A stretch of 64,000 nt of DNA from Flavobacterium acetivorans. GTDB lineage: Bacteria > Bacteroidota > Bacteroidia > Flavobacteriales > Flavobacteriaceae. Below the pieces are notes generated by a model, which saw only the letters and a program-made list of their open reading frames with translations, did not search any database and was not told where the DNA came from. The stretch lies in contig NZ_CP087132.1 of the NCBI RefSeq assembly GCF_020911885.1, positions 2,666,001 through 2,730,000 of the forward strand. The letters are read 5' to 3'. Positions 1 through 64,000 of the stretch are shown one piece after another. The first letter of the stretch is position 1, and each line of letters begins with the position of its first letter. The position numbers were made by a program, and so were the translations under genes.

Positions 1-12
1 AAAAATTTATAA

Positions 13-1638
<1,626 letters not shown>

Positions 1639-1664
1639 TTTATTAAATGGATTATTTTATAGAT

Positions 1665-1693
1665 GGCCCTGAGTTTTTTCTCGGGGCTTTTTT
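1665..1693 (+). terminator. Rho-independent terminator after the ABC-F gene
   Basis: Arms GCCCTGAG and CTCGGGGC (one G-U pair) around a T-rich loop are followed by a run of seven T. It begins about 27 nt after the stop codon. Confidence 0.8.
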
Positions 1694-1712
1694 ATACCTT
1701 GGTTTTTAATTT

Positions 1713-1766
1713 CGATATTGTAAGAATATCGTTTTATTGAGAAAATAAAAAGGACTTTATTTTCTC
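1713..1766. repeat. Two adjacent inverted repeats upstream of pyrR
   Basis: The first repeat has arms CGATATT (1713-1719) and AATATCG (1725-1731). The second has perfect 11-bp arms, 1739-1749 and 1756-1766 (GAGAAAATAAA / TTTATTTTCTC), with a 6-nt loop. They lie between the ABC-F terminator and the pyrR -7 box. Neither is followed by a clean T-run, so they could be operators or weak terminators. Confidence 0.5.
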
Positions 1767-1800
1767 GCTTTATAAGTATAAAATCATAAATCGGAATTTG

Positions 1801-1808
1801 TATATTTG
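1801..1808 (+). promoter_or_regulatory. Putative -7 box of the pyrR-pyrB operon
   Basis: TATATTTG matches the Bacteroidota -7 consensus TAnnTTTG exactly and lies 24 nt upstream of the pyrR ATG. No convincing TTTG -33 box is seen at the usual distance. Confidence 0.5.
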
Positions 1809-1831
1809 CAAAATCAAACCCAACCTTTACT

Positions 1832-2377
1832 ATGACTCAAAAAGTATTGCTCAATTCAAAAGAAGTCAATATCATTCTACATCGTTTAGCTTGTCAGTTA
1901 ATTGAAAAACATCTCGATTTCTCGGATACAATTTTGGTTGGTATTCAGCCAAGAGGAACTTTCCTGGCGGAACGTCTTAAAGAAATATTGGAAAAAGAAT
2001 ACAATACACCCGAAATTAAGTTAGGCTACTTGGATATCACTTTTTTTAGAGATGATTTTCGAAGAACGGATAAACCATTGGAAGCCAATAAAACCAAAAT
2101 TGATTTTATAGTCGAAAACAAAAAAGTCATTTTTATTGATGATGTTTTGTATACCGGTAGAAGTATTCGATCTGCTTTGACAGCGATTCAGTCTTTCGGG
2201 AGACCTTCGGAAATTGAATTACTTGTTTTAATTGACAGACGTTTTAGTCGCAATTTGCCTATTCAACCCGATTATAGAGGGAGACAGGTAGATGCCATAA
2301 ACGATGAAAAGGTAAAAGTGAATTGGATCGAGAATGAAGGAGAAGACGGCGTTTTTTTAATTAATAATAATCAGTAA
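1832..2377 (+). CDS. pyrR: PyrR-type bifunctional pyrimidine regulator / uracil phosphoribosyltransferase
   Basis: A type I phosphoribosyltransferase of 181 aa, the usual PyrR length. The PRPP-binding loop VIFIDDVLYTGRS is at about residues 99-111, and the PyrR-type 'GIQPRGTFLAERL' stretch lies in the N-terminal third. In Firmicutes PyrR binds pyr mRNA and can make UMP from uracil and PRPP. Whether this flavobacterial protein binds RNA cannot be told from sequence. It is followed after 6 nt by pyrB, which supports a role in pyrimidine synthesis and co-transcription. The start is the ATG directly after the -7 box TATATTTG. Confidence 0.9.
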   Translation: MTQKVLLNSKEVNIILHRLACQLIEKHLDFSDTILVGIQPRGTFLAERLKEILEKEYNTPEIKLGYLDITFFRDDFRRTDKPLEANKTKIDFIVENKKVIFIDDVLYTGRSIRSALTAIQSFGRPSEIELLVLIDRRFSRNLPIQPDYRGRQVDAINDEKVKVNWIENEGEDGVFLINNNQ

Positions 2378-2383
2378 ACAAAG

Positions 2384-3310
2384 ATGAGCGAACTAAGTGT
2401 AAATCATTTATTAGGTATAAAATACATCAACAAAAAAGATATTGACCTTATTTTTGAAACCGCCGATCATTTTAAAGAAGTCATCAACAGACCGATAAAG
2501 AAAGTACCTTCGTTACGAGATATTACCATTGCCAACATATTTTTTGAAAATAGTACCCGTACTAAACTTTCTTTTGAATTAGCCCAAAAAAGATTATCAG
2601 CTGATGTTATTAGTTTTTCGGCAGCACAATCTTCCGTTAAAAAAGGAGAAACACTGATAGATACCGTAAATAATATCCTATCAATGAAGGTAGATATGGT
2701 AGTCATGCGTCATTCAAATCCGGGTGCTGCTTACTTTTTATCAAAAAATGTAAAAGCAAGTATTGTAAATGCTGGTGATGGTGCTCATGAGCATCCTACT
2801 CAGGCTTTGTTGGATAGTTATTCCATCAGAGAAAAACTAGGTGATGTAGGAGGGAAGAAAGTAGTGATTGTGGGTGACATATTGCATTCAAGAGTCGCTT
2901 TATCTAATATTTATGCTTTGCAAATGCAAGGTGCCGAAGTTAAAGTTTGCGGACCAAAAACATTAATTCCTAAATATATTGAATCACTGGGAGTAACAGT
3001 TGAACCCAATTTGCGAAAAGCCCTAGAATGGTGTGATGTAGCCAATATGTTGCGTGTGCAAAATGAACGTATGGATGTGAATTTTTTCCCATCAACTAGA
3101 GAATATGCCCAACAATATGGTGTAGATAAACCGCTTTTAGATTCTCTAAGCAAAGAGATTGTAATTATGCATCCTGGTCCTATCAATCGCGGGGTTGAAA
3201 TTACCTCAGAGGTGGCTGATTCAAATCAATCGGTAATTTTGAACCAAGTAGAAAATGGTGTAGCCATCAGAATGGCTGTTATCTATCTTTTGGCATCAAA
3301 AATTCAATAA
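2384..3310 (+). CDS. pyrB: Aspartate carbamoyltransferase catalytic subunit
   Basis: Catalyses carbamoyl phosphate + aspartate to N-carbamoylaspartate, the first committed step of pyrimidine synthesis, in the cytoplasm. The carbamoyl-phosphate loop S-T-R-T is at residues 57-60 (within FFENSTRTKLSF), HPTQALLD lies mid-protein and HPGPINRG starts at residue 263. The 308-aa length matches catalytic chains. No pyrI regulatory subunit follows. It starts 6 nt after the pyrR stop, so the two genes are almost certainly one transcript, possibly continuing into the small gene 55 nt downstream. Confidence 0.95.
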   Translation: MSELSVNHLLGIKYINKKDIDLIFETADHFKEVINRPIKKVPSLRDITIANIFFENSTRTKLSFELAQKRLSADVISFSAAQSSVKKGETLIDTVNNILSMKVDMVVMRHSNPGAAYFLSKNVKASIVNAGDGAHEHPTQALLDSYSIREKLGDVGGKKVVIVGDILHSRVALSNIYALQMQGAEVKVCGPKTLIPKYIESLGVTVEPNLRKALEWCDVANMLRVQNERMDVNFFPSTREYAQQYGVDKPLLDSLSKEIVIMHPGPINRGVEITSEVADSNQSVILNQVENGVAIRMAVIYLLASKIQ

Positions 3311-3365
3311 TTTTAAAATAAAAGTACAGCCATTAGCAGCATACAATTTTGATAAAACACATACA

Positions 3366-3698
3366 ATGAAAGTAGATCAAAAAGGACATACCATTACAAT
3401 TAAGGACACTCAAGGCGACATTACTTCTTTTTTAATGAAAGTAACGCATCAATATAAAACATTCGAAAAACACAATATAATTATTGATCTTCTCTCATAT
3501 AATGATTTGACGTTAATTGATGTTAAAACATTTATGCCTTTGTCTAAGTTACATAAAAAAGCAAAAAAATCATTTGTTATCGTCATTTCAGATTTTGACT
3601 TCAATGCAATTCCAGAAGCCTTGACCGCTGTCCCTTCTTTATTGGAAGCGCACGATATTATTGAAATGGAAGAGATTGAAAGAGATTTGGGATTTTAA
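3366..3698 (+). CDS. Small conserved protein next to ribonuclease Z (STAS-like?)
   Basis: 110 aa, soluble, no signal peptide. The alternating beta-strand and helix pattern (for example NIIIDLL, FVIVISD) and size resemble a STAS-like fold, but this is an impression, not a motif match. I recall similar short proteins before rnz in other flavobacteria, sometimes labelled 'ribonuclease Z' by position only. It has no metallo-beta-lactamase motif, so that name would be wrong. It lies 55 nt after pyrB and 83 nt before rnz, on the same strand. Function unknown. Confidence 0.75.
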   Translation: MKVDQKGHTITIKDTQGDITSFLMKVTHQYKTFEKHNIIIDLLSYNDLTLIDVKTFMPLSKLHKKAKKSFVIVISDFDFNAIPEALTAVPSLLEAHDIIEMEEIERDLGF

Positions 3699-3781
3699 AT
3701 AGGTGTATTCGGTTATTTGTTTAATCGTTTAAATGATTTAATCAAATATGCAATAACTATTTTGCAAAATAAAAGAATAAC

Positions 3782-4687
3782 TTGAAACTAACCATTCTAG
3801 GTTGCTATGCAGCCACTCCGCGTACTTTTACCAATCCTACTTCTCAGATTTTAGAAATAAAAAACAGATTATTTCTTATCGATTGTGGAGAGGGAACTCA
3901 AGTGCAACTTCGAAAAAACAAAATTAGATTTTCCAAAATAAATCATATTTTTATTTCTCATTTGCATGGCGATCACTTTTTTGGATTGATTGGTTTAATA
4001 TCGACTTTTACCTTATTAAATAGAACTACTGATTTACATATCTACGGACCTAAAGGCATCAAAGAAATTATAAAGTTACAACTGCGCTTAGCCAATTCGT
4101 GGACTAATTACGGTTTGTACTTTCACGAATTAGAGTCTAATGAAAGCGAAATAGTTTATGAAGACGAGAAAGTTATAGTAAAGACTATTCCTTTAAAACA
4201 TCGTGTCTATACTAATGGTTTTTTGTTTCAAGAGAAAATTGATAAAAGAAAACTCAATATTGCGGCTGCCCAAGATTATAATATTGAGGGATGTTATTAT
4301 CAAAATATTAAAAACGGAAAAGATATTGTTTTAGATGACGGTAGGATTATAGAGAATGAGAAATTGACTTTTGATCCTGTAGCACCAAAGAGTTATGCTT
4401 TTTGTTCGGATACTGTTTATAATGAAGAAATTATTCCGGTCATAAGCGGAGTAGATGTGTTATATCACGAAGCCACTTTTTTGCAATCAGAAGAAGCTTT
4501 AGCGGCCAAAACAATGCATTCGACAGCCAAAGAAGCTGCCAGAATTGCTTTGAAATCCAATGTTAAACAATTAATTCTGGGGCATTATTCTACCCGATAT
4601 GAAAATATAGAACTTTTTAAAGAGGAAGCCCTGACTATTTTTCCCGAAGTGCTTTTGGCAGATGATGGTGAAAATTTTGAGTTTTAG
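3782..4687 (+). CDS. rnz: Ribonuclease Z (tRNA 3' processing endonuclease)
   Basis: A metallo-beta-lactamase-fold nuclease that removes 3' trailers from tRNA precursors. The zinc motif HLHGDH gives H60, H62, D64 and H65; further ligands are the SDT segment near residue 215, the HEATF segment near 228 and the C-terminal GHYSTRY. 301 aa is the short bacterial form. The start is taken as TTG at 3782 because homology begins at once (MKLTILGCYAATPR) and the nearest upstream ATG (3749) runs into a stop. A near-match -7 sequence (TATTTTG, 3758-3764) lies just upstream. Confidence 0.92.
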   Translation: MKLTILGCYAATPRTFTNPTSQILEIKNRLFLIDCGEGTQVQLRKNKIRFSKINHIFISHLHGDHFFGLIGLISTFTLLNRTTDLHIYGPKGIKEIIKLQLRLANSWTNYGLYFHELESNESEIVYEDEKVIVKTIPLKHRVYTNGFLFQEKIDKRKLNIAAAQDYNIEGCYYQNIKNGKDIVLDDGRIIENEKLTFDPVAPKSYAFCSDTVYNEEIIPVISGVDVLYHEATFLQSEEALAAKTMHSTAKEAARIALKSNVKQLILGHYSTRYENIELFKEEALTIFPEVLLADDGENFEF

Positions 4688-4790
4688 CTGAATTTAAAAA
4701 TAATACTTTCGTTAAAAGAGAAATCCTGATTTCTCAAAAGTTTAAAAAGTAGTAAATTTAAAGAAGAATTAATCCTTATAAACCAAAGTA

Positions 4791-5435
4791 ATGCAAGATT
4801 TAAGTAATTATAGAAAATCATACGATAAAAGTGAATTGCTGGAGTCTACTATACCTGAAGATCCTATAAATCTTTTTAACAGATGGTTTCATGAAACAGA
4901 GGATTTTGGTGGGACTGAAGAAGTGAATGCAATGACGGTTTCTACAATTGGCCTAGACGGCTTTCCTAAAGCCAGAGTAGTTTTATTAAAAAAATACAAC
5001 GAAGAAGGCTTTATTTTTTATACCAACTATAATTCCGAAAAGGGTAAAGCAATTGCCAATAATCCTAATGTATGTCTGTCTTTTTTTTGGCATAGTATGG
5101 AACGTCAGGTAATTATTAAAGGAATTGCACAAAGAACCGCTGAAATTGTTTCGGATAATTATTTTGATTCCAGACCAGACGGCAGTAAATTGGGAGCTAT
5201 TGTTTCAAACCAAAGCGAAGTGGTTCCTTCCCGTACTTTTTTAGAAGAGAATTTGAAACAACTAGAAAATGAGTACGAAAGTATGGTGATTCCAAGACCG
5301 AAGCACTGGGGAGGTTTTTTAGTGGTTCCTCATGAAGTGGAATTTTGGCAAGGAAGACCCAATCGTTTGCATGATAGAATTCGATATACTAGCCAAGATG
5401 ATTTTTCATGGAAGATAGAAAGATTATCTCCATAG
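4791..5435 (+). CDS. pdxH: Pyridoxamine 5'-phosphate oxidase
   Basis: FMN-dependent oxidase of PNP/PMP to pyridoxal 5'-phosphate, the last step of vitamin B6 synthesis or salvage. The FMN-binding core is visible (KARVVLLKKYNEEGFIFYTNY, WHSMERQVIIKG), and the C-terminal dimerisation domain has the family motif EFWQGRPNRLHDR and ends RLSP. 214 aa is the normal length. It is preceded by about 100 nt of AT-rich spacer containing a short hairpin (4718-4735) without a T-run. Confidence 0.95.
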   Translation: MQDLSNYRKSYDKSELLESTIPEDPINLFNRWFHETEDFGGTEEVNAMTVSTIGLDGFPKARVVLLKKYNEEGFIFYTNYNSEKGKAIANNPNVCLSFFWHSMERQVIIKGIAQRTAEIVSDNYFDSRPDGSKLGAIVSNQSEVVPSRTFLEENLKQLENEYESMVIPRPKHWGGFLVVPHEVEFWQGRPNRLHDRIRYTSQDDFSWKIERLSP

Positions 5436-5469
5436 TTTAAGAAAAAAATTACAATATATTGATAATAAT

Positions 5470-5595
5470 GTAGTTCATCGATTATTTTGCTTTGTTTAGC
5501 GAAATTTTTGATAAGTTTGAGTAACGAAAAAAGATTAAATATCTAATTTCTTTAAAGGAGTTTGCCCCACAATCTACTTTAAACTTAAACTACTA
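5470..5595 (+). promoter_or_regulatory. Promoter motif and 44-nt leader of CAP lipoprotein 1
   Basis: A stretch TGTAGTTCATCGATTATTTT (5470-5489) is shared with CAP genes 2 and 3, and its TTATTTTG end resembles a -7 box. About 60 nt further on, 5552-5595 is identical over 44 nt to 6402-6445 in front of CAP gene 2. It contains AAAGGAGTTTGCCCCACAAT and ends 4 nt before the ATG. Confidence 0.55.
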
Positions 5596-5599
5596 TTTT

Positions 5600-6103
5600 A
5601 TGGAAATAAAATTACTACGTACAGTTTTACTTGCTGTTACAATAATTACTTTAAATTCTTGTAGCTCTGATGTTTCAGAAACAGCTTCGGTTGAAGCTAA
5701 GACTGAAAAAGTTGAAAATTATACTTATAGCGTTTCTGAATTGGAAGCAATGCAGTTGATAAATGAGTATCGTGTAAGTGTTGGTTTAAATTCTTTACAA
5801 AAAATTAATCATATTTCTTTTAAGTCTGAGGAGCATGATAATTACATGATCACTAAAAAAGAACCTAGTCATGATGGTTTTGTTTCTCGTTCAGAAAACA
5901 TTATGAATGTTTTAGGTGCTAAGAAAGTAGGGGAGAATGTTGCCTTTAATTTTGTAAGCCCTAAAAGTGCTGTTACTGCTTGGTTAAACAGTCCTGGTCA
6001 TAAAGAGAACATAGAGGGTGATTTTACTCACTTTGGAATGGCAATTCGTGAAGATCCAGCCAGTGGAAAAAAATATTATACGAATATATTCGCTAAAATT
6101 TAA
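5600..6103 (+). CDS. CAP/SCP-domain lipoprotein, paralogue 1 of 3
   Basis: The N-terminal signal ends in a lipobox (LNSC followed by SSD), so a lipid-anchored envelope protein is expected. The mature part is a single CAP (SCP/PR1, YkwD-like) domain: ELEAMQLINEYRVSVGL helix, SEEHDNYM, SHDGF, SENI, GENVAFNF, SPGHKENIEGDFTHFG and a YYTNIF end. The His/Glu positions typical of bacterial CAP proteins (SHDGF, GENV, GHKEN) are present. 167 aa. Molecular function of such proteins is poorly known. It is the first of three tandem paralogues of equal length, each with its own terminator. Confidence 0.88.
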   Translation: MEIKLLRTVLLAVTIITLNSCSSDVSETASVEAKTEKVENYTYSVSELEAMQLINEYRVSVGLNSLQKINHISFKSEEHDNYMITKKEPSHDGFVSRSENIMNVLGAKKVGENVAFNFVSPKSAVTAWLNSPGHKENIEGDFTHFGMAIREDPASGKKYYTNIFAKI

Positions 6104-6120
6104 TCTCTATCAAAATCATT

Positions 6121-6156
6121 AAAAAAGCTGTATCCTCTGGGTACAGCTTTTTTTTT
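6121..6156 (+). terminator. Terminator of CAP lipoprotein 1
   Basis: Arms AAGCTGTA (6125-6132) and TACAGCTT (6142-6149) with a 9-nt loop, followed by a long T-run. It lies 20-50 nt after the stop. The rest of the 347-bp gap to the next gene (6104-6450) holds only AT-rich spacer and the promoter/leader of CAP gene 2. Confidence 0.85.
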
Positions 6157-6326
6157 ACCTTAAAAACAATCGGTATATTTTATAAGTATGTTATAATTGT
6201 TTTTTAGCATCTCGGCTAACAGCTTTCTTGAGTTTTAGTAAAGTAAAAATAGTAATTAAGCTTGCCATTCTAATAATATCTAATGTTTAATTTTGTAGGA
6301 AAAAATACATTTAAAATTTAAAAAGA

Positions 6327-6445
6327 TGTATTTCATCGATTATTTTGCGCTTTTAAACGAAAATATATGTAAATTCGGTCTATGGATTTTTAGAAAATAT
6401 ATTAAAGGAGTTTGCCCCACAATCTACTTTAAACTTAAACTACTA
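6327..6445 (+). promoter_or_regulatory. Promoter motif and 44-nt leader of CAP lipoprotein 2
   Basis: 6332-6348 (TTCATCGATTATTTTGC) is identical to 5474-5490, and 6402-6445 is identical over 44 nt to 5552-5595. The sequence between and upstream has diverged, so these two blocks stand out as conserved. Confidence 0.55.
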
Positions 6446-6450
6446 CTATT

Positions 6451-6954
6451 ATGAAAACAAAATTACTTCGTACAGTATTACTCTTATCAGTGGTATGTAT
6501 AATGAATTCCTGTTCTTCTGATACTTCTGATGCAGATGCAGTAGAGAACAAACTAAGTGTGGTTGAAAATTACGATTATACTGCAACCGAATTGGAAGCC
6601 ATGAATTTGATAAATGATTACAGAGTTAGTGTTGGCTTAAATCGTTTAGAGAAAATAAATCATATGTCATATAAGTCTGAAGAGCACGACAACTATATGA
6701 TTGCTAATAAAGTTGTAAATCATAACGATTTTGTAGCTCGCTCACAAAACATCATAAAAGTTTTGGGAGCAAAAACAGTAGCAGAGAATATAGCCTATAA
6801 TTATAATTCACCTGCAGATGCTTTAAAGGCTTGGTTGAATAGTCCAGGTCATAAAGAGAATATTGTTGGCAACTTTACTCATTTTGGGATTGCAATAAAA
6901 GCTGATCCGGAAAATGGTCGTAAATATTATACTAATATTTTTGCAAAAATTTAA
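6451..6954 (+). CDS. CAP/SCP-domain lipoprotein, paralogue 2 of 3
   Basis: 167 aa with a lipoprotein signal (MNSC at the lipobox) and one CAP domain very like paralogue 1: TELEAMNLINDYRVSVGL, SEEHDNYM, NHNDF, AENIAYNY, SPGHKENIVGNFTHFG and YYTNIFAKI. Predicted to be an envelope-anchored extracytoplasmic protein of unknown activity. The same length and the shared 44-nt leader show a tandem duplication; the proteins have diverged more in the signal and linker (about 20-50) than in the CAP core. Confidence 0.88.
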   Translation: MKTKLLRTVLLLSVVCIMNSCSSDTSDADAVENKLSVVENYDYTATELEAMNLINDYRVSVGLNRLEKINHMSYKSEEHDNYMIANKVVNHNDFVARSQNIIKVLGAKTVAENIAYNYNSPADALKAWLNSPGHKENIVGNFTHFGIAIKADPENGRKYYTNIFAKI

Positions 6955-6967
6955 TTGATTACTTCTA

Positions 6968-7003
6968 GAAAGCTGACTTCTCCCCAAGAGTCAGCTTTTT
7001 ATT
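6968..7003 (+). terminator. Terminator of CAP lipoprotein 2
   Basis: Arms AAAGCTGACT (6970-6979) and AGTCAGCTTT (6989-6998), perfect 10 bp, followed by T5 and ATTT. It begins about 14 nt after the stop. Confidence 0.85.
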
Positions 7004-7149
7004 TACGCTAATTTTGTTTAAAAATATTGAACTACTGTAATTAATGCCTGAACGTTCATCATTCATTAATGTAGCTTTCATTATTTTAGGCTGTATTTTT
7101 ATTGATTCCTTTTTTAAGTACGAAAAATAATAAATAATGGTTAAAAATT

Positions 7150-7172
7150 GTGTAGTTTGTCGATGTTTTTTG
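7150..7172 (+). promoter_or_regulatory. Diverged promoter motif of CAP lipoprotein 3
   Basis: TGTAGTTTGTCGATGTTTTT aligns with the 5470 and 6327 motifs, sharing TGTAGTT, TCGAT and the T-rich end. The 44-nt leader of the other two copies is absent here. Confidence 0.4.
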
Positions 7173-7252
7173 GACACTTGATAAATAAGCACGTATGTTT
7201 GGAATTAGGAAGGCGTTTTGATACAGCGCAAAAAAAAATCCAGATTACCCAT

Positions 7253-7756
7253 ATGAAATTGTATTTACTCCCAAAAATTCTACTTGTTGCGGCAATATTT
7301 ATGATAAGTTCTTGTTCTTCGGATATGTCTGGACGGGAAAAGATAGGATTGAAACCTGAAATTGTTTTAAATTACACTTACAGTGCATCTGAAATAGAAG
7401 TGATGAATTTAATAAATGATTACCGACTTAGTGTTGGCTTAAATTCTCTTGAGAAAATAAATCATATTTCTTATAAGTCAGAAGAGCATAATATTTACAT
7501 GATTACTAATGATGTTTTAAATCATGATGGTTTTGTGGCTCGTTCAGAGAATATTATACAAGCTTTAGAAGCTAAAGCGGTAGCCGAAAATATAGCTCGT
7601 AATTATGATAGTCCTCAAGATGCAGTAAATGCTTGGTTGAATAGTGCAACCCATAAAGGGAATATCGTTGGGAATTTTACTCATTTTGGAATTGCAATAG
7701 ATCAAGATGCCGTTACAGGAAAGAAATATTACACTAATATTTTCGTAAGAATATAA
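7253..7756 (+). CDS. CAP/SCP-domain lipoprotein, paralogue 3 of 3
   Basis: The frame is open from 7148, but the ATG at 7253 gives exactly 167 aa, as in the two paralogues, and places the signal peptide (MKLYLLPKILLVAAIFMISSC) at the N-terminus. The lipobox is ISSC. CAP core: SEIEVMNLINDYRLSVGL, SEEHNIYM, NHDGF, AENIARNY, SATHKGNIVGNFTHFG and YYTNIFVRI. The usual SPGHKEN is changed to SATHKGN, but the His is kept. It lacks the 44-nt leader of copies 1 and 2 and so is the most diverged member of the array. Confidence 0.87.
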   Translation: MKLYLLPKILLVAAIFMISSCSSDMSGREKIGLKPEIVLNYTYSASEIEVMNLINDYRLSVGLNSLEKINHISYKSEEHNIYMITNDVLNHDGFVARSENIIQALEAKAVAENIARNYDSPQDAVNAWLNSATHKGNIVGNFTHFGIAIDQDAVTGKKYYTNIFVRI

Positions 7757-7772
7757 TAAGATTTTCTATTTA

Positions 7773-7814
7773 AAAGAGAGAGGTCGTTTTTTAAAACGAC
7801 CTCTCTCTTTTTAT
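7773..7814. terminator. Bidirectional terminator between CAP 3 and the OmpA-protein operon
   Basis: A perfect 18-bp stem (7773-7790 and 7793-7810) with A-run and T-run on the two sides. It lies between convergent genes and can stop both: 17 nt after the CAP 3 stop and just beyond the OmpA-protein stop. Confidence 0.9.
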
Positions 7815-9752
7815 TTATAACTCAGTTATGATAAACTCGCTACGTCTATTCATTTGATGTTCTTCTTCAGAGCAATCAACACCGTCAGCACATCTGTTTA
7901 CGAGTTGGTTTTCTCCATAGCCTTTACCTGTGAGGCGATTTTTATCTACACCATTTTTAACCAACCATTTTATGGTAGATTTTGCTCTTCGGTCTGATAA
8001 AGATTCATTGTACTTGAAAGTGCCTCGGCTATCAGTATGTGATCGGATATCGAGTTTCATAGTTGGATATTGATTCATAACATCTAGTATTTTTTCTAGA
8101 TCTAGGGCAGCTTCCATTCGAATGTCTGATTTATCAAAGTCAAAATAAATCATTTTTATTCCAAAGCATTTACCCAAATCATCTCCTACGGCCACTTTAC
8201 ATCTTGCTTTTTCTAGTGCAAATGGCAGATGGGTTCTACCATTTTCTTTGACGATCGTAATTATTTCTTCTTTGGTGGTGTATTCTTCTTTGGCCGCTCT
8301 AACACTATATCTTTTGCCACATTCTACCGTTAGGGAATAATTTCCTTTCTCATCCGAATAGACAGTATTTAGTAAAGTGAGTGAATCATCTAGCAAACTT
8401 ATTTTTGTATTTGGTAAGATTTCACCAGTAGCTAAATCGGTAATTTCACCGTAGAGTTCTTGCTCACAAACTAATTTTTTAGTTTCAAGAAATTTATAAA
8501 TATCATCATAACCTTGACCGCCATCCCTATTAGAGGAAAAGAAACCTCTTCTGGTTTTGGTATCTATTAAATAGGCAAAATCATCTTGAGGAGAATTGGC
8601 ATCGGTTCCTATGTTTTGAACTTTGTCAAAAGTGCCGTCTGCATTGATTTTAGAAACAAATATGTCTAAACCTCCCAGACCCGGATGCCCATCTGAAGCA
8701 AAATAAATTTCGTTTTCATTGGTTAGGAACGGGAAGGTTTCCCTACCTTCAGTATTGATCGTTCTTCCCAAATTTTCGGGTATTCCAAAGCTTCCGTCTT
8801 CGTTAATCTTTACTTTAAATAAATCAGATTGTCCAAATGTACCCGGCATATCCGAAGCAAAATATAATGTTTTTTCGTCGGCACTTAAGGCGGGATGTGC
8901 TGTACTATAGCTGTCGCTATTGAATGGAAGTTCGGTTATGTTTTTCCATTTATCATTTTCAAAATTAGCCTTATATATTTTTATTAAAGTAATGTTATTG
9001 CCGTCTTTTCCTTTTTTTCCTTCTAGAAAGTTATTTCGGGTAAAGTACATTGTTTTTCCGTCTTTGGTAAAAGTTGGGGTAGACTCATGGAATCTTGATT
9101 TTACATTTCGGTCAAATTTTAGGACTGCCGCAGGAGACATTGCTTCATCTAAATCAGCTACATAAAGATTAGTAAAATATTGATTAGTCCAAGCATGTTT
9201 TCTTTGGCCTAGACTACCGGTATCTCTGGCAGAAGCAAAGACTATTTTATTCAGATAGAAAGAAGAACCATAATCAGAATATTTAGAATTAATTCCTGCG
9301 TTTTCTACTTGATACCTTCCTGAATTGGCTTTAATTTCCTCAAGGAAATTCCGATCTTTTTCAAAAAGTGTCCCTCGGCTGTCGTTTCCAGATAGCTGGT
9401 TAAATTTTTGCATTATCTCATCAGCCTTGTCATTCTCGCCTATAGACCTTAAGGATTGAGCATAGCGATAATAATATTCTGGTTCTAAGTCTTGGGTCAT
9501 GGCAAATAATTCAGCATACCATTTTGCAGCCTGATCCAGTTGGGCATTATAGTAATAGGAATTCCCTAGTTTTTTAAACATATCTACCGATTTGTACCCT
9601 TTCTCTGCAACTCTTTCGTAAGTTTTTATTGCATCTATATAAGCATAGTTGTCATACTTTTTTTCGGCTATGGAAACTCTTGCTTTTTGGGCAAAACAGT
9701 TAAATGAAAAAGCACTAACTATGGTGATAAAAAGAAGTATACTATTTTTCAT
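7815..9752 (-). CDS. TPR / PD40 propeller / OmpA-family protein, adhesin operon 1
   Basis: 645 aa. Signal peptide 1-21 (cleavage after CFA). TPR-like helices at about 25-130; a WD40-like PD40 beta-propeller at about 150-420 (repeated 'TKDGKTMYFTRN', 'SADEKTLYFASD', 'NENEIYFASDGHPGLGG' units); a carboxypeptidase-regulatory-like beta domain at about 430-515; and a C-terminal OmpA peptidoglycan-binding domain at about 525-645 (YFDFDKSDI, SHTDSRG, LSDRRAKS, GYGE, NRRSEF). Expected in the periplasm or outer membrane, holding peptidoglycan. This architecture commonly sits next to PorP/SprF genes in Bacteroidota. It is the last gene of a four-gene minus-strand operon and a close paralogue of the protein at 17489-19426. 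Confidence 0.88.
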   Translation of the reverse strand: MKNSILLFITIVSAFSFNCFAQKARVSIAEKKYDNYAYIDAIKTYERVAEKGYKSVDMFKKLGNSYYYNAQLDQAAKWYAELFAMTQDLEPEYYYRYAQSLRSIGENDKADEIMQKFNQLSGNDSRGTLFEKDRNFLEEIKANSGRYQVENAGINSKYSDYGSSFYLNKIVFASARDTGSLGQRKHAWTNQYFTNLYVADLDEAMSPAAVLKFDRNVKSRFHESTPTFTKDGKTMYFTRNNFLEGKKGKDGNNITLIKIYKANFENDKWKNITELPFNSDSYSTAHPALSADEKTLYFASDMPGTFGQSDLFKVKINEDGSFGIPENLGRTINTEGRETFPFLTNENEIYFASDGHPGLGGLDIFVSKINADGTFDKVQNIGTDANSPQDDFAYLIDTKTRRGFFSSNRDGGQGYDDIYKFLETKKLVCEQELYGEITDLATGEILPNTKISLLDDSLTLLNTVYSDEKGNYSLTVECGKRYSVRAAKEEYTTKEEIITIVKENGRTHLPFALEKARCKVAVGDDLGKCFGIKMIYFDFDKSDIRMEAALDLEKILDVMNQYPTMKLDIRSHTDSRGTFKYNESLSDRRAKSTIKWLVKNGVDKNRLTGKGYGENQLVNRCADGVDCSEEEHQMNRRSEFIITEL

Positions 9753-9789
9753 AATGATTGTTTTTTAGAAGAATCGTGTTGTTATCAAT

Positions 9790-10188
9790 TTATTGTAGTT
9801 TTAAAGAAGTATTATCAACTCTATTTTCATTTTTTTGGTTTAAACGTTTGAGAATTTCATTGGCCTTATCATTTTCACCTATAGCTTTCAATGACTTGGC
9901 GTATTGTTGATAATATTTAGGTTCTAAATCAGCTGTCATGGCAAATAGTTCACAATACCATTTTGCTGCTTTGTCTAATTCAAAATTTGTATAATAGGAA
10001 TCTCCAATAGTTTTAAACATGACTATGGATTTATAGCCTTTTGCTACAATTCTTTCGTAGGTCTTTACAACATCTACATAGGCATATTTATCGCTTATTT
10101 TTTCAGTTACATAGAATTTTTCATTTTGAGTATAGCCGTTAAATGAAAACACATTTAATACTATTAAAACAAGTAGGTTTTTTTTCAT
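9790..10188 (-). CDS. Truncated TPR-only paralogue of the OmpA-family protein
   Basis: 132 aa with an intact signal peptide. It matches only the first ~125 residues of the OmpA-family proteins at 7815-9752 and 17489-19426 (KYAYVDVVKTYERIVAKGYKS, KAAKWYCELFAMTADLEPKYY, SLKAIGENDKANEIL). After the TPR region it ends with a short unrelated tail and a stop; the PD40, regulatory-like and OmpA domains are missing. It lies 8 nt downstream of the PorP/SprF gene and 37 nt upstream of the full-length gene, so it looks like the remains of a tandem duplication. The open frame and kept signal leave room for a real small periplasmic protein. Confidence 0.7.
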   Translation of the reverse strand: MKKNLLVLIVLNVFSFNGYTQNEKFYVTEKISDKYAYVDVVKTYERIVAKGYKSIVMFKTIGDSYYTNFELDKAAKWYCELFAMTADLEPKYYQQYAKSLKAIGENDKANEILKRLNQKNENRVDNTSLKLQ

Positions 10189-10197
10189 AATATTTTT

Positions 10198-11106
10198 TTA
10201 GAAGAATCTTGGGGTTGTTATTTTATTATTCTTTTTAAATATATCATAACGCAGGAATATTTCATGAGATCCGGAATTATAATGCTTTAAATCTGTAGTT
10301 TCATGATCATAACCGTATCCAATATATAATGCATCTGATATTTGGAATCCAACTGAAGCACTTAATGCGGCACTCCATCTGTAGGCGACACCAACAACAA
10401 ATTTATCATAGAGCATAAAATTCCCAGATACATCTACTTGGAGAGGAGCCCCTTTAACCATCTTTGTAAGTAGTGCAGGTTTGAATTTTGCATAACTGCT
10501 TAAATCAAATACGTATCCAGCAATAAGATAATAATTAATTTTTTCTTTAAAAATTGCCACCTCATTGTCATCATATCGATTGGTTTCTATGAAATTAGGA
10601 ACAGATAAACCCAGATAGGCTTTATCAGAATGATAATAAATTCCTCCACCAATATTTGGTGAAAATTTATTATTGTAATCGTGGAGGCTAGGATCATCAT
10701 CAACAGGGTTTAATTTATTTACATCTAAATCGAATAGATTAGCCGTTGCCTTGATTCCAAAAGAGAGTTTAAATGTCTCAGAAGTAGGGATGGTGTAAGA
10801 TAAATCTGCCGAAATAGTATTCTCATGAGTGGGGCCAATTTTATCATTTATTAGAGATATTCCCAAACCCAAGTGACTTTCATTTAAAGGTGTATTGACT
10901 GATACCGCATTAGTAACAGGTGCTCCGTCTAGGCCTACCCATTGAGTGCGATGTAAAGCAAATATACTCAAAGCTCCTCTCGATCCTGCATAAGCGGGAT
11001 TGATATTGATTGTGTTATACATGTACTGTGTAAATTGCGCATCTTGTTGTGCATAACTTACAGCTCCAGTAAACAGCAAGGCGAATAATAATACTCTTGT
11101 CTTCAT
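10198..11106 (-). CDS. PorP/SprF family type IX secretion outer-membrane protein, operon 1
   Basis: 302 aa. Signal peptide MKTRVLLFALLFTGAVSYA followed by the family hallmark QQDAQFTQYMYNTININPAYAGSRG. Many amphipathic strands and a C-terminal aromatic end (TPRFF) indicate an outer-membrane beta-barrel. In Flavobacterium johnsoniae the relative SprF is needed to secrete the adhesin SprB, which has a type B sorting domain. By position this protein should serve the adhesin encoded 59 nt upstream. A paralogue lies at 19446-20354. Confidence 0.92.
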   Translation of the reverse strand: MKTRVLLFALLFTGAVSYAQQDAQFTQYMYNTININPAYAGSRGALSIFALHRTQWVGLDGAPVTNAVSVNTPLNESHLGLGISLINDKIGPTHENTISADLSYTIPTSETFKLSFGIKATANLFDLDVNKLNPVDDDPSLHDYNNKFSPNIGGGIYYHSDKAYLGLSVPNFIETNRYDDNEVAIFKEKINYYLIAGYVFDLSSYAKFKPALLTKMVKGAPLQVDVSGNFMLYDKFVVGVAYRWSAALSASVGFQISDALYIGYGYDHETTDLKHYNSGSHEIFLRYDIFKKNNKITTPRFF

Positions 11107-11123
11107 TTATCTTGTTTTTTTAA

Positions 11124-11146
11124 CCTGAGAATGTTTAGTTTTCAGG
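11124..11146 (-). promoter_or_regulatory. Intercistronic hairpin between adhesin 1 and its porP/sprF gene
   Basis: Arms CCTGA (11124-11128) and TCAGG (11142-11146). The same kind of stem occurs at the equivalent place in operon 2 (20370-20394). It is not followed by a clean U-run on the mRNA, so it is more likely an mRNA-stability or ratio-setting element than a full terminator. Confidence 0.35.
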
Positions 11147-11165
11147 AGTTAGATTTGAGTTAGGT

Positions 11166-14100
11166 TTATCGTGTGAGGTATAAATACCCATCTTTTCTAT
11201 TGGTTTGGATATTACCACTGAGATCAACCGAAGTATAATTCAAGATATAGTAATAGGTTCCTGTAGGTAAACCGGATGATTTACTAATGGTTGTTCTACC
11301 TCTTGAATAGCCATCAAAAACATTAGTTTGATTATTATAGTTTGTTGTTTCAAAAACTAATACTCCCCAGCGGTTGTAAATTTCTACTGTATTTTCAGGA
11401 TAACAAGTAGTATCACCTATACCGTCAATTATAAAGGTTTCGTTAATTCCATCTCCATTTGGAGAGAAAGCATTATGAACGACAATACTTTCACATCCTA
11501 ATACGCTGGCTTTTTCAACAGTCACAGTACCTGAAGCTGGTGGGATTGCCACTCCATTTGGATCTTTTGCTGTCGCTTTTGCAATATTGACGACTGAATC
11601 TTGAGCTAAATCATTTTTGGTTATTGTATAAGTTTGGAGAATAGCTTCCAAAGATTCACCAGGTGCCAAGGTTGCGATAGGCTGTGTAGTCAATCCTGTT
11701 AATTCATCTATCACTATAATATCATGAAGTGTTACATTACCGGTATTTTTTACTATTATGGTATAATTGATTACATCGCCAACGAAACTGTAGACATCTG
11801 TATCATTACCATTACTGCTAACGGTTGCCGTTTTAGTAACTTGCAAGCTGGGATTTTGATTGAGCGGAGTAACTGTGTAGCTACTACAATCCGTTTCGGC
11901 TGGACAATTTGGGTTAGCAGGACAGGAAGTACAAGGTGTAGGATCTGTAGAGGTTGCAGAAACAGGTTCTCCTAAAGGCGGTGTTCCTGTAGCTATAGCT
12001 AAATTGTAAACAAAACCAGTGTTAATATCATTTTGCTTAATTGTATAAAAAGCGGTAAATGTATTATTATCAATAGCATTAGGCTCAAGGTCAATTGGTC
12101 CTCCTAAAATTTGTATGTCTGGTAATAGGTCATGTATGGTTATGTTTGTCAATGTAACATTACCGGTATTTCTTACCGTGAAGTTGTAAGTTACTTTATC
12201 GCCAATGCTTGTAATACCGTCTTCATTAGTATCCACATAAGTCCCATCTTTTGTGATAACTAACGAAGGTGTTTGATTTAGAGGAGTAATCGTATAGTTA
12301 CTACAATCAGTTTCTGCAGGACAATCAGGATTAACTGGGCAGGAAACACAAGGAGTAGGATCAGTAGAAGTACTCGTAACAGGTTCCCCTACAGGTGGTG
12401 TTCCACTTACCGTTGCTAAGTTATACACAAATCCAGCATTAATATCCTTTTGAGCAATTGTATAAAAGGCAGTAAATGTGTTATTATCAATTGCATTAGG
12501 TTCAAGATCAATTGGACCACCAGAAATTTCTAATCCGGGCAATATGTCAGCTATAATAATATTTTTTAAGGTTACATTCCCCGTGTTTTTTACCGTGAAA
12601 TTATAAATAACTTTATCCCCAACATTTGTAATTCCATCTTCATTGGTGTCATTATAAAATCCATCTTTGGTGACAACTATTGAAGGGGATTGTATCAGCT
12701 GAGTTATGGTTTCAGTATCGTTATTTATATCAGTTCCTGAGATATCTTTCACATCAATATTTTCAGAATCTTTGCCTATTGCCAAAGCAGAATTTATCAC
12801 CATACCGGCATCAATATCGCTTTGTGTCAGTAGATAAGAAGCGGTAAAAGTCGAAGAATCAGTTGCTCCAATGGAAAGTGTAGCTATAGGCCCTCCAATA
12901 ATGGTCACTAAAGGATCGGTAATGGAGATATTGGTTAGAGTTACCTCACCAATATTAGTGACAGAGAAAGCATAATTGATAGTTTCTCCCGCTTGCGCAT
13001 ATCCGTCTGAGTTGCTATCGTTGAAAGTTCCTGTTTTTACCAAGGCTATCCCTGACTCGACTATCGTATAAGTGTAGTTTATTACACATCCATTATAGTC
13101 TTTAATTTCAACAGTATAGCTGCCCTTAGATAGTGAATTTAAGTCTTTGGTAGTTGCGCCATTAGACCATAAATATGTATATGGGCTTGTACCACCACTG
13201 ACTGTTTGAGTTATTGAGCCGTTAGTACATCCTACACAATTATTATTGTTTACTATAATAGCGGTAGCACTTAAGGCTGCATTTGGTTGCTCAACAGTTA
13301 CATTACAAGTTGTTTGGTATCCTAATTTATCGGTAACAGTAACGCTATGATTTCCTGCATTTAAAGCAATTGCCTGTGCAGTAGTTTCTCCGTTATCCCA
13401 CAAATAAGTGTATTCACCATTACCTCCTATAGCTGTTACTGAGGCTATCCCATTACTGTCTCCATAACATTTAGCAGGAGTATCTTGAATAATGCTACAA
13501 GATAGCACATCAGGTTGACTGATTGTTACATTACAAGTTGTTTGACAACCTTTACTATCGGTAATAGTTACTGCATGTAATCCTACGTTAAGACCTACAG
13601 CTTTAGCAGTAGTTTCCCCATTATCCCATAAGTAGGTATATCCTCCATTTCCACCAATAGGAGTAACAGTGGCTTCGCCATCGCTTAAACCATTAGAAGA
13701 AACAGCTTTGTCTTGCATAATTGAACACGATAGCACATCTTGTGGTTCTGTTATAGTAATTTGTTCGGTATCGGTACAGCCTTTGGAATCTGTTACTGTT
13801 ACTGTATACATTCCTGCAATCAAACCTGAGGCTAGCGCAGTATTTTGAACAGGATTAGTGTTCCAACTATAGGTATAAGCAGTAGTTCCGCCTGTAGCCG
13901 AAGCAGTTGCTGATCCCGTAGCTTCTCCTTTGCAATTTACATTTACGACAGAACCAATAGCAGTTACAAGTACATTTTGAGGTTCAGTGATAGTAATTTG
14001 TTCGGTGTCAGTACATCCTTTGGAATCCGTTACTGTTACTATATAAGTTCCTGCAGTCAAACCAGAGGCTACCGCAGTATTTTGAACAGGATTAGTGTTC

Positions 14101-16658
14101 CAACTATAGGTATAAGCAGCAGTTCCGCCTGTAGCCGAAGCAGTTGCTGATCCCGTGGCGTCTCCTTTGCAGTTTACATTAACGATAGAACCAATTGTAG
14201 CAACAAGTGCATTTTGAGGTTCAGTGATAGTAATTTGTTCTGTGTCAGTACAGCCTTTGGAATCTGTTGCTGTTACTGTATACGTTCCTGCAGTCAAACC
14301 ATAGGCTACAGCAGTATTTTGAACAGGATTAGTGTTCCAACTATAGGTATAAGTTGCAGTTCCGCCAGTAGCCGAAGCAGTTGCTGATCCCGTGGCTTCT
14401 CCTTTACAGTTTACATTAACGATAGAACCAATTGCTGCTATAAGCGCATCTTGCGGTTCAGTTATAGTAATTTGTTCGGTATCGGTACAGCCTTTGGAAT
14501 CTGTAACTGTAACAGTATAGGTGCCCGCAGTCAAACCAGAGGCTACCGCAGTATTTTGAACAGGAGTGGTGTTCCAACTATAGGTATATGCAGCAGTTCC
14601 GCCAGTAGCCGAAGCAGTTGCTGATCCCGTGGCGTTTCCTTTGCAGTTTACATTCATTACAGAACCAATTGCTGCTACAAGCGCATTTTGCGGTTCAGTG
14701 ATAGTAATTTGTTCGGTGTCGGTACAGCCTTTGGAATCTGTTACTGTAACAATATAGGTGCCCGCAGTCAAACCAGAGGCTACTGCAGTATTTTGAACCG
14801 GATTGGTGTTCCAACTATAGGTATAAGTTGCAGTTCCGCCAGTAGCCGAAGCAGTTGCTGATCCCGTGGCGTTTCCTTTGCAGTTTACATTCATTACAGA
14901 ACCAATTGCTGCTACAAGCGCATTTTGCGGTTCAGTGATAGTAATTTGTTCGGTGTCAGTACACCCTTTAGAATCTGTTACTGTAACAGTATAGGTGCCC
15001 GCAGCCAATCCGGAGGCTAGAGCTGTGTTTTGAATCGGATTGGTATTCCAACTATAGGTATAAGCTGCAGTTCCGCCTGTAGCTGAAGCTGTAGCTGATC
15101 CTGTTGCATCACCTTTACAGTTTACATTCGCCACAGAACCAATTGAAGCAACAAGCGCATTTTGCGGTTCTGTTATAGTAATTTGTTCAGTGTCAATACA
15201 ACCTTTGGAATCCGTTACCGTTACGGTATAGGTACCTGCAGTTAATCCAGAAGCTAGGGCTGTATTTTGAATCGGATTGGTATTCCAACTATAGGTATAA
15301 GCTGCAGTTCCGCCTGTAGCTGAAGCTGTAGCTGATCCTGTTGCACCACCTTTACAGTTTACATTCGCCACAGAACCAATTGAAGCAACAAGCACATCTT
15401 GCGGTTCTGTTATAGTAATTTGTTCAGTATCAATACAACCTTTTGAATCCGTTACCGTTACGGTATAGGTCCCTGCAGCTAATCCAGAGGCTACAGCTGT
15501 ATTTTGAATCGGATTGGTATTCCAACTATAGGTATAAGCTGCAGTTCCGCCTGTAGCTGAAGCTGTAGCTGATCCCGTGACGCTTCCTTTGCAGTTTACA
15601 TTCATTACAGAACCAATTGCAGCTATAAGCGCATTTTGCGGTTCAGTGATAGTAATTTGTTCGGTGTCAGTACACCCTTTAGAATCTGTTACTGTAACAG
15701 TATAGGTGCCCGCAGCCAATCCGGAGGCTAGAGCTGTGTTTTGAATCGGATTGGTATTCCAGCTATAGGTATAAGCTGCAGTTCCGCCTGTAGCTGAAGC
15801 TGTAGCTGATCCTGTTGCACCACCTTTACAGTTTACATTTGTTACAGAACCAATTGCAGCAACAAGAGGGGTTTCAGGTTGTACAATAGTTCTACTTTTT
15901 GTAATGTTACAATGATTAGCATCTTGAATGTTTACTGTATAGGTACCAGCCACTAAAACGCTAAGATCTTGATTGTGTTCTTGTCCAGCCGGGATAATTC
16001 CCCCATCAGAAGCAGTCCATGTATAAGAATATGGAGCTGTTCCTCCAGTTGGGGTTAAGTCAATACTTCCATTATTTGATCCATAACATTGTAAATTGGT
16101 CACAGCAAATTCTCCATTTACACCATTTTCAATTTTTATAGAAGGTAATGTTCCACATTTGGGAGCAATTGTGGCAGAATTTAAAGAAGCACAAGTACTA
16201 CCAGGAGATGCATCGGTCCATGCCAAAAATAGATTAGTAATCTTTAATATATCACCACAAGTATATTTAATTGGAATAGTAGCTAAACTTGTTATAGTAT
16301 TACCTGGTAGTGGACCACCACAACCACTTATTGGTCCGGACTCGGAAGGTTTTAATAATCCCGTATTTCCGTCATAGATTTCTAATTGTCCCCAAAAAGC
16401 AAAAGATGTCCTAGTTGAACCAGTGGTGTTATTAATGGAAACTTTTAGTGTTCTGGTTATCTCTTGAGGTATTTGGTCACAGGCATCGCAACCGACTCCC
16501 TCAACGAGAGTTGCACCAACTAATTCCAAATCACCAGATGTACAGGAATTTGGATTAGGAAATGTTGTTGTTGTTTGGGCAACAGCCATTGTTAAACTAA
16601 AAAAGCTTACTAAATGAAATATAAATGATTTTGTCGAATGGGTAAAGATTGATTTCAT
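11166..16658 (-). CDS. Giant repeat adhesin 1 with type B (gliding) C-terminal sorting domain
   Basis: 1830 aa. Signal peptide ending around residue 27 (MAVAQ); unique N-terminal domain to about 190; one diverged SprB-type repeat; nine 79-aa SprB-like repeats at about 264-974 (each with NVNCKG, ATGSATASATGG, YTYSWNTNP, GTYTVTVTDSKGC); three more diverged repeats to about 1200; four DUF11-like domains to about 1720, two of which end in Cys-rich linkers; and a gliding-motility-associated C-terminal domain from about 1725 (HNAFSPNGDGINETF, VEIYNRWGVLVFE, GTYYYILNY, KDGYLYLTR). Such proteins are exported by the type IX system and stay at the cell surface. First gene of operon 1. Not SprB itself: much shorter and without sprC/sprD neighbours. 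Confidence 0.88.
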   Translation of the reverse strand: MKSIFTHSTKSFIFHLVSFFSLTMAVAQTTTTFPNPNSCTSGDLELVGATLVEGVGCDACDQIPQEITRTLKVSINNTTGSTRTSFAFWGQLEIYDGNTGLLKPSESGPISGCGGPLPGNTITSLATIPIKYTCGDILKITNLFLAWTDASPGSTCASLNSATIAPKCGTLPSIKIENGVNGEFAVTNLQCYGSNNGSIDLTPTGGTAPYSYTWTASDGGIIPAGQEHNQDLSVLVAGTYTVNIQDANHCNITKSRTIVQPETPLVAAIGSVTNVNCKGGATGSATASATGGTAAYTYSWNTNPIQNTALASGLAAGTYTVTVTDSKGCTDTEQITITEPQNALIAAIGSVMNVNCKGSVTGSATASATGGTAAYTYSWNTNPIQNTAVASGLAAGTYTVTVTDSKGCIDTEQITITEPQDVLVASIGSVANVNCKGGATGSATASATGGTAAYTYSWNTNPIQNTALASGLTAGTYTVTVTDSKGCIDTEQITITEPQNALVASIGSVANVNCKGDATGSATASATGGTAAYTYSWNTNPIQNTALASGLAAGTYTVTVTDSKGCTDTEQITITEPQNALVAAIGSVMNVNCKGNATGSATASATGGTATYTYSWNTNPVQNTAVASGLTAGTYIVTVTDSKGCTDTEQITITEPQNALVAAIGSVMNVNCKGNATGSATASATGGTAAYTYSWNTTPVQNTAVASGLTAGTYTVTVTDSKGCTDTEQITITEPQDALIAAIGSIVNVNCKGEATGSATASATGGTATYTYSWNTNPVQNTAVAYGLTAGTYTVTATDSKGCTDTEQITITEPQNALVATIGSIVNVNCKGDATGSATASATGGTAAYTYSWNTNPVQNTAVASGLTAGTYIVTVTDSKGCTDTEQITITEPQNVLVTAIGSVVNVNCKGEATGSATASATGGTTAYTYSWNTNPVQNTALASGLIAGMYTVTVTDSKGCTDTEQITITEPQDVLSCSIMQDKAVSSNGLSDGEATVTPIGGNGGYTYLWDNGETTAKAVGLNVGLHAVTITDSKGCQTTCNVTISQPDVLSCSIIQDTPAKCYGDSNGIASVTAIGGNGEYTYLWDNGETTAQAIALNAGNHSVTVTDKLGYQTTCNVTVEQPNAALSATAIIVNNNNCVGCTNGSITQTVSGGTSPYTYLWSNGATTKDLNSLSKGSYTVEIKDYNGCVINYTYTIVESGIALVKTGTFNDSNSDGYAQAGETINYAFSVTNIGEVTLTNISITDPLVTIIGGPIATLSIGATDSSTFTASYLLTQSDIDAGMVINSALAIGKDSENIDVKDISGTDINNDTETITQLIQSPSIVVTKDGFYNDTNEDGITNVGDKVIYNFTVKNTGNVTLKNIIIADILPGLEISGGPIDLEPNAIDNNTFTAFYTIAQKDINAGFVYNLATVSGTPPVGEPVTSTSTDPTPCVSCPVNPDCPAETDCSNYTITPLNQTPSLVITKDGTYVDTNEDGITSIGDKVTYNFTVRNTGNVTLTNITIHDLLPDIQILGGPIDLEPNAIDNNTFTAFYTIKQNDINTGFVYNLAIATGTPPLGEPVSATSTDPTPCTSCPANPNCPAETDCSSYTVTPLNQNPSLQVTKTATVSSNGNDTDVYSFVGDVINYTIIVKNTGNVTLHDIIVIDELTGLTTQPIATLAPGESLEAILQTYTITKNDLAQDSVVNIAKATAKDPNGVAIPPASGTVTVEKASVLGCESIVVHNAFSPNGDGINETFIIDGIGDTTCYPENTVEIYNRWGVLVFETTNYNNQTNVFDGYSRGRTTISKSSGLPTGTYYYILNYTSVDLSGNIQTNRKDGYLYLTR
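13738..15870 (-). repeat. Nine tandem 237-bp repeats inside adhesin 1
   Basis: Nine copies of a 79-aa unit, countable by the NVNCKG motif; adjacent copies are spaced exactly 237 bp where measured (13927, 14164, 14401). Copies differ by scattered synonymous and conservative changes, more than in the array of adhesin 2. Boundaries are approximate to the phase chosen. Confidence 0.9.
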
Positions 16659-17417
16659 ATTGATTTAATTAAATCGTTAGAAAATGATACAATTGTAAAT
16701 AGTAAGATCTACTTCTCGGAATTGTTTTGTACATTAAAGGCTGAAACGTCATGACAGCAATTCAATCTCAATCGATGTCAGTTTTTTTATCTACTTAAAT
16801 ATAAATGGATTAGCAAATTTCATTTTTGATTAAGTAATATTGAAGTTTAAATTTAAAGAGACAAAATACTAATGCTAAAAATTTCCATTAGAGGTTAAAC
16901 TAGATTTTGTACTTTTTAAAAATGTTTGTTTTTTTGATTGATTTTTTCGTCTTGTAATCAATCTATTTAAGTTTTGTTGTATTAAAAAAAATAATGAACT
17001 GATAATACGTTTTTGAAATACTAATTTTTGAATAAATAATAAATTATTTTATTCAAAACTTCAAGAGCATGTGTTTAGAGATACACTATATTTAAGACAA
17101 GGAATTTTTATTTGGGGTTAAAAATTCAAATGCTTATACTTTATGACTATTTAAAAAACAATGTCATTAATTAGTCATGATTAAATTTATGACTAATTAA
17201 TGACATTGTTTTTTTTTTTCCGTAAAAAACCAAAATAGTCGTTTAAAGGTGTTTTTTTGATGAAAATTATTCAATTAATAAGTTTAATTAGTGCCATTAT
17301 TTAGTAAAGAGTTAACAGGATAAGTATTTGTTTTTTAACGGGTTATTTTTTTTTAATGACTTGATTTAGTGAAAAAATTTTACCAATGAGTTTAGAATAC
17401 TTAGTTTTGCAGTAATT
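16659..17417. other. AT-rich intergenic region upstream of adhesin operon 1
   Basis: About 760 bp without a supportable gene between the terminator of operon 2 and the start of adhesin 1. It must hold the promoter of operon 1 on the minus strand, but I see no exact TAnnTTTG box with a partner. The only strong structure is the 26-bp hairpin at 17153-17214. Confidence 0.6.
17153..17214. terminator. Perfect 26-bp inverted repeat with T-run, no adjacent gene to terminate
   Basis: Arms 17153-17178 and 17189-17214 are perfectly complementary (ACAATGTCATTAATTAGTCA core) around a 10-nt loop. The plus-strand side ends in a run of twelve T before C; the minus-strand side ends in six T. It has the form of a very strong bidirectional terminator but stands about 500 bp upstream of adhesin 1 and 240 bp past the operon 2 terminator. 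Confidence 0.7.
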
Positions 17418-17459
17418 AAAAAGATCCCTTAAAGCTTTCGCCTTAAGGGATCTTTTTTT
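17418..17459. terminator. Terminator of adhesin operon 2
   Basis: A perfect 15-bp stem (17418-17432 and 17443-17457; core AAGATCCCTTAA / TTAAGGGATCTT), 10-nt loop, A/T runs on both sides. It lies 30 nt beyond the stop of the OmpA-family gene. Confidence 0.9.
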
Positions 17460-17488
17460 AAGAGAGAATGTTGAGTTAACGAGTACTT

Positions 17489-19426
17489 TTATAATGCTGT
17501 AATTATAAATTCACTGCGTCTGTTCATTTGATGTTCTTCCTCAGTACATTTTACACCATCTGAGCATTTATTTACCAATTGTGTTTCTCCATAGCCTTTA
17601 GCAGTAAGACGGTTGGAATTAATTCCTTTTTTAACAAGCCATTCTAAAGTGGCTTTGGCTCTTTTGTTGGATAAAATCTCATTATACTTAAAGGTTTGTC
17701 TACTATCTGTGTGGGATCGAATGTCTATTTTCATAGTTGGATTCTGATTCATAACATCTAGTATTTTTTCTAGATCTAAAGTCGCTATTGGTGTAATGAA
17801 ATGTTTGTCTAAATCAAAATAAATCATTTTTATTCCAAAACATTTTCCTAAATCATCTCCAATAGCTACTTGACATGCTTCTTTTTCTAAAGCTATGGAT
17901 AAGTTCGTTTTTCCGGTTTGGCTTATTATATCAATTTTCTCTTCTTTAGTGGTATACTCTGTTTTTTCAGCTCTCACATAATACGTCTTTCCACATTCTA
18001 CGTTGAAAGAATAGTTTCCGTTTTGATCAGAAATAGTAGAGTTCATAAGACGGAATGTTGCATCAAAGAGACTTACTTTTGTATTTGGTAAAATGTAGGA
18101 AGTTTTGAGATCAGTTATAACTCCAAATAATTCTTGTTCACAAGAAAGTTTTTTAGTTTCTAGAAATTTGTAAATATCATCATAGCCTTGTCCACCGTCT
18201 CTATTAGAGGTAAAAAAACCTTTTCTTGTTTTAGTATCAATCAAATAGGCAAAATCATCTTTTGGAGAATTTACATCACTACCTACATTTTGTACTTTAC
18301 CAAAAGTATCATCAGCTTTTACTTTAGACACAAAAATATCTAATCCCCCAAGGCCAGGGTGTCCGTCTGAAGCAAAATAGATTTCATTTTCATCTGTTAG
18401 AAATGGAAAGGTTTCTCTTCCTTCGGTGTTAATGTTATTCCCTAGGTTTTGAGGTGTCCCGAAACTACCATCATTATTTATTCTAACTTTGAATAAATCT
18501 GACTGTCCCAATGTTCCAGGCATATCAGAAGCAAAATACAATGTTTTTTCATCTGTACTTAAAGCAGGATGAGCCGTACTGTAATTATCACTATTGAAAG
18601 GCAGTTCGATTATATTTACCCACTGGTCGTTTTCTAGATTAGCTTTATAAATTTTTATTAAAGTAATGTTATTTCCATTTTTCCCTTTTTTGCCGTCCAG
18701 ATAATTGTTTCGTGTAAAGTACATTGTTTTTCCATCTTTTGTGAAAACGGGAGTCGATTCGTTGAATTTTGAATTCACATTCTTTGAAAATGGTGTAATC
18801 ACACCAGGATTCATGGCGTCGTCTAAATCAGACGTGTATAAATTTGTAAAATTTTGATCGGTCCATTTGTGTTTTCGCTGATTGATACTTCCGGTATCTC
18901 TTGCCGATGCAAAAACAATTTTATTGTTTAAAAAGGAACTACCATAATCGGAGTATTGGGAATTTATACCGGCATTTTCTACCTTATATCGGCCTGAATT
19001 TGCTTTAATGACCTCTAAATAATTGGTGTTTTTTTTGAAAATTTTTCCTCTGGTATCGTTTCCTGATTTTTGATTGAATAAGGCTAACATCTCATCGGCT
19101 TTACTATTTTCTCCTATAGATTTTAAAGACTGTGAATATCTGTAATAATATTCAGGTTCTACATCTTGTGTCATAGAGAATAATTCGCCATACCATTTTG
19201 CTGCCTTATCAAGTTCAGCATTAAAATAATACGAATTTCCTAACTTTTGAAATAAATCTGCCGATTTGTAACCCTTTTCAGCAACTCTTTCATAAGTTTT
19301 TATGGCTTCTATATAAGCATAGTTGTCGTACTTTTTATCGGCTGATGCTACTTTCGTTTTTTGTGCATGACTACTAAATGAAAGAACACTTAGTATGGCT
19401 AGGTAAAAGAATATATAATTTTTCAT
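17489..19426 (-). CDS. TPR / PD40 propeller / OmpA-family protein, adhesin operon 2
   Basis: 645 aa, the same length and domain order as the protein at 7815-9752: signal peptide (to SSHA), TPR-like helices, PD40 propeller (SDGHPGLGGLDIFVSK, SPKDDFAYLIDTKTRKGFF), regulatory-like beta domain and OmpA domain (YFDLDKHFI, SHTDSR, GYGE, NRRSEFIITAL). The OmpA start reads DLDKHFI where the paralogue has DFDKSDI, a mild divergence at the peptidoglycan-binding face. Third and last gene of operon 2, 19 nt after porP/sprF and followed by a strong terminator. Confidence 0.88.
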   Translation of the reverse strand: MKNYIFFYLAILSVLSFSSHAQKTKVASADKKYDNYAYIEAIKTYERVAEKGYKSADLFQKLGNSYYFNAELDKAAKWYGELFSMTQDVEPEYYYRYSQSLKSIGENSKADEMLALFNQKSGNDTRGKIFKKNTNYLEVIKANSGRYKVENAGINSQYSDYGSSFLNNKIVFASARDTGSINQRKHKWTDQNFTNLYTSDLDDAMNPGVITPFSKNVNSKFNESTPVFTKDGKTMYFTRNNYLDGKKGKNGNNITLIKIYKANLENDQWVNIIELPFNSDNYSTAHPALSTDEKTLYFASDMPGTLGQSDLFKVRINNDGSFGTPQNLGNNINTEGRETFPFLTDENEIYFASDGHPGLGGLDIFVSKVKADDTFGKVQNVGSDVNSPKDDFAYLIDTKTRKGFFTSNRDGGQGYDDIYKFLETKKLSCEQELFGVITDLKTSYILPNTKVSLFDATFRLMNSTISDQNGNYSFNVECGKTYYVRAEKTEYTTKEEKIDIISQTGKTNLSIALEKEACQVAIGDDLGKCFGIKMIYFDLDKHFITPIATLDLEKILDVMNQNPTMKIDIRSHTDSRQTFKYNEILSNKRAKATLEWLVKKGINSNRLTAKGYGETQLVNKCSDGVKCTEEEHQMNRRSEFIITAL

Positions 19427-19445
19427 ATGAAGCTACTATTTATTT

Positions 19446-20354
19446 TTAAAAGAATCTAGGGGTAGTTATTTTATCATTTTTCTTAAATAACTCATATCGG
19501 AAAAAGATTTCATGAGATCCTGAATTGTAGTGCTTTAATTGGGTAGTTTCATGATCGTAAGCATAGCCTATATACAAAGCATCAGAAATTTGAAATCCAG
19601 CCATTGCACTTAGAGCAGCACTCCATCTGTAGGAGGCTCCAAGCATAAATTTATCATTGAATAGAAAGTTACCAGAAATATCGGCCTGGAGAGGAGCTCC
19701 CTTGATCATTTTAGTAAGTAGGGCAGGCTTGAATTTTACGGAAGTATTCAAATCAAACACATATCCAGCAATCAGATAAGAAGTTATTTTTTCTTTTGCA
19801 ATTGCAACATCATTGTCATTGTATCGATTCGTTTCTATGAAATTCGGAACTGATAGTCCCAGATAAGCTTTGTCTGAATGGAGATATACTCCAGCTCCTA
19901 TATTTGGGGTAAATTTATTAAAACTTTCCAATGATACATCACCATATACTTTAGGTGTCAATTTTGTTCCATCTAAATCAAATAAATTAGCTGTTGCTTT
20001 AACACCAAATGAAAGCTTAAATGTTTCCGAAGTTGGGACAGTATACGATAAGTCTGCTGAAATTGTATTTTCATGAGTGGGCCCAATTCTATCATTTATA
20101 ACCGAAACTCCTAAACCTAAGTTACTTCCGTTTAAAGGAGTATTTATTGACACGGCATTAGTTACTGGCGCTCCATCTAGTCCTACCCATTGAGTACGGT
20201 GCAAAGCAAATATACTCATAGCTCCTCTAGATCCTGCATAAGCAGGATTAACAGTAATTGTGTTGTACATGTATTGCGTGAATTGTGAATCTTGTTGTGC
20301 ATAACTTACAATTCCTGCAAACAGTAAAGCGAATAATATTATTTTTTTCTTCAT
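19446..20354 (-). CDS. PorP/SprF family type IX secretion outer-membrane protein, operon 2
   Basis: 302 aa, the same length as its paralogue at 10198-11106. Signal peptide to VSYA, then QQDSQFTQYMYNTITVNPAYAGSRG; beta-barrel pattern; TPRFF end. It differs from its paralogue mainly in a central extracellular-type loop (KLTPKVYGDVSLESFN against KLNPVDDDPSLHDYN). By position it is the dedicated partner of the 3654-aa adhesin 58 nt upstream. PorP/SprF partners are required for type B-sorted cargo in F. johnsoniae. Confidence 0.92.
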   Translation of the reverse strand: MKKKIILFALLFAGIVSYAQQDSQFTQYMYNTITVNPAYAGSRGAMSIFALHRTQWVGLDGAPVTNAVSINTPLNGSNLGLGVSVINDRIGPTHENTISADLSYTVPTSETFKLSFGVKATANLFDLDGTKLTPKVYGDVSLESFNKFTPNIGAGVYLHSDKAYLGLSVPNFIETNRYNDNDVAIAKEKITSYLIAGYVFDLNTSVKFKPALLTKMIKGAPLQADISGNFLFNDKFMLGASYRWSAALSAMAGFQISDALYIGYAYDHETTQLKHYNSGSHEIFFRYELFKKNDKITTPRFF

Positions 20355-20369
20355 TAGATTCTGTTTTAA

Positions 20370-20394
20370 ACCTGAGGGATTTTAAGTCTCAGGT
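20370..20394 (-). promoter_or_regulatory. Intercistronic hairpin between adhesin 2 and its porP/sprF gene
   Basis: Arms ACCTGAG (20370-20376) and CTCAGGT (20388-20394), 7 bp, 11-nt loop. It is the counterpart of the hairpin at 11124-11146; the arms are kept although the loop has changed. Confidence 0.4.
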
Positions 20395-20412
20395 GTTAGA
20401 TTTGAGTTGGAG

Positions 20413-23400
20413 TTATCTTGTAAGGTATAAATACCCGTCTTTCTTATTAGTCTGAATCTTACCAAGTGTATCAACAGAAGTGTAATTCAAGATGTAATAA
20501 TATGTTCCCGTTGGCAAACCTGAAGATTGACTTATAGTAGTTCTACCTCGTGAGATTCCATTAAAGCTATTGGTTGTATTGTTATAATTTTTAGTTTCAA
20601 AAACCAATACACCCCATCGATTGTATATTTCAACTGTGTTCTCAGGATAACATTCAACATCTTCAATATTGTCAATTTCAAAACTGTCGTTTATACCATC
20701 ATTGTTAGGTGTAAAAGCATTATGTACCTCAATAGCACCACAACCCAATACAATTCCACAATCTTGGTTTATAATAGTTATTTTTACAAAATAAGTTATA
20801 GGACAACTTTCAATCATAACCTGATATTCAAAATTGTACTCTCCAACCGCTAGATTATAGGGCTTAAACTCACTGTCACTTAATACAATATTTCTATCAT
20901 TAGTCCAACTGCCGGTTAAAGGAGTGCCAGTTGGAAGATAACTATTCAAACTAATAGTTGATGTTCTGTCTGTATTACATATAGGTTCAGGAATTATAGG
21001 TTCTGTAGCATTAGCCTGCGTAATTTCTTGGTCGCCCAATACAATTATACAAGTAGGATTTGCTGCATCGCGAATCTGTACGCTATAAGTAGCATTGGCC
21101 AGAGCGGAGAAGTTCCCGCTAGTTTGCCAAGCACCAGCATCCAATCGGTATTCATAAGTTCCATAACCACCAGCAGGAGCAGTCACGCTAATGGTTCCAT
21201 CATTGGCGCCATTACAAGTCACATTGGTTTTAGCAACAGTGGCTGTTAAAGCATCTGGCTGCGTAATGATTTGGTCGCCCAATACAATTACACAAGTAGG
21301 ATTTGCTGCATCGCGAATCTGTACGCTATAAGTAGCATTGGCCAGAGCGGAGAAGTTCCCGCTAGTTTGCCAAGCACCAGTATCCAATCGGTATTCATAA
21401 GTTCCATAACCACCAGTTGGAGCAGTTATGGTAATGGTTCCATCATTAGCGCCATTACAAGTCACATTTGTTTTAGCAATAGTGGCTGTTAAGGCATCTG
21501 GCTGCGTGATGATTTGGTCGCCCAATACAATTATACAAGTAGGATTTGCTGCATCGCGAATCTGTACGCTATAAGTAGCATTGGCCAAAGCGGAGAAGTT
21601 CCCGCTAGTTTGCCAAGCACCAGCATCCAATCGGTATTCATAAGTTCCATAACCACCAGTTGGAGCAGTTATGGTAATGGTTCCATCATTAGCGCCATTA
21701 CAAGTCACATTTGTTTTAGCAACAGTGGCTGTTAAGGCATCTGGCTGCGTGATGATTTGGTCGCCCAATACAATTATACAAGTAGGATTTGCTGCATCGC
21801 GAATCTGTACGCTATAAGTAGCATTGGCCAAAGCGGAGAAGTTCCCGCTAGTTTGCCAAGCACCAGTATCCAATCGGTATTCATAAGTTCCATAACCACC
21901 AGTTGGAGCAGTTATGGTGATGGTTCCATTATTAGCGCCATTACAAGTCACATTGGTTTTAGCAACAGTGGCTGTTAAGGCATCTGGCTGCGTGATGATT
22001 TGGTCGCCCAATACAATTACACAAGTAGGATTTGCTGCATCGCGAATCTGTACGCTATAAGTAGCATTGGCCAAAGCGGTGAAGTTTCCGCTAGTTTGCC
22101 AAGCACCAGCATCCAATCGGTATTCATAAGTTCCATAACCACCAGTTGGAGCAGTTACGGTGATGGTTCCATTATTAGCGCCATTACAAGTCACATTGGT
22201 TTTAGCAACAGTGGCTGTTAAGGCATCTGGCTGCGTGATGATTTGGTCGCCCAATACAATTACACAAGTAGGATTTGCTGCATCGCGAATCTGTACGCTA
22301 TAAGTAGCATTGGCCAAAGCGGAGAAGCTCCCGCTAGTTTGCCAAGCACCAGTATCCAATCGGTATTCATAAGTTCCATAACCACCAGTTGGAGCAGTCA
22401 CGCTAATGGTTCCATCATTGGCGCCATTACAAGTCACGTTGGTTTTAGCAACAGTGGCTGTTAAGGCATCTGGCTGCGTGATGATTTGGTCGCCCAATAC
22501 AATTATACAAGTAGGATTTGCTGCATCGCGAATCTGTACGCTATAAGTAGCATTGGCCAAAGCGGAGAAGTTCCCGCTAGTTTGCCAAGCACCAGCATCC
22601 AATCGGTATTCATAAGTTCCATAACCACCAGTTGGAGCAGTTACGGTGATGGTTCCATTATTAGCGCCATTACAAGTCACATTGGTTTTAGCAATAGTGG
22701 CTGTTAAGGCATCTGGCTGCGTGATGATTTGGTCGCCCAATACAATTATACAAGTAGGATTTGCTGCATCGCGAATCTGTACGCTATAAGTAGCATTGGC
22801 CAGAGCGGAGAAGTTTCCGCTAGTTTGCCAAGCACCAGCATCCAATCGGTATTCATAAGTTCCATAACCACCAGTTGGAGCAGTTACGGTGATGGTTCCA
22901 TTATTAGCGCCATTACAAGTCACATTGGTTTTAGCAACAGTGGCTGTTAAGGCATCTGGCTGCGTGATGATTTGGTCGCCCAATACAATTATACAAGTAG
23001 GATTTGCTGCATCGCGAATCTGTACGCTATAAGTAGCATTGGCCAAAGCGGAGAAGTTTCCGCTAGTTTGCCAAGCACCAGTATCCAATCGGTATTCATA
23101 AGTTCCATAACCACCAGTTGGAGCAGTCACGCTAATGGTTCCATCATTGGCGCCATTACAAGTCACATTGGTTTTAGCAACAGTGGCTGTTAAAGCATCT
23201 GGCTGCGTAATGATTTGGTCGCCCAATACAATTATACAAGTAGGATTTGCTGCATCGCGAATCTGTACGCTATAAGTAGCATTGGCCAGAGCGGAGAAGT
23301 TTCCGCTAGTTTGCCAAGCACCAGCATCCAATCGGTATTCATAAGTTCCATAACCACCAGTTGGAGCAGTTACGGTGATGGTTCCATTATTAGCGCCATT

Positions 23401-26400
23401 ACAAGTCACATTGGTTTTGGCCACAGTGGCTGTTAAGGCATCTGGCTGCGTAATTTCTTGGTCTCCCAATACAATTACACAAGTAGGATTTGCTGCATCG
23501 CGAATCTGTACGCTATAAGTAGCATTGGCCAGAGCGGAGAAGTTCCCGCTAGTTTGCCAAGCACCAGTATCCAATCGGTATTCATAAGTTCCATAACCAC
23601 CAGTTGGAGCAGTTATGGTAATGGTTCCATCATTAGCGCCATTACAAGTCACATTTGTTTTAGCAACAGTGGCTGTTAAGGCATCTGGCTGCGTGATGAT
23701 TTGGTCGCCCAATACAATTATACAAGTAGGATTTGCTGCATCGCGAATCTGTACGCTATAAGTAGCATTGGCCAAAGCGGAGAAGTTCCCGCTAGTTTGC
23801 CAAGCACCAGCATCCAATCGGTATTCATAAGTTCCATAACCACCAGTTGGAGCAGTTATGGTAATGGTTCCATCATTAGCGCCATTACAAGTCACATTTG
23901 TTTTAGCAACAGTGGCTGTTAAGGCATCTGGCTGCGTGATGATTTGGTCGCCCAATACAATTATACAAGTAGGATTTGCTGCATCGCGAATCTGTACGCT
24001 ATAAGTAGCATTGGCCAAAGCGGAGAAGTTCCCGCTAGTTTGCCAAGCACCAGTATCCAATCGGTATTCATAAGTTCCATAACCACCAGTTGGAGCAGTT
24101 ACGGTGATGGTTCCATTATTAGCGCCATTACAAGTCACATTGGTTTTAGCAACAGTGGCTGTTAAGGCATCTGGCTGCGTGATGATTTGGTCGCCCAATA
24201 CAATTACACAAGTAGGATTTGCTGCATCGCGAATCTGTACGCTATAAGTAGCATTGGCCAAAGCGGAGAAGCTCCCGCTAGTTTGCCAAGCACCAGTATC
24301 CAATCGGTATTCATAAGTTCCATAACCACCAGTTGGAGCAGTCACGCTAATGGTTCCATCATTGGCGCCATTACAAGTCACGTTGGTTTTAGCAACAGTG
24401 GCTGTTAAAGCATCTGGCTGCGTAATGATTTGGTCGCCCAATACAATTATACAAGTAGGATTTGCTGCATCGCGAATCTGTACGCTATAAGTAGCATTGG
24501 CCAAAGCGGAGAAGTTCCCGCTAGTTTGCCAAGCACCAGCATCCAATCGGTATTCATAAGTTCCATAACCACCAGTTGGAGCAGTTACGGTGATGGTTCC
24601 ATTATTAGCGCCATTACAAGTCACATTGGTTTTAGCAATAGTGGCTGTTAAGGCATCTGGCTGCGTGATGATTTGGTCGCCCAATACAATTATACAAGTA
24701 GGATTTGCTGCATCGCGAATCTGTACGCTATAAGTAGCATTGGCCAGAGCGGAGAAGTTTCCGCTAGTTTGCCAAGCACCAGCATCCAATCGGTATTCAT
24801 AAGTTCCATAACCACCAGTTGGAGCAGTTATGGTAATGGTTCCATCATTAGCGCCATTACAAGTCACATTTGTTTTAGCAATAGTGGCTGTTAAGGCATC
24901 TGGCTGCGTGATGATTTGGTCGCCCAATACAATTATACAAGTAGGATTTGCTGCATCGCGAATCTGTACGCTATAAGTAGCATTGGCCAGAGCGGAGAAG
25001 TTCCCGCTAGTTTGCCAAGCACCAGTATCCAATCGGTATTCATAAGTTCCATAACCACCAGTTGGAGCAGTTATGGTAATGGTTCCATCATTAGCGCCAT
25101 TACAAGTCACATTTGTTTTAGCAATAGTGGCTGTTAAGGCATCTGGCTGCGTGATGATTTGGTCGCCCAATACAATTATACAAGTAGGATTTGCTGCATC
25201 GCGAATCTGTACGCTATAAGTAGCATTGGCCAAAGCGGAGAAGTTCCCGCTAGTTTGCCAAGCACCAGCATCCAATCGGTATTCATAAGTTCCATAACCA
25301 CCAGTTGGAGCAGTTATGGTAATGGTTCCATCATTAGCGCCATTACAAGTCACATTTGTTTTAGCAACAGTGGCTGTTAAGGCATCTGGCTGCGTGATGA
25401 TTTGGTCGCCCAATACAATTATACAAGTAGGATTTGCTGCATCGCGAATCTGTACGCTATAAGTAGCATTGGCCAAAGCGGAGAAGTTCCCGCTAGTTTG
25501 CCAAGCACCAGTATCCAATCGGTATTCATAAGTTCCATAACCACCAGTTGGAGCAGTTACGGTGATGGTTCCATTATTAGCGCCATTACAAGTCACATTG
25601 GTTTTAGCAATAGTGGCTGTTAAGGCATCTGGCTGCGTGATGATTTGGTCGCCCAATACAATTATACAAGTAGGATTTGCTGCATCGCGAATCTGTACGC
25701 TATAAGTAGCATTGGCCAGAGCGGAGAAGTTTCCGCTAGTTTGCCAAGCACCAGCATCCAATCGGTATTCATAAGTTCCATAACCACCAGTTGGAGCAGT
25801 TACGGTGATGGTTCCATTATTAGCGCCATTACAAGTCACATTGGTTTTGGCCACAGTGGCTGTTAAGGCATCTGGCTGCGTAATTTCTTGGTCTCCCAAT
25901 ACAATTACACAAGTAGGATTTGCTGCATCGCGAATCTGTACGCTATAAGTAGCATTGGCCAGAGCGGAGAAGTTCCCGCTAGTTTGCCAAGCACCAGTAT
26001 CCAATCGGTATTCATAAGTTCCATAACCACCAGTTGGAGCAGTTATGGTAATGGTTCCATCATTAGCGCCATTACAAGTCACATTTGTTTTAGCAATAGT
26101 GGCTGTTAAGGCATCTGGCTGCGTGATGATTTGGTCGCCCAATACAATTATACAAGTAGGATTTGCTGCATCGCGAATCTGTACGCTATAAGTAGCATTG
26201 GCCAAAGCGGAGAAGTTCCCGCTAGTTTGCCAAGCACCAGCATCCAATCGGTATTCATAAGTTCCATAACCACCAGTTGGAGCAGTTATGGTAATGGTTC
26301 CATCATTAGCGCCATTACAAGTCACATTTGTTTTAGCAACAGTGGCTGTTAAGGCATCTGGCTGCGTGATGATTTGGTCGCCCAATACAATTATACAAGT

Positions 26401-29400
26401 AGGATTTGCTGCATCGCGAATCTGTACGCTATAAGTAGCATTGGCCAAAGCGGAGAAGTTCCCGCTAGTTTGCCAAGCACCAGTATCCAATCGGTATTCA
26501 TAAGTTCCATAACCACCAGTTGGAGCAGTTATGGTGATGGTTCCATTATTAGCGCCATTACAAGTCACATTGGTTTTAGCAACAGTGGCTGTTAAGGCAT
26601 CTGGCTGCGTGATGATTTGGTCGCCCAATACAATTACACAAGTAGGATTTGCTGCATCGCGAATCTGTACGCTATAAGTAGCATTGGCCAAAGCGGTGAA
26701 GTTTCCGCTAGTTTGCCAAGCACCAGCATCCAATCGGTATTCATAAGTTCCATAACCACCAGTTGGAGCAGTTACGGTGATGGTTCCATTATTAGCGCCA
26801 TTACAAGTCACATTGGTTTTAGCAACAGTGGCTGTTAAGGCATCTGGCTGCGTGATGATTTGGTCGCCCAATACAATTACACAAGTAGGATTTGCTGCAT
26901 CGCGAATCTGTACGCTATAAGTAGCATTGGCCAAAGCGGAGAAGCTCCCGCTAGTTTGCCAAGCACCAGTATCCAATCGGTATTCATAAGTTCCATAACC
27001 ACCAGTTGGAGCAGTCACGCTAATGGTTCCATCATTGGCGCCATTACAAGTCACGTTGGTTTTAGCAACAGTGGCTGTTAAGGCATCTGGCTGCGTGATG
27101 ATTTGGTCGCCCAATACAATTATACAAGTAGGATTTGCTGCATCGCGAATCTGTACGCTATAAGTAGCATTGGCCAAAGCGGAGAAGTTCCCGCTAGTTT
27201 GCCAAGCACCAGCATCCAATCGGTATTCATAAGTTCCATAACCACCAGTTGGAGCAGTTACGGTGATGGTTCCATCATTAGCGCCATTACAAGTCACATT
27301 TGTTTTAGCAATAGTGGCTGTTAAGGCATCTGGCTGCGTGATGATTTGGTCGCCCAATACAATTACACAAGTAGGATTTGCTGCATCGCGAATCTGTACG
27401 CTATAAGTAGCATTGGCCAAAGCGGTGAAGTTTCCGCTAGTTTGCCAAGCACCAGCATCCAATCGGTATTCATAAGTTCCATAACCACCAGTTGGAGCAG
27501 TTACGGTGATGGTTCCATTATTAGCGCCATTACAAGTCACATTGGTTTTAGCAACAGTGGCTGTTAAGGCATCTGGCTGCGTGATGATTTGGTCGCCCAA
27601 TACAATTATACAAGTAGGATTTGCTGCATCGCGAATCTGTACGCTATAAGTAGCATTGGCCAAAGCGGAGAAGTTTCCGCTAGTTTGCCAAGCACCAGTA
27701 TCCAATCGGTATTCATAAGTTCCATAACCACCAGTTGGAGCAGTCACGCTAATGGTTCCATCATTGGCGCCATTACAAGTCACATTGGTTTTAGCAACAG
27801 TGGCTGTTAAAGCATCTGGCTGCGTAATGATTTGGTCGCCCAATACAATTATACAAGTAGGATTTGCTGCATCGCGAATCTGTACGCTATAAGTAGCATT
27901 GGCCAGAGCGGAGAAGTTTCCGCTAGTTTGCCAAGCACCAGCATCCAATCGGTATTCATAAGTTCCATAACCACCAGTTGGAGCAGTTACGGTGATGGTT
28001 CCATTATTAGCGCCATTACAAGTCACATTGGTTTTGGCCACAGTGGCTGTTAAGGCATCTGGCTGCGTAATTTCTTGGTCTCCCAATACAATTACACAAG
28101 TAGGATTTGCTGCATCGCGAATCTGTACGCTATAAGTAGCATTGGCCAGAGCGGAGAAGTTCCCGCTAGTTTGCCAAGCACCAGTATCCAATCGGTATTC
28201 ATAAGTTCCATAACCACCAGTTGGAGCAGTTATGGTAATGGTTCCATCATTAGCGCCATTACAAGTCACATTTGTTTTAGCAATAGTGGCTGTTAAGGCA
28301 TCTGGCTGCGTGATGATTTGGTCGCCCAATACAATTATACAAGTAGGATTTGCTGCATCGCGAATCTGTACGCTATAAGTAGCATTGGCCAAAGCGGAGA
28401 AGTTCCCGCTAGTTTGCCAAGCACCAGCATCCAATCGGTATTCATAAGTTCCATAACCACCAGTTGGAGCAGTTATGGTAATGGTTCCATCATTAGCGCC
28501 ATTACAAGTCACATTTGTTTTAGCAACAGTGGCTGTTAAGGCATCTGGCTGCGTGATGATTTGGTCGCCCAATACAATTATACAAGTAGGATTTGCTGCA
28601 TCGCGAATCTGTACGCTATAAGTAGCATTGGCCAAAGCGGAGAAGTTCCCGCTAGTTTGCCAAGCACCAGTATCCAATCGGTATTCATAAGTTCCATAAC
28701 CACCAGTTGGAGCAGTTATGGTGATGGTTCCATTATTAGCGCCATTACAAGTCACATTGGTTTTAGCAACAGTGGCTGTTAAGGCATCTGGCTGCGTGAT
28801 GATTTGGTCGCCCAATACAATTACACAAGTAGGATTTGCTGCATCGCGAATCTGTACGCTATAAGTAGCATTGGCCAAAGCGGTGAAGTTTCCGCTAGTT
28901 TGCCAAGCACCAGCATCCAATCGGTATTCATAAGTTCCATAACCACCAGTTGGAGCAGTTACGGTGATGGTTCCATTATTAGCGCCATTACAAGTCACAT
29001 TGGTTTTAGCAACAGTGGCTGTTAAGGCATCTGGCTGCGTGATGATTTGGTCGCCCAATACAATTACACAAGTAGGATTTGCTGCATCGCGAATCTGTAC
29101 GCTATAAGTAGCATTGGCCAAAGCGGAGAAGCTCCCGCTAGTTTGCCAAGCACCAGTATCCAATCGGTATTCATAAGTTCCATAACCACCAGTTGGAGCA
29201 GTCACGCTAATGGTTCCATCATTGGCGCCATTACAAGTCACGTTGGTTTTAGCAACAGTGGCTGTTAAGGCATCTGGCTGCGTGATGATTTGGTCGCCCA
29301 ATACAATTATACAAGTAGGATTTGCTGCATCGCGAATCTGTACGCTATAAGTAGCATTGGCCAAAGCGGAGAAGTTCCCGCTAGTTTGCCAAGCACCAGC

Positions 29401-31377
29401 ATCCAATCGGTATTCATAAGTTCCATAACCACCAGTTGGAGCAGTTACGGTGATGGTTCCATCATTAGCGCCATTACAAGTCACATTTGTTTTAGCAATA
29501 GTGGCTGTTAAGGCATCTGGCTGCGTGATGATTTGGTCGCCCAATACAATTATACAAGTAGGATTTGCTGCATCGCGAATCTGTACGCTATAAGTAGCAT
29601 TGGCCAGAGCGGAGAAGTTTCCGCTAGTTTGCCAAGCACCAGCATCCAATCGGTATTCATAAGTTCCATAACCACCAGTTGGAGCAGTTATGGTAATGGT
29701 TCCATCATTAGCGCCATTACAAGTCACATTTGTTTTAGCAATAGTGGCTGTTAAGGCATCTGGCTGCGTGATGATTTGGTCGCCCAATACAATTATACAA
29801 GTAGGATTTGCTGCATCGCGAATCTGTACGCTATAAGTAGCATTGGCCAGAGCGGAGAAGTTCCCGCTAGTTTGCCAAGCACCAGTATCCAATCGGTATT
29901 CATAAGTTCCATAACCACCAGTTGGAGCAGTTATGGTAATGGTTCCATCATTAGCGCCATTACAAGTCACATTTGTTTTAGCAACAGTGGCTGTTAAGGC
30001 AGCAGCAGGCTCAGTAATAGTTACCGCTTGGGTTTTGGTACAGCCATTAGCATCTTTAACTGTAATGGTATAAGAACCTGCTGTAAGACTACCGAAAGTT
30101 CCGCTTGAGCCGAAAGTAATTCCGTCTTTAGCATAGGTGTAGGGAGCAGTTCCGTTAGCTCCGGCTACAGTCACGCTACCGTTACTATTTCCAAAACAAT
30201 CTATATTTGTTTGTGAAGATATGGATGCTGTAGGACCAGTTGAAACAACAACTGAAGTTGAAGTACTAATTGTACAACCATTACCATCTTTAGCAATCAC
30301 TGTATAGGTTCCACTTGGTAAATTATTGAAAGTAGCATCTGCCTGATAATTGGTACCTGCATTAATGCTATAAGTATAACTTCCATAGCCTCCAGTTACA
30401 CCACTGGCTGTTATGCTTCCTAACGATCCGTTACACGAAGTAGGCAAAGGTGTTAAAGTTAAGCCAGTTAATTGAGGATATATAGTAACGGTAGAGGTCT
30501 TAACACTACTGGCTGGAGTTGGCGTAGCTGTATCTGTGGCTGTTAAGGTAATGGTATAATTAATTGGGTTTACAGTATTATTAACCGGGAAAGAATGAGA
30601 TGCAAACACATAATTAATAAATTTTTCGTTTGGATCATCATAAAGATCTGGACTTGGAGCAACTATAATGTCTCCTGTGCCATCACCATAATTTATTTTA
30701 ATTGAATAAGGAGACTGAATTGGTGTTAAACCACCAGTTTGATATAATTTTCCTCCAGTAATATCTGTTGTAACAATAATATTATTGCAATTACGAGTAT
30801 ATGTAAAATCAGTTTTTAATGGAGCATCTACGGTAATGTTTGGAACATCAGCATAACATTGTGAATAACCCGTTCCATTACATTGAGGTGTTGAATTATC
30901 ATTTGAATTCCAGGATACAAATATGTTTTTTAATTCAAATTTGTCACCACAATTATAATTTATTTTAATAGCTTTATAATATCCTGTCTCAAGACCTCCA
31001 GTTGAATCATAAAAAGCAGTGTATATGTTGCCAGAATTGGTTGGTAGATCATTAACAAATATGTTAAACTGAACAAACAAATCATGTTTATTCCCATTCT
31101 TTTCCATATCGATAAATATCCATACATCATTAGGGTTTATAATTCCATAGTTGGCATAACTAGGATCTGAAATACAATTTAGAATTTTACTTCCATTTCC
31201 ATTTCCAATAAAGGCACCCTTTGTAATCATTGATTGCGCTCCACAATTTGTACTAACTGGGCAAACACTTTCCGTAAGTAAAGAGGTCATAGGGTAAACA
31301 ACCTGAGAATAACTTATTGTTGTTGAAAACAACAATATTAAAAAAGCTAAAAATCGAATAAAAGTAATTTTTTTCAT
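20413..31377 (-). CDS. Giant SprB-like repeat adhesin 2 with type B C-terminal sorting domain
   Basis: 3654 aa. Signal peptide 1-25 (TTISYSQ); unique N-terminal region to about 185; a PKD-like domain at about 185-300 (INYGDGTGD, ASHSFP, ITLTATD); two diverged SprB-type repeats (SCNGSLGSITASGVTGGYG, DCFGNSNGSVTVAGANG); then 37 nearly identical 81-aa repeats at about 459-3455 (TNVTCNGAN, APTGGYGTYEYRLD, GAWQTSG, QIRDAANPTCIIVLGDQ); a short unique region; and the gliding-motility C-terminal domain (HNAFTPNNDGIND, VEIYNRWGVLVFE, GTYYYILNY, KDGYLYLTR). Predicted type IX-secreted surface filament or adhesin. First gene of operon 2. Copy number in the array may be affected by assembly. Confidence 0.9.
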   Translation of the reverse strand: MKKITFIRFLAFLILLFSTTISYSQVVYPMTSLLTESVCPVSTNCGAQSMITKGAFIGNGNGSKILNCISDPSYANYGIINPNDVWIFIDMEKNGNKHDLFVQFNIFVNDLPTNSGNIYTAFYDSTGGLETGYYKAIKINYNCGDKFELKNIFVSWNSNDNSTPQCNGTGYSQCYADVPNITVDAPLKTDFTYTRNCNNIIVTTDITGGKLYQTGGLTPIQSPYSIKINYGDGTGDIIVAPSPDLYDDPNEKFINYVFASHSFPVNNTVNPINYTITLTATDTATPTPASSVKTSTVTIYPQLTGLTLTPLPTSCNGSLGSITASGVTGGYGSYTYSINAGTNYQADATFNNLPSGTYTVIAKDGNGCTISTSTSVVVSTGPTASISSQTNIDCFGNSNGSVTVAGANGTAPYTYAKDGITFGSSGTFGSLTAGSYTITVKDANGCTKTQAVTITEPAAALTATVAKTNVTCNGANDGTITITAPTGGYGTYEYRLDTGAWQTSGNFSALANATYSVQIRDAANPTCIIVLGDQIITQPDALTATIAKTNVTCNGANDGTITITAPTGGYGTYEYRLDAGAWQTSGNFSALANATYSVQIRDAANPTCIIVLGDQIITQPDALTATIAKTNVTCNGANDGTITVTAPTGGYGTYEYRLDAGAWQTSGNFSALANATYSVQIRDAANPTCIIVLGDQIITQPDALTATVAKTNVTCNGANDGTISVTAPTGGYGTYEYRLDTGAWQTSGSFSALANATYSVQIRDAANPTCVIVLGDQIITQPDALTATVAKTNVTCNGANNGTITVTAPTGGYGTYEYRLDAGAWQTSGNFTALANATYSVQIRDAANPTCVIVLGDQIITQPDALTATVAKTNVTCNGANNGTITITAPTGGYGTYEYRLDTGAWQTSGNFSALANATYSVQIRDAANPTCIIVLGDQIITQPDALTATVAKTNVTCNGANDGTITITAPTGGYGTYEYRLDAGAWQTSGNFSALANATYSVQIRDAANPTCIIVLGDQIITQPDALTATIAKTNVTCNGANDGTITITAPTGGYGTYEYRLDTGAWQTSGNFSALANATYSVQIRDAANPTCVIVLGDQEITQPDALTATVAKTNVTCNGANNGTITVTAPTGGYGTYEYRLDAGAWQTSGNFSALANATYSVQIRDAANPTCIIVLGDQIITQPDALTATVAKTNVTCNGANDGTISVTAPTGGYGTYEYRLDTGAWQTSGNFSALANATYSVQIRDAANPTCIIVLGDQIITQPDALTATVAKTNVTCNGANNGTITVTAPTGGYGTYEYRLDAGAWQTSGNFTALANATYSVQIRDAANPTCVIVLGDQIITQPDALTATIAKTNVTCNGANDGTITVTAPTGGYGTYEYRLDAGAWQTSGNFSALANATYSVQIRDAANPTCIIVLGDQIITQPDALTATVAKTNVTCNGANDGTISVTAPTGGYGTYEYRLDTGAWQTSGSFSALANATYSVQIRDAANPTCVIVLGDQIITQPDALTATVAKTNVTCNGANNGTITVTAPTGGYGTYEYRLDAGAWQTSGNFTALANATYSVQIRDAANPTCVIVLGDQIITQPDALTATVAKTNVTCNGANNGTITITAPTGGYGTYEYRLDTGAWQTSGNFSALANATYSVQIRDAANPTCIIVLGDQIITQPDALTATVAKTNVTCNGANDGTITITAPTGGYGTYEYRLDAGAWQTSGNFSALANATYSVQIRDAANPTCIIVLGDQIITQPDALTATIAKTNVTCNGANDGTITITAPTGGYGTYEYRLDTGAWQTSGNFSALANATYSVQIRDAANPTCVIVLGDQEITQPDALTATVAKTNVTCNGANNGTITVTAPTGGYGTYEYRLDAGAWQTSGNFSALANATYSVQIRDAANPTCIIVLGDQIITQPDALTATIAKTNVTCNGANNGTITVTAPTGGYGTYEYRLDTGAWQTSGNFSALANATYSVQIRDAANPTCIIVLGDQIITQPDALTATVAKTNVTCNGANDGTITITAPTGGYGTYEYRLDAGAWQTSGNFSALANATYSVQIRDAANPTCIIVLGDQIITQPDALTATIAKTNVTCNGANDGTITITAPTGGYGTYEYRLDTGAWQTSGNFSALANATYSVQIRDAANPTCIIVLGDQIITQPDALTATIAKTNVTCNGANDGTITITAPTGGYGTYEYRLDAGAWQTSGNFSALANATYSVQIRDAANPTCIIVLGDQIITQPDALTATIAKTNVTCNGANNGTITVTAPTGGYGTYEYRLDAGAWQTSGNFSALANATYSVQIRDAANPTCIIVLGDQIITQPDALTATVAKTNVTCNGANDGTISVTAPTGGYGTYEYRLDTGAWQTSGSFSALANATYSVQIRDAANPTCVIVLGDQIITQPDALTATVAKTNVTCNGANNGTITVTAPTGGYGTYEYRLDTGAWQTSGNFSALANATYSVQIRDAANPTCIIVLGDQIITQPDALTATVAKTNVTCNGANDGTITITAPTGGYGTYEYRLDAGAWQTSGNFSALANATYSVQIRDAANPTCIIVLGDQIITQPDALTATVAKTNVTCNGANDGTITITAPTGGYGTYEYRLDTGAWQTSGNFSALANATYSVQIRDAANPTCVIVLGDQEITQPDALTATVAKTNVTCNGANNGTITVTAPTGGYGTYEYRLDAGAWQTSGNFSALANATYSVQIRDAANPTCIIVLGDQIITQPDALTATVAKTNVTCNGANDGTISVTAPTGGYGTYEYRLDTGAWQTSGNFSALANATYSVQIRDAANPTCIIVLGDQIITQPDALTATVAKTNVTCNGANNGTITVTAPTGGYGTYEYRLDAGAWQTSGNFSALANATYSVQIRDAANPTCIIVLGDQIITQPDALTATIAKTNVTCNGANNGTITVTAPTGGYGTYEYRLDAGAWQTSGNFSALANATYSVQIRDAANPTCIIVLGDQIITQPDALTATVAKTNVTCNGANDGTISVTAPTGGYGTYEYRLDTGAWQTSGSFSALANATYSVQIRDAANPTCVIVLGDQIITQPDALTATVAKTNVTCNGANNGTITVTAPTGGYGTYEYRLDAGAWQTSGNFTALANATYSVQIRDAANPTCVIVLGDQIITQPDALTATVAKTNVTCNGANNGTITITAPTGGYGTYEYRLDTGAWQTSGNFSALANATYSVQIRDAANPTCIIVLGDQIITQPDALTATVAKTNVTCNGANDGTITITAPTGGYGTYEYRLDAGAWQTSGNFSALANATYSVQIRDAANPTCIIVLGDQIITQPDALTATIAKTNVTCNGANDGTITITAPTGGYGTYEYRLDTGAWQTSGNFSALANATYSVQIRDAANPTCVIVLGDQIITQPDALTATVAKTNVTCNGANDGTISVTAPAGGYGTYEYRLDAGAWQTSGNFSALANATYSVQIRDAANPTCIIVLGDQEITQANATEPIIPEPICNTDRTSTISLNSYLPTGTPLTGSWTNDRNIVLSDSEFKPYNLAVGEYNFEYQVMIESCPITYFVKITIINQDCGIVLGCGAIEVHNAFTPNNDGINDSFEIDNIEDVECYPENTVEIYNRWGVLVFETKNYNNTTNSFNGISRGRTTISQSSGLPTGTYYYILNYTSVDTLGKIQTNKKDGYLYLTR
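21012..30002 (-). repeat. 37 tandem 243-bp repeats with nine-unit higher-order structure
   Basis: The unit is 81 codons and recurs 37 times with exact 243-bp spacing and no indels. A few diagnostic sites vary: Q-I-I against Q-E-I before TQ, D/N in GAN(D/N)GT, I/V/S in the following residue pairs, T/A in RLD(T/A), and (S/N)F(S/T). The QEITQ variant occurs three times inside the array (near 23458, 25888, 28075), spaced 10 and 9 units, and once more at the end. Units 25888-28074 and the nine units from 21271 show nearly the same variant order, so blocks of about 2187 bp were duplicated. Confidence 0.92.
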
Positions 31378-31413
31378 AATATTTATTATTTAAATAAACG
31401 AGTAATGAATTCC

Positions 31414-31623
31414 TTAATATGAGGTTTGATCTAATTTTCGATCAAAAGTTATTGTTGTGGCATCTTTTACAAGACAGACAGAGTGTATATAAGTATTAGA
31501 TTTATCTAAATTAGATAGAGGGAAAATCTTCGATAAGCTATCTAATACGCTGAATAAAAAGCTCAAAATAAAAAAAATAGGTTGAAAGCTTATTTTCTTG
31601 TTTGGGGTAATTTTTGTTTTCAT
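31414..31623 (-). CDS. Possible small hydrophobic protein upstream of adhesin 2
   Basis: 69 codons from an ATG, in the same direction and 36 nt upstream of the giant adhesin. It has a basic start (MKTKITPNKK) and one hydrophobic stretch (FFILSFLFSVLDSL), then a polar tail. No family is recognised. It could be a small membrane protein, a leader ORF in the adhesin 5' region, or chance in AT-rich DNA. Confidence 0.25.
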   Translation of the reverse strand: MKTKITPNKKISFQPIFFILSFLFSVLDSLSKIFPLSNLDKSNTYIHSVCLVKDATTITFDRKLDQTSY

Positions 31624-32364
31624 ACAATCAATTTTTAATAGGTTGTTTGTAACTAATTTTATTGATAAATTAAGGGTCTTCTATAGGATAACATCAATTT
31701 TAGAAATCATCAAAAGAGTTTTAGTGTTTTATTATGTTGATAAATGATCTTATAGCTAAAATTTTAATAAAATATTATAAATTATTTGCTTAATTGTAAG
31801 ATTATGGAACTAAACTAGTTATAAAAAAATAAAATGATATTTATTCTCTATAAATAACCGAAATACTCGACGAAAGTACTTTTCTTACTAATTAAATTTA
31901 AAAAAGGGTGCTATTTGAGCTTTTTTTGCAGGTAGTGAGTTAATATAAACGAATGAATTGTGTTTTTAAATAGATTTTATCCATTAATAATCGTAAAAAA
32001 GTATAATATGTTCTGTTAATTAGGGTAAAAATGATTATTGTTTAATTTTGTTTGGTTTTTTATGTAAACTTTTAATATTTTCTTTGTAAGCGTGTTGTTT
32101 TTCTGTTATGCCAGATTTTTTTTAGAGTTTATTGCTTAAAAAAAAAAATCAGTTAGGAAATTTTCTTAAAGAAAAGGGTGGGAGGTGTAAATTTTGAATG
32201 GATTTTTAAAATAGATTTTTTTTTTTTCAGTAAATAGCATTGTGGAAAGTAATCAAAAAAAAAATAAAGCTCAGTTCAAAAAAAGGTAAATGTTTAGTAA
32301 TTCTTTTGTAAATTGTAGCAATATTTCCCTTTTGTTTAAATATTTACTTTTAAAAAGAGTTCCC
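31624..32364. other. AT-rich divergent intergenic region
   Basis: About 740 bp between the adhesin 2 operon (minus) and the polyphosphate operon (plus). It contains several long A/T runs and one exact -7 match on the plus strand (TAATTTTG, 32043-32050), over 300 nt from the sixA-like start, so its assignment is weak. I see no RNA gene, no IS end and no convincing minus-strand promoter. Confidence 0.5.
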
Positions 32365-32859
32365 ATGAAAAATCTAATTTTAATAAGACATGCAAAATCA
32401 AATTGGGATACTCCTTTAAAAGATATTGACAGACCTTTAGATCAAAGAGGAATGAAAGATGCCCACTTAGTTTCTTCAAATATTTTAGATTTTATTCCTA
32501 AAACATATGTTATTTGGAGTAGTATCGCCAAAAGAGCTTCGGATACGGCGCTGATTTTTGCACAAAATATCTTATATCCCATAGAAAGTATTGTTTATAT
32601 GAAAGAGCTTTATACTTTTGATGAAAACCAATTAGAGAAAACAATTAAATCATGTAAAAATGAATTTGATAGTGTGATTCTTTTTGGACATAATGCCGCA
32701 ATTACAAATTTTGTCAATAAATTTGGGGATGTTTTTATAGATAATGTTCCTACATCTGGATTTGTTTTTTTAGAGTTTAATACAAATGATTGGGCTAAAA
32801 TTAATAGAGGCAAAACAAAAAAAATACTAATACCAAAAGATTTAAAATTAACAGAATAG
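32365..32859 (+). CDS. SixA-like histidine phosphatase (RHG family)
   Basis: 164 aa from the ATG at 32365; the frame is open from 32290, but homology begins at MKNLILIRHAKSNW, so the internal start is chosen. The phosphohistidine motif RHAKS puts the acceptor at H9; the second conserved His is in FGHNAAI near residue 110. Members dephosphorylate phosphohistidine proteins or small phosphoesters. Its stop overlaps the ppk start by one base, so it is translationally coupled to polyphosphate kinase and probably acts with polyphosphate metabolism. Confidence 0.85.
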   Translation: MKNLILIRHAKSNWDTPLKDIDRPLDQRGMKDAHLVSSNILDFIPKTYVIWSSIAKRASDTALIFAQNILYPIESIVYMKELYTFDENQLEKTIKSCKNEFDSVILFGHNAAITNFVNKFGDVFIDNVPTSGFVFLEFNTNDWAKINRGKTKKILIPKDLKLTE

Positions 32860-34928
32860 TGTCAAATAAAAAATATATAGATAGAGAAAAAAGTTGGTTA
32901 GCATTTAACGCCAGAGTACTTCAGGAAGCCGCAGATGATTCAGTACCACTTTTAGATAGATTACGTTTCTTAGGAATTTTTTCCAATAATTTAGATGAGT
33001 TTTTTAGAGTTCGCTTTGCCGCCATTAGAAGGCTGAGTTTGTCAGGTAAATCAGGTGAGAAAATTTTGGGAGGAATATCAGCCCAACAATTAGTAAAAGA
33101 AATTACTGAAATCGTGATTGAACACCAATCCGAGAGTTTAAGAATATTAAAAAGAATCGAAACGGAACTGGAAGCGGAAAATATTTTCATTATCAATGAA
33201 AATGAAATTTCAGAAGAACAGGAAATCTTTTTAAAAGATTTCTTTATTCAAAAACTAAGTCCGGAGCTGGTAACGATTATTTTGAATGATTTAGCCGAAT
33301 TCCCTTTACTTAAAGACAACGTAGGTTATCTAGCGGTAAAATTAGTGATGAAAAAAGATTCCGAAGTACGCTATGCTATTATAGAAATTCCAAAAACGAT
33401 GAACCGTTTTATTGTTTTGCCTTCAAAGAATGAAAAGCAATATGTTATTTTAATCGACGATGTAATCCGACGCAATTTGAAAAGCATCTTTAATATTTTT
33501 GATTATGAAAGCGTTTCTGCCCACATGATTAAAATTAGTCGGGACGCCCAATTAGAAATTGACAGTGACTTGAGTAAAAGTATGCTAGAGAAAATTTCTA
33601 CCAGCGTAAAAGATAGAAGAATAGGGGAGCCTGTTCGTTTTATATATGATGAATTGATTGAAGAAGATACTCTTGCCTTTTTTCTTGACAAAATGAAAAT
33701 CGTTTCTACAGATAGTATCATCCCTGGAGGAAGATATCACAACAGAAGAGATTATATGGATTTTCCAAATTTAGGTAGATTTGATTTGTTGTATAAAACC
33801 AATGATCCTTTGCCCATTCCAGGCTTAAGTCTAGAAGGAAGCCTTTTAGAAAAAATAAGTGAAAAAGATTATTTATTGAATGCACCTTACCAATCATTTT
33901 CCTATCTCACCAGATTTCTGAGAGAGGCAGCTTTGGATCCAAAGGTGACTTCAATTAAAATCACTTTGTATCGATTAGCTAAGAATTCTCAAATTATAAG
34001 CTCGCTGATTAATGCGGCCAAGAACGGAAAAAAAGTAATAGTACAAATAGAATTGCAAGCTCGTTTTGATGAAGCCTCTAATATTTCCTATGCTGAGCAA
34101 ATGCAAACCGAAGGAATTGAATTGATTTTTGGTATAAAAGGATTGAAAGTACACAGTAAAATATGTGTTATTGAAAGGAATGAAAACGGCAAAATAAAAC
34201 GATACGGCTTTATCTCTACTGGGAATTTTAATGAAACAACAGCCAAAGTGTATACTGATGTGACTCTTTTTACCAGTCATCAGCAAATTTTGAAAGATAT
34301 TTCAAAAGTATTTGAATTTTTTGATATCAACTATAGGATTCACCGTTACAAGCATTTGATCGTTTCGCCACATTATACCCGAATTAGATTTTACAAATTG
34401 ATCGAAAGGGAAATCTTGAACGCGCGCGCCGGACGAAAAGCCTATATAAAGTTGAAAATGAATAGTTTGTCTGATTATGCGATGATCGATAAATTATATG
34501 AAGCCAGTAATGCAGGAGTGAAAATACAGCTTGAAGTCAGAGGTATTTGTTCCTTGATTCCTGGGGTCAAAGGAATGAGTGCCAATATTGAAGCAATAAG
34601 TATCGTTGATAATTATCTGGAACATTCCCGAATTTATATTTTTGCCAATGGCGGTCAAACAGAAGTTTATATTTCATCGGCTGATTTTATGACTCGAAAT
34701 CTAGACGGAAGAGTCGAGGTGACTTGCCCAATTTACGATCAAGATATTAAAAATGAATTGATTGATAATTTTGATCTGGGGTGGAAAGGAAACGTAAAAG
34801 CGCGTTATCATTCGGAAAATTTAGATAATAAATACCGAGAAAGAGGAGAGGAACCCGTTTTTAGAGCCCAATTAGAAACGTATAAATATTATCAAAGAAA
34901 GGTTGATTTATTAGATGAAACTTTTTAA
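32859..34928 (+). CDS. ppk1: Polyphosphate kinase 1
   Basis: Reversibly polymerises the ATP gamma-phosphate into polyphosphate. 689 aa, the normal PPK1 size, with N-terminal, head and two PLD-like catalytic domains. Catalytic histidines are H432 (KVHSKIC) and H589 (LEHSRIYIF), matching H435 and H592 of the E. coli enzyme. The start is GTG at 32859, overlapping the sixA-like stop by one base; the sequence MSNKKYIDREKSWLAFN is at once homologous to PPK1, which supports this rare start. Followed after 56 nt by ppx. Confidence 0.95.
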   Translation: MSNKKYIDREKSWLAFNARVLQEAADDSVPLLDRLRFLGIFSNNLDEFFRVRFAAIRRLSLSGKSGEKILGGISAQQLVKEITEIVIEHQSESLRILKRIETELEAENIFIINENEISEEQEIFLKDFFIQKLSPELVTIILNDLAEFPLLKDNVGYLAVKLVMKKDSEVRYAIIEIPKTMNRFIVLPSKNEKQYVILIDDVIRRNLKSIFNIFDYESVSAHMIKISRDAQLEIDSDLSKSMLEKISTSVKDRRIGEPVRFIYDELIEEDTLAFFLDKMKIVSTDSIIPGGRYHNRRDYMDFPNLGRFDLLYKTNDPLPIPGLSLEGSLLEKISEKDYLLNAPYQSFSYLTRFLREAALDPKVTSIKITLYRLAKNSQIISSLINAAKNGKKVIVQIELQARFDEASNISYAEQMQTEGIELIFGIKGLKVHSKICVIERNENGKIKRYGFISTGNFNETTAKVYTDVTLFTSHQQILKDISKVFEFFDINYRIHRYKHLIVSPHYTRIRFYKLIEREILNARAGRKAYIKLKMNSLSDYAMIDKLYEASNAGVKIQLEVRGICSLIPGVKGMSANIEAISIVDNYLEHSRIYIFANGGQTEVYISSADFMTRNLDGRVEVTCPIYDQDIKNELIDNFDLGWKGNVKARYHSENLDNKYRERGEEPVFRAQLETYKYYQRKVDLLDETF

Positions 34929-34984
34929 TAGTTACCATAATATGGTTTTTTTAATATTAAAATAATTACAAATTATAATCAAGA

Positions 34985-35875
34985 ATGATTAAAATAAAAA
35001 AATATGCTGCTATTGATATTGGATCTAATGCGATGCGTTTATTGATAGTGAATATTGTTGAGCAAGAGGGAAAAGAGCCCCAATTTAATAAAAGTTCCTT
35101 AGTTCGAGTACCCATACGTTTGGGACAAGATGCCTTCACAGTGGGAGAAATTTCACCAGAGAATATTGATAGAATGTGCGATGCCATGACAGCTTTCAAT
35201 TTACTGATGAAAGTGCATAAGGTTCAGTCTTACAAAGCCTTTGCAACATCGGCGATGCGTGAAGCTTATAATGGGAATGAAGTGGTAGAAATTATAAAAA
35301 ATAAAGCAGATATAAATATAGAAATAATAGATGGAAAAAAAGAAGCAGCCATAATAGCTTCTACTGATTTATACCATTTACTGAATACTGATCAAACGTA
35401 TCTTTTTGTAGATGTGGGCGGTGGAAGTACTGAATTCACCTTGTTTTCTAATGGTAAAATTGTACATTCAAGATCATTTAAAGCAGGAACGGTTCGTTTA
35501 CTGAATGATATGGTTCACGATGTGGTTTGGGCAGAAATTGAAAAATGGATTAAAACAATCACCGAAGATTTTGAGGAAGTGACCTTAATAGGTTCAGGAG
35601 GAAACATCAATAAGTTGTTTAAAATGTCGGGGAAAATGCAAGAAAAACCATTGTCCTATATTTATATCAACTCACAGTATGCCTTCTTAAATTCTTTATC
35701 CTACGAACAAAGAATTTCTGAGTTAGGTTTAAATCCCGATCGTGCCGATGTAATCATCCCTGCTGTTCGCATTTATCTGAATGCTATGAAATGGAGCGGT
35801 GCCCGACAAATTTATGTGCCCAAAATTGGACTTTCGGACGGAATTGTTAAGTCAATGTATTATGGTAAAATTTAA
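34985..35875 (+). CDS. ppx: Short Ppx/GppA-family exopolyphosphatase
   Basis: ASKHA-fold phosphatase that hydrolyses polyphosphate or pppGpp. Phosphate-loop motifs AAIDIGSNAMRLLI near the N-terminus and FVDVGGGSTEF near residue 140; GSGGNINKL near 200. 296 aa, so only the two ASKHA domains are present and the C-terminal HD domain of the E. coli enzyme is absent, as in many Bacteroidota homologues. Position after ppk1 favours polyphosphate as substrate. Confidence 0.88.
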   Translation: MIKIKKYAAIDIGSNAMRLLIVNIVEQEGKEPQFNKSSLVRVPIRLGQDAFTVGEISPENIDRMCDAMTAFNLLMKVHKVQSYKAFATSAMREAYNGNEVVEIIKNKADINIEIIDGKKEAAIIASTDLYHLLNTDQTYLFVDVGGGSTEFTLFSNGKIVHSRSFKAGTVRLLNDMVHDVVWAEIEKWIKTITEDFEEVTLIGSGGNINKLFKMSGKMQEKPLSYIYINSQYAFLNSLSYEQRISELGLNPDRADVIIPAVRIYLNAMKWSGARQIYVPKIGLSDGIVKSMYYGKI

Positions 35876-35924
35876 TTTTACAGTAAAGGGGGCTATTTTT
35901 ATGGACAAAAACTAAATCAATAAC

Positions 35925-36512
35925 ATGAATAAAAACCGATTGGAAGCTTTTAGTGACGGGGTATTAGCTATTATCATTACCATTATGATATTAGAAATAA
36001 AAGTACCTCAAGGCGAAGATTTTAGGGATCTTTTTCCGCTATTTCCAAAGTTTATCAGTTATGTATTGAGTTTTGTTTATGTTGGTATATATTGGAATAA
36101 TCACCATCATTTGTTGCAGGGACTCACCAAAGTTAATGGTAAGATTCTTTGGGCCAATTTGCATCTTCTCTTTTGGTTGTCCTTAATTCCGGTTTCTACT
36201 GGATGGCTTGGAGAGCATTATTTTTCAAAAGCACCCGTGACTTTGTATGGAATTATTCTTTTCATGTCGGCAATTGCATTTTTGATTCTAAAGAATGTAA
36301 TATTATCTATTGAAGACAAAAAGTCGCTTTTGGCCGAAGCGTTGAGAAAAAATTCTAAAGAAAGATTTTCTCAATTTTTATACTTAGCAGCCATAGTTGT
36401 TTCGTTTTTTAATGAATGGATTTCAATTTCAATCTACTTTGTGGTGGCAATTATTTGGCTTATCCCGGACACAAGAATAGAGAAAGTTTTTTTGTCGAAG
36501 GAAGAAAAATAG
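35925..36512 (+). CDS. TMEM175-family (DUF1211) potassium channel-like membrane protein
   Basis: 195 aa with about six hydrophobic segments. The N-terminal RLEAFSDGVLAI carries the FSDG motif that lines the pore in bacterial TMEM175 channels, and the NNHHHLL segment between helices is typical. Likely a tetrameric K+-selective channel in the inner membrane. It lies 49 nt after ppx on the same strand and may be read through from the polyphosphate operon; a clear terminator follows. Confidence 0.85.
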   Translation: MNKNRLEAFSDGVLAIIITIMILEIKVPQGEDFRDLFPLFPKFISYVLSFVYVGIYWNNHHHLLQGLTKVNGKILWANLHLLFWLSLIPVSTGWLGEHYFSKAPVTLYGIILFMSAIAFLILKNVILSIEDKKSLLAEALRKNSKERFSQFLYLAAIVVSFFNEWISISIYFVVAIIWLIPDTRIEKVFLSKEEK

Positions 36513-36545
36513 CTTTCATTTTACACACAAAAAACTCTTATATAC

Positions 36546-36587
36546 AATCCAAATGTTGTGCTTCCTAGCACAACGTTTGGATTTTTA
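36546..36587 (+). terminator. Terminator after the TMEM175-like gene
   Basis: A 17-bp stem with one G-U pair (AATCCAAATGTTGTGCT, 36546-36562; partner from 36567), 4-nt loop TCCT, followed by T5. Confidence 0.85.
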
Positions 36588-36716
36588 CTTTTCCTATTTA
36601 GTTTTTTATCAAGTATTAGCTATTGATTTTGAATATTTTGAAATAAATTTTTATTTTTTAAATCCAAAAAGTATCCAATCCCGTAAATGCTTTTATATAA
36701 CTTAAATTAAAAATTT

Positions 36717-37271
36717 ATGAAAACTAGAAAAGTTTTATCAGTAGCATTATTCGCATTAGTATTTGGAGCAACATCATTTGCACAAAAAACAGTTATGGTA
36801 GGTGGAGCCGCCATGTATCCATCTAAAAACATTATTGAAAATGCCGTAAATTCAAAAGACCATACTACATTAGTTGCCGCAGTCCAAGCAGCAGGTTTAG
36901 TGGAAACTTTGCAAGGGAAAGGTCCATTTACCGTTTTTGCTCCAACAAATGCAGCTTTTGAAAAATTACCAATGGGCACAGTAGAAACCTTATTGAAACC
37001 GGAAAATTTAAAAACATTACAAAATATTCTTACTTATCATGTTGTGGCGGGTAAAATGAATGCCGGAGATGTGGCAAAAGCGATTAAAGCAGGAAATGGA
37101 AAAGCGATGTTAACAACGGTTAGCGGCGGAACATTGACGGCTTGGATGAAAGGAAAAACACTATACATTACCGATGAAAATGGTTCTATGGCTGCGGTTG
37201 CGATTGCTGATGTTAATCAATCCAATGGAGTGATTCATGTTATTGACACCGTTTTGTTACCTAAACAATAG
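36717..37271 (+). CDS. Secreted fasciclin-domain protein
   Basis: 184 aa. Signal peptide MKTRKVLSVALFALVFGATSFA followed by Q; then one fasciclin (FAS1) domain with motifs H1 'GPFTVFAPTNAAFEKLP' and H2 'NGVIHVIDTVLLP', plus the central ILTYHVVAGKM. FAS1 domains mediate adhesion or matrix binding; single-domain secreted forms are common in Flavobacteria. No lipobox, so it is probably periplasmic or released. Own transcription unit between two terminators. Confidence 0.9.
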   Translation: MKTRKVLSVALFALVFGATSFAQKTVMVGGAAMYPSKNIIENAVNSKDHTTLVAAVQAAGLVETLQGKGPFTVFAPTNAAFEKLPMGTVETLLKPENLKTLQNILTYHVVAGKMNAGDVAKAIKAGNGKAMLTTVSGGTLTAWMKGKTLYITDENGSMAAVAIADVNQSNGVIHVIDTVLLPKQ

Positions 37272-37302
37272 TTTTATAAAAGGTTGAAATTTTTTGTCAA
37301 TT

Positions 37303-37336
37303 AAAAAGCCCTGTTCAGTGAACAGGGCTTTTTTTA
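37303..37336. terminator. Bidirectional terminator between the fasciclin gene and pheT
   Basis: Arms AAAAAGCCCTGTT (37303-37315) and AACAGGGCTTTTT (from 37321) with a 5-nt loop, between convergent genes, T-runs on both strands. Confidence 0.9.
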
Positions 37337-37353
37337 TAATTTTATAATGAAAC

Positions 37354-39774
37354 TTACCTCAAACTTGCTCCAAGTTCTGTTTCAAAATTCTTTTGTAATT
37401 TGCTCATTATTTTGTCGATCTGTACATCAGTTAAAGTTTTTGTGCTGTCTTGAATAATGAAACTTAAGGCATAAGATTTTTTTCCATCAGGAAGGTTTTT
37501 ACCTTCATAAACATCAAATAAATTAATCTCTTTTAATAAACTTTTTTCCGTTTGTCTTGCAATAGCATAAATACTGTCGTAAGTAACATTTTGATCAATT
37601 AACAAGGCTAAATCTCTGCGAACTTCCGGGTATTTTGGAATTTCGGTGAATTTTATTTTACTTGTGACTGCTTTCAGAATTAAATCCCAATTAAAGTCAG
37701 CATAAAAAACTTCTTGTTTGATACCAAAATGTTTCAATATTGATTTTTTAACAACTCCAAACTCAACTAGAGTATTATGACCGGTTCCTATGGCAATCCC
37801 TTCAGAGAAAACATCCGATGAAACGGGAGAGTTTTGTGTTTTTTGAATTCCAAATCTCGAAAGTATAGCATCTACATATCCTTTAAATAAAAAGAAATCA
37901 GATGGTTTTTCAGGACTTGTCCAGCTTTCTTGATTTCTATTTCCGGTAAGAAATAAAGTCAGGTGCTTATGTTCTTCAAAGCCAGAAAGAAATTTATGGT
38001 AGGTTTTACCAAACTCAAATAATTTTAAATCGCTGTTTTTGCGATTGATATTATATGAAATTGCTTCCAGTCCAGAAAACAATAATGATTGTCTAAGCGT
38101 GGCTAAATCATTACTCAACGGATTTAGCATAGTTACATTATGAACTTCTTTTAATGAATCAGAAAGTGTTACATAAGATGCAGTTGTCAACGAATTGGCC
38201 ATTATTTCATTAAATCCTTGCGAATTTAATTGCGAGGCTACGATATTTTGTATTTTATAATCTTCGTTTCTTGGCGAATTAGAAACCGTAGCATTCAATT
38301 TTTTTGAAAACTCGATTTTGTTGTATCCATAGACTCTTAAGATTTCTTCGATAACGTCTATTTCTCTTTGTACATCAACACGATACGAAGGAATGGTTAA
38401 TCCTAAACCAATTTCTGAAACGCTGTTTACTTTAATGTCAAGTGATACTAATATTTGTTTAATAGTATCTTTAGGTATTTCTTGACCAATAATTTTAGCA
38501 ACATTGGCAAAATTTAGGAAAACCGAAAAGTCTTCGATTTTCTTTTGATACACATCACTGACATCTGAGGTGATTTCTCCACCAGCGACTTCTTGAATCA
38601 ATAAAGCAGCACGTTTTAATGCATAAGCCGTGATAGTTGGGTCAATACCTCTTTCAAATCTAAAAGAGGCATCTGTATTTAATTGATGTCTTTTAGCTGT
38701 TTTTCGAATGCTAATTGGATTAAAATAAGCACTTTCTAAAAATATAGCATTGGTTTGTTCATTTACACCCGAGTTTTTACCTCCAAAAACACCTGCAATA
38801 CACAAAGGCCCTTTTTCATCACAAATCATTAAATCTTCTTCATGAAGCGTTCTTTCTACATCATCAAGAGTAACGAATTTAGTTCCCGCAGCGACAGTCT
38901 TTACAATTATTTTCCCATTGATTTTTGAAGCATCAAAGGCGTGCAAAGGTTGGCCTAAATCATGCAACACATAATTAGTTACGTCAACAATATTATTTTT
39001 AGGAGTGATTCCTATTGCTTTTAGTCGGTCCTGTAACCAGCTTGGTGAGGGTTTTACCGAAATTCCAGAAATGGTAACACCACAATAACGAGGTGCTAAA
39101 AGAGGCTCTTCAACATTAGTATCAATTTTCAGCGTTCTCATGTCAACTCTAAAGTTGCTTACTGAAGGAGTGATGAGCTCTGCATTGACTCCATTTTGTA
39201 ATAAACCAGCTCTTAAATCACGGGCTGTACCTAGATGACTCATAGCATCAGCGCGGTTTGGCGTTAGCCCAATTTCAAATACTTCGTCATTTTCTATTTT
39301 GAAAACTTCTGAAGCTTTTGTTCCAGCAACAAGTGAATTATCCAAAATCATGATACCTTCGTGGCTGGTTCCTAAACCTAACTCATCTTCGGCACAAATC
39401 ATTCCATGACTTTCTTGTCCTCTGATTTTTCCTTTTTTGATCGTAAAAGGGACTCCAGCCTCATCGTATAGTACAGTTCCAATTGTAGCAACGGGTACTT
39501 TTTGTCCAGCATCCACATTGGCAGCACCACATACAATCTGTACAGGGACTCCATCACCTAAATCAACGGTGGTTATTTTTAGTCTGTCGGCGTCAGGATG
39601 GGGAATACAAGTAAGAACGTGTCCTACCACAATACCTTCTAATCCTCCTTTTACCGATTGGTATTTTTCAACAATTTCTACTTCCAGACCTAAGTCAGTA
39701 AGTAGCGCTGCTGTCTCCTCGGACTTCCAATCTATTTTAATGAATTGTTTTAACCAGTTGTAAGATATTTTCAT
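37354..39774 (-). CDS. pheT: Phenylalanyl-tRNA synthetase beta subunit
   Basis: 806 aa. Domains in order: tRNA-binding OB fold (about 40-150, 'VGHVLTCIPHPDADRL'), B3/4 editing domain (about 210-400), B5 domain, catalytic-like core, and C-terminal ferredoxin-fold anticodon-binding domain (KYPEVRRDLALLID onward). Charges tRNA-Phe together with PheS, which is not in this window, so the two subunit genes are separated here. An exact -7 box lies just upstream. Confidence 0.95.
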   Translation of the reverse strand: MKISYNWLKQFIKIDWKSEETAALLTDLGLEVEIVEKYQSVKGGLEGIVVGHVLTCIPHPDADRLKITTVDLGDGVPVQIVCGAANVDAGQKVPVATIGTVLYDEAGVPFTIKKGKIRGQESHGMICAEDELGLGTSHEGIMILDNSLVAGTKASEVFKIENDEVFEIGLTPNRADAMSHLGTARDLRAGLLQNGVNAELITPSVSNFRVDMRTLKIDTNVEEPLLAPRYCGVTISGISVKPSPSWLQDRLKAIGITPKNNIVDVTNYVLHDLGQPLHAFDASKINGKIIVKTVAAGTKFVTLDDVERTLHEEDLMICDEKGPLCIAGVFGGKNSGVNEQTNAIFLESAYFNPISIRKTAKRHQLNTDASFRFERGIDPTITAYALKRAALLIQEVAGGEITSDVSDVYQKKIEDFSVFLNFANVAKIIGQEIPKDTIKQILVSLDIKVNSVSEIGLGLTIPSYRVDVQREIDVIEEILRVYGYNKIEFSKKLNATVSNSPRNEDYKIQNIVASQLNSQGFNEIMANSLTTASYVTLSDSLKEVHNVTMLNPLSNDLATLRQSLLFSGLEAISYNINRKNSDLKLFEFGKTYHKFLSGFEEHKHLTLFLTGNRNQESWTSPEKPSDFFLFKGYVDAILSRFGIQKTQNSPVSSDVFSEGIAIGTGHNTLVEFGVVKKSILKHFGIKQEVFYADFNWDLILKAVTSKIKFTEIPKYPEVRRDLALLIDQNVTYDSIYAIARQTEKSLLKEINLFDVYEGKNLPDGKKSYALSFIIQDSTKTLTDVQIDKIMSKLQKNFETELGASLR

Positions 39775-39795
39775 CTGTCAATTTTAATATGACTG

Positions 39796-39803
39796 CAAAT
39801 ATA
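39796..39803 (-). promoter_or_regulatory. Putative -7 box of pheT
   Basis: CAAATATA on the plus strand reads TATATTTG on the minus strand, an exact TAnnTTTG match 22 nt upstream of the ATG. An ATTG at the -33 side (39828-39831) is somewhat far (24-nt spacer). Confidence 0.5.
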
Positions 39804-40001
39804 AGGATTGCAGTTTGTAGTAAGAAACAATTTTTTTGGTTTTTTCTCGGCTGTTTTCACATGCTAAATAAGCGGTAAAGGCTTCAATTTGTTTGAAAAA
39901 ACACAAACAGTTAGGTGTATTACTTCGAAATACTGATGTATAAAAAATAATAGGTGTACTATTCGCATTTATAAATATAAAATGAAAGACGAATTAATTT
40001 T

Positions 40002-40865
40002 TTATAACAATTCCTCTACGTGTCTTTTTATGTTTTCAGCCATTTTTGCAGTAGGTAAGTCATTGGCATCGTTGCCAAAAGGATCTTCAATTTCCTCGGC
40101 AATCAATTCTAAACTCGCCAAAACATAGAAGATAAAAACGACTACAGGAATGACATAATAGCCCAAGTTGAATACATATCCAAAAGGAAGTGTCATTACA
40201 TAGAAAAAAATAAACTTTTTCAGAAAAGCACTGTATGAATAAGGGATAGGCGTGTTTTTTATTCTTTCGCAAGCACCACAAATCTCAGTAAAGGATTGAA
40301 TTTCATGGTTCAAAATGATCAGCTGATCTCCCGTTATTTTATTAACTGAATACAGGTCGTTTATTTTTTGAAATACTATTTTAGCCAATTGGTTAGGCTT
40401 GTGTTTGTGATGATCTATTGATAAATGGTCCTCATCAAATAATTGCTTAGCTGTATCGTCATCTTTTAAATGCTTGTTTAAAATAGATGCAAAACTTGGT
40501 ATTATTTTTCGAAAATAAGCACGATCACTTTCCTCTTTTAAAATAACCGATAGTTTAATGGCTAGATTGCGACTGCTGTTTACTAAACCTCCCCACATTT
40601 TACGTCCTTCCCACCAACGATCATAGGCTGTATTGGTTCGGAAAACGAGCAATAATGAAATTACAAAACCAAGCATTCCATGCATAATAGAAATATTTTT
40701 CACATGGCTGTCATCCGGTAAATCCCAATATTCAATTTCAAGATAAGCTATAGCAGCTGAATATAACCCAATGAAAATCATCATTGGGATTAATTTTCGA
40801 AAGGTATCGGCTTTATGAAAGTGAAAAATAAAAGTAATCCAATCTTTTGGGTTGTATGATATCAT
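40002..40865 (-). CDS. Bestrophin-family anion channel-like membrane protein
   Basis: 287 aa. The bestrophin (UPF0187) pattern is clear: FRKLIPMMIFIGLYSA first helix, GMLGFVISLLLVFRTNTAYDRWWEGRKMWGGLVNSSRNLA, and the later PIPYSYSAFLKKFIFFYVMTLPFG segment. Four main hydrophobic segments. Bacterial homologues form pentameric ion channels in the inner membrane. It lies 29 nt after the tolC-like gene but has its own exact -7 box, so it may be both co-transcribed and independently expressed. Confidence 0.88.
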   Translation of the reverse strand: MISYNPKDWITFIFHFHKADTFRKLIPMMIFIGLYSAAIAYLEIEYWDLPDDSHVKNISIMHGMLGFVISLLLVFRTNTAYDRWWEGRKMWGGLVNSSRNLAIKLSVILKEESDRAYFRKIIPSFASILNKHLKDDDTAKQLFDEDHLSIDHHKHKPNQLAKIVFQKINDLYSVNKITGDQLIILNHEIQSFTEICGACERIKNTPIPYSYSAFLKKFIFFYVMTLPFGYVFNLGYYVIPVVVFIFYVLASLELIAEEIEDPFGNDANDLPTAKMAENIKRHVEELL

Positions 40866-40884
40866 TAGAGGCGAAAAGTTTTCG

Positions 40885-40892
40885 CAAATTTA
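40885..40892 (-). promoter_or_regulatory. Putative -7 box of the bestrophin-like gene
   Basis: Minus-strand TAAATTTG, an exact match 19 nt upstream of the ATG and just after the stop of the tolC-like gene. No clear -33 box. Confidence 0.4.
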
Positions 40893-40894
40893 AT

Positions 40895-42208
40895 TTAAAA
40901 ATTAATGGTACCAGCTAATTCCTTAAGTGCAATTTCAGATAATTTTGCTTGAAATTGAGCATTACTATAACGCACTTTTGCATTGACATGATTCAATTGG
41001 GCTGTTCGAAACTCCAAGGTAGTTATAGTTCCAATGCGAAATTTATCCAATGTAATATCCAGATTTTGTTTAGCTATAGCTTCATTTTTTTCTTCCAGAC
41101 TAATCAATTCTAAATTGGTTAAATAAGTTTGATAAGCCGTTGATAGCTGAGCATTTAAGGCCAAAGCTTGTTCCTCTATTACTATTTTTGAATTTTCAAC
41201 CGCAATAGAAGCGATTTTTTCATTTCTGTTTTGGGCAAAACCATCAAATAGATTCAATGTTGCGCTAAAACCATAATTTAAACCTCTAGCTGAGGATTGG
41301 GTTGTAAAACCAAGACTAGATTGACTCTCAGAGAAATTGTAACCCGTATTCACTTTTAAAGTAGGATATCTTCCTGCTTTAATTTGTTTCAACTGCAATT
41401 CGCTAACTCTTTTATTTATAATTTGAGCTTTTAATTCTGGATTTTGTTTTTCTGCCAAAGCGGTCAATTCGGCAAGCAATAAACCATTGTCCACTACAAT
41501 TTGATCAGCAACCCTAAATTCTGAGTTGGTTACTCTGGCCAGAATCTGGTTCAACAGAATTTTTGTATTGGCATACAATTCTTTTTGTCGCAATAAGCTA
41601 ACCTTATCTGTATTTAAATCTACTTGAGCATTCAAAACTTCCAGTTTAGAGGCTTTCCCTATCTTAAAACGATTTTGTGCCAAAGCAAGTCGCTGGTTTG
41701 AAATAGCAAGAGTAGAATCTAAAGCCGATAATTGCTGTTGTTGTTGCACCAAGTCAAAATAGATTGAATGGACATCGCTTATTTTGGTAAAAATAGCTAG
41801 CTTTAATTGCGCTTCGCCCAGTTTTTGAAGCTCTTTCAATTGGTCTCTTTTGGCAAACATTTTCATCCCGTCAAAGACTGTCCAGTCCAGACTTACCCCA
41901 TAATTCAAACTATTGTTTTTGGCATTATCTAATTTATTGACTGTGCCATCAGTTCGGGTTTGAGTCAGGTTTTGAATACCGTTATTGTCCACAATCGAGG
42001 CAGAAACTTTGGGTAACATTCCCGCATTTCCAGCCGATACATTAGTTTCACTGATTTTTAAATCATTTTTGGCAATTTTGATTTGATAATTGTTTTCCAA
42101 TGCTATTTTTACGGCCTCTTCTATAGTTAACAGTTCTTGCGCATTACTATTTAAAATACCTAAGAAGAACAAAATGCAACTTTGAAAGACTATTTTAGAA
42201 TACTTCAT
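40895..42208 (-). CDS. TolC-family outer-membrane efflux protein
   Basis: The start at 42208 (MKYSKIVFQSCILFFLGILNSNA, a good signal peptide) is preferred: it gives 437 aa and begins 1 nt after the RND stop. The longer frame from 42247 would overlap the RND gene by 38 nt and bury the signal. Two OEP repeats with long coiled-coil helices are visible (LTIEEAVKIALENNYQIKIAKNDL; KQNPELKAQIINKRVSELQLKQIKAGRYPTL). It forms the outer-membrane duct of the tripartite pump encoded by the same operon. Confidence 0.88.
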   Translation of the reverse strand: MKYSKIVFQSCILFFLGILNSNAQELLTIEEAVKIALENNYQIKIAKNDLKISETNVSAGNAGMLPKVSASIVDNNGIQNLTQTRTDGTVNKLDNAKNNSLNYGVSLDWTVFDGMKMFAKRDQLKELQKLGEAQLKLAIFTKISDVHSIYFDLVQQQQQLSALDSTLAISNQRLALAQNRFKIGKASKLEVLNAQVDLNTDKVSLLRQKELYANTKILLNQILARVTNSEFRVADQIVVDNGLLLAELTALAEKQNPELKAQIINKRVSELQLKQIKAGRYPTLKVNTGYNFSESQSSLGFTTQSSARGLNYGFSATLNLFDGFAQNRNEKIASIAVENSKIVIEEQALALNAQLSTAYQTYLTNLELISLEEKNEAIAKQNLDITLDKFRIGTITTLEFRTAQLNHVNAKVRYSNAQFQAKLSEIALKELAGTINF

Positions 42209-42209
42209 T

Positions 42210-45200
42210 TTATATACTTTCTTTTTCATATTCATTGATGTGTTCAAATTCAGGATGGTGTTTTTTGGCTTTAGACCACATAAAATACAAGGCCGGAATA
42301 ACGTACAAAGTTAAAACTAAGGAAAAAACCGTACCGCCCACAATTACAACTCCCATTCCCATTCTACTTTTAGAAGCCGCTCCCAGTGACATGGCGATAG
42401 GTAAGGCTCCTAATGAAATGGCAAGACTTGTCATTAAAATAGGTCGTAACCTAGCTTCTGATGCTTCTAAAATAGCTTCTAACTTTGGTTTGCCTTGTTC
42501 TCGGAGCTGGTTTGCAAATTCGACAATCAGAATTCCGTTTTTAGTTACTAGACCAATGAGCATTACAGTACCAATTTGGCTGAAAATATTCCAAGTCTGG
42601 TCAAAAAGCCATAGCGAGAATAAGGCTCCAGCTACTGCCATAGGAACGGTAAGAATAATGATAAAAGGATCAATAAAACTTTCAAATTGAGCGGCTAGAA
42701 TCAAAAAGATCAATAATAAGGCCAGACCAAAAGCAAAAGCGGTATTGGAACTACTTTCGACAAAGTCTCTGGATTCTCCACCTAAATCGGTTGTAAAAGT
42801 ATCATCGAGGACTTTGGCCTTGATTTCATCCATCGCCTCAATACCATCATTGATACTTTTGCCTGGAGCGAGACCAGCAGAAACGGTGGCCGACATGAAA
42901 CGGTTATTGTGATACAGCTGCGGAGGCTTGCTTTGTTCATCAATGCTCACAATATTATCCATTTGAATTAAATCTCCTTTGTTATTTTTTACATACATCG
43001 AAGTCAGATCCAAAGGTTTAGAACGGTCTTTTTGATCAAATTGTCCGATAACTTGATACTGTTTCCCGTCTTTCATGAAATAACCAAAACGTTGTCCGCT
43101 TAAAGAAAGCTGCAGAGTTTGGGCAATATCGATTACTGAGATTCCTAGACTTTCTGCTTTCTCACGATCTATCGTTACATTGATCTCAGGTTTGTTAAAC
43201 TTCAGGTTGACATCTGTAATGGAAAAAGTGGGGTTATTGGCCGCTTCCTCCATAAACTGTGGAATTTTTTCTTCTAATTTTTCAAAATTTTGTGTCTGGA
43301 TGATATACTGTATAGGTAAACCACCACGTCTGTTTACGGCAATGGTCGGCTGCTCTATGACAGAGGTTTTAGCATCGGGATATTGTTTGGTCCAATTGGT
43401 CAATTTCCCCGCAATCTCAGCCTGAGAAAGCTCCCTTTCATTGGGTTCTTTAAGTGAGAGTCTGATAAAACCACTATTGACTGACGAAGAACCAAAACCG
43501 GGAGAAGTAATTACCAAGGCCACTTTCTTCTGAGGAATAGAGTCTTCTATCAATGTAGAGATTTCTTGCATAAAACGATCGGTGTATTCGTAACTGGAGC
43601 CTTCAGGAGCTGTCATTCTGAGAACTAAAGAACTTCGGTCATCATAAGGAGCGGTTTCTTTTTGGAGCAAATTGTAAAAAACAAAAATCAATCCAAAACA
43701 AGCAATCAAAATAGGGAAACTCAACCATTTTCGATTCATAAATTGCTTCAATGAACTGGCATAATTGCTGTTTAGCATTTGGAAGTAGGGCTCGGTTTTG
43801 ATGTAAAACTTAGATTTTTTTTGTTCGCCACCTTTCATTAAATAGGCATTCAGCATTGGAGTTAAAGTCAATGAAACAAAGGCCGAAATCAATACGGCAG
43901 CACCAATGACAATACCAAATTCCCTGAAAAGACTTCCTACGAAACCTTCCAAGAAAATAACCGGTAAAAATACTGCCGCTAAGGTTATCGAAATGGATAT
44001 TACCGCAAAAAAGATTTCATTAGAACCTTTGATGGCTGCCTCAATGGGAGACATGCCTTCTTCGACTTTTTTGAAAATATTCTCGGTTACTACAATTCCG
44101 TCATCAACAACCAGCCCTGTTGCCAGAACAATAGCCAATAAAGTTAATACATTGATTGAAAAACCAAAAAGCCACATTATAAAGAATGTTGCAATCAAGG
44201 ATACCGGAATATCAATTAATGGCCTGAAAGCGATGGCCCAGTCTCTAAAAAACAAAAAGATAATTAGGATAACCAAAACGATCGAAATTCCCAAAGTTTC
44301 AGCCACTTCTATAACCGATTTTTTGACAAAAATAGTACTGTCAATGGCTATATTTAATTTGATGTCTTTAGGTAAGTCCTTTTTTAAAGCCTCAAATTGC
44401 TTGTAAAAAGCCTTAGAAATATCTAAATAATTGGCACCGGGAAGCGGTACAATGGCAACACCCACAAGCGGCGCTCCTGATTCGCTCATTTTAGTTTCGG
44501 TATTCTCAGGGCCAAGGCTTGCATTGCCAATATCGCTGAAGCGGACTATTTTTTCTCCTTCGGAACGAATGATAATATTATTGAATTCCTCGGCTGTAGC
44601 TAAATTTCCAACTGTTTTTACAGTCAATTCCGTATTATTTCCGGTCAATTTTCCCGAAGGCAATTCTACATTTTGTTGGTTTAATGCGGCTCTTACTTCT
44701 GCCACAGTGCAACCGTATGAAGCTAATTTTACAGGATCAATCCATAAGCGCATTGCATATCTTTTTTGTCCCCAAATTTGGACACCGCTTACTCCGGGAA
44801 TGGTTTCCAGTCGTTGGGAAATAACGTTTTCGGCATAATCACTCAGCTCTAATTGGTTTCTGGTATCACTTTGAACCGTCATTGAGATGATGGCATCACT
44901 ATTGGCATCAGCCTTAGAAATTACAGGAGGAGCATCAATATCCTGCGGCAGACTTCGAATGGCTTGTGAAACTTTGTCACGAACATCATTTGCTGCTTCT
45001 TCAAGATCTTTATCCAAATTAAATTCTACGGTAATAGAACTACTCCCTTGCGAACTGGACGAAGTAATGTTCCGAATTCCATCAATAGAATTGATTGCTT
45101 TCTCCAGTGGTTCGGTAATTTGGGACTCAATAATATCCGAATTGGCACCCGTATAATTAGTTCGAATTGAAACCTGAGCGGGATCTATCGAGGGAAATTC

Positions 45201-45305
45201 TCTCACACCGAGGTAGGTGTATCCAATGATCCCGAACAACACAATTGACAAATTCATTACGATTGTCAATACGGGTCTTTTTATGCTTAAGGTAGATAAA
45301 CTCAT
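42210..45305 (-). CDS. RND-family multidrug efflux pump, inner-membrane subunit (AcrB/MexB-like)
   Basis: 1031 aa with the twelve-helix RND layout and two large periplasmic loops. The proton-relay aspartate pair is seen in GLVVDDGIVVTENIF (TM4), and PIEAAIKGSNEIFFAVISI and TNGILIVEFANQL-like segments (here TKNGILIVEFANQLREQGK) are typical of HAE-type pumps. N-terminal MSLSTLSIKRPVLTIVMNLSIVLFGIIGYTYL. Drug export driven by protons, with the adaptor upstream (61-nt gap) and the TolC protein downstream (1 nt). Confidence 0.93.
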   Translation of the reverse strand: MSLSTLSIKRPVLTIVMNLSIVLFGIIGYTYLGVREFPSIDPAQVSIRTNYTGANSDIIESQITEPLEKAINSIDGIRNITSSSSQGSSSITVEFNLDKDLEEAANDVRDKVSQAIRSLPQDIDAPPVISKADANSDAIISMTVQSDTRNQLELSDYAENVISQRLETIPGVSGVQIWGQKRYAMRLWIDPVKLASYGCTVAEVRAALNQQNVELPSGKLTGNNTELTVKTVGNLATAEEFNNIIIRSEGEKIVRFSDIGNASLGPENTETKMSESGAPLVGVAIVPLPGANYLDISKAFYKQFEALKKDLPKDIKLNIAIDSTIFVKKSVIEVAETLGISIVLVILIIFLFFRDWAIAFRPLIDIPVSLIATFFIMWLFGFSINVLTLLAIVLATGLVVDDGIVVTENIFKKVEEGMSPIEAAIKGSNEIFFAVISISITLAAVFLPVIFLEGFVGSLFREFGIVIGAAVLISAFVSLTLTPMLNAYLMKGGEQKKSKFYIKTEPYFQMLNSNYASSLKQFMNRKWLSFPILIACFGLIFVFYNLLQKETAPYDDRSSLVLRMTAPEGSSYEYTDRFMQEISTLIEDSIPQKKVALVITSPGFGSSSVNSGFIRLSLKEPNERELSQAEIAGKLTNWTKQYPDAKTSVIEQPTIAVNRRGGLPIQYIIQTQNFEKLEEKIPQFMEEAANNPTFSITDVNLKFNKPEINVTIDREKAESLGISVIDIAQTLQLSLSGQRFGYFMKDGKQYQVIGQFDQKDRSKPLDLTSMYVKNNKGDLIQMDNIVSIDEQSKPPQLYHNNRFMSATVSAGLAPGKSINDGIEAMDEIKAKVLDDTFTTDLGGESRDFVESSSNTAFAFGLALLLIFLILAAQFESFIDPFIIILTVPMAVAGALFSLWLFDQTWNIFSQIGTVMLIGLVTKNGILIVEFANQLREQGKPKLEAILEASEARLRPILMTSLAISLGALPIAMSLGAASKSRMGMGVVIVGGTVFSLVLTLYVIPALYFMWSKAKKHHPEFEHINEYEKESI

Positions 45306-45366
45306 TTTGATTTTTTATTGCTGATTTGAGATTAAAATGGCCGATAGGAATTTAAATATCCAAAAT

Positions 45367-46425
45367 CTATTGTACTGTTACCTTTACCGGTGCTTCATTT
45401 TTTAAAGACATTACTCCAGTTGTAATAAGCGTATCACCCGCTTTAAGACCTGACAATACTAATAATGAGGCGTCTGTTCTGGTGGCTGTTTCGACCATAA
45501 TTTCCTTGGCTTTTCCAAATTCAGAAATAAATACTTTTTTTCCATTTTGAACCGGAATTACCGCTTGCGAAGGAACTACAATGGCATCTTGAATAATGTC
45601 TAAAGGCAATTCTACATTGGCAAAAGTTCCCGGCAATAGTTTACCGTTTTTGTTGTCAGCAATAGCACGCAGTTGCAAAGTTCGGGTGCTAATTTCAACT
45701 GCTGGTTCAATGGCATAAACTTGGGCTGTATACTTTTCAGAGGAACCGGCAACTGAAAAACTTAAATTAGTATTGTTTTTAATTTGATTGGCATATTTTT
45801 CAGGAATAGAAAAAGTAATTTTTAGCTTGCCAATATTGACTAATTTTGCCACTAAAACCGCTGGAGTTATATAGGTTCCCACCGAAATGGTGCGCAATCC
45901 TATTTTGCCCGAAAAAGGAGCTCTTACCGCTGTTTTGGCTATCTGGGCTTTAATCAACTGACTTTGTGCCTTTGTTGAAGCATGTTCAGCTCTGGCTACA
46001 TCATATTCTTCTTGACTGATGGCTTCTTTTTGTAATAAAAGCTTGGCTCGTCTTTCATTTTCGGAAGCGAGACTTTCTTTGGTATTGGCTTGACTCAGCT
46101 GCGCTCTCAATTCCAAATCGTTTACCTTAAAAAGTAATTGGCCTTTAGTAACCAAACTACCTTCTTGAAAATTAATACTTTCTACAATTCCAGAAACTTC
46201 AGACCGAATCTCTACTTGTTCATTGGCTTCAATAGAACCCGATAGTGAGAGAATATTATCAAAATTTTGGGTTTTTAAAACAATTCCGCTAACTCTGGCA
46301 GCCTTGCCTTTGGCTGATTTATCTTTACCTTCATTAGACTCACTTTTATTTTCGATGATTCTATAGGTGATAAAAGCACCGAAACCAACAATTAAAACAG
46401 TGTATATAAAGTATTTTATTTTCAT
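45367..46425 (-). CDS. RND efflux periplasmic adaptor (membrane-fusion protein)
   Basis: 352 aa. One N-terminal membrane anchor (YFIYTVLIVGFGAFITYRII), then barrel-sandwich/lipoyl halves (SGIVESINFQEGSLVTKGQLLFKVND; KTAVRAPFSGKIGLRTISVGTYITP) flanking an alpha-helical hairpin, followed by beta-barrel and membrane-proximal domains. It links the RND pump to the TolC-like channel. First gene of a three-gene minus-strand operon with a -7 box 49 nt upstream; no dedicated TetR or AraC regulator is adjacent. Confidence 0.9.
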   Translation of the reverse strand: MKIKYFIYTVLIVGFGAFITYRIIENKSESNEGKDKSAKGKAARVSGIVLKTQNFDNILSLSGSIEANEQVEIRSEVSGIVESINFQEGSLVTKGQLLFKVNDLELRAQLSQANTKESLASENERRAKLLLQKEAISQEEYDVARAEHASTKAQSQLIKAQIAKTAVRAPFSGKIGLRTISVGTYITPAVLVAKLVNIGKLKITFSIPEKYANQIKNNTNLSFSVAGSSEKYTAQVYAIEPAVEISTRTLQLRAIADNKNGKLLPGTFANVELPLDIIQDAIVVPSQAVIPVQNGKKVFISEFGKAKEIMVETATRTDASLLVLSGLKAGDTLITTGVMSLKNEAPVKVTVQ

Positions 46426-46473
46426 AGTTATTGGGTAAAGTAGGATTTAGTATTTATAAAATTATGTTAAAAA

Positions 46474-46481
46474 CAAATTTA
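46474..46481 (-). promoter_or_regulatory. Putative -7 box of the RND operon
   Basis: Minus-strand TAAATTTG, an exact consensus match 49 nt upstream of the adaptor ATG. No clear -33 element. Confidence 0.4.
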
Positions 46482-46559
46482 GGTTTTACATTTGGAAATA
46501 TGGGAAACGTTAATTTTTATTTAACGTTTGTACATACAACTATTTTTTATAGTTAGCAT

Positions 46560-46600
46560 AAAAAACTCCTAATCTTACACCTTAATGATGATTAGGAGTA
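46560..46600 (-). terminator. Terminator of recG
   Basis: Perfect 10-bp arms ACTCCTAATC (46565-46574) and GATTAGGAGT (46590-46599). On the minus strand the stem is followed by five T. The rest of the 300-bp gap 46426-46725 is AT-rich spacer plus the RND promoter. Confidence 0.75.
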
Positions 46601-46725
46601 TTAAAAAAAAATTAAAACCAACCAATTTAAGTATGCCAAAGCATAAAACTCACAAATTAGATACTATAAAACAATAAAGGTTTAATGAAGTAATCAAAAA
46701 AATACAGAAAAAATATAGAAAAAAA

Positions 46726-48831
46726 TTAACTGATATAGTTCCAGATGTTTTTCTTTTTGGTGAGTTCAATATAAACAGCTCTTAAATTGGCGTGTTCTGG
46801 TTTTTGTAAGGGTGCATCAGCGCTAAGAATCTTCTGGGCATGTTCTCTGGCTAAAGCTAAAATATCCCTGTCTCGCACAATATCGGCGATTTGAAGGTTG
46901 AGTACGCCACTTTGTTGGGTACCCATGAGGTTTCCAGGTCCTCGAAGTTTCAGATCGACTTCGGCAATTTCAAAACCATCATTGGTTCCCACCATGGTTT
47001 CCATGCGGGTTTTGCTGTCAGAACTTAATTTGTGACTCGTCATCAGGATGCAATAACTTTGATCGGCACCACGACCCACGCGACCTCTTAATTGATGGAG
47101 TTGCGAAAGACCAAAGCGTTCCGCACTTTCAATAATCATTACCGAAGCATTGGGCACATTTACGCCCACTTCAATCACGGTGGTAGCGACCATAATATTG
47201 GTTTTTCCTTCCGCAAATCGTTTCATTTCAGCATCTTTATCTGCTGGCTTCATTTTTCCGTGCAAAATGGAAATCGAGTATTGAGGTAAAGGAAAATCAC
47301 GAGAAATACTTTCGTAACCGTCCATTAAATCTTTAAAATCCATTTTTTCCGATTCCTGTATGAATGGATAAACAATGTAAATTTGTCTGCCAATAGCAAT
47401 TTCGTCTCGAATGAATTTCCAAACTTTCAGTCGGTTGGAGTCAAAACGATGCACCGTTTGTATGGGTTTTCGTCCCGGAGGCAGTTCGTCAATTACCGAA
47501 ATATCCAGATCACCGTACAAACTCATCGCAAGTGTTCTGGGAATAGGGGTTGCGGTCATCACCAAAACGTGGGGCGGAATGGCATTTTTTTTCCATAATT
47601 TAGAGCGTTGCTCGACACCAAAACGATGTTGCTCGTCAATCACTGCTAAACCTAAATTTTGGAATTTTACTTTGTCTTCCAGTAGAGCATGTGTACCAAT
47701 TAGTATTTGTAAAGTTCCATTTTCCAGTTCTTCGTGGATTGTTTTTCGAGCTGCAGTTTTACTGGAACCCGTGAGTATTTTTATATTTATATTCAGCTTA
47801 TTAGCTAATTCTGAAAGACCTATAAAATGTTGATTTGCCAAGATTTCAGTAGGAGCCATTAAACAGGCTTGGAAACCGTTGTCTATTGCCAAAAGCATGC
47901 TCATAAAAGCCACAATGGTTTTTCCTGAACCTACATCACCTTGCAGTAACCGGTTCATCTGAGCATTACTACCCATGTCAGCCCTTATTTCTTTAATCAC
48001 TCTTTTTTGGGCTCCCGTGAGTTCAAAAGGCAGGTGATTTTGATAAAATTCATTAAAAAACTCCCCCACAACTGTAAAAGGATGTCCTTTTATTTTATGC
48101 TTCTGAATCAGGTTTTTCATGATCAGTTGCAGTTGAATAAAAAACAGTTCTTCAAACTTTAAACGAAATTGGGCTTTCGCCAAAGCTTCGGCGCTTTTAG
48201 GAAAATGGATGTTGAATAAAGCAGCATTTTTTGGAATCAGTTGCAATTGTTGGATCAAGTACTCAGGCAAAGTCTCTGTAAACAAGGCTTGCGTTTCCAG
48301 AAACAACTGCTGCATCATTTTGTTGATGGTTCGGTTTGAAATCCCGCGATTGCTTAGCGTTTCTGTCGAAGGATAAACGGCCTGCATGGCCGATCGCAAA
48401 CTTTGCTCGTGTTCGCTTAGTAATTCAATTTCGGGATGTGCCATATTGTACATGCCGTTGAACGAAGTGCATTTCCCAAAAATCACACTAATTTCATTGA
48501 TTTTCAAGGATTCTCGAACCCATTTATGTCCTTGAAACCACACCAATTCCATCTGGCCGGTATCATCCACAAAAGTGGCTACGAGGCGTTTTCTGCCTTT
48601 GGCAAACTCAACCGTTTTTACATTGATAATTTTGCCAATAATTTGTACTTCGGCTGCATTATTCTGCAATTCGTTTATTTTGTAATAACGGGTTCGGTCA
48701 ATGTAGCGGTTGGGGTATAAATTGATAAGATCTCCGTACTTATGTATCCCCAATTCCTTGCGCAGCAATTCGCCCCGATTGGGACCAACGCCTTTGAGGT
48801 ATTCGATAGGAGTAAGTAGGAGGTTGTTCAT
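46726..48831 (-). CDS. recG: ATP-dependent DNA helicase RecG
   Basis: 701 aa, normal length. N-terminal wedge/OB domain (about 60-150), then SF2 motor: Walker A LLQGDVGSGKTIVA near residue 300, DEQHRFGVEQR box, TATPIPRTLAM, and the C-terminal helicase half with VIEVGVNVPNA and QLRGRVGRG. Remodels stalled replication forks and Holliday junctions. Single-gene transcript, ended by the hairpin at 46560-46600. Confidence 0.95.
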   Translation of the reverse strand: MNNLLLTPIEYLKGVGPNRGELLRKELGIHKYGDLINLYPNRYIDRTRYYKINELQNNAAEVQIIGKIINVKTVEFAKGRKRLVATFVDDTGQMELVWFQGHKWVRESLKINEISVIFGKCTSFNGMYNMAHPEIELLSEHEQSLRSAMQAVYPSTETLSNRGISNRTINKMMQQLFLETQALFTETLPEYLIQQLQLIPKNAALFNIHFPKSAEALAKAQFRLKFEELFFIQLQLIMKNLIQKHKIKGHPFTVVGEFFNEFYQNHLPFELTGAQKRVIKEIRADMGSNAQMNRLLQGDVGSGKTIVAFMSMLLAIDNGFQACLMAPTEILANQHFIGLSELANKLNINIKILTGSSKTAARKTIHEELENGTLQILIGTHALLEDKVKFQNLGLAVIDEQHRFGVEQRSKLWKKNAIPPHVLVMTATPIPRTLAMSLYGDLDISVIDELPPGRKPIQTVHRFDSNRLKVWKFIRDEIAIGRQIYIVYPFIQESEKMDFKDLMDGYESISRDFPLPQYSISILHGKMKPADKDAEMKRFAEGKTNIMVATTVIEVGVNVPNASVMIIESAERFGLSQLHQLRGRVGRGADQSYCILMTSHKLSSDSKTRMETMVGTNDGFEIAEVDLKLRGPGNLMGTQQSGVLNLQIADIVRDRDILALAREHAQKILSADAPLQKPEHANLRAVYIELTKKKNIWNYIS

Positions 48832-49162
48832 TTTGTCTTTTCGGAAAATAGAGTAAAAAGAAATAGGATATAGACGTGCAAAGTCTTTTTTTCGTTCTGT
48901 TTTTCTTTTCTCTCTTTAAAAAGCGAAGATAGTTTTTTGTTTGGGATTTTGGAAATCGGATAAATTTTAGAAAGAAACTTTTTTATATCTAGAATTAATT
49001 TTATCTGATTTTAAATTTTATCATCTGAATTCAATCTTAAAAAATAAGCTGTATTTTTGAAAAATAATATTGGTAATAAGACTTTGGATGATTTATTTTT
49101 TAATTAATCACACCAAAATAAAAAGGAATCTACATTATAACAAATTGAAATAAACTAAATTT
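48832..49162. other. Divergent intergenic region recG / GAF histidine kinase
   Basis: 331 bp of AT-rich sequence. The only recognisable element is the plus-strand -7 box at 49052-49059; no minus-strand consensus for recG was found. Confidence 0.5.
49052..49059 (+). promoter_or_regulatory. Putative -7 box of the GAF histidine kinase
   Basis: TATTTTTG, exact consensus, about 104 nt upstream of the ATG. Confidence 0.4.
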
Positions 49163-50365
49163 ATGATTGCGCCAGAAAAGCATAGAAGGGAAGATGAAAG
49201 AATCAAATTTTTAGAATCCTATTCTATATTGGATACACTTCCAGAAATTGATTATGATAATTTAACAGCAATTGCAGCCGAAATATGTGGCACCCCAATT
49301 TCTCTTATTAGTTTAGTGGATCAAGATCGGCAATGGTTTAAGTCTCATCACGGTCTGGATATTTCCGAAACACCTAGAAATTTCTCCTTTTGCGGCCATG
49401 TGATCAATGAACCGGATAATGTCTTTATAGTTGAAGATAGCAGGCAAGATGAGCGCTTTCATGACAATCCAATCGTTTTAGGAGAGCCAAAAGTGATCTT
49501 TTATGCAGGAATTCCTCTAATTAATGAAAAGGGATTACCAATTGGATCGTTTTGTGTAATTGATAATCAACCAAAAACATTAAGTCAAAATCAAATCAGT
49601 TCTTTAAAAGCACTTTCTGATCAAACCATGAAATTATTGGAATTGAGATTGAAAACGGCTGAATTGAAAAATACAATGGTAAAACTTGAAAAGAAAAATG
49701 AAGAGTTAGAACGATTTGCCAAAATTGCAGCTCATGATTTAAAATCGCCATTAGCCAATGTATCGGGACTTGCTGAATTTTTTATTGAAAATTATAGCTC
49801 ATCTATAGACGAAGAAGGACAAGAAATTATTCACTTAATTAAAAGTTCTTCTGACAAGTTGAGACAAATGATTGATGGTTTGCTTGAGTACAGTAAAACG
49901 GATCATATGTTAACAGAAAATGAAAGAGAAATTAATTTTCAAATTTTAATAGATGAGATTTCAAATCTTTTTATTTTTAAAAATAATTGTTCTATTACAT
50001 TCAAATCAAGTACAGATTCCATAAAAACAAATAAAACAGCTATAGAACAAATATTGATTAATTTGATTGCAAATGCTATTAAATATAATGATAAAGAAAT
50101 TGCTGAAATTGAAATTGAATTATTGGAAGAAGAATCTTTTTATAAAATTTCGGTAAAGGATAATGGTCCAGGTATTTTAAAAGAAGATTATAAAAGAATT
50201 TTTCAGTTATTTGAAGTCGTATCAAATCAGGATCGTTTTGGAGAAAAAGGAAGCGGAATAGGACTTGCTACTGTCAAAAAAATAGTTGAAGAGTTAGGAG
50301 GTACCATTTATGTTGAATCTGAAATGGAAAAAGGATCAAAATTTACTTTCACCATAGCGCGTTAA
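49163..50365 (+). CDS. GAF-domain sensor histidine kinase, soluble
   Basis: 400 aa, no membrane segment. N-terminal GAF domain (about 20-165; TLPEIDYDNLTAIAAEICGTPISLISLVD, FCGHVI, FYAGIPL, GSFCVID), a short coiled coil (about 165-185), a HisKA domain with phospho-acceptor H191 (AAHDLKSPLANV), and a HATPase domain with N box (NLIANAIKYN), G1 (DNGPGI) and G2 (GSGIGLATV). Likely senses a cytoplasmic signal through the GAF domain. No response regulator is adjacent, so it is an orphan kinase. Confidence 0.9.
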   Translation: MIAPEKHRREDERIKFLESYSILDTLPEIDYDNLTAIAAEICGTPISLISLVDQDRQWFKSHHGLDISETPRNFSFCGHVINEPDNVFIVEDSRQDERFHDNPIVLGEPKVIFYAGIPLINEKGLPIGSFCVIDNQPKTLSQNQISSLKALSDQTMKLLELRLKTAELKNTMVKLEKKNEELERFAKIAAHDLKSPLANVSGLAEFFIENYSSSIDEEGQEIIHLIKSSSDKLRQMIDGLLEYSKTDHMLTENEREINFQILIDEISNLFIFKNNCSITFKSSTDSIKTNKTAIEQILINLIANAIKYNDKEIAEIEIELLEEESFYKISVKDNGPGILKEDYKRIFQLFEVVSNQDRFGEKGSGIGLATVKKIVEELGGTIYVESEMEKGSKFTFTIAR

Positions 50366-50426
50366 TAGACTAGATTACCAAATAGCACTATTTTTCAAGA
50401 CAATTTCGCAAATAAATAATAGAACT

Positions 50427-50458
50427 CACCGAAGTCATTTGACTTTGGTGTTTTTTTT
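50427..50458 (+). terminator. Terminator of the GAF histidine kinase
   Basis: Arms CACCGAAGTCA and TGACTTTGGTG (one G-U pair) with a tight loop, followed by T8. Confidence 0.8.
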
Positions 50459-50564
50459 ATAATAATATCGACTTAAAAGCCTGGTAAACTGTTGTTTATT
50501 AGTATTATTTTTTTAGTATAGCTTTAGTTCTAAATTTACTTAGCAAATTAAAAACGATAAGACG

Positions 50565-50858
50565 ATGGCAAGAGTAAATACCTATCTCAATTTTCCTCGT
50601 AAAACTGAGGAAGCTTTTCTTTTTTACAAATCGGTCTTTGGAGGTGAGTTTAGCGGTGGCGGAGTAGCTCGTTTCAGCGATATTCCATCGATCGAGGGAG
50701 CTCTACCGATTGCTGAAGAAGATAAAAACCTCATTATGCATATCGAATTACCTCTGATTGGTGGTCATATCAATCTTGGAGTTCTTTTTTTGCAAAAGCA
50801 TATTCTTCTAAGTAATATTGCTTCTAACAGCGATATTGTTAATTATCGTCAAATTTAG
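50565..50858 (+). pseudogene. 3'-truncated VOC/PhnB-like (glyoxalase superfamily) gene
   Basis: 97 codons. The first ~65 residues match the PhnB-like VOC family (MARVNTYLNFPRKTEEAFLFYKSVFGGEFSGGGVARF through IMHIELPLIGGHI). Full-length homologues are about 140 aa and continue with a GTD-type segment and a C-terminal WG..YG..D..G..W half; here the sequence switches at about 50770 to an unrelated tail (LGVLFLQKHILLSNIAS) and stops. The tail runs into the palindromes in front of satD. Without the second half the metal site and dimer fold cannot form, so this is most likely a broken gene. Confidence 0.75.
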
Positions 50859-50863
50859 CGATA
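50844..50863 (+). promoter_or_regulatory. Operator-like palindrome 1 upstream of satD
   Basis: TATCG-N10-CGATA; the arms extend to a perfect 10 bp (TTAATTATCG 50839-50848, CGATAATTAA 50859-50868). Its centre is 28 bp upstream of the centre of palindrome 2. It overlaps the last codons of the truncated VOC frame. Confidence 0.6.
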
Positions 50864-50871
50864 ATTAACAG

Positions 50872-50891
50872 TATCGTTATATTTGACGATA
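50872..50891 (+). promoter_or_regulatory. Operator-like palindrome 2 upstream of satD
   Basis: A second TATCG-N10-CGATA. The two sites also share TCGTCAAAT / ATTTGACGA in opposite orientation. It ends 7 nt before a -7-like TATCTTGC (50899-50906), so a bound protein would cover the promoter. Confidence 0.6.
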
Positions 50892-50922
50892 AATTTAGTA
50901 TCTTGCTTTAAATTTTTAAAGT

Positions 50923-51528
50923 ATGAAAGCAGTAATTACCGGAGATGTTATCAATTCGAGGAAAGTAGCATCAGCTTTATGGATGACTGATTTAAAGGCC
51001 GTTTTAGATAGCTATGGAAAAGAACCAAAGGATTGGGAAATTTACAGAGGCGACAGTTTTCAGCTTGTTGTAGAAGCCGTTGATGCACTCGAAATCGCCT
51101 TTGTAATCAAGGCTACAGTCAAACAACATAAATTGCTTGACGTGCGGATGGCAATAGGAATAGGCACTATTGATTATAAAACCCATAAAATAACAGAGTC
51201 GAACGGAAGTGCTTTTGTAAATTCAGGAGAATGTTTTGAAGGTTTAAGAAAACAAACTTTAGGGATACAAACACCTTGGCCTGTATTTGATAAAACATTT
51301 AACCTTATTTTACAATTAACGGCTATGTTTTCAGATAATTGGACGAGTACATCAGCCCAAATTCTGAAAGAGGCATTACAAAATCCAACTATTAATCAAA
51401 ATCAATTAGCAAGTGTTTTAAACAAAAAAAGCCAAAGTTCAATAAGTGCTTCCTTAAAAAGAGCGGGCTATGAGGAGTTGAAAAATGTGATTGCATTTTA
51501 TAAACAAGAAATTGAAAAACAATGGTAG
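50923..51528 (+). CDS. SatD-family protein with C-terminal helix-turn-helix
   Basis: 201 aa. The N-terminal part follows the SatD family (MKAVITGDVINSRKV, WEIYRGDSFQLVVEAVDALEIAFVIKA, VRMAIGIGTIDY, GECFEGLRK), and the last ~55 residues look like a winged/HTH region (INQNQLASVLNKKSQSSISASLKRAGYEELK). SatD relatives are found in acid-stress and phage-linked operons, but the biochemical role is not settled. The double palindrome upstream suggests the HTH autoregulates this operon. It overlaps the next gene by 7 nt, so the two are coupled. Confidence 0.8.
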   Translation: MKAVITGDVINSRKVASALWMTDLKAVLDSYGKEPKDWEIYRGDSFQLVVEAVDALEIAFVIKATVKQHKLLDVRMAIGIGTIDYKTHKITESNGSAFVNSGECFEGLRKQTLGIQTPWPVFDKTFNLILQLTAMFSDNWTSTSAQILKEALQNPTINQNQLASVLNKKSQSSISASLKRAGYEELKNVIAFYKQEIEKQW

Positions 51529-52241
51529 AATTATTTTTAATGCTCATTCTGGCACACTTAATTGGTGATTTTTTATTTCAACCCACCGCTTGGGTCAAAG
51601 ATAAAAAGAAGCGTAAACTGAAATCAAAATACCTGTATTTTCACGTTGGATTACATTTTTTATTGTTACTGTTTACAACTCAATTCAATAGACACTACCT
51701 GTTTGCTATTATCCTGATTGTTTTGAGTCATTTTGTCATTGATAGTGTCAAACTATTTTTCGAGAAAAAGAAAACGACAAAGATTTGGTTTTTTGCAGAC
51801 CAGTTTATGCATTTTGGAGTTATTGCCGCTGTGGTCTATTACTATTATCCGTATCAAATACCATTTGAGATATTGTATTCTTCTAAAAGTTTGGCCTTAT
51901 TAACGGCATTAATACTGGTAACCTATGTGGCTGCAATTGTTTTAAAACTAATGCTGTCAAAATGGAGTGTGCCAATAGCTAAAAAAAATAATAATGACAC
52001 TAATAATGCAGGGAAATATATTGGGATTCTCGAACGACTGTTCATCTTCTTTTTTGTGCTGATTGATTTCTGGGAAGGAATTGGTTTTTTATTGGCAGCC
52101 AAATCCATTTTTAGATTTGGAGATCTTAAGGAATCCAAAGATGTAAAACTGACCGAATATATCTTGATTGGAACTTTGTTGAGTTTTGGACTGGGAATCC
52201 TTTGCGCTATACTCTATAAACAGTTTGTGTTCTTTAATTGA
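51522..52241 (+). CDS. DUF3307 membrane protein, SatD partner
   Basis: 239 aa, mostly hydrophobic, about six helices. N-terminal DUF3307 signature MLILAHLIGDFLFQPTAWVKDKKKRKLKSKYLYFHVGLHFLLLL and SHFVIDSVKLFFEKKK, ADQFMHFG; then a second membrane half with an ERLFIFFFVLIDFWEGIGFLLAAKSIFRFGDL segment. The pairing with SatD is recurrent in bacteria; the transported or sensed compound is unknown. Its ATG lies inside the last codons of satD. Confidence 0.85.
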   Translation: MVELFLMLILAHLIGDFLFQPTAWVKDKKKRKLKSKYLYFHVGLHFLLLLFTTQFNRHYLFAIILIVLSHFVIDSVKLFFEKKKTTKIWFFADQFMHFGVIAAVVYYYYPYQIPFEILYSSKSLALLTALILVTYVAAIVLKLMLSKWSVPIAKKNNNDTNNAGKYIGILERLFIFFFVLIDFWEGIGFLLAAKSIFRFGDLKESKDVKLTEYILIGTLLSFGLGILCAILYKQFVFFN

Positions 52242-52326
52242 AAAATAACTGCTAATTCTTTGGTTCACTTCTAATATTCATTGAACATTAATATAAAACC
52301 GAAAAATCAGCAGCTGTATTAAAATC

Positions 52327-53061
52327 TTATTTTTCTATTAAATCACAATACCAAAATCCGTAATCAAAGGCATCAGTTGCGCTGGTGTCACAGGCGGTGT
52401 TAGAGGAATCCTCTTTTGGTTTCTCGTATTTGCGATATACGATTTCACCAACCTCAAAATCAATTGGTCGGGAGAAAATAGGCCCGTCAAAAGTGAAGGT
52501 ATGAAATTCGCCATTTTCTCCGCATACATCTAGATTTTCGGGCAAATCGTCAATAAAATTCTGGTCAATAACGCGACCAACAAAGCTTTTATCTAGGAAA
52601 CGCTCATTTACACAAACCACTATAGTTTTAAATCCCAGGTTTATGAATTCCTGTATCAAGTCGGGAGTCGGGATTTTCCAAAGCGGAAAAACGCCTTCGA
52701 AGCCTATCTCGGCTAATTTGTCTTCTCTATATTTGCGTAAATCTTCCAAGAAAATATCTCCAAAAATGGAATGGCTGACACCTTGGTCTCTTAGTTTTTC
52801 AAGTGTTTGCTGCATCATTTTTTCATAAACTTCCATCGTGGGCATTTCCGGAATCTGCATAATTTCTAGCGGTAAACCAATACTTTTGGCTTGTTTTTCT
52901 AATAATTCTACCCGCACTCCATGCATCGAAATACGCTGGAATTGCTGGTTTACACTAGTCATGAGACAGCTGATTTCGAATTCGGGACTTTGTAAAATTT
53001 TATATAAGGCCAGAGCAGAATCTTTGCCACTGCTCCAGTTAAATAAGGCTTTCTTTTTCAA
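52327..53061 (-). CDS. Dph6-related ATP pyrophosphatase (PP-loop)
   Basis: 244 aa. The N-terminal PP-loop FNWSSGKDSALALYK identifies an N-type ATP pyrophosphatase; SMHGVR, GDIFLEDLRKYRE and GENGEFHTFTFDGPIF are characteristic of the diphthine-ammonia ligase (Dph6/MJ0570) family. Bacteria lack diphthamide, so the amidation or ligation substrate is unknown. The last ~20 residues (SSNTACDTSATDAFDYGFWYC) form a lineage-specific tail. Convergent with the DUF3307 gene without a visible terminator. Confidence 0.85.
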   Translation of the reverse strand: MKKKALFNWSSGKDSALALYKILQSPEFEISCLMTSVNQQFQRISMHGVRVELLEKQAKSIGLPLEIMQIPEMPTMEVYEKMMQQTLEKLRDQGVSHSIFGDIFLEDLRKYREDKLAEIGFEGVFPLWKIPTPDLIQEFINLGFKTIVVCVNERFLDKSFVGRVIDQNFIDDLPENLDVCGENGEFHTFTFDGPIFSRPIDFEVGEIVYRKYEKPKEDSSNTACDTSATDAFDYGFWYCDLIEK

Positions 53062-53156
53062 TGCTATTCTTTGATTTTTTCGGAGGTAAACTTACAAAAT
53101 TACTTCTATTTGTTTATGAAATCGTTGTAACTTTGAAAAACACAAAAATGTTATGA

Positions 53157-53756
53157 ATGGCCTTGTTTAAAAATAGATACAAAACAGAGTCGAATAGATT
53201 GAAAAATTGGGATTATTCCCGTGAAGCGATCTATTTTATTATATTGGTCACCCAAAATAGAGAATGTATTTTTGGTGCCATTGAAGCCGGTAAAATGATA
53301 TTGAACGCAAATGGAAAAATCATTGAAACGGAATTATTGAAATCAATTGTAATACGGGAACATTGGTTTTTTCATAATTGGATCATTATGCCCAATCATA
53401 TTCATTTGTTGATTGAAATTGTATCGCCTATACAGACGCATGATGTGGAGGCACCCGATACAGAGACGCACAACGTAGAGACGCACTGCAGTGCGTCTCT
53501 ACAAACGATATTATCCCGTAAGCCCAATTCTATTTCATCATTTGTGGCAATTTTTAAATCGGTTACAACCAAACAAATTAATTCGCAACACAATATAGAC
53601 GCATTGCAGTGCGGCTCTACAGAATTCCAAAATAAAATTTGGCAATCCAATTATCACGATCACATCGTTCGAAACGACAATTCGTTCGAAAAAATATACC
53701 ATTACATAAAAAATAATCCTAAAAATTGGAATATGGATTCCATAAATTCCTATTAG
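53157..53756 (+). CDS. REP-associated tyrosine transposase (RAYT, Y1/IS200-like)
   Basis: 199 aa. HUH motif H81-I-H83 in MPNHIHLLIEI; catalytic tyrosine most likely Y166 in IWQSNYHDHIVRN, followed by the typical IYHYIKNNPKNW end. These single-copy, domesticated relatives of IS200/IS605 transposases process REP palindromes. Unusually, a 28-bp perfect REP-like palindrome (53475-53502, coding for residues about 107-116) and an imperfect second copy (53596-53620, residues about 147-155) lie inside the gene, in loops between conserved blocks, without breaking the frame. The stop is 1 nt before the aminopeptidase ATG. Confidence 0.88.
   Translation: MALFKNRYKTESNRLKNWDYSREAIYFIILVTQNRECIFGAIEAGKMILNANGKIIETELLKSIVIREHWFFHNWIIMPNHIHLLIEIVSPIQTHDVEAPDTETHNVETHCSASLQTILSRKPNSISSFVAIFKSVTTKQINSQHNIDALQCGSTEFQNKIWQSNYHDHIVRNDNSFEKIYHYIKNNPKNWNMDSINSY
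53433..53471 (+). repeat. Degenerate REP half-sites inside the RAYT gene
   Basis: CAGACGCA at 53433-53440 and AGAGACGCAC at 53462-53471 repeat the left half of the palindrome that begins at 53475. They look like decayed or partial copies in the same orientation. Confidence 0.5.
53475..53502. repeat. 28-bp perfect REP-like palindrome inside the RAYT gene
   Basis: The left arm is GTAGAGACGCACTG and the right arm its exact reverse complement, with no loop. GC-rich against the AT-rich surroundings, which marks it as an inserted element. Confidence 0.85.
53596..53620. repeat. Second, imperfect REP-like palindrome in the RAYT gene
   Basis: TAGACGCATTGCAGTGCG followed by GCTCTAC; it matches the 53475 palindrome with a few changes. 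Confidence 0.7.
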
Positions 53757-53757
53757 A

Positions 53758-55818
53758 ATGAAATATCTTTTTCTTTTTATTTCCAGCTTTATTTTCGCCC
53801 AACAAACACAATCGATTGATTTCGTATCAGTTTTAGGTAAAATAGCGATAAATCCAACGACTAAATCCGTTTCGGGAGCTGTAAATTATGATTTTGTGGT
53901 TTTGAAACCCATTGATACCATTAAAATTGATGCGCAAAATATGGATTTTTCGGAGCTGAAACTGAATGGGAAAAATATAAATTATCAGAATACCGGAAAG
54001 GAATTGCAAGTGATTTTTCCGTTTAAAAAAGGGAAAAACAGCCTTACATTTCACTACAATGCATCGCCTAAACAAACCTTATATTTTGTAGGTTCAACCG
54101 CCACTGATGACTTGCAAGTTTGGACCCAAGGTCAGGGAAAATATAGTAGTCATTGGTTTCCAAGTTTTGATGATGTGAATGAGAAAGTGATATTCAATTT
54201 GGAAATTACTTTTGACAAAAATTACCAAGTAATTTCAAATGGTAGTTTGCAATTTAAGTCGGACTTGGATGGACTTTCAGTTTGGAGCTATCGAATGCAA
54301 AAACCGATGAGTTCTTATTTATTGATGCTTGCCATTGGAAAATTTGAACAAAATATAGAAAAATCAAAGACTGGAATTCCTTTAGAAATGCATTTGGAAC
54401 CAAAAGATTTAGCCAAATTAGAGCCGACTTATCGCTATTCAAAAAGAATGTTTGACTTTTTAGAGAAGGAAATTGGAGTGAAATATCCTTGGAAAGTTTA
54501 CAAACAAATTCCCGTTCGAGATTTTTTGTACGCTGGCATGGAAAATACTTCTGCAACGCTATTTTCAAGTAGGTACGTTGTTGATTCTATAGGTTTTGAA
54601 GACCGCAATTATATCAATGTCAATGCGCACGAATTAGCTCACCAATGGTTTGGAGATTTGATCACTGCTCAAAGCGGTAAGCATCATTGGCTGCAGGAAG
54701 GTTTTGCAACCTATTACGCTTTGCTGGCCGAAAGGGAAATCTTTGGAGAGGATTATTTTTATTCCAGATTATACGAATCTGCTCAACAAATAAAATATGC
54801 TTCGCGAACAGATACGATTCCTGTTTTGAATGAAAAAGCAAGTTCATTGAGCTTTTATCAAAAAGGAGCTTGGACCTTGTTTGCTTTACATCAGGCAATA
54901 GGAGACAAGGCATTTAAAAAAGCGGTGCGTAACTATTTAAAAAAACATGCTTTTAAAACGGTTAAAACTCAGGATTTTTGGGATGAAATCAATAAAATAT
55001 CGGATTTTGATACCAATAATTTTAGCAAAATTTGGCTTGAAACCACTGTTGTTAATAATCATGAAATCAATAGATTGCTTTTGAAAAATAAAACAATGAA
55101 GTTTTTGTACGAAGTGGAACAGCTAAAGAAAAAAACACTGGAAGAAAAAGAGGTTTTTTGTACAGAAATTTTAAAATCGAAGGCTTATTTCACTGTAAAA
55201 GAAGCAGTGGTTAATCAACTAAAAAGTGAAAAATTCGAGGCAAAAAAAGCATTACTTCAATTGGCATTGGAAACCAAAAACATCCAAGTTCGTCAGGCAG
55301 TAGCTGCTTCATTATCAAAAATTCCACTAGAATTTAGAGTCCAATATGAAAGTTTACTAGACGATAATTCTTATCAAACACGAGAAATAGCTTTGTATTA
55401 TTTATGGGCTAATTTTCCGGAATTCCGTATTGATTATTTGGATAGATCAAAAGATTGGATTGGTTTCAACGATTTTAATCTAAAAACGCTATGGTTATCT
55501 TTGGCGATTTCGACCCCAAATTATACAGCTGACAAGGAAAAACTTATAAATGAATTGGTTTTGTATTCGTCACCGGCTTATGAGGCGATTACAAGACAAA
55601 ATGCATTGGAGAAACTCGTTAGTTTTAAATTGATAGACGACGTAGTTTTGAAGAACCTAGTCAATGCCACTACGCACCATATGTGGCAATTCTCTAAATA
55701 TGGAAGGGACACGATTCGGACTTTGTTAAAAATCGAGGAGTGGAGAACTTCATTTGAACGTATTTTGCCTGATTTGAATGAAAAAGAACAATTTCAATTG
55801 AATAGATTGTTAAATTAG
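53758..55818 (+). CDS. M1-family metallo-aminopeptidase, secreted
   Basis: 686 aa. Signal peptide MKYLFLFISSFIFAQ. Beta-sandwich N-terminal domain to about 200; the gluxincin catalytic domain has AGMENTS (substrate N-terminus binding, variant of GAMEN) near 260, HELAHQ with H291, E292 and H295, and the third zinc ligand E314 (WLQEGFATYY), the exact 18-residue spacing of M1 enzymes. The C-terminal part (about 460-686) is helical, HEAT-like. Removes N-terminal residues from peptides, probably in the periplasm. The RAYT gene sits 1 nt upstream, so its promoter must lie in or before that gene. Confidence 0.92.
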   Translation: MKYLFLFISSFIFAQQTQSIDFVSVLGKIAINPTTKSVSGAVNYDFVVLKPIDTIKIDAQNMDFSELKLNGKNINYQNTGKELQVIFPFKKGKNSLTFHYNASPKQTLYFVGSTATDDLQVWTQGQGKYSSHWFPSFDDVNEKVIFNLEITFDKNYQVISNGSLQFKSDLDGLSVWSYRMQKPMSSYLLMLAIGKFEQNIEKSKTGIPLEMHLEPKDLAKLEPTYRYSKRMFDFLEKEIGVKYPWKVYKQIPVRDFLYAGMENTSATLFSSRYVVDSIGFEDRNYINVNAHELAHQWFGDLITAQSGKHHWLQEGFATYYALLAEREIFGEDYFYSRLYESAQQIKYASRTDTIPVLNEKASSLSFYQKGAWTLFALHQAIGDKAFKKAVRNYLKKHAFKTVKTQDFWDEINKISDFDTNNFSKIWLETTVVNNHEINRLLLKNKTMKFLYEVEQLKKKTLEEKEVFCTEILKSKAYFTVKEAVVNQLKSEKFEAKKALLQLALETKNIQVRQAVAASLSKIPLEFRVQYESLLDDNSYQTREIALYYLWANFPEFRIDYLDRSKDWIGFNDFNLKTLWLSLAISTPNYTADKEKLINELVLYSSPAYEAITRQNALEKLVSFKLIDDVVLKNLVNATTHHMWQFSKYGRDTIRTLLKIEEWRTSFERILPDLNEKEQFQLNRLLN

Positions 55819-55883
55819 ACTTATATTTAATTGGTTTTAAACTAGCTGTTTAATGGTTTCTGTTTGATTTTTATAAAATAGTT

Positions 55884-56783
55884 ATGAAAGCATTGGTAAT
55901 TTCTGGTGGCGGTAGTAAGGGCGCTTTTGCTGGAGGTGTGGCTCAGTATTTATTGCAAAATAAAAATAAAAATTATGATCTTTTCATTGGAACTTCAACC
56001 GGAAGCTTGCTTATTCCTCATTTGGCTTTAGGGAAAATTGATAAAATTTATACTGTATTCACAGATGTTAATATGGCTAAAATATTTGATGTTAATCCTT
56101 TTATCGTTAAAAATAAAAACGGAATTGACACTGTAAGAATTAATCATTTTAATATGATCAAGCAGTTTTTTAGAAGGAGAAGAACCTTTGGTGAAAGTAA
56201 AAGGTTGCTTAATTACATCAAAGAGAGCTTTACGATTGAAGATTTTGATCAATTAAAGGCACTACAAACAGATATAGTGATTAGCGTTACTAATCTTTCT
56301 AAAAATAGAGCCGAATATAAATCAATTCATGATTGTAACTATGATGAATTTTGCAATTGGATTTGGATTTCGAGTAACTATATTCCCTTTATGAGTTTGG
56401 TTTCGATCAATGGATTTGATTACGGCGATGGGGGATTTTCGAGTTTGGTTCCTATTCAACAAGCTATTATTCGCGGTGCTACCGAGATAGATGTGATTGT
56501 TTTGGAAACCGAAAAGACAACCGATAAAATTGCCATCGGAAAAAATCCCTTTTCACTATTGATTGATTTATTCCGAATTGAATTAGATCAAATTGAAAAG
56601 CATGATATCTTGTTAGGAAAACTAACCGCAGCTGATAATAATGTAAAATTAAATATTTTCTACACGCCTATAGAACTGACGCACAACGCTCTGGTTTTTA
56701 ATAATGATAAAATGAAAGAATGGTGGAAAAAAGGCTTTGAATACGCTCACAATAAAAGCGAACCTAAAGAAAACCTCATTTGA
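55884..56783 (+). CDS. Patatin-like phospholipase
   Basis: 299 aa, no signal peptide, so probably cytoplasmic or effector-like. Oxyanion-hole motif SGGGSKGAFAGG (about 7-18), nucleophile elbow G36-T-S38-T-G40 with Ser38, and the dyad Asp182 in the DGG motif (YGDGGFSS). A lipid acyl hydrolase. It ends 2 nt before the stop of the convergent gene, with no terminator between. Confidence 0.9.
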   Translation: MKALVISGGGSKGAFAGGVAQYLLQNKNKNYDLFIGTSTGSLLIPHLALGKIDKIYTVFTDVNMAKIFDVNPFIVKNKNGIDTVRINHFNMIKQFFRRRRTFGESKRLLNYIKESFTIEDFDQLKALQTDIVISVTNLSKNRAEYKSIHDCNYDEFCNWIWISSNYIPFMSLVSINGFDYGDGGFSSLVPIQQAIIRGATEIDVIVLETEKTTDKIAIGKNPFSLLIDLFRIELDQIEKHDILLGKLTAADNNVKLNIFYTPIELTHNALVFNNDKMKEWWKKGFEYAHNKSEPKENLI

Positions 56784-56785
56784 TT

Positions 56786-57307
56786 TTACCACAGCTGTCC
56801 TACTTCGTTTTTTATAAAAGCCAAAGCAGCACTGCTTGGAGACGGTTTTTCCAATAAATCAGCAATAACTAATTCCCGCAAACCATCAGCAGATTTTACT
56901 TTCTCGTTTCTGGCAGCTAGTCGAATCATTTGGATAGTAGCGTTTTTTGCCGTTACAATGATGGACCAACATTCGTCAGAAATGTAAACTTGTTGGGCTA
57001 AATTATGTTCAAATTCTTGTTCAATTTGTGCAATTACAAAATTTTGGTATTCAGTTTTATCATCAGAAATTGGATTGATACGCACCATTAATTGTGAAGG
57101 ATTGATGCGTTCCATCAACAAAGTCAATCGCTCATAAGCTTGCAAACGAAGCGGTAATGTGGCTGATTGATTGTCTTTTTGCAACAACCATCGTCGGGTG
57201 TTTTGCTGGTCTTTAAAATGAGAATTAAATAAAAAGTAAGCGACGCTACCTGTGATTAATGAAGGTAGGGAATAAGCTATTATTTCAACGATAGTTGTAG
57301 AATCCAT
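56786..57307 (-). CDS. Uncharacterised bitopic membrane protein of Bacteroidota
   Basis: 173 aa from the ATG at 57307 (MDSTTIVEIIAYSLPSLITGSVAYFLF). The frame is open up to 57400, but that longer start lies inside the divergent promoter palindrome and adds a non-homologous-looking lead, so it is rejected. One N-terminal membrane helix (about 8-28), then a soluble helical domain with RLQAYERLTLLMERINP and EFEHNLAQQVYISDECW. I recall it as a conserved flavobacterial family without known function. Divergent from the TSUP permease gene. Confidence 0.75.
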   Translation of the reverse strand: MDSTTIVEIIAYSLPSLITGSVAYFLFNSHFKDQQNTRRWLLQKDNQSATLPLRLQAYERLTLLMERINPSQLMVRINPISDDKTEYQNFVIAQIEQEFEHNLAQQVYISDECWSIIVTAKNATIQMIRLAARNEKVKSADGLRELVIADLLEKPSPSSAALAFIKNEVGQLW

Positions 57308-57389
57308 TAGTTTTAAATTTTGAAAAGCAAAAATATACTTTTTGCCGATAAATTTACATGAATTATGATTGAAAGTACGATTGGAGTGG

Positions 57390-57405
57390 TATTTTTGCAA
57401 AAATA
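57390..57405. promoter_or_regulatory. Back-to-back -7 boxes forming a perfect palindrome
   Basis: TATTTTTGCAAAAATA: the left half is an exact -7 box for the plus-strand permease gene (48 nt before its ATG), with ATTG at 57368-57371 as a -33 candidate (18-nt spacer). The right half is an exact -7 box for the minus-strand gene (83 nt before its ATG). Confidence 0.55.
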
Positions 57406-57444
57406 TTTTAGCCCTTAAAATATTTAATTTTTATTGACCATTCA

Positions 57445-58212
57445 ATGGATACTTATATCATTATTTTTCTTTGCCTTGCTGCTTTTGCCGCTGGATTTAT
57501 TGATGCTATTGTCGGTGGCGGCGGACTTATTCAAACACCGGTAGGCTTAATTTTATTGCCTAATTTACCCGTTTCAACAGTTGTTGGAACTTTAAAAATA
57601 CCAGCATTTAGCGGAACTTCATTCGCTGCTTTTCAATACCTGAAAAAGGTAGATATGAATTGGAAATTATTGTTTATCATGATGGGAGTAGCTTTGCCTT
57701 CCGCTTTTTTGGGCTCTACTTTGTTGACTTATATGAGCAATGATTTTATGAAGCCCTTATTGCTTTTTGTCCTTTCGCTTTTAGCGATTTATACCTACGC
57801 CAAGAAAAATTTCGGACAACATGTGGAACGAAATATTTCTGAAAGAACACAAATTTTAAATGCAATACTAATCAGTTTTGTGGTTGGTTTTTATGATGGA
57901 TTTATTGGTCCGGGAACCGGGAGTTTTTTTGTGGTGGCTTTTATTGCCTTAATGGGGTTTGATTTTCTTCATGCTTCTGCAAATGCTAAAATGGTCAATC
58001 TGGCGACTAATTTTGGATCGATCTGCTTGTTTATGATCAAAGGAAAAATCATTTGGGCTATCGCTTTACCCATGGCTGCGAGTAACGCTCTTGGCGGATG
58101 GATTGGCGCTAAACTGGCTATTTCTAAAGGAAACGGCTTTATTCGAATTTTCTTCTTGGTGGTTGTCGTTGGGACTTTGATTCGTTTTGCTTACGATGTC
58201 TTTTTTAAATAA
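57445..58212 (+). CDS. TSUP (TauE/SafE) family permease
   Basis: 255 aa, about eight hydrophobic helices. The family motif AGFIDAIVGGGGLIQTPVGLIL is at the N-terminus and its inverted-repeat counterpart VGFYDGFIGPGTGSFFVVAFIALMG in the middle. Family members move sulfite, sulfoacetate or other organosulfur anions; the substrate here is not evident and no sulfur genes are adjacent. Start: the ATG at 57445 after the palindromic promoter. Confidence 0.9.
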   Translation: MDTYIIIFLCLAAFAAGFIDAIVGGGGLIQTPVGLILLPNLPVSTVVGTLKIPAFSGTSFAAFQYLKKVDMNWKLLFIMMGVALPSAFLGSTLLTYMSNDFMKPLLLFVLSLLAIYTYAKKNFGQHVERNISERTQILNAILISFVVGFYDGFIGPGTGSFFVVAFIALMGFDFLHASANAKMVNLATNFGSICLFMIKGKIIWAIALPMAASNALGGWIGAKLAISKGNGFIRIFFLVVVVGTLIRFAYDVFFK

Positions 58213-58264
58213 GATTAATTGCTGTTTTTAATTCTGTTTAAGAACTTTCTAATTCTTAAATTCA

Positions 58265-58272
58265 TATTTTTG
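58265..58272 (+). promoter_or_regulatory. Putative -7 box of the UvrD-type helicase gene
   Basis: TATTTTTG, exact consensus, 19 nt before the ATG. A -33 TTTG is not clear. Confidence 0.45.
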
Positions 58273-58290
58273 CATAAATAGAAAATTTCA

Positions 58291-60624
58291 ATGCAAAAAT
58301 ACATTTCCCAACTTAACGAAGCCCAACGCGAACCCGTATTACAGAAAGACGGACCAATGATTATTATTGCTGGTGCAGGTTCAGGAAAAACCCGTGTTTT
58401 AACAATCAGAATTGCTTATTTGATGCATCAGGGAATAGATGCATTTAATATTTTATCGCTTACCTTTACCAATAAGGCAGCGCGTGAAATGAAAAAACGA
58501 ATTGCGGATATTGTTGGAAATAGCGAGGCCAAAAATCTTTGGATGGGAACTTTTCACTCTGTTTTTGCCAAAATTTTGCGTTCCGAAGCTTCTCTTTTGG
58601 GTTATCCATCTAATTTTACGATATACGATTCTCAGGATTCCCTGCGCGCGATTTCAGGGATTATCAAAGAAATGCAATTGGATAGAGATGTTTATAAACC
58701 CAAACAGGTTTTGAGTAGGATTTCTAATTTTAAAAATAGTTTGATCACTGTTAAAGCTTATTTTAACGACCCAGATTTACAGGAAGCAGATGCGATGTCC
58801 AAAAAGCCTCGAATGGGCGAGCTGTATCAAAAATATGTAGAAAGATGTTTCAAATCTGGAGCCATGGATTTTGATGATTTGTTGTTGAAAACCAATGAAT
58901 TGCTAACTCGATTCCCAGAAGTTCTAGCCAAATACCAAAACCGTTTTCGTTATATTCTGGTGGATGAGTACCAAGATACCAATCATTCGCAATATTTGAT
59001 TGTAAGAGCTTTGTCGGACAAATTTCAAAATATATGTGTGGTTGGTGATGATGCCCAAAGTATTTATGCTTTTCGTGGTGCCAATATCAATAACATCTTA
59101 AATTTTCAAAAAGATTATGAAGGCGTAAAAACCTTCCGACTCGAACAAAATTACCGTTCGACAAGGAATATTGTGGAGGCAGCCAATACCATTATCGATA
59201 AAAATAAAGTCAAGCTGGATAAAATTGTTTGGACGGCCAATGATTTTGGTCCAAAGATAAAAATACACCGCAGCATGACCGATGCTGAGGAAGGACGTTT
59301 TGTTGCCGGTACCATTTTCGAACAAAAGATGCAAAACCAAATGACCAATGGTCAATTTGCAATTTTATACCGTACCAATGCACAATCCCGTGCAATGGAG
59401 GATGCCTTGAGAAAAAGAGATATTCCATATCGCATTTACGGCGGACTGTCTTTTTATCAAAGAAAAGAAATAAAAGACGTACTCTGTTATTTGCGATTGG
59501 TAATCAATCCAAAAGATGAGGAAGCATTGATGCGTGTTATTAATTATCCGGCTCGCGGTATTGGTGATACCACAGTTGAGAAACTGGTTGTTGCCGCCAA
59601 TCACTACAAGCGATCCATATTTGAAGTCATGCAGAATATTGACAAAATTGACTTGAAACTGAATTCCGGTACCAAGCAAAGACTAAAAGATTTTGTGACG
59701 ATGATTCAGAGTTTTCAAGTAATCAATGAGAACCAGGATGCCTTTTATATCACCGATCATGTTTCTAAAAAAACGGGATTGGTACAGGAACTGAAAAAAG
59801 ATGCTACACCGGAAGGAATGGCAAAAATTCAGAATATCGAAGAACTCTTAAACGGACTGAAGGATTTCACCGAAGGTCAAAAAGAAATAGACGGTGCTCG
59901 TGGCGCTTTATCTGAATTCATGGAAGACGTAGCATTGGCAACGGATTTAGATAAGGATACCAGCGACGAAGACCGTGTGGCTTTGATGACCATACACCTG
60001 GCCAAAGGATTAGAATTTCCCCACGTTTTTGTGGTGGGAATGGAAGAGGATTTGTTCCCGAGTGCCATGAGTATGAGCACCCGATCGGAACTGGAAGAAG
60101 AACGACGCTTGTTTTATGTTGCCCTGACAAGAGCGGAGCATCAGGCTTATTTGACTTATGCCCAATCGCGTTACCGCTGGGGAAAATTAACAGATAGTGA
60201 ACCTTCCCGTTTTATTGAAGAAATTGATGCTCAATATTTGGAGTATCTGACTCCGGCAGAAAGTAATTATCGTTATCGACCGATGATTGACATTGATGTT
60301 TTTGGAGATGTAGATAAATCAAAACTGCGTTTGGCAAAACCGGCAAATGCAGTGCCTCCTAAACATATCACTGATAAGGAACCCAAGACAGATTTAAATA
60401 TTCGTAAATTGAAACCAGTTTCGGCCAATGCTCCTTCGGGTAGTGCTAATTTGTTTGATAATAAATTAGCAGCTGGAAACGTGGTAATGCACGAACGTTT
60501 TGGCAAAGGACAAGTTTTAAACTTAGAAGGCGTAGGTGCTGATAAAAAGGCAGAAATTAAGTTTGAGGTAGGCGGCATTAAAAAATTATTATTGCGTTTT
60601 GCAAAACTGGATATTATAGGATAG
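58291..60624 (+). CDS. UvrD/PcrA-type SF1A DNA helicase
   Basis: 777 aa. Motifs in order: Q-motif LNEAQREPV, Walker A IIAGAGSGKTRVL (about 25-38), LTFTNKAAREMKKR (Ia), VDEYQDTNHSQY (II), GDDAQSIYAFRGA (III), FRLEQNYRST (IV), MTIHLAKGLEFPHVFVVGMEEDLFP (V) and EERRLFYVALTRA (VI). The C-terminal ~60 residues (GNVVMHERFGKGQVLNLEG) form the Tudor-like tail of PcrA/UvrD that binds RNA polymerase. 3'-5' helicase in repair and transcription-coupled processes. Confidence 0.93.
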   Translation: MQKYISQLNEAQREPVLQKDGPMIIIAGAGSGKTRVLTIRIAYLMHQGIDAFNILSLTFTNKAAREMKKRIADIVGNSEAKNLWMGTFHSVFAKILRSEASLLGYPSNFTIYDSQDSLRAISGIIKEMQLDRDVYKPKQVLSRISNFKNSLITVKAYFNDPDLQEADAMSKKPRMGELYQKYVERCFKSGAMDFDDLLLKTNELLTRFPEVLAKYQNRFRYILVDEYQDTNHSQYLIVRALSDKFQNICVVGDDAQSIYAFRGANINNILNFQKDYEGVKTFRLEQNYRSTRNIVEAANTIIDKNKVKLDKIVWTANDFGPKIKIHRSMTDAEEGRFVAGTIFEQKMQNQMTNGQFAILYRTNAQSRAMEDALRKRDIPYRIYGGLSFYQRKEIKDVLCYLRLVINPKDEEALMRVINYPARGIGDTTVEKLVVAANHYKRSIFEVMQNIDKIDLKLNSGTKQRLKDFVTMIQSFQVINENQDAFYITDHVSKKTGLVQELKKDATPEGMAKIQNIEELLNGLKDFTEGQKEIDGARGALSEFMEDVALATDLDKDTSDEDRVALMTIHLAKGLEFPHVFVVGMEEDLFPSAMSMSTRSELEEERRLFYVALTRAEHQAYLTYAQSRYRWGKLTDSEPSRFIEEIDAQYLEYLTPAESNYRYRPMIDIDVFGDVDKSKLRLAKPANAVPPKHITDKEPKTDLNIRKLKPVSANAPSGSANLFDNKLAAGNVVMHERFGKGQVLNLEGVGADKKAEIKFEVGGIKKLLLRFAKLDIIG

Positions 60625-60706
60625 TTTTCAGTGATCAGTTTTTTAGTATTCAGTTTCAGTGTTAAATCAGCTAATTAAAAATCGTTAATCAAAAATTTTC
60701 AATCTC

Positions 60707-61327
60707 ATGGCTCAATTTATAAAAATATACGAAGACAAACCCAGTGAAGCAGCGATAGCCAAGGTGGTAAAGGTGCTAAAAGAAGGAGGTTTGATAATCT
60801 ACCCAACAGATACCGTTTACGGTTTGGGTTGCGATATTACGAATTCCAAAGCCTTAGAGCGCATTGCCAGAATAAAAGGAATCAAATTAGATAAAGCTAA
60901 TTTTTCTTTTATTTGTCACGATTTGAGTAATTTGTCGGATTATGTGAAGCAAATTGACACCTCCACTTTTAAATTGTTAAAAAGAGCCTTACCGGGACCT
61001 TATACATTTATTTTGCCTGGAAATAATAACTTGCCAAAGGAATTCAAAAAGAAAACCACGGTAGGAATCCGTGTTCCGGATAATTCCATTGCTTTAGAAA
61101 TTGTTCGTCAGTTGGGTAATCCCATTGTTTCCACTTCGATTCGTGATGAGGATGATGTAATCGAATACACTACAGATCCTGAGCTTATTTTTGAAAAATG
61201 GCAAAACCTGGTCGATTTGGTTATTGATGGTGGTTATGGTGACAACGTAGGTTCTACTATTATTGATTTGTCAGGTCATGAACCAGTTATCATCAGGGAA
61301 GGTAAGGGCGACGTAGATATTATTTAA
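60707..61327 (+). CDS. L-threonylcarbamoyladenylate synthase (Sua5/YrdC/TsaC family)
   Basis: 206 aa, a single YrdC domain without the Sua5 C-terminal extension. GGLIIYPTDTVYGLGCDI near the N-terminus, then LKRALPGPYTFIL and GIRVPDN, all part of the binding cavity for ATP, threonine and bicarbonate. Makes the precursor of the t6A37 tRNA modification. Followed by about 100 nt of spacer holding an inverted repeat, with no T-run terminator. Confidence 0.9.
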   Translation: MAQFIKIYEDKPSEAAIAKVVKVLKEGGLIIYPTDTVYGLGCDITNSKALERIARIKGIKLDKANFSFICHDLSNLSDYVKQIDTSTFKLLKRALPGPYTFILPGNNNLPKEFKKKTTVGIRVPDNSIALEIVRQLGNPIVSTSIRDEDDVIEYTTDPELIFEKWQNLVDLVIDGGYGDNVGSTIIDLSGHEPVIIREGKGDVDII

Positions 61328-61381
61328 AGATTATTTACCATTCACTAGCCAATAAATGCATTTCACTATCTTTATTTTTTA

Positions 61382-61420
61382 TTAAAATTCAAATCATCCG
61401 ACTTTTGATTTGAATTTTAA
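61382..61420. repeat. Perfect 15-bp inverted repeat upstream of the LytS-like kinase gene
   Basis: Arms TTAAAATTCAAATCA (61382-61396) and TGATTTGAATTTTAA (61406-61420), 9-nt loop, ending 11 nt before the ATG. No T-run follows, which speaks against a plain terminator. Confidence 0.6.
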
Positions 61421-61431
61421 AAAACAGCATT

Positions 61432-62829
61432 ATGAAAGCATTTAAAAAGTTATGTTTACTTAGCATTTTACCTTTAGTAGTAATTGCAGTAATCTCCATA
61501 ATTATTAGTGGTTCATTTAAATTTGTACAAATATGGAGGATTAATATCTTTATGACGGGATTTTTCGGTCTAATTTCTTTGGTGTACGTTTGCATTTTTG
61601 AAAAACGGCAGCAGAAAAAAGAGGAGACCGTGCGAAATTTATTGCTTTCCGCTATTTTACTTTTTATTTCGGTGTTTTGTTTTGCTTTACTAGTTTCTAA
61701 ATTATTTTTGAACAGCTATACTATTCAAATTTCATCGCTGCAAGCTCTTGTAGCAATTTGTGTTTTTTTTGCTGAATTTCTTTTTTTTTCACTTTTAGAC
61801 TATTCTTCTAAGATAAACGAATTGTTAGTGTTCAATGAAAAACCATTGTATTATTTAAAATTAGTGTTAGGAATAAGTTTAATTGAATCTATAATTACAA
61901 TGACTATTGTGTTATCTACATACGATTACCTTTTCCATTTTTCCGATTATTTCCATTTAAATAAACTTATTGTGTTTTTCTTTAAAATTGAATGGCACTG
62001 TTTAAAAATTTCAGTAGTTTCATTGGCTTTAATTTGGTTTTTAACCCATTTTACAGTGTTCAAACGAAATTATTTATTTATAGTAATAATAGCTACATTA
62101 TTAACTTTACCCATATCATTACAGTTGCCTGTTTCTAATAATCATTTTTTAATAGTTGTCTTGAACGCTTCAATCTTTTCGGCCTCTGTAATAATGATTA
62201 TACTGCTTTATACCAATAAATTGAAAAGTAATGATTTTAAAATTAAAACTTTAACCAATTCCTTTTCTAAAAAAGAAGCCGAATATTTGCAATTGAAAAA
62301 TCAGGTGAATCCTCATTTTTTGTTCAATAATTTGAACACTTTAATTTCTTTTATCGAAATAAATCCTAAGAAAGCGGTTGAATTTGGTCATCATTTATCG
62401 AATACCTATCGTCATTATTTAAAGAATCAAAACGATGATTTTGTTTTACTGAAAGAGGAATTGGAGTTCATAAAAGAATATTTAGAAATTTATAAGGCGA
62501 AATTTGAAAATGGTTTTTCATTTGAAATTAGCGCTCTTCCAAAAGAAAACGAATACATATTGTCCATTTCGCTGCAGGAAACTGTGGACAACGTTTTTAA
62601 GCATAACAAGATGGACGAAGATAGCCCTTTGGAAATCAGAATTTCAACAGGTGATAATGGCTTGCTTATTGAGAATTCCGTTTCTAATAAATTCAGCAAG
62701 CAATCCAATCAAGTAGGTTTGGAAAATATTAATAGACGCTATAAAATTTTGACTAATAAAGAAATCCAGATTAATGACAGTTCAAGTATCTATCAAGTAA
62801 ATCTTCCCATTTTAACACTTGAATCCTAA
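61432..62829 (+). CDS. LytS/YehU-type sensor histidine kinase
   Basis: 465 aa. About eight N-terminal membrane helices (to about 265), a short coiled coil (SKKEAEYLQLKNQ), then the His_kinase (PF06580-type) domain with phospho-acceptor H295 in NQVNPHFLFNNLNTL, followed by a HATPase domain (LQETVDNVFKHN as the N box; VGLENINRRYKIL as the G box). Senses an unknown membrane or extracellular signal. Overlaps the response regulator by one base (TAATG), so the two form a two-component system. Confidence 0.9.
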   Translation: MKAFKKLCLLSILPLVVIAVISIIISGSFKFVQIWRINIFMTGFFGLISLVYVCIFEKRQQKKEETVRNLLLSAILLFISVFCFALLVSKLFLNSYTIQISSLQALVAICVFFAEFLFFSLLDYSSKINELLVFNEKPLYYLKLVLGISLIESIITMTIVLSTYDYLFHFSDYFHLNKLIVFFFKIEWHCLKISVVSLALIWFLTHFTVFKRNYLFIVIIATLLTLPISLQLPVSNNHFLIVVLNASIFSASVIMIILLYTNKLKSNDFKIKTLTNSFSKKEAEYLQLKNQVNPHFLFNNLNTLISFIEINPKKAVEFGHHLSNTYRHYLKNQNDDFVLLKEELEFIKEYLEIYKAKFENGFSFEISALPKENEYILSISLQETVDNVFKHNKMDEDSPLEIRISTGDNGLLIENSVSNKFSKQSNQVGLENINRRYKILTNKEIQINDSSSIYQVNLPILTLES

Positions 62830-63566
62830 TGACAGCAGTAATTATAGAGGATGAAATTCCTGCAGGAAAACGGTTTGAAAAGCTATTGATGAATAAAGAC
62901 TTCGTCGTTTTGGCTATTTTACCTTCTGTTGTGAGTGCTCTGAAATGGTTTGAAGAAAATAATCATCCAGATTTTGTTTTCATTGATATCAAATTAAGGG
63001 ATGGAAATTGTTTCAGGATATTGGATAAAATTCAAATACAATCCAAAATTGTCTTCACCACGGCCTATGATGAATTTGCGCTGAAGGCATTCAATTACAA
63101 TGCAATTGATTATCTTCTGAAGCCTATTGATGAGTCTAAGTTGGATAAAATGATTTCAAAATATGATGCTTTTAAAACGGGTTTTGCAAATGCGTTGAAC
63201 TGGAAAGTTTTGGAAGAAAATATAGAAAATAAATTTAAGACCTCTTTCCTAGTTTCTTCTGGGAATCATTTAAAAAAAATCGAATCCCATGAAGTGATTT
63301 GTTTTTTTAGTGATGCCAATGCTTCTTTTATTTTGACCAATCAAAAGAGACAATTTGCGATCAATAATTCTTTAGATAACTTAGAGCAAAAGCTCGATCC
63401 AGAATTGTTTTTTAGAATCAACCGAAAGTTTCTGGTCAATAAAAAATACATCTCAGCATTGAAAAATGAGAGCCAAATGGTACTTCAAATTCCTGATGCA
63501 AAAGAATTTGATTTTGTGGTCAGCCGATTAAGAATAAAGACCTTTTTAGAATGGTATAAAAAATAA
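62829..63566 (+). CDS. LytTR-type response regulator
   Basis: 245 aa. Receiver domain with acidic pocket E7/D8, phospho-acceptor D53 (FVFIDIKLRDG), T/S at VFTTAYDE and K in YLLKPIDE; a linker; then a LytTR DNA-binding domain (about 140-245; FFRINRKFLVNKKYI is diagnostic). Acts as a transcription factor for the adjacent LytS-like kinase. Targets are unknown; the inverted repeat before the kinase gene is a candidate for autoregulation. Confidence 0.92.
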   Translation: MTAVIIEDEIPAGKRFEKLLMNKDFVVLAILPSVVSALKWFEENNHPDFVFIDIKLRDGNCFRILDKIQIQSKIVFTTAYDEFALKAFNYNAIDYLLKPIDESKLDKMISKYDAFKTGFANALNWKVLEENIENKFKTSFLVSSGNHLKKIESHEVICFFSDANASFILTNQKRQFAINNSLDNLEQKLDPELFFRINRKFLVNKKYISALKNESQMVLQIPDAKEFDFVVSRLRIKTFLEWYKK

Positions 63567-63593
63567 AAACGTCTTGATTTCTCAAGACGTTTT
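63566..63593. terminator. Bidirectional terminator after the LytTR gene
   Basis: Perfect 12-bp arms AAAACGTCTTGA and TCAAGACGTTTT with a 4-nt loop, between convergent genes. Confidence 0.8.
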
Positions 63594-63641
63594 ATGATTA
63601 TAAGTAGACTGAACACTAATTACTGTTCACTGAATACGATA

Positions 63642-64000
63642 TTATTTTTGTTGTTTTTTCATTTCTTTTTCAATCATATCATAGAACTGATCGATTTTTG
63701 GCAATACAACGATACGTGTTCTTCTGTTACGCGCTCTGTTTTCAGCAGAATCATTCGCAACCAAAGGAATGTAAGAACTTCTACCTGCAGCAATTAATTG
63801 CTCTGGTTTAACTCCTAATTGATTTGTCAACACACGGATGATAGAAGTAGAACGTTTCACACTTAAATCCCAGTTGTCCAATAAAATTCCGCTTCCGTTC
63901 AATGGAACATTGTCAGTATGACCTTCAACCATACATTCAAAATCAGGTTTGTCATTTACTACTTTAGCTACTTTAGCTAATACTCCTTTTGCTTTGTCAG
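63642..64000 (-). CDS. OmpA/MotB-like protein, C-terminal part (gene runs off the window)
   Basis: The minus-strand frame is open through the window end, so only the last ~118 residues are seen. They form an OmpA-type peptidoglycan-binding domain: MVEGHTDNVPLNG, DLSVKRSTSIIRVL, LIAAGRSSYIPLV and NRARNRRTRIVVLP, followed by a short Lys-rich tail. An envelope protein that binds peptidoglycan; it is distinct from the adhesin-operon OmpA proteins. The N-terminus, which would tell a MotB-like from an OmpA-like protein, is outside. Confidence 0.85.
   Translation of the reverse strand, partial: DKAKGVLAKVAKVVNDKPDFECMVEGHTDNVPLNGSGILLDNWDLSVKRSTSIIRVLTNQLGVKPEQLIAAGRSSYIPLVANDSAENRARNRRTRIVVLPKIDQFYDMIEKEMKKQQK

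Follow-up and report, generated by a model that had tools for sequence, protein, structure and literature searches.

In Flavobacterium acetivorans, the 37 tandem units in the gene of a large adhesin form an 18/19-unit superblock that is present twice. A nine-unit repeat is clear in the first copy of the superblock and partial in the second. We consider it very probable that the gene product is a single-chain T9SS type-B adhesin whose stalk grows and shrinks by in-register exchange, often displaced by many units. The window, that is the whole 64-kb stretch of DNA that was analysed, corresponds to positions 2,666,001–2,730,000 of a single-contig genome of 3,562,455 bases (3.56 Mb). The features of the locus, in window positions, are as follows.

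20413–31377, minus strand: adhesin gene, 3654 aa, a 10,965-bp frame without internal stops
31303–31377, minus strand: signal-peptide segment, assigned by eye (70 of 75 bases the same as in F. granuli)
29998–31302, minus strand: N-terminal tip and PKD-like part, then SprB-like stretches
21007–29997, minus strand: array of 37 units of 243 bp (81 aa)
20413–21006, minus strand: C-terminal region with a T9SS type-B sorting domain (572 of 594 bases as in F. granuli)
19446–20354, minus strand: PorP/SprF-family outer-membrane protein (Pfam and NCBIfam profiles)
17489–19426, minus strand: PorE-like protein with PD40, CarboxypepD_reg and OmpA domains (NCBIfam scores below the curated cut-offs)
11166–16658, minus strand: paralogous adhesin, 1830 aa, with nine a-units followed by b, c and d units

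The adhesin belongs to the SprB-repeat family, since the SprB repeat profile PF13573 matches it in 38 stretches with 1177.7 bits (cut-off 28). Its type-B sorting domain was found with TIGR04131 (42.5 bits, cut-off 35) and with CHU_C, PF13585 (85.6 bits, cut-off 27). The tip comprises about 300 residues and is followed by a short stretch before the array, with one extra SprB match (30130–30219); a second SprB-similar stretch in 29998–31302 was recognized by eye. A search of solved structures by sequence gave a weak match of the stalk to a decoration protein and weak matches of the tip end to PKD-type domains of proteases. The PorP/SprF-like gene at 19446–20354 adjoins the adhesin gene, as befits a T9SS type-B cargo, and its product is likely to be the cognate anchor and secretion partner of the adhesin. 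The accessible text of PMC9143113 has type-B proteins sit on a PorP-like partner and postulates that the ones with a PorE-like neighbour are non-mobile. Given this postulate and the PorE-like neighbour, the 3654-aa protein is less likely to be the gliding adhesin SprB than an adhesin anchored in the wall. For SprB itself, an open frame of 5960 codons with SprB repeats, at 973–987 kb of the genome, would be a better candidate. One of the nine PorP/SprF matches in the whole genome starts at 988176, about 1 kb past the last listed SprB repeat of this frame. In the window, adhesin, PorP/SprF-like and PorE-like OmpA genes occur as two neighbouring sets across 7815–20354, the second set occupying 7815–16658. 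A 132-aa protein at 9790–10188, inside one of the adhesin gene sets, has no Pfam match. The 64-kb window contained no RNA families over the threshold and no tRNAs.

All 37 units are exactly 243 bp long and in frame, which indicates that the exchanges between them are in register. The sequence-only reading had counted the units and measured their length correctly; its array coordinates, 21012–30002, had to be moved to 21007–29997. The mean pairwise difference is 7.8 of 243 bases over all 37 units, so that the chain consists of highly identical tandem domains, and 7.28 of 243 bases (97.0% identity) among units 1–36. Unit 37, at the C-terminal edge, is an outlier with 13–19 differences, as expected for the edge of an exchanging array. 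Units 1–36 contain 23 variable sites, each with two states; scored singly, 13 of the changes are synonymous and 10 are not. The earlier description of the units as nearly identical even at silent sites holds, although silent sites are about four times more variable per site (pS 0.218, pN 0.055). The four-gamete test failed for 66 of the 253 pairs of variable sites, which gives at least 8 within-unit recombination intervals when recurrent mutation is set aside. We also considered donor copies of the unit outside the array and rejected them, since all 37 DNA matches in the genome with E ≤ 0.001 lie inside it. The G+C content of 21007–29997 is about 45%, against 30–39% in most of the window. At fourfold sites it is 29% in the array, 11–19% in the gene's own flanks and 26–48% in eight other genes. 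Since the fourfold sites are within or below the range of the other genes, the excess is carried by codon positions 1 and 2.

The order of the units carries the main evidence. Read in the direction of the gene, the 20 exact types follow one another as ABCDEFGHIJECDEFGHKLGMBNDOGPIJQRDEFGST. That variants recur in a fixed order was thereby borne out: the longest identical run is 6 units, and it was matched in none of 20000 shuffles. So was the nine-unit repeat, because units 3–8 equal units 12–17, with an exact match of 1726 bp. Units 31.2–36.9 equal both 3.2–8.9 and 12.2–17.9 exactly over 1381 bp (lags 28 and 19). Over the whole array the strongest period is lag 19, with a mean of 2.47 differences in 17 pairs. 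The mean is 5.44 at lag 9 (27 pairs) and 2.38 at lag 28 (8 pairs), compared with 7.28 for all pairs. When the unit order was shuffled 20000 times, the observed value was reached 0 times at lag 19, 30 times at lag 9 and twice at lag 28; any lag from 1 to 28 was as low as the observed minimum in 3 of 20000 shuffles. Adjacent units are not especially similar (7.6 differences at lag 1, which is not below the overall 7.28), and none of the 35 adjacent pairs among units 1–36 is identical. The two superblock copies lie as follows.

25867–29997, minus strand: first superblock copy, units 1–17; its extent is given by the pairing with the second, and it holds the nine-unit repeat (3–8 equal to 12–17)
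21250–25137, minus strand: second superblock copy, units 21–36, one unit shorter than the first

Units 1–4 pair with 21–24 and units 6–17 with 25–36, leaving unit 5 without a partner in the second copy. These 16 pairs differ at 17 of 3888 bases, and the superblocks are thus more alike (99.56%) than units 1–36 are among themselves (97.0%), as in a higher-order repeat. Aligning one half of the array with the other cost 41, while 1000 shuffles gave a mean of 100.7 and a minimum of 74. The cost of copying the array from itself, counted as jumps plus mismatches, was 16, while 300 shuffles gave 35.2 (s.d. 2.0, minimum 30); with the units cut in another phase, the array cost 21 and its shuffles 40.1 (minimum 35). 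The nine-unit repeat is weaker in the second superblock, where four paired units differ by 2, 0, 0 and 6 bases. The stretch 23458–25887, described earlier as a shuffled version of the nine-unit block, was misread: it is part of the superblock pattern, in which units 1–17 resemble units 21–36.

An order of this kind could be produced by an assembly in which reads failed to resolve near-identical units, so that the unit order or number is wrong. The units differ by only about 7 of 243 bases, and assemblies of relatives do break here. We found eight named loci with a related N-terminus, six in Flavobacterium and two in Lutibacter, and in all eight the frame is open to the contig end, 363–470 aa from the start codon; matches in the genomes G019 and G025 also lie at contig ends. 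Nevertheless, our genome forms a single contig of 3.56 Mb, no stop interrupts the 10,965-bp frame, and not one of the 37 units departs from 243 bp. The longest exact repeat, 1726 bp, would be short for long reads. In addition, a block change in the paralogous adhesin (11166–16658) is independent of the 37-unit array. The closest relative found was F. granuli DSM 19729 (G017), of the same genus, which has a contig end identical to the named locus L010. The paralogue reads a9-b-c-d here and a6-(bc)3-d in the F. granuli orthologue, while its two ends are identical at 528 of 540 bases (97.8%) and 1445 of 1500 bases (96.3%). Judged from this alignment, the paralogue is a between-species case of a multi-unit in-frame block change. 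An assembly artefact is accordingly improbable.

Some units look like products of exchange themselves.

23923–24165, minus strand: unit 25 (type O), reads as an E/F fusion with the crossover between unit positions 65 and 111
25624–25866, minus strand: unit 18 (type K), reads as a fusion of I and Q (or I and D)
21250–21492, minus strand: unit 36 (type S), reads as a fusion of H and I (or H and N)

Unit 25 is exactly E before the crossover point and exactly F after it, with a net loss of one unit. Together with the missing partner of unit 5, this is the trace of a one-unit deletion. Single-crossover fusions in context fit 7 of the 36 units, against a mean of 1.26 and a maximum of 7 in 200 shuffles. 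For most of these seven units more than one parent pair is possible, and some units account for each other (H by M and P; M by H and A), so the excess is moderate evidence for exchange.

We also simulated arrays in one lineage over 400 events without selection and kept those in which units differed on average by 4 to 11. This left 60 of 180 runs with one-unit exchange, 32 of 180 with exchange of one to three units and 46 of 240 with free block exchange. The observed pattern, in which neighbours are not alike and the best lag is long, appeared in 30 of the 46 free-block runs, in 0 of 60 one-unit runs and in 0 of 32 one-to-three-unit runs. With one-unit exchange, neighbours were most alike in 60 of 60 kept runs. 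Thus, unequal exchange of multi-unit blocks, proposed from the first reading of the sequence, is well supported by the order statistics, the simulation, the fusion-like units and the block difference in the paralogue.

The same simulation bears on selection for unit order. If neighbours must differ, or if units have positional roles, the blocks would reflect function and not a history of exchange. The lack of identical neighbours in units 1–36 (0 of 35) agrees with this, as does the view, taken in the accessible part of PMC8201768, that sequence repetition is disfavoured in multidomain proteins because of misfolding. However, free block exchange by itself yields few identical neighbours (a mean of 0.43 in the kept runs). 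Moreover, silent variants move with the blocks (13 of the 23 variable sites are synonymous), and the repeats of 1.4–1.7 kb are exact at all sites. Selection as the source of the pattern is highly improbable.

We scored unit order in 14 other arrays, three from the same genome and eleven from other genomes; arrays of fewer than 6 units or with 3 or fewer shared sites were left out, and some outlier end units were dropped. A clear order signal was present in one of them, an array of 81-bp units in G010 (L077:1620-4623; cost 59 versus 72.8, z −6.9), which gave z −1.6 when re-read in 162-bp units. Two signals were weak and only equal to the shuffle minimum: a G008 array of six 459-bp units (z −2.7) and the paralogue (78 versus 82.4 in 100 shuffles). 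The remaining 11 of the 14 arrays had none. With one clear signal among 14 arrays, large-block exchange is not the rule in the family. That the array arose by slippage of one to three units and conversion between neighbours, with no large blocks, would agree with 13 of these 14 arrays, where neighbouring units differ less than all pairs do on average (25.0 versus 35.4 in the paralogue), but as sole cause here it is disfavoured and scarcely credible, with 7.6 at lag 1 against 7.28 overall and the pattern in 0 of 92 kept small-step runs. A search with a tip profile in 17 genomes of one or two contigs gave matches in G150, G051 and G331. In G150, a single-contig genome, the stalk of the homologous gene comprises 12 units of another type, 231 bp long and showing no order signal; the translation of this gene, examined by eye, contains our unit type once (70% aa identity). 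Apparently, the amplified unit differs between genomes. The giant SprB-like frames of four Flavobacterium genomes, G103, G289, G265 and G244 (L052, L053, L054 and L055), have a repeat of about 1.7 kb.

Block exchange in the 37-unit array very probably proceeds as follows. The protein consists of a signal peptide, a variable tip, a stalk with 37 domains of SprB type and a sorting domain at the C-terminus, which is expected to sit on the PorP/SprF-like protein encoded by the adjacent gene. The stalk DNA would change through in-register homologous exchange between units, or equivalent strand misalignment, with a displacement that often spans many units. The ancestral block, of about nine units, may have doubled to about 18/19, and the product may have doubled again to 37. 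Smaller deletions would then have trimmed and reshuffled the array, leaving fusion units, and the near-identity of the units would keep block exchange possible. In this scheme we infer the recombination enzymes, the direction and order of the doublings, length change within the species and the function of the stalk. The earlier suggestion that the length of the 3654-aa adhesin changes quickly is plausible.

The tip may be another changing part of the protein. The DNA around it is close to that of F. granuli, with 572 of 594 identical bases in the C-flank, 2722 of 2922 in the SprF/OmpA stretch and 1621 of 1766 upstream; six upstream genes are 90–99% identical in amino acids. The tip DNA is hardly alignable (46–56 identical bases per 100 alignment columns), and the tip protein is 27% identical over residues 26–290. 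It is still homologous, with 38% identity over residues 1–210, signal peptide included. In F. rhamnosiphilum, four upstream genes are 65–90% identical to ours, whereas the tip has 81% identity with the F. granuli tip. With nearly the same flanks and a tip of 27% identity, while F. rhamnosiphilum has the F. granuli tip, a tip exchange at the syntenic locus is likely, and the simplest reading would be that the tip was replaced in our lineage. Very fast divergence of the tip is a possible alternative. The N-terminus of the paralogue is unchanged in comparison with F. granuli (528 of 540 bases). A search of 150 genomes of the genus gave no close donor for our tip; the best match was 42% (G019). 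A silent tip cassette was sought in both genomes and rejected: the F. granuli tip finds the adhesin gene (31%) and one weak paralogue match in our genome, and our tip gives a single match in F. granuli, at the adhesin locus.

The F. granuli assembly breaks inside the array; synteny and shared units suggest that contigs C26 and C31 are the ends of one gene. The available units are 88–92% identical to the closest of ours, and the last two are alike at 195 of 219 positions, no closer to each other than to ours, so they give no evidence of homogenisation in that array. The array may have helped the tip exchange. In a rather doubtful extension of this idea, the uniform array and the near-invariant signal segment would act as homology arms. 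Incoming DNA would swap the tip as a cassette while the anchor and its partner stay, and block exchange would keep the arm uniform and reset the stalk length.

The array is a readable record of the way in which large block exchanges built a bacterial adhesin stalk. Such a record is hidden in draft assemblies, as contigs end inside the gene at all eight loci of the named relatives. In this surface protein, the tip as well as the length of the stalk may change fast. That adhesin stalks change their number of repeats through recombination is already known or proposed, and differing repeat numbers are known from Flavobacterium too. A literature search by title and start of abstract, with subscription papers mostly outside it, brought up no description of a bacterial adhesin as a higher-order repeat.

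The following comparisons draw on the accessible portions of the papers cited. Periscope Proteins are also single chains with many highly identical tandem domains, a distal N-terminal domain and C-terminal attachment, and their length change has been proposed to occur by intragenic recombination (PMC8201768, PMC9704523). In contrast to them, the adhesin described here is a T9SS type-B cargo with a PorP/SprF-like partner and a nested-block order of units. A repeat number that differs between close strains is a mark of Periscope Proteins; here a difference between species was observed in the paralogue, and the 37-unit array is broken in the relative. SprB and other Flavobacterium SprB-repeat proteins share with our adhesin the SprB repeats, the type-B C-terminal domain and the adjacent sprF-like gene (PMC9143113, PMC9870892); unlike SprB, our adhesin also adjoins a PorE-like OmpA gene. 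A gliding-motility-associated repeat protein of F. psychrophilum, likewise a Flavobacterium protein whose unit number varies between isolates, has 35 to 88 units in five isolates; the description gives unit counts, whereas ours gives unit order and nested blocks (PMC8400371). In BadA of Bartonella henselae, stalk domains are multiplied, deleted and reordered between strains, with blocks of a four-domain motif (PMC8859334). However, BadA is a trimeric autotransporter, a class excluded from Periscope Proteins (PMC9704523). In alpha-satellite higher-order repeats (PMC12385485), monomer variants also stand in a fixed order and blocks are repeated as units. The likeness to satellites that the sequence-only reading drew extends to this pattern and no further: our array is intact, coding and bacterial, with 37 units only and monomers only 3% apart. 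To these systems the present case adds a record of nested blocks in the stalk of an SprB-type protein, with a likely tip exchange beside the stalk.
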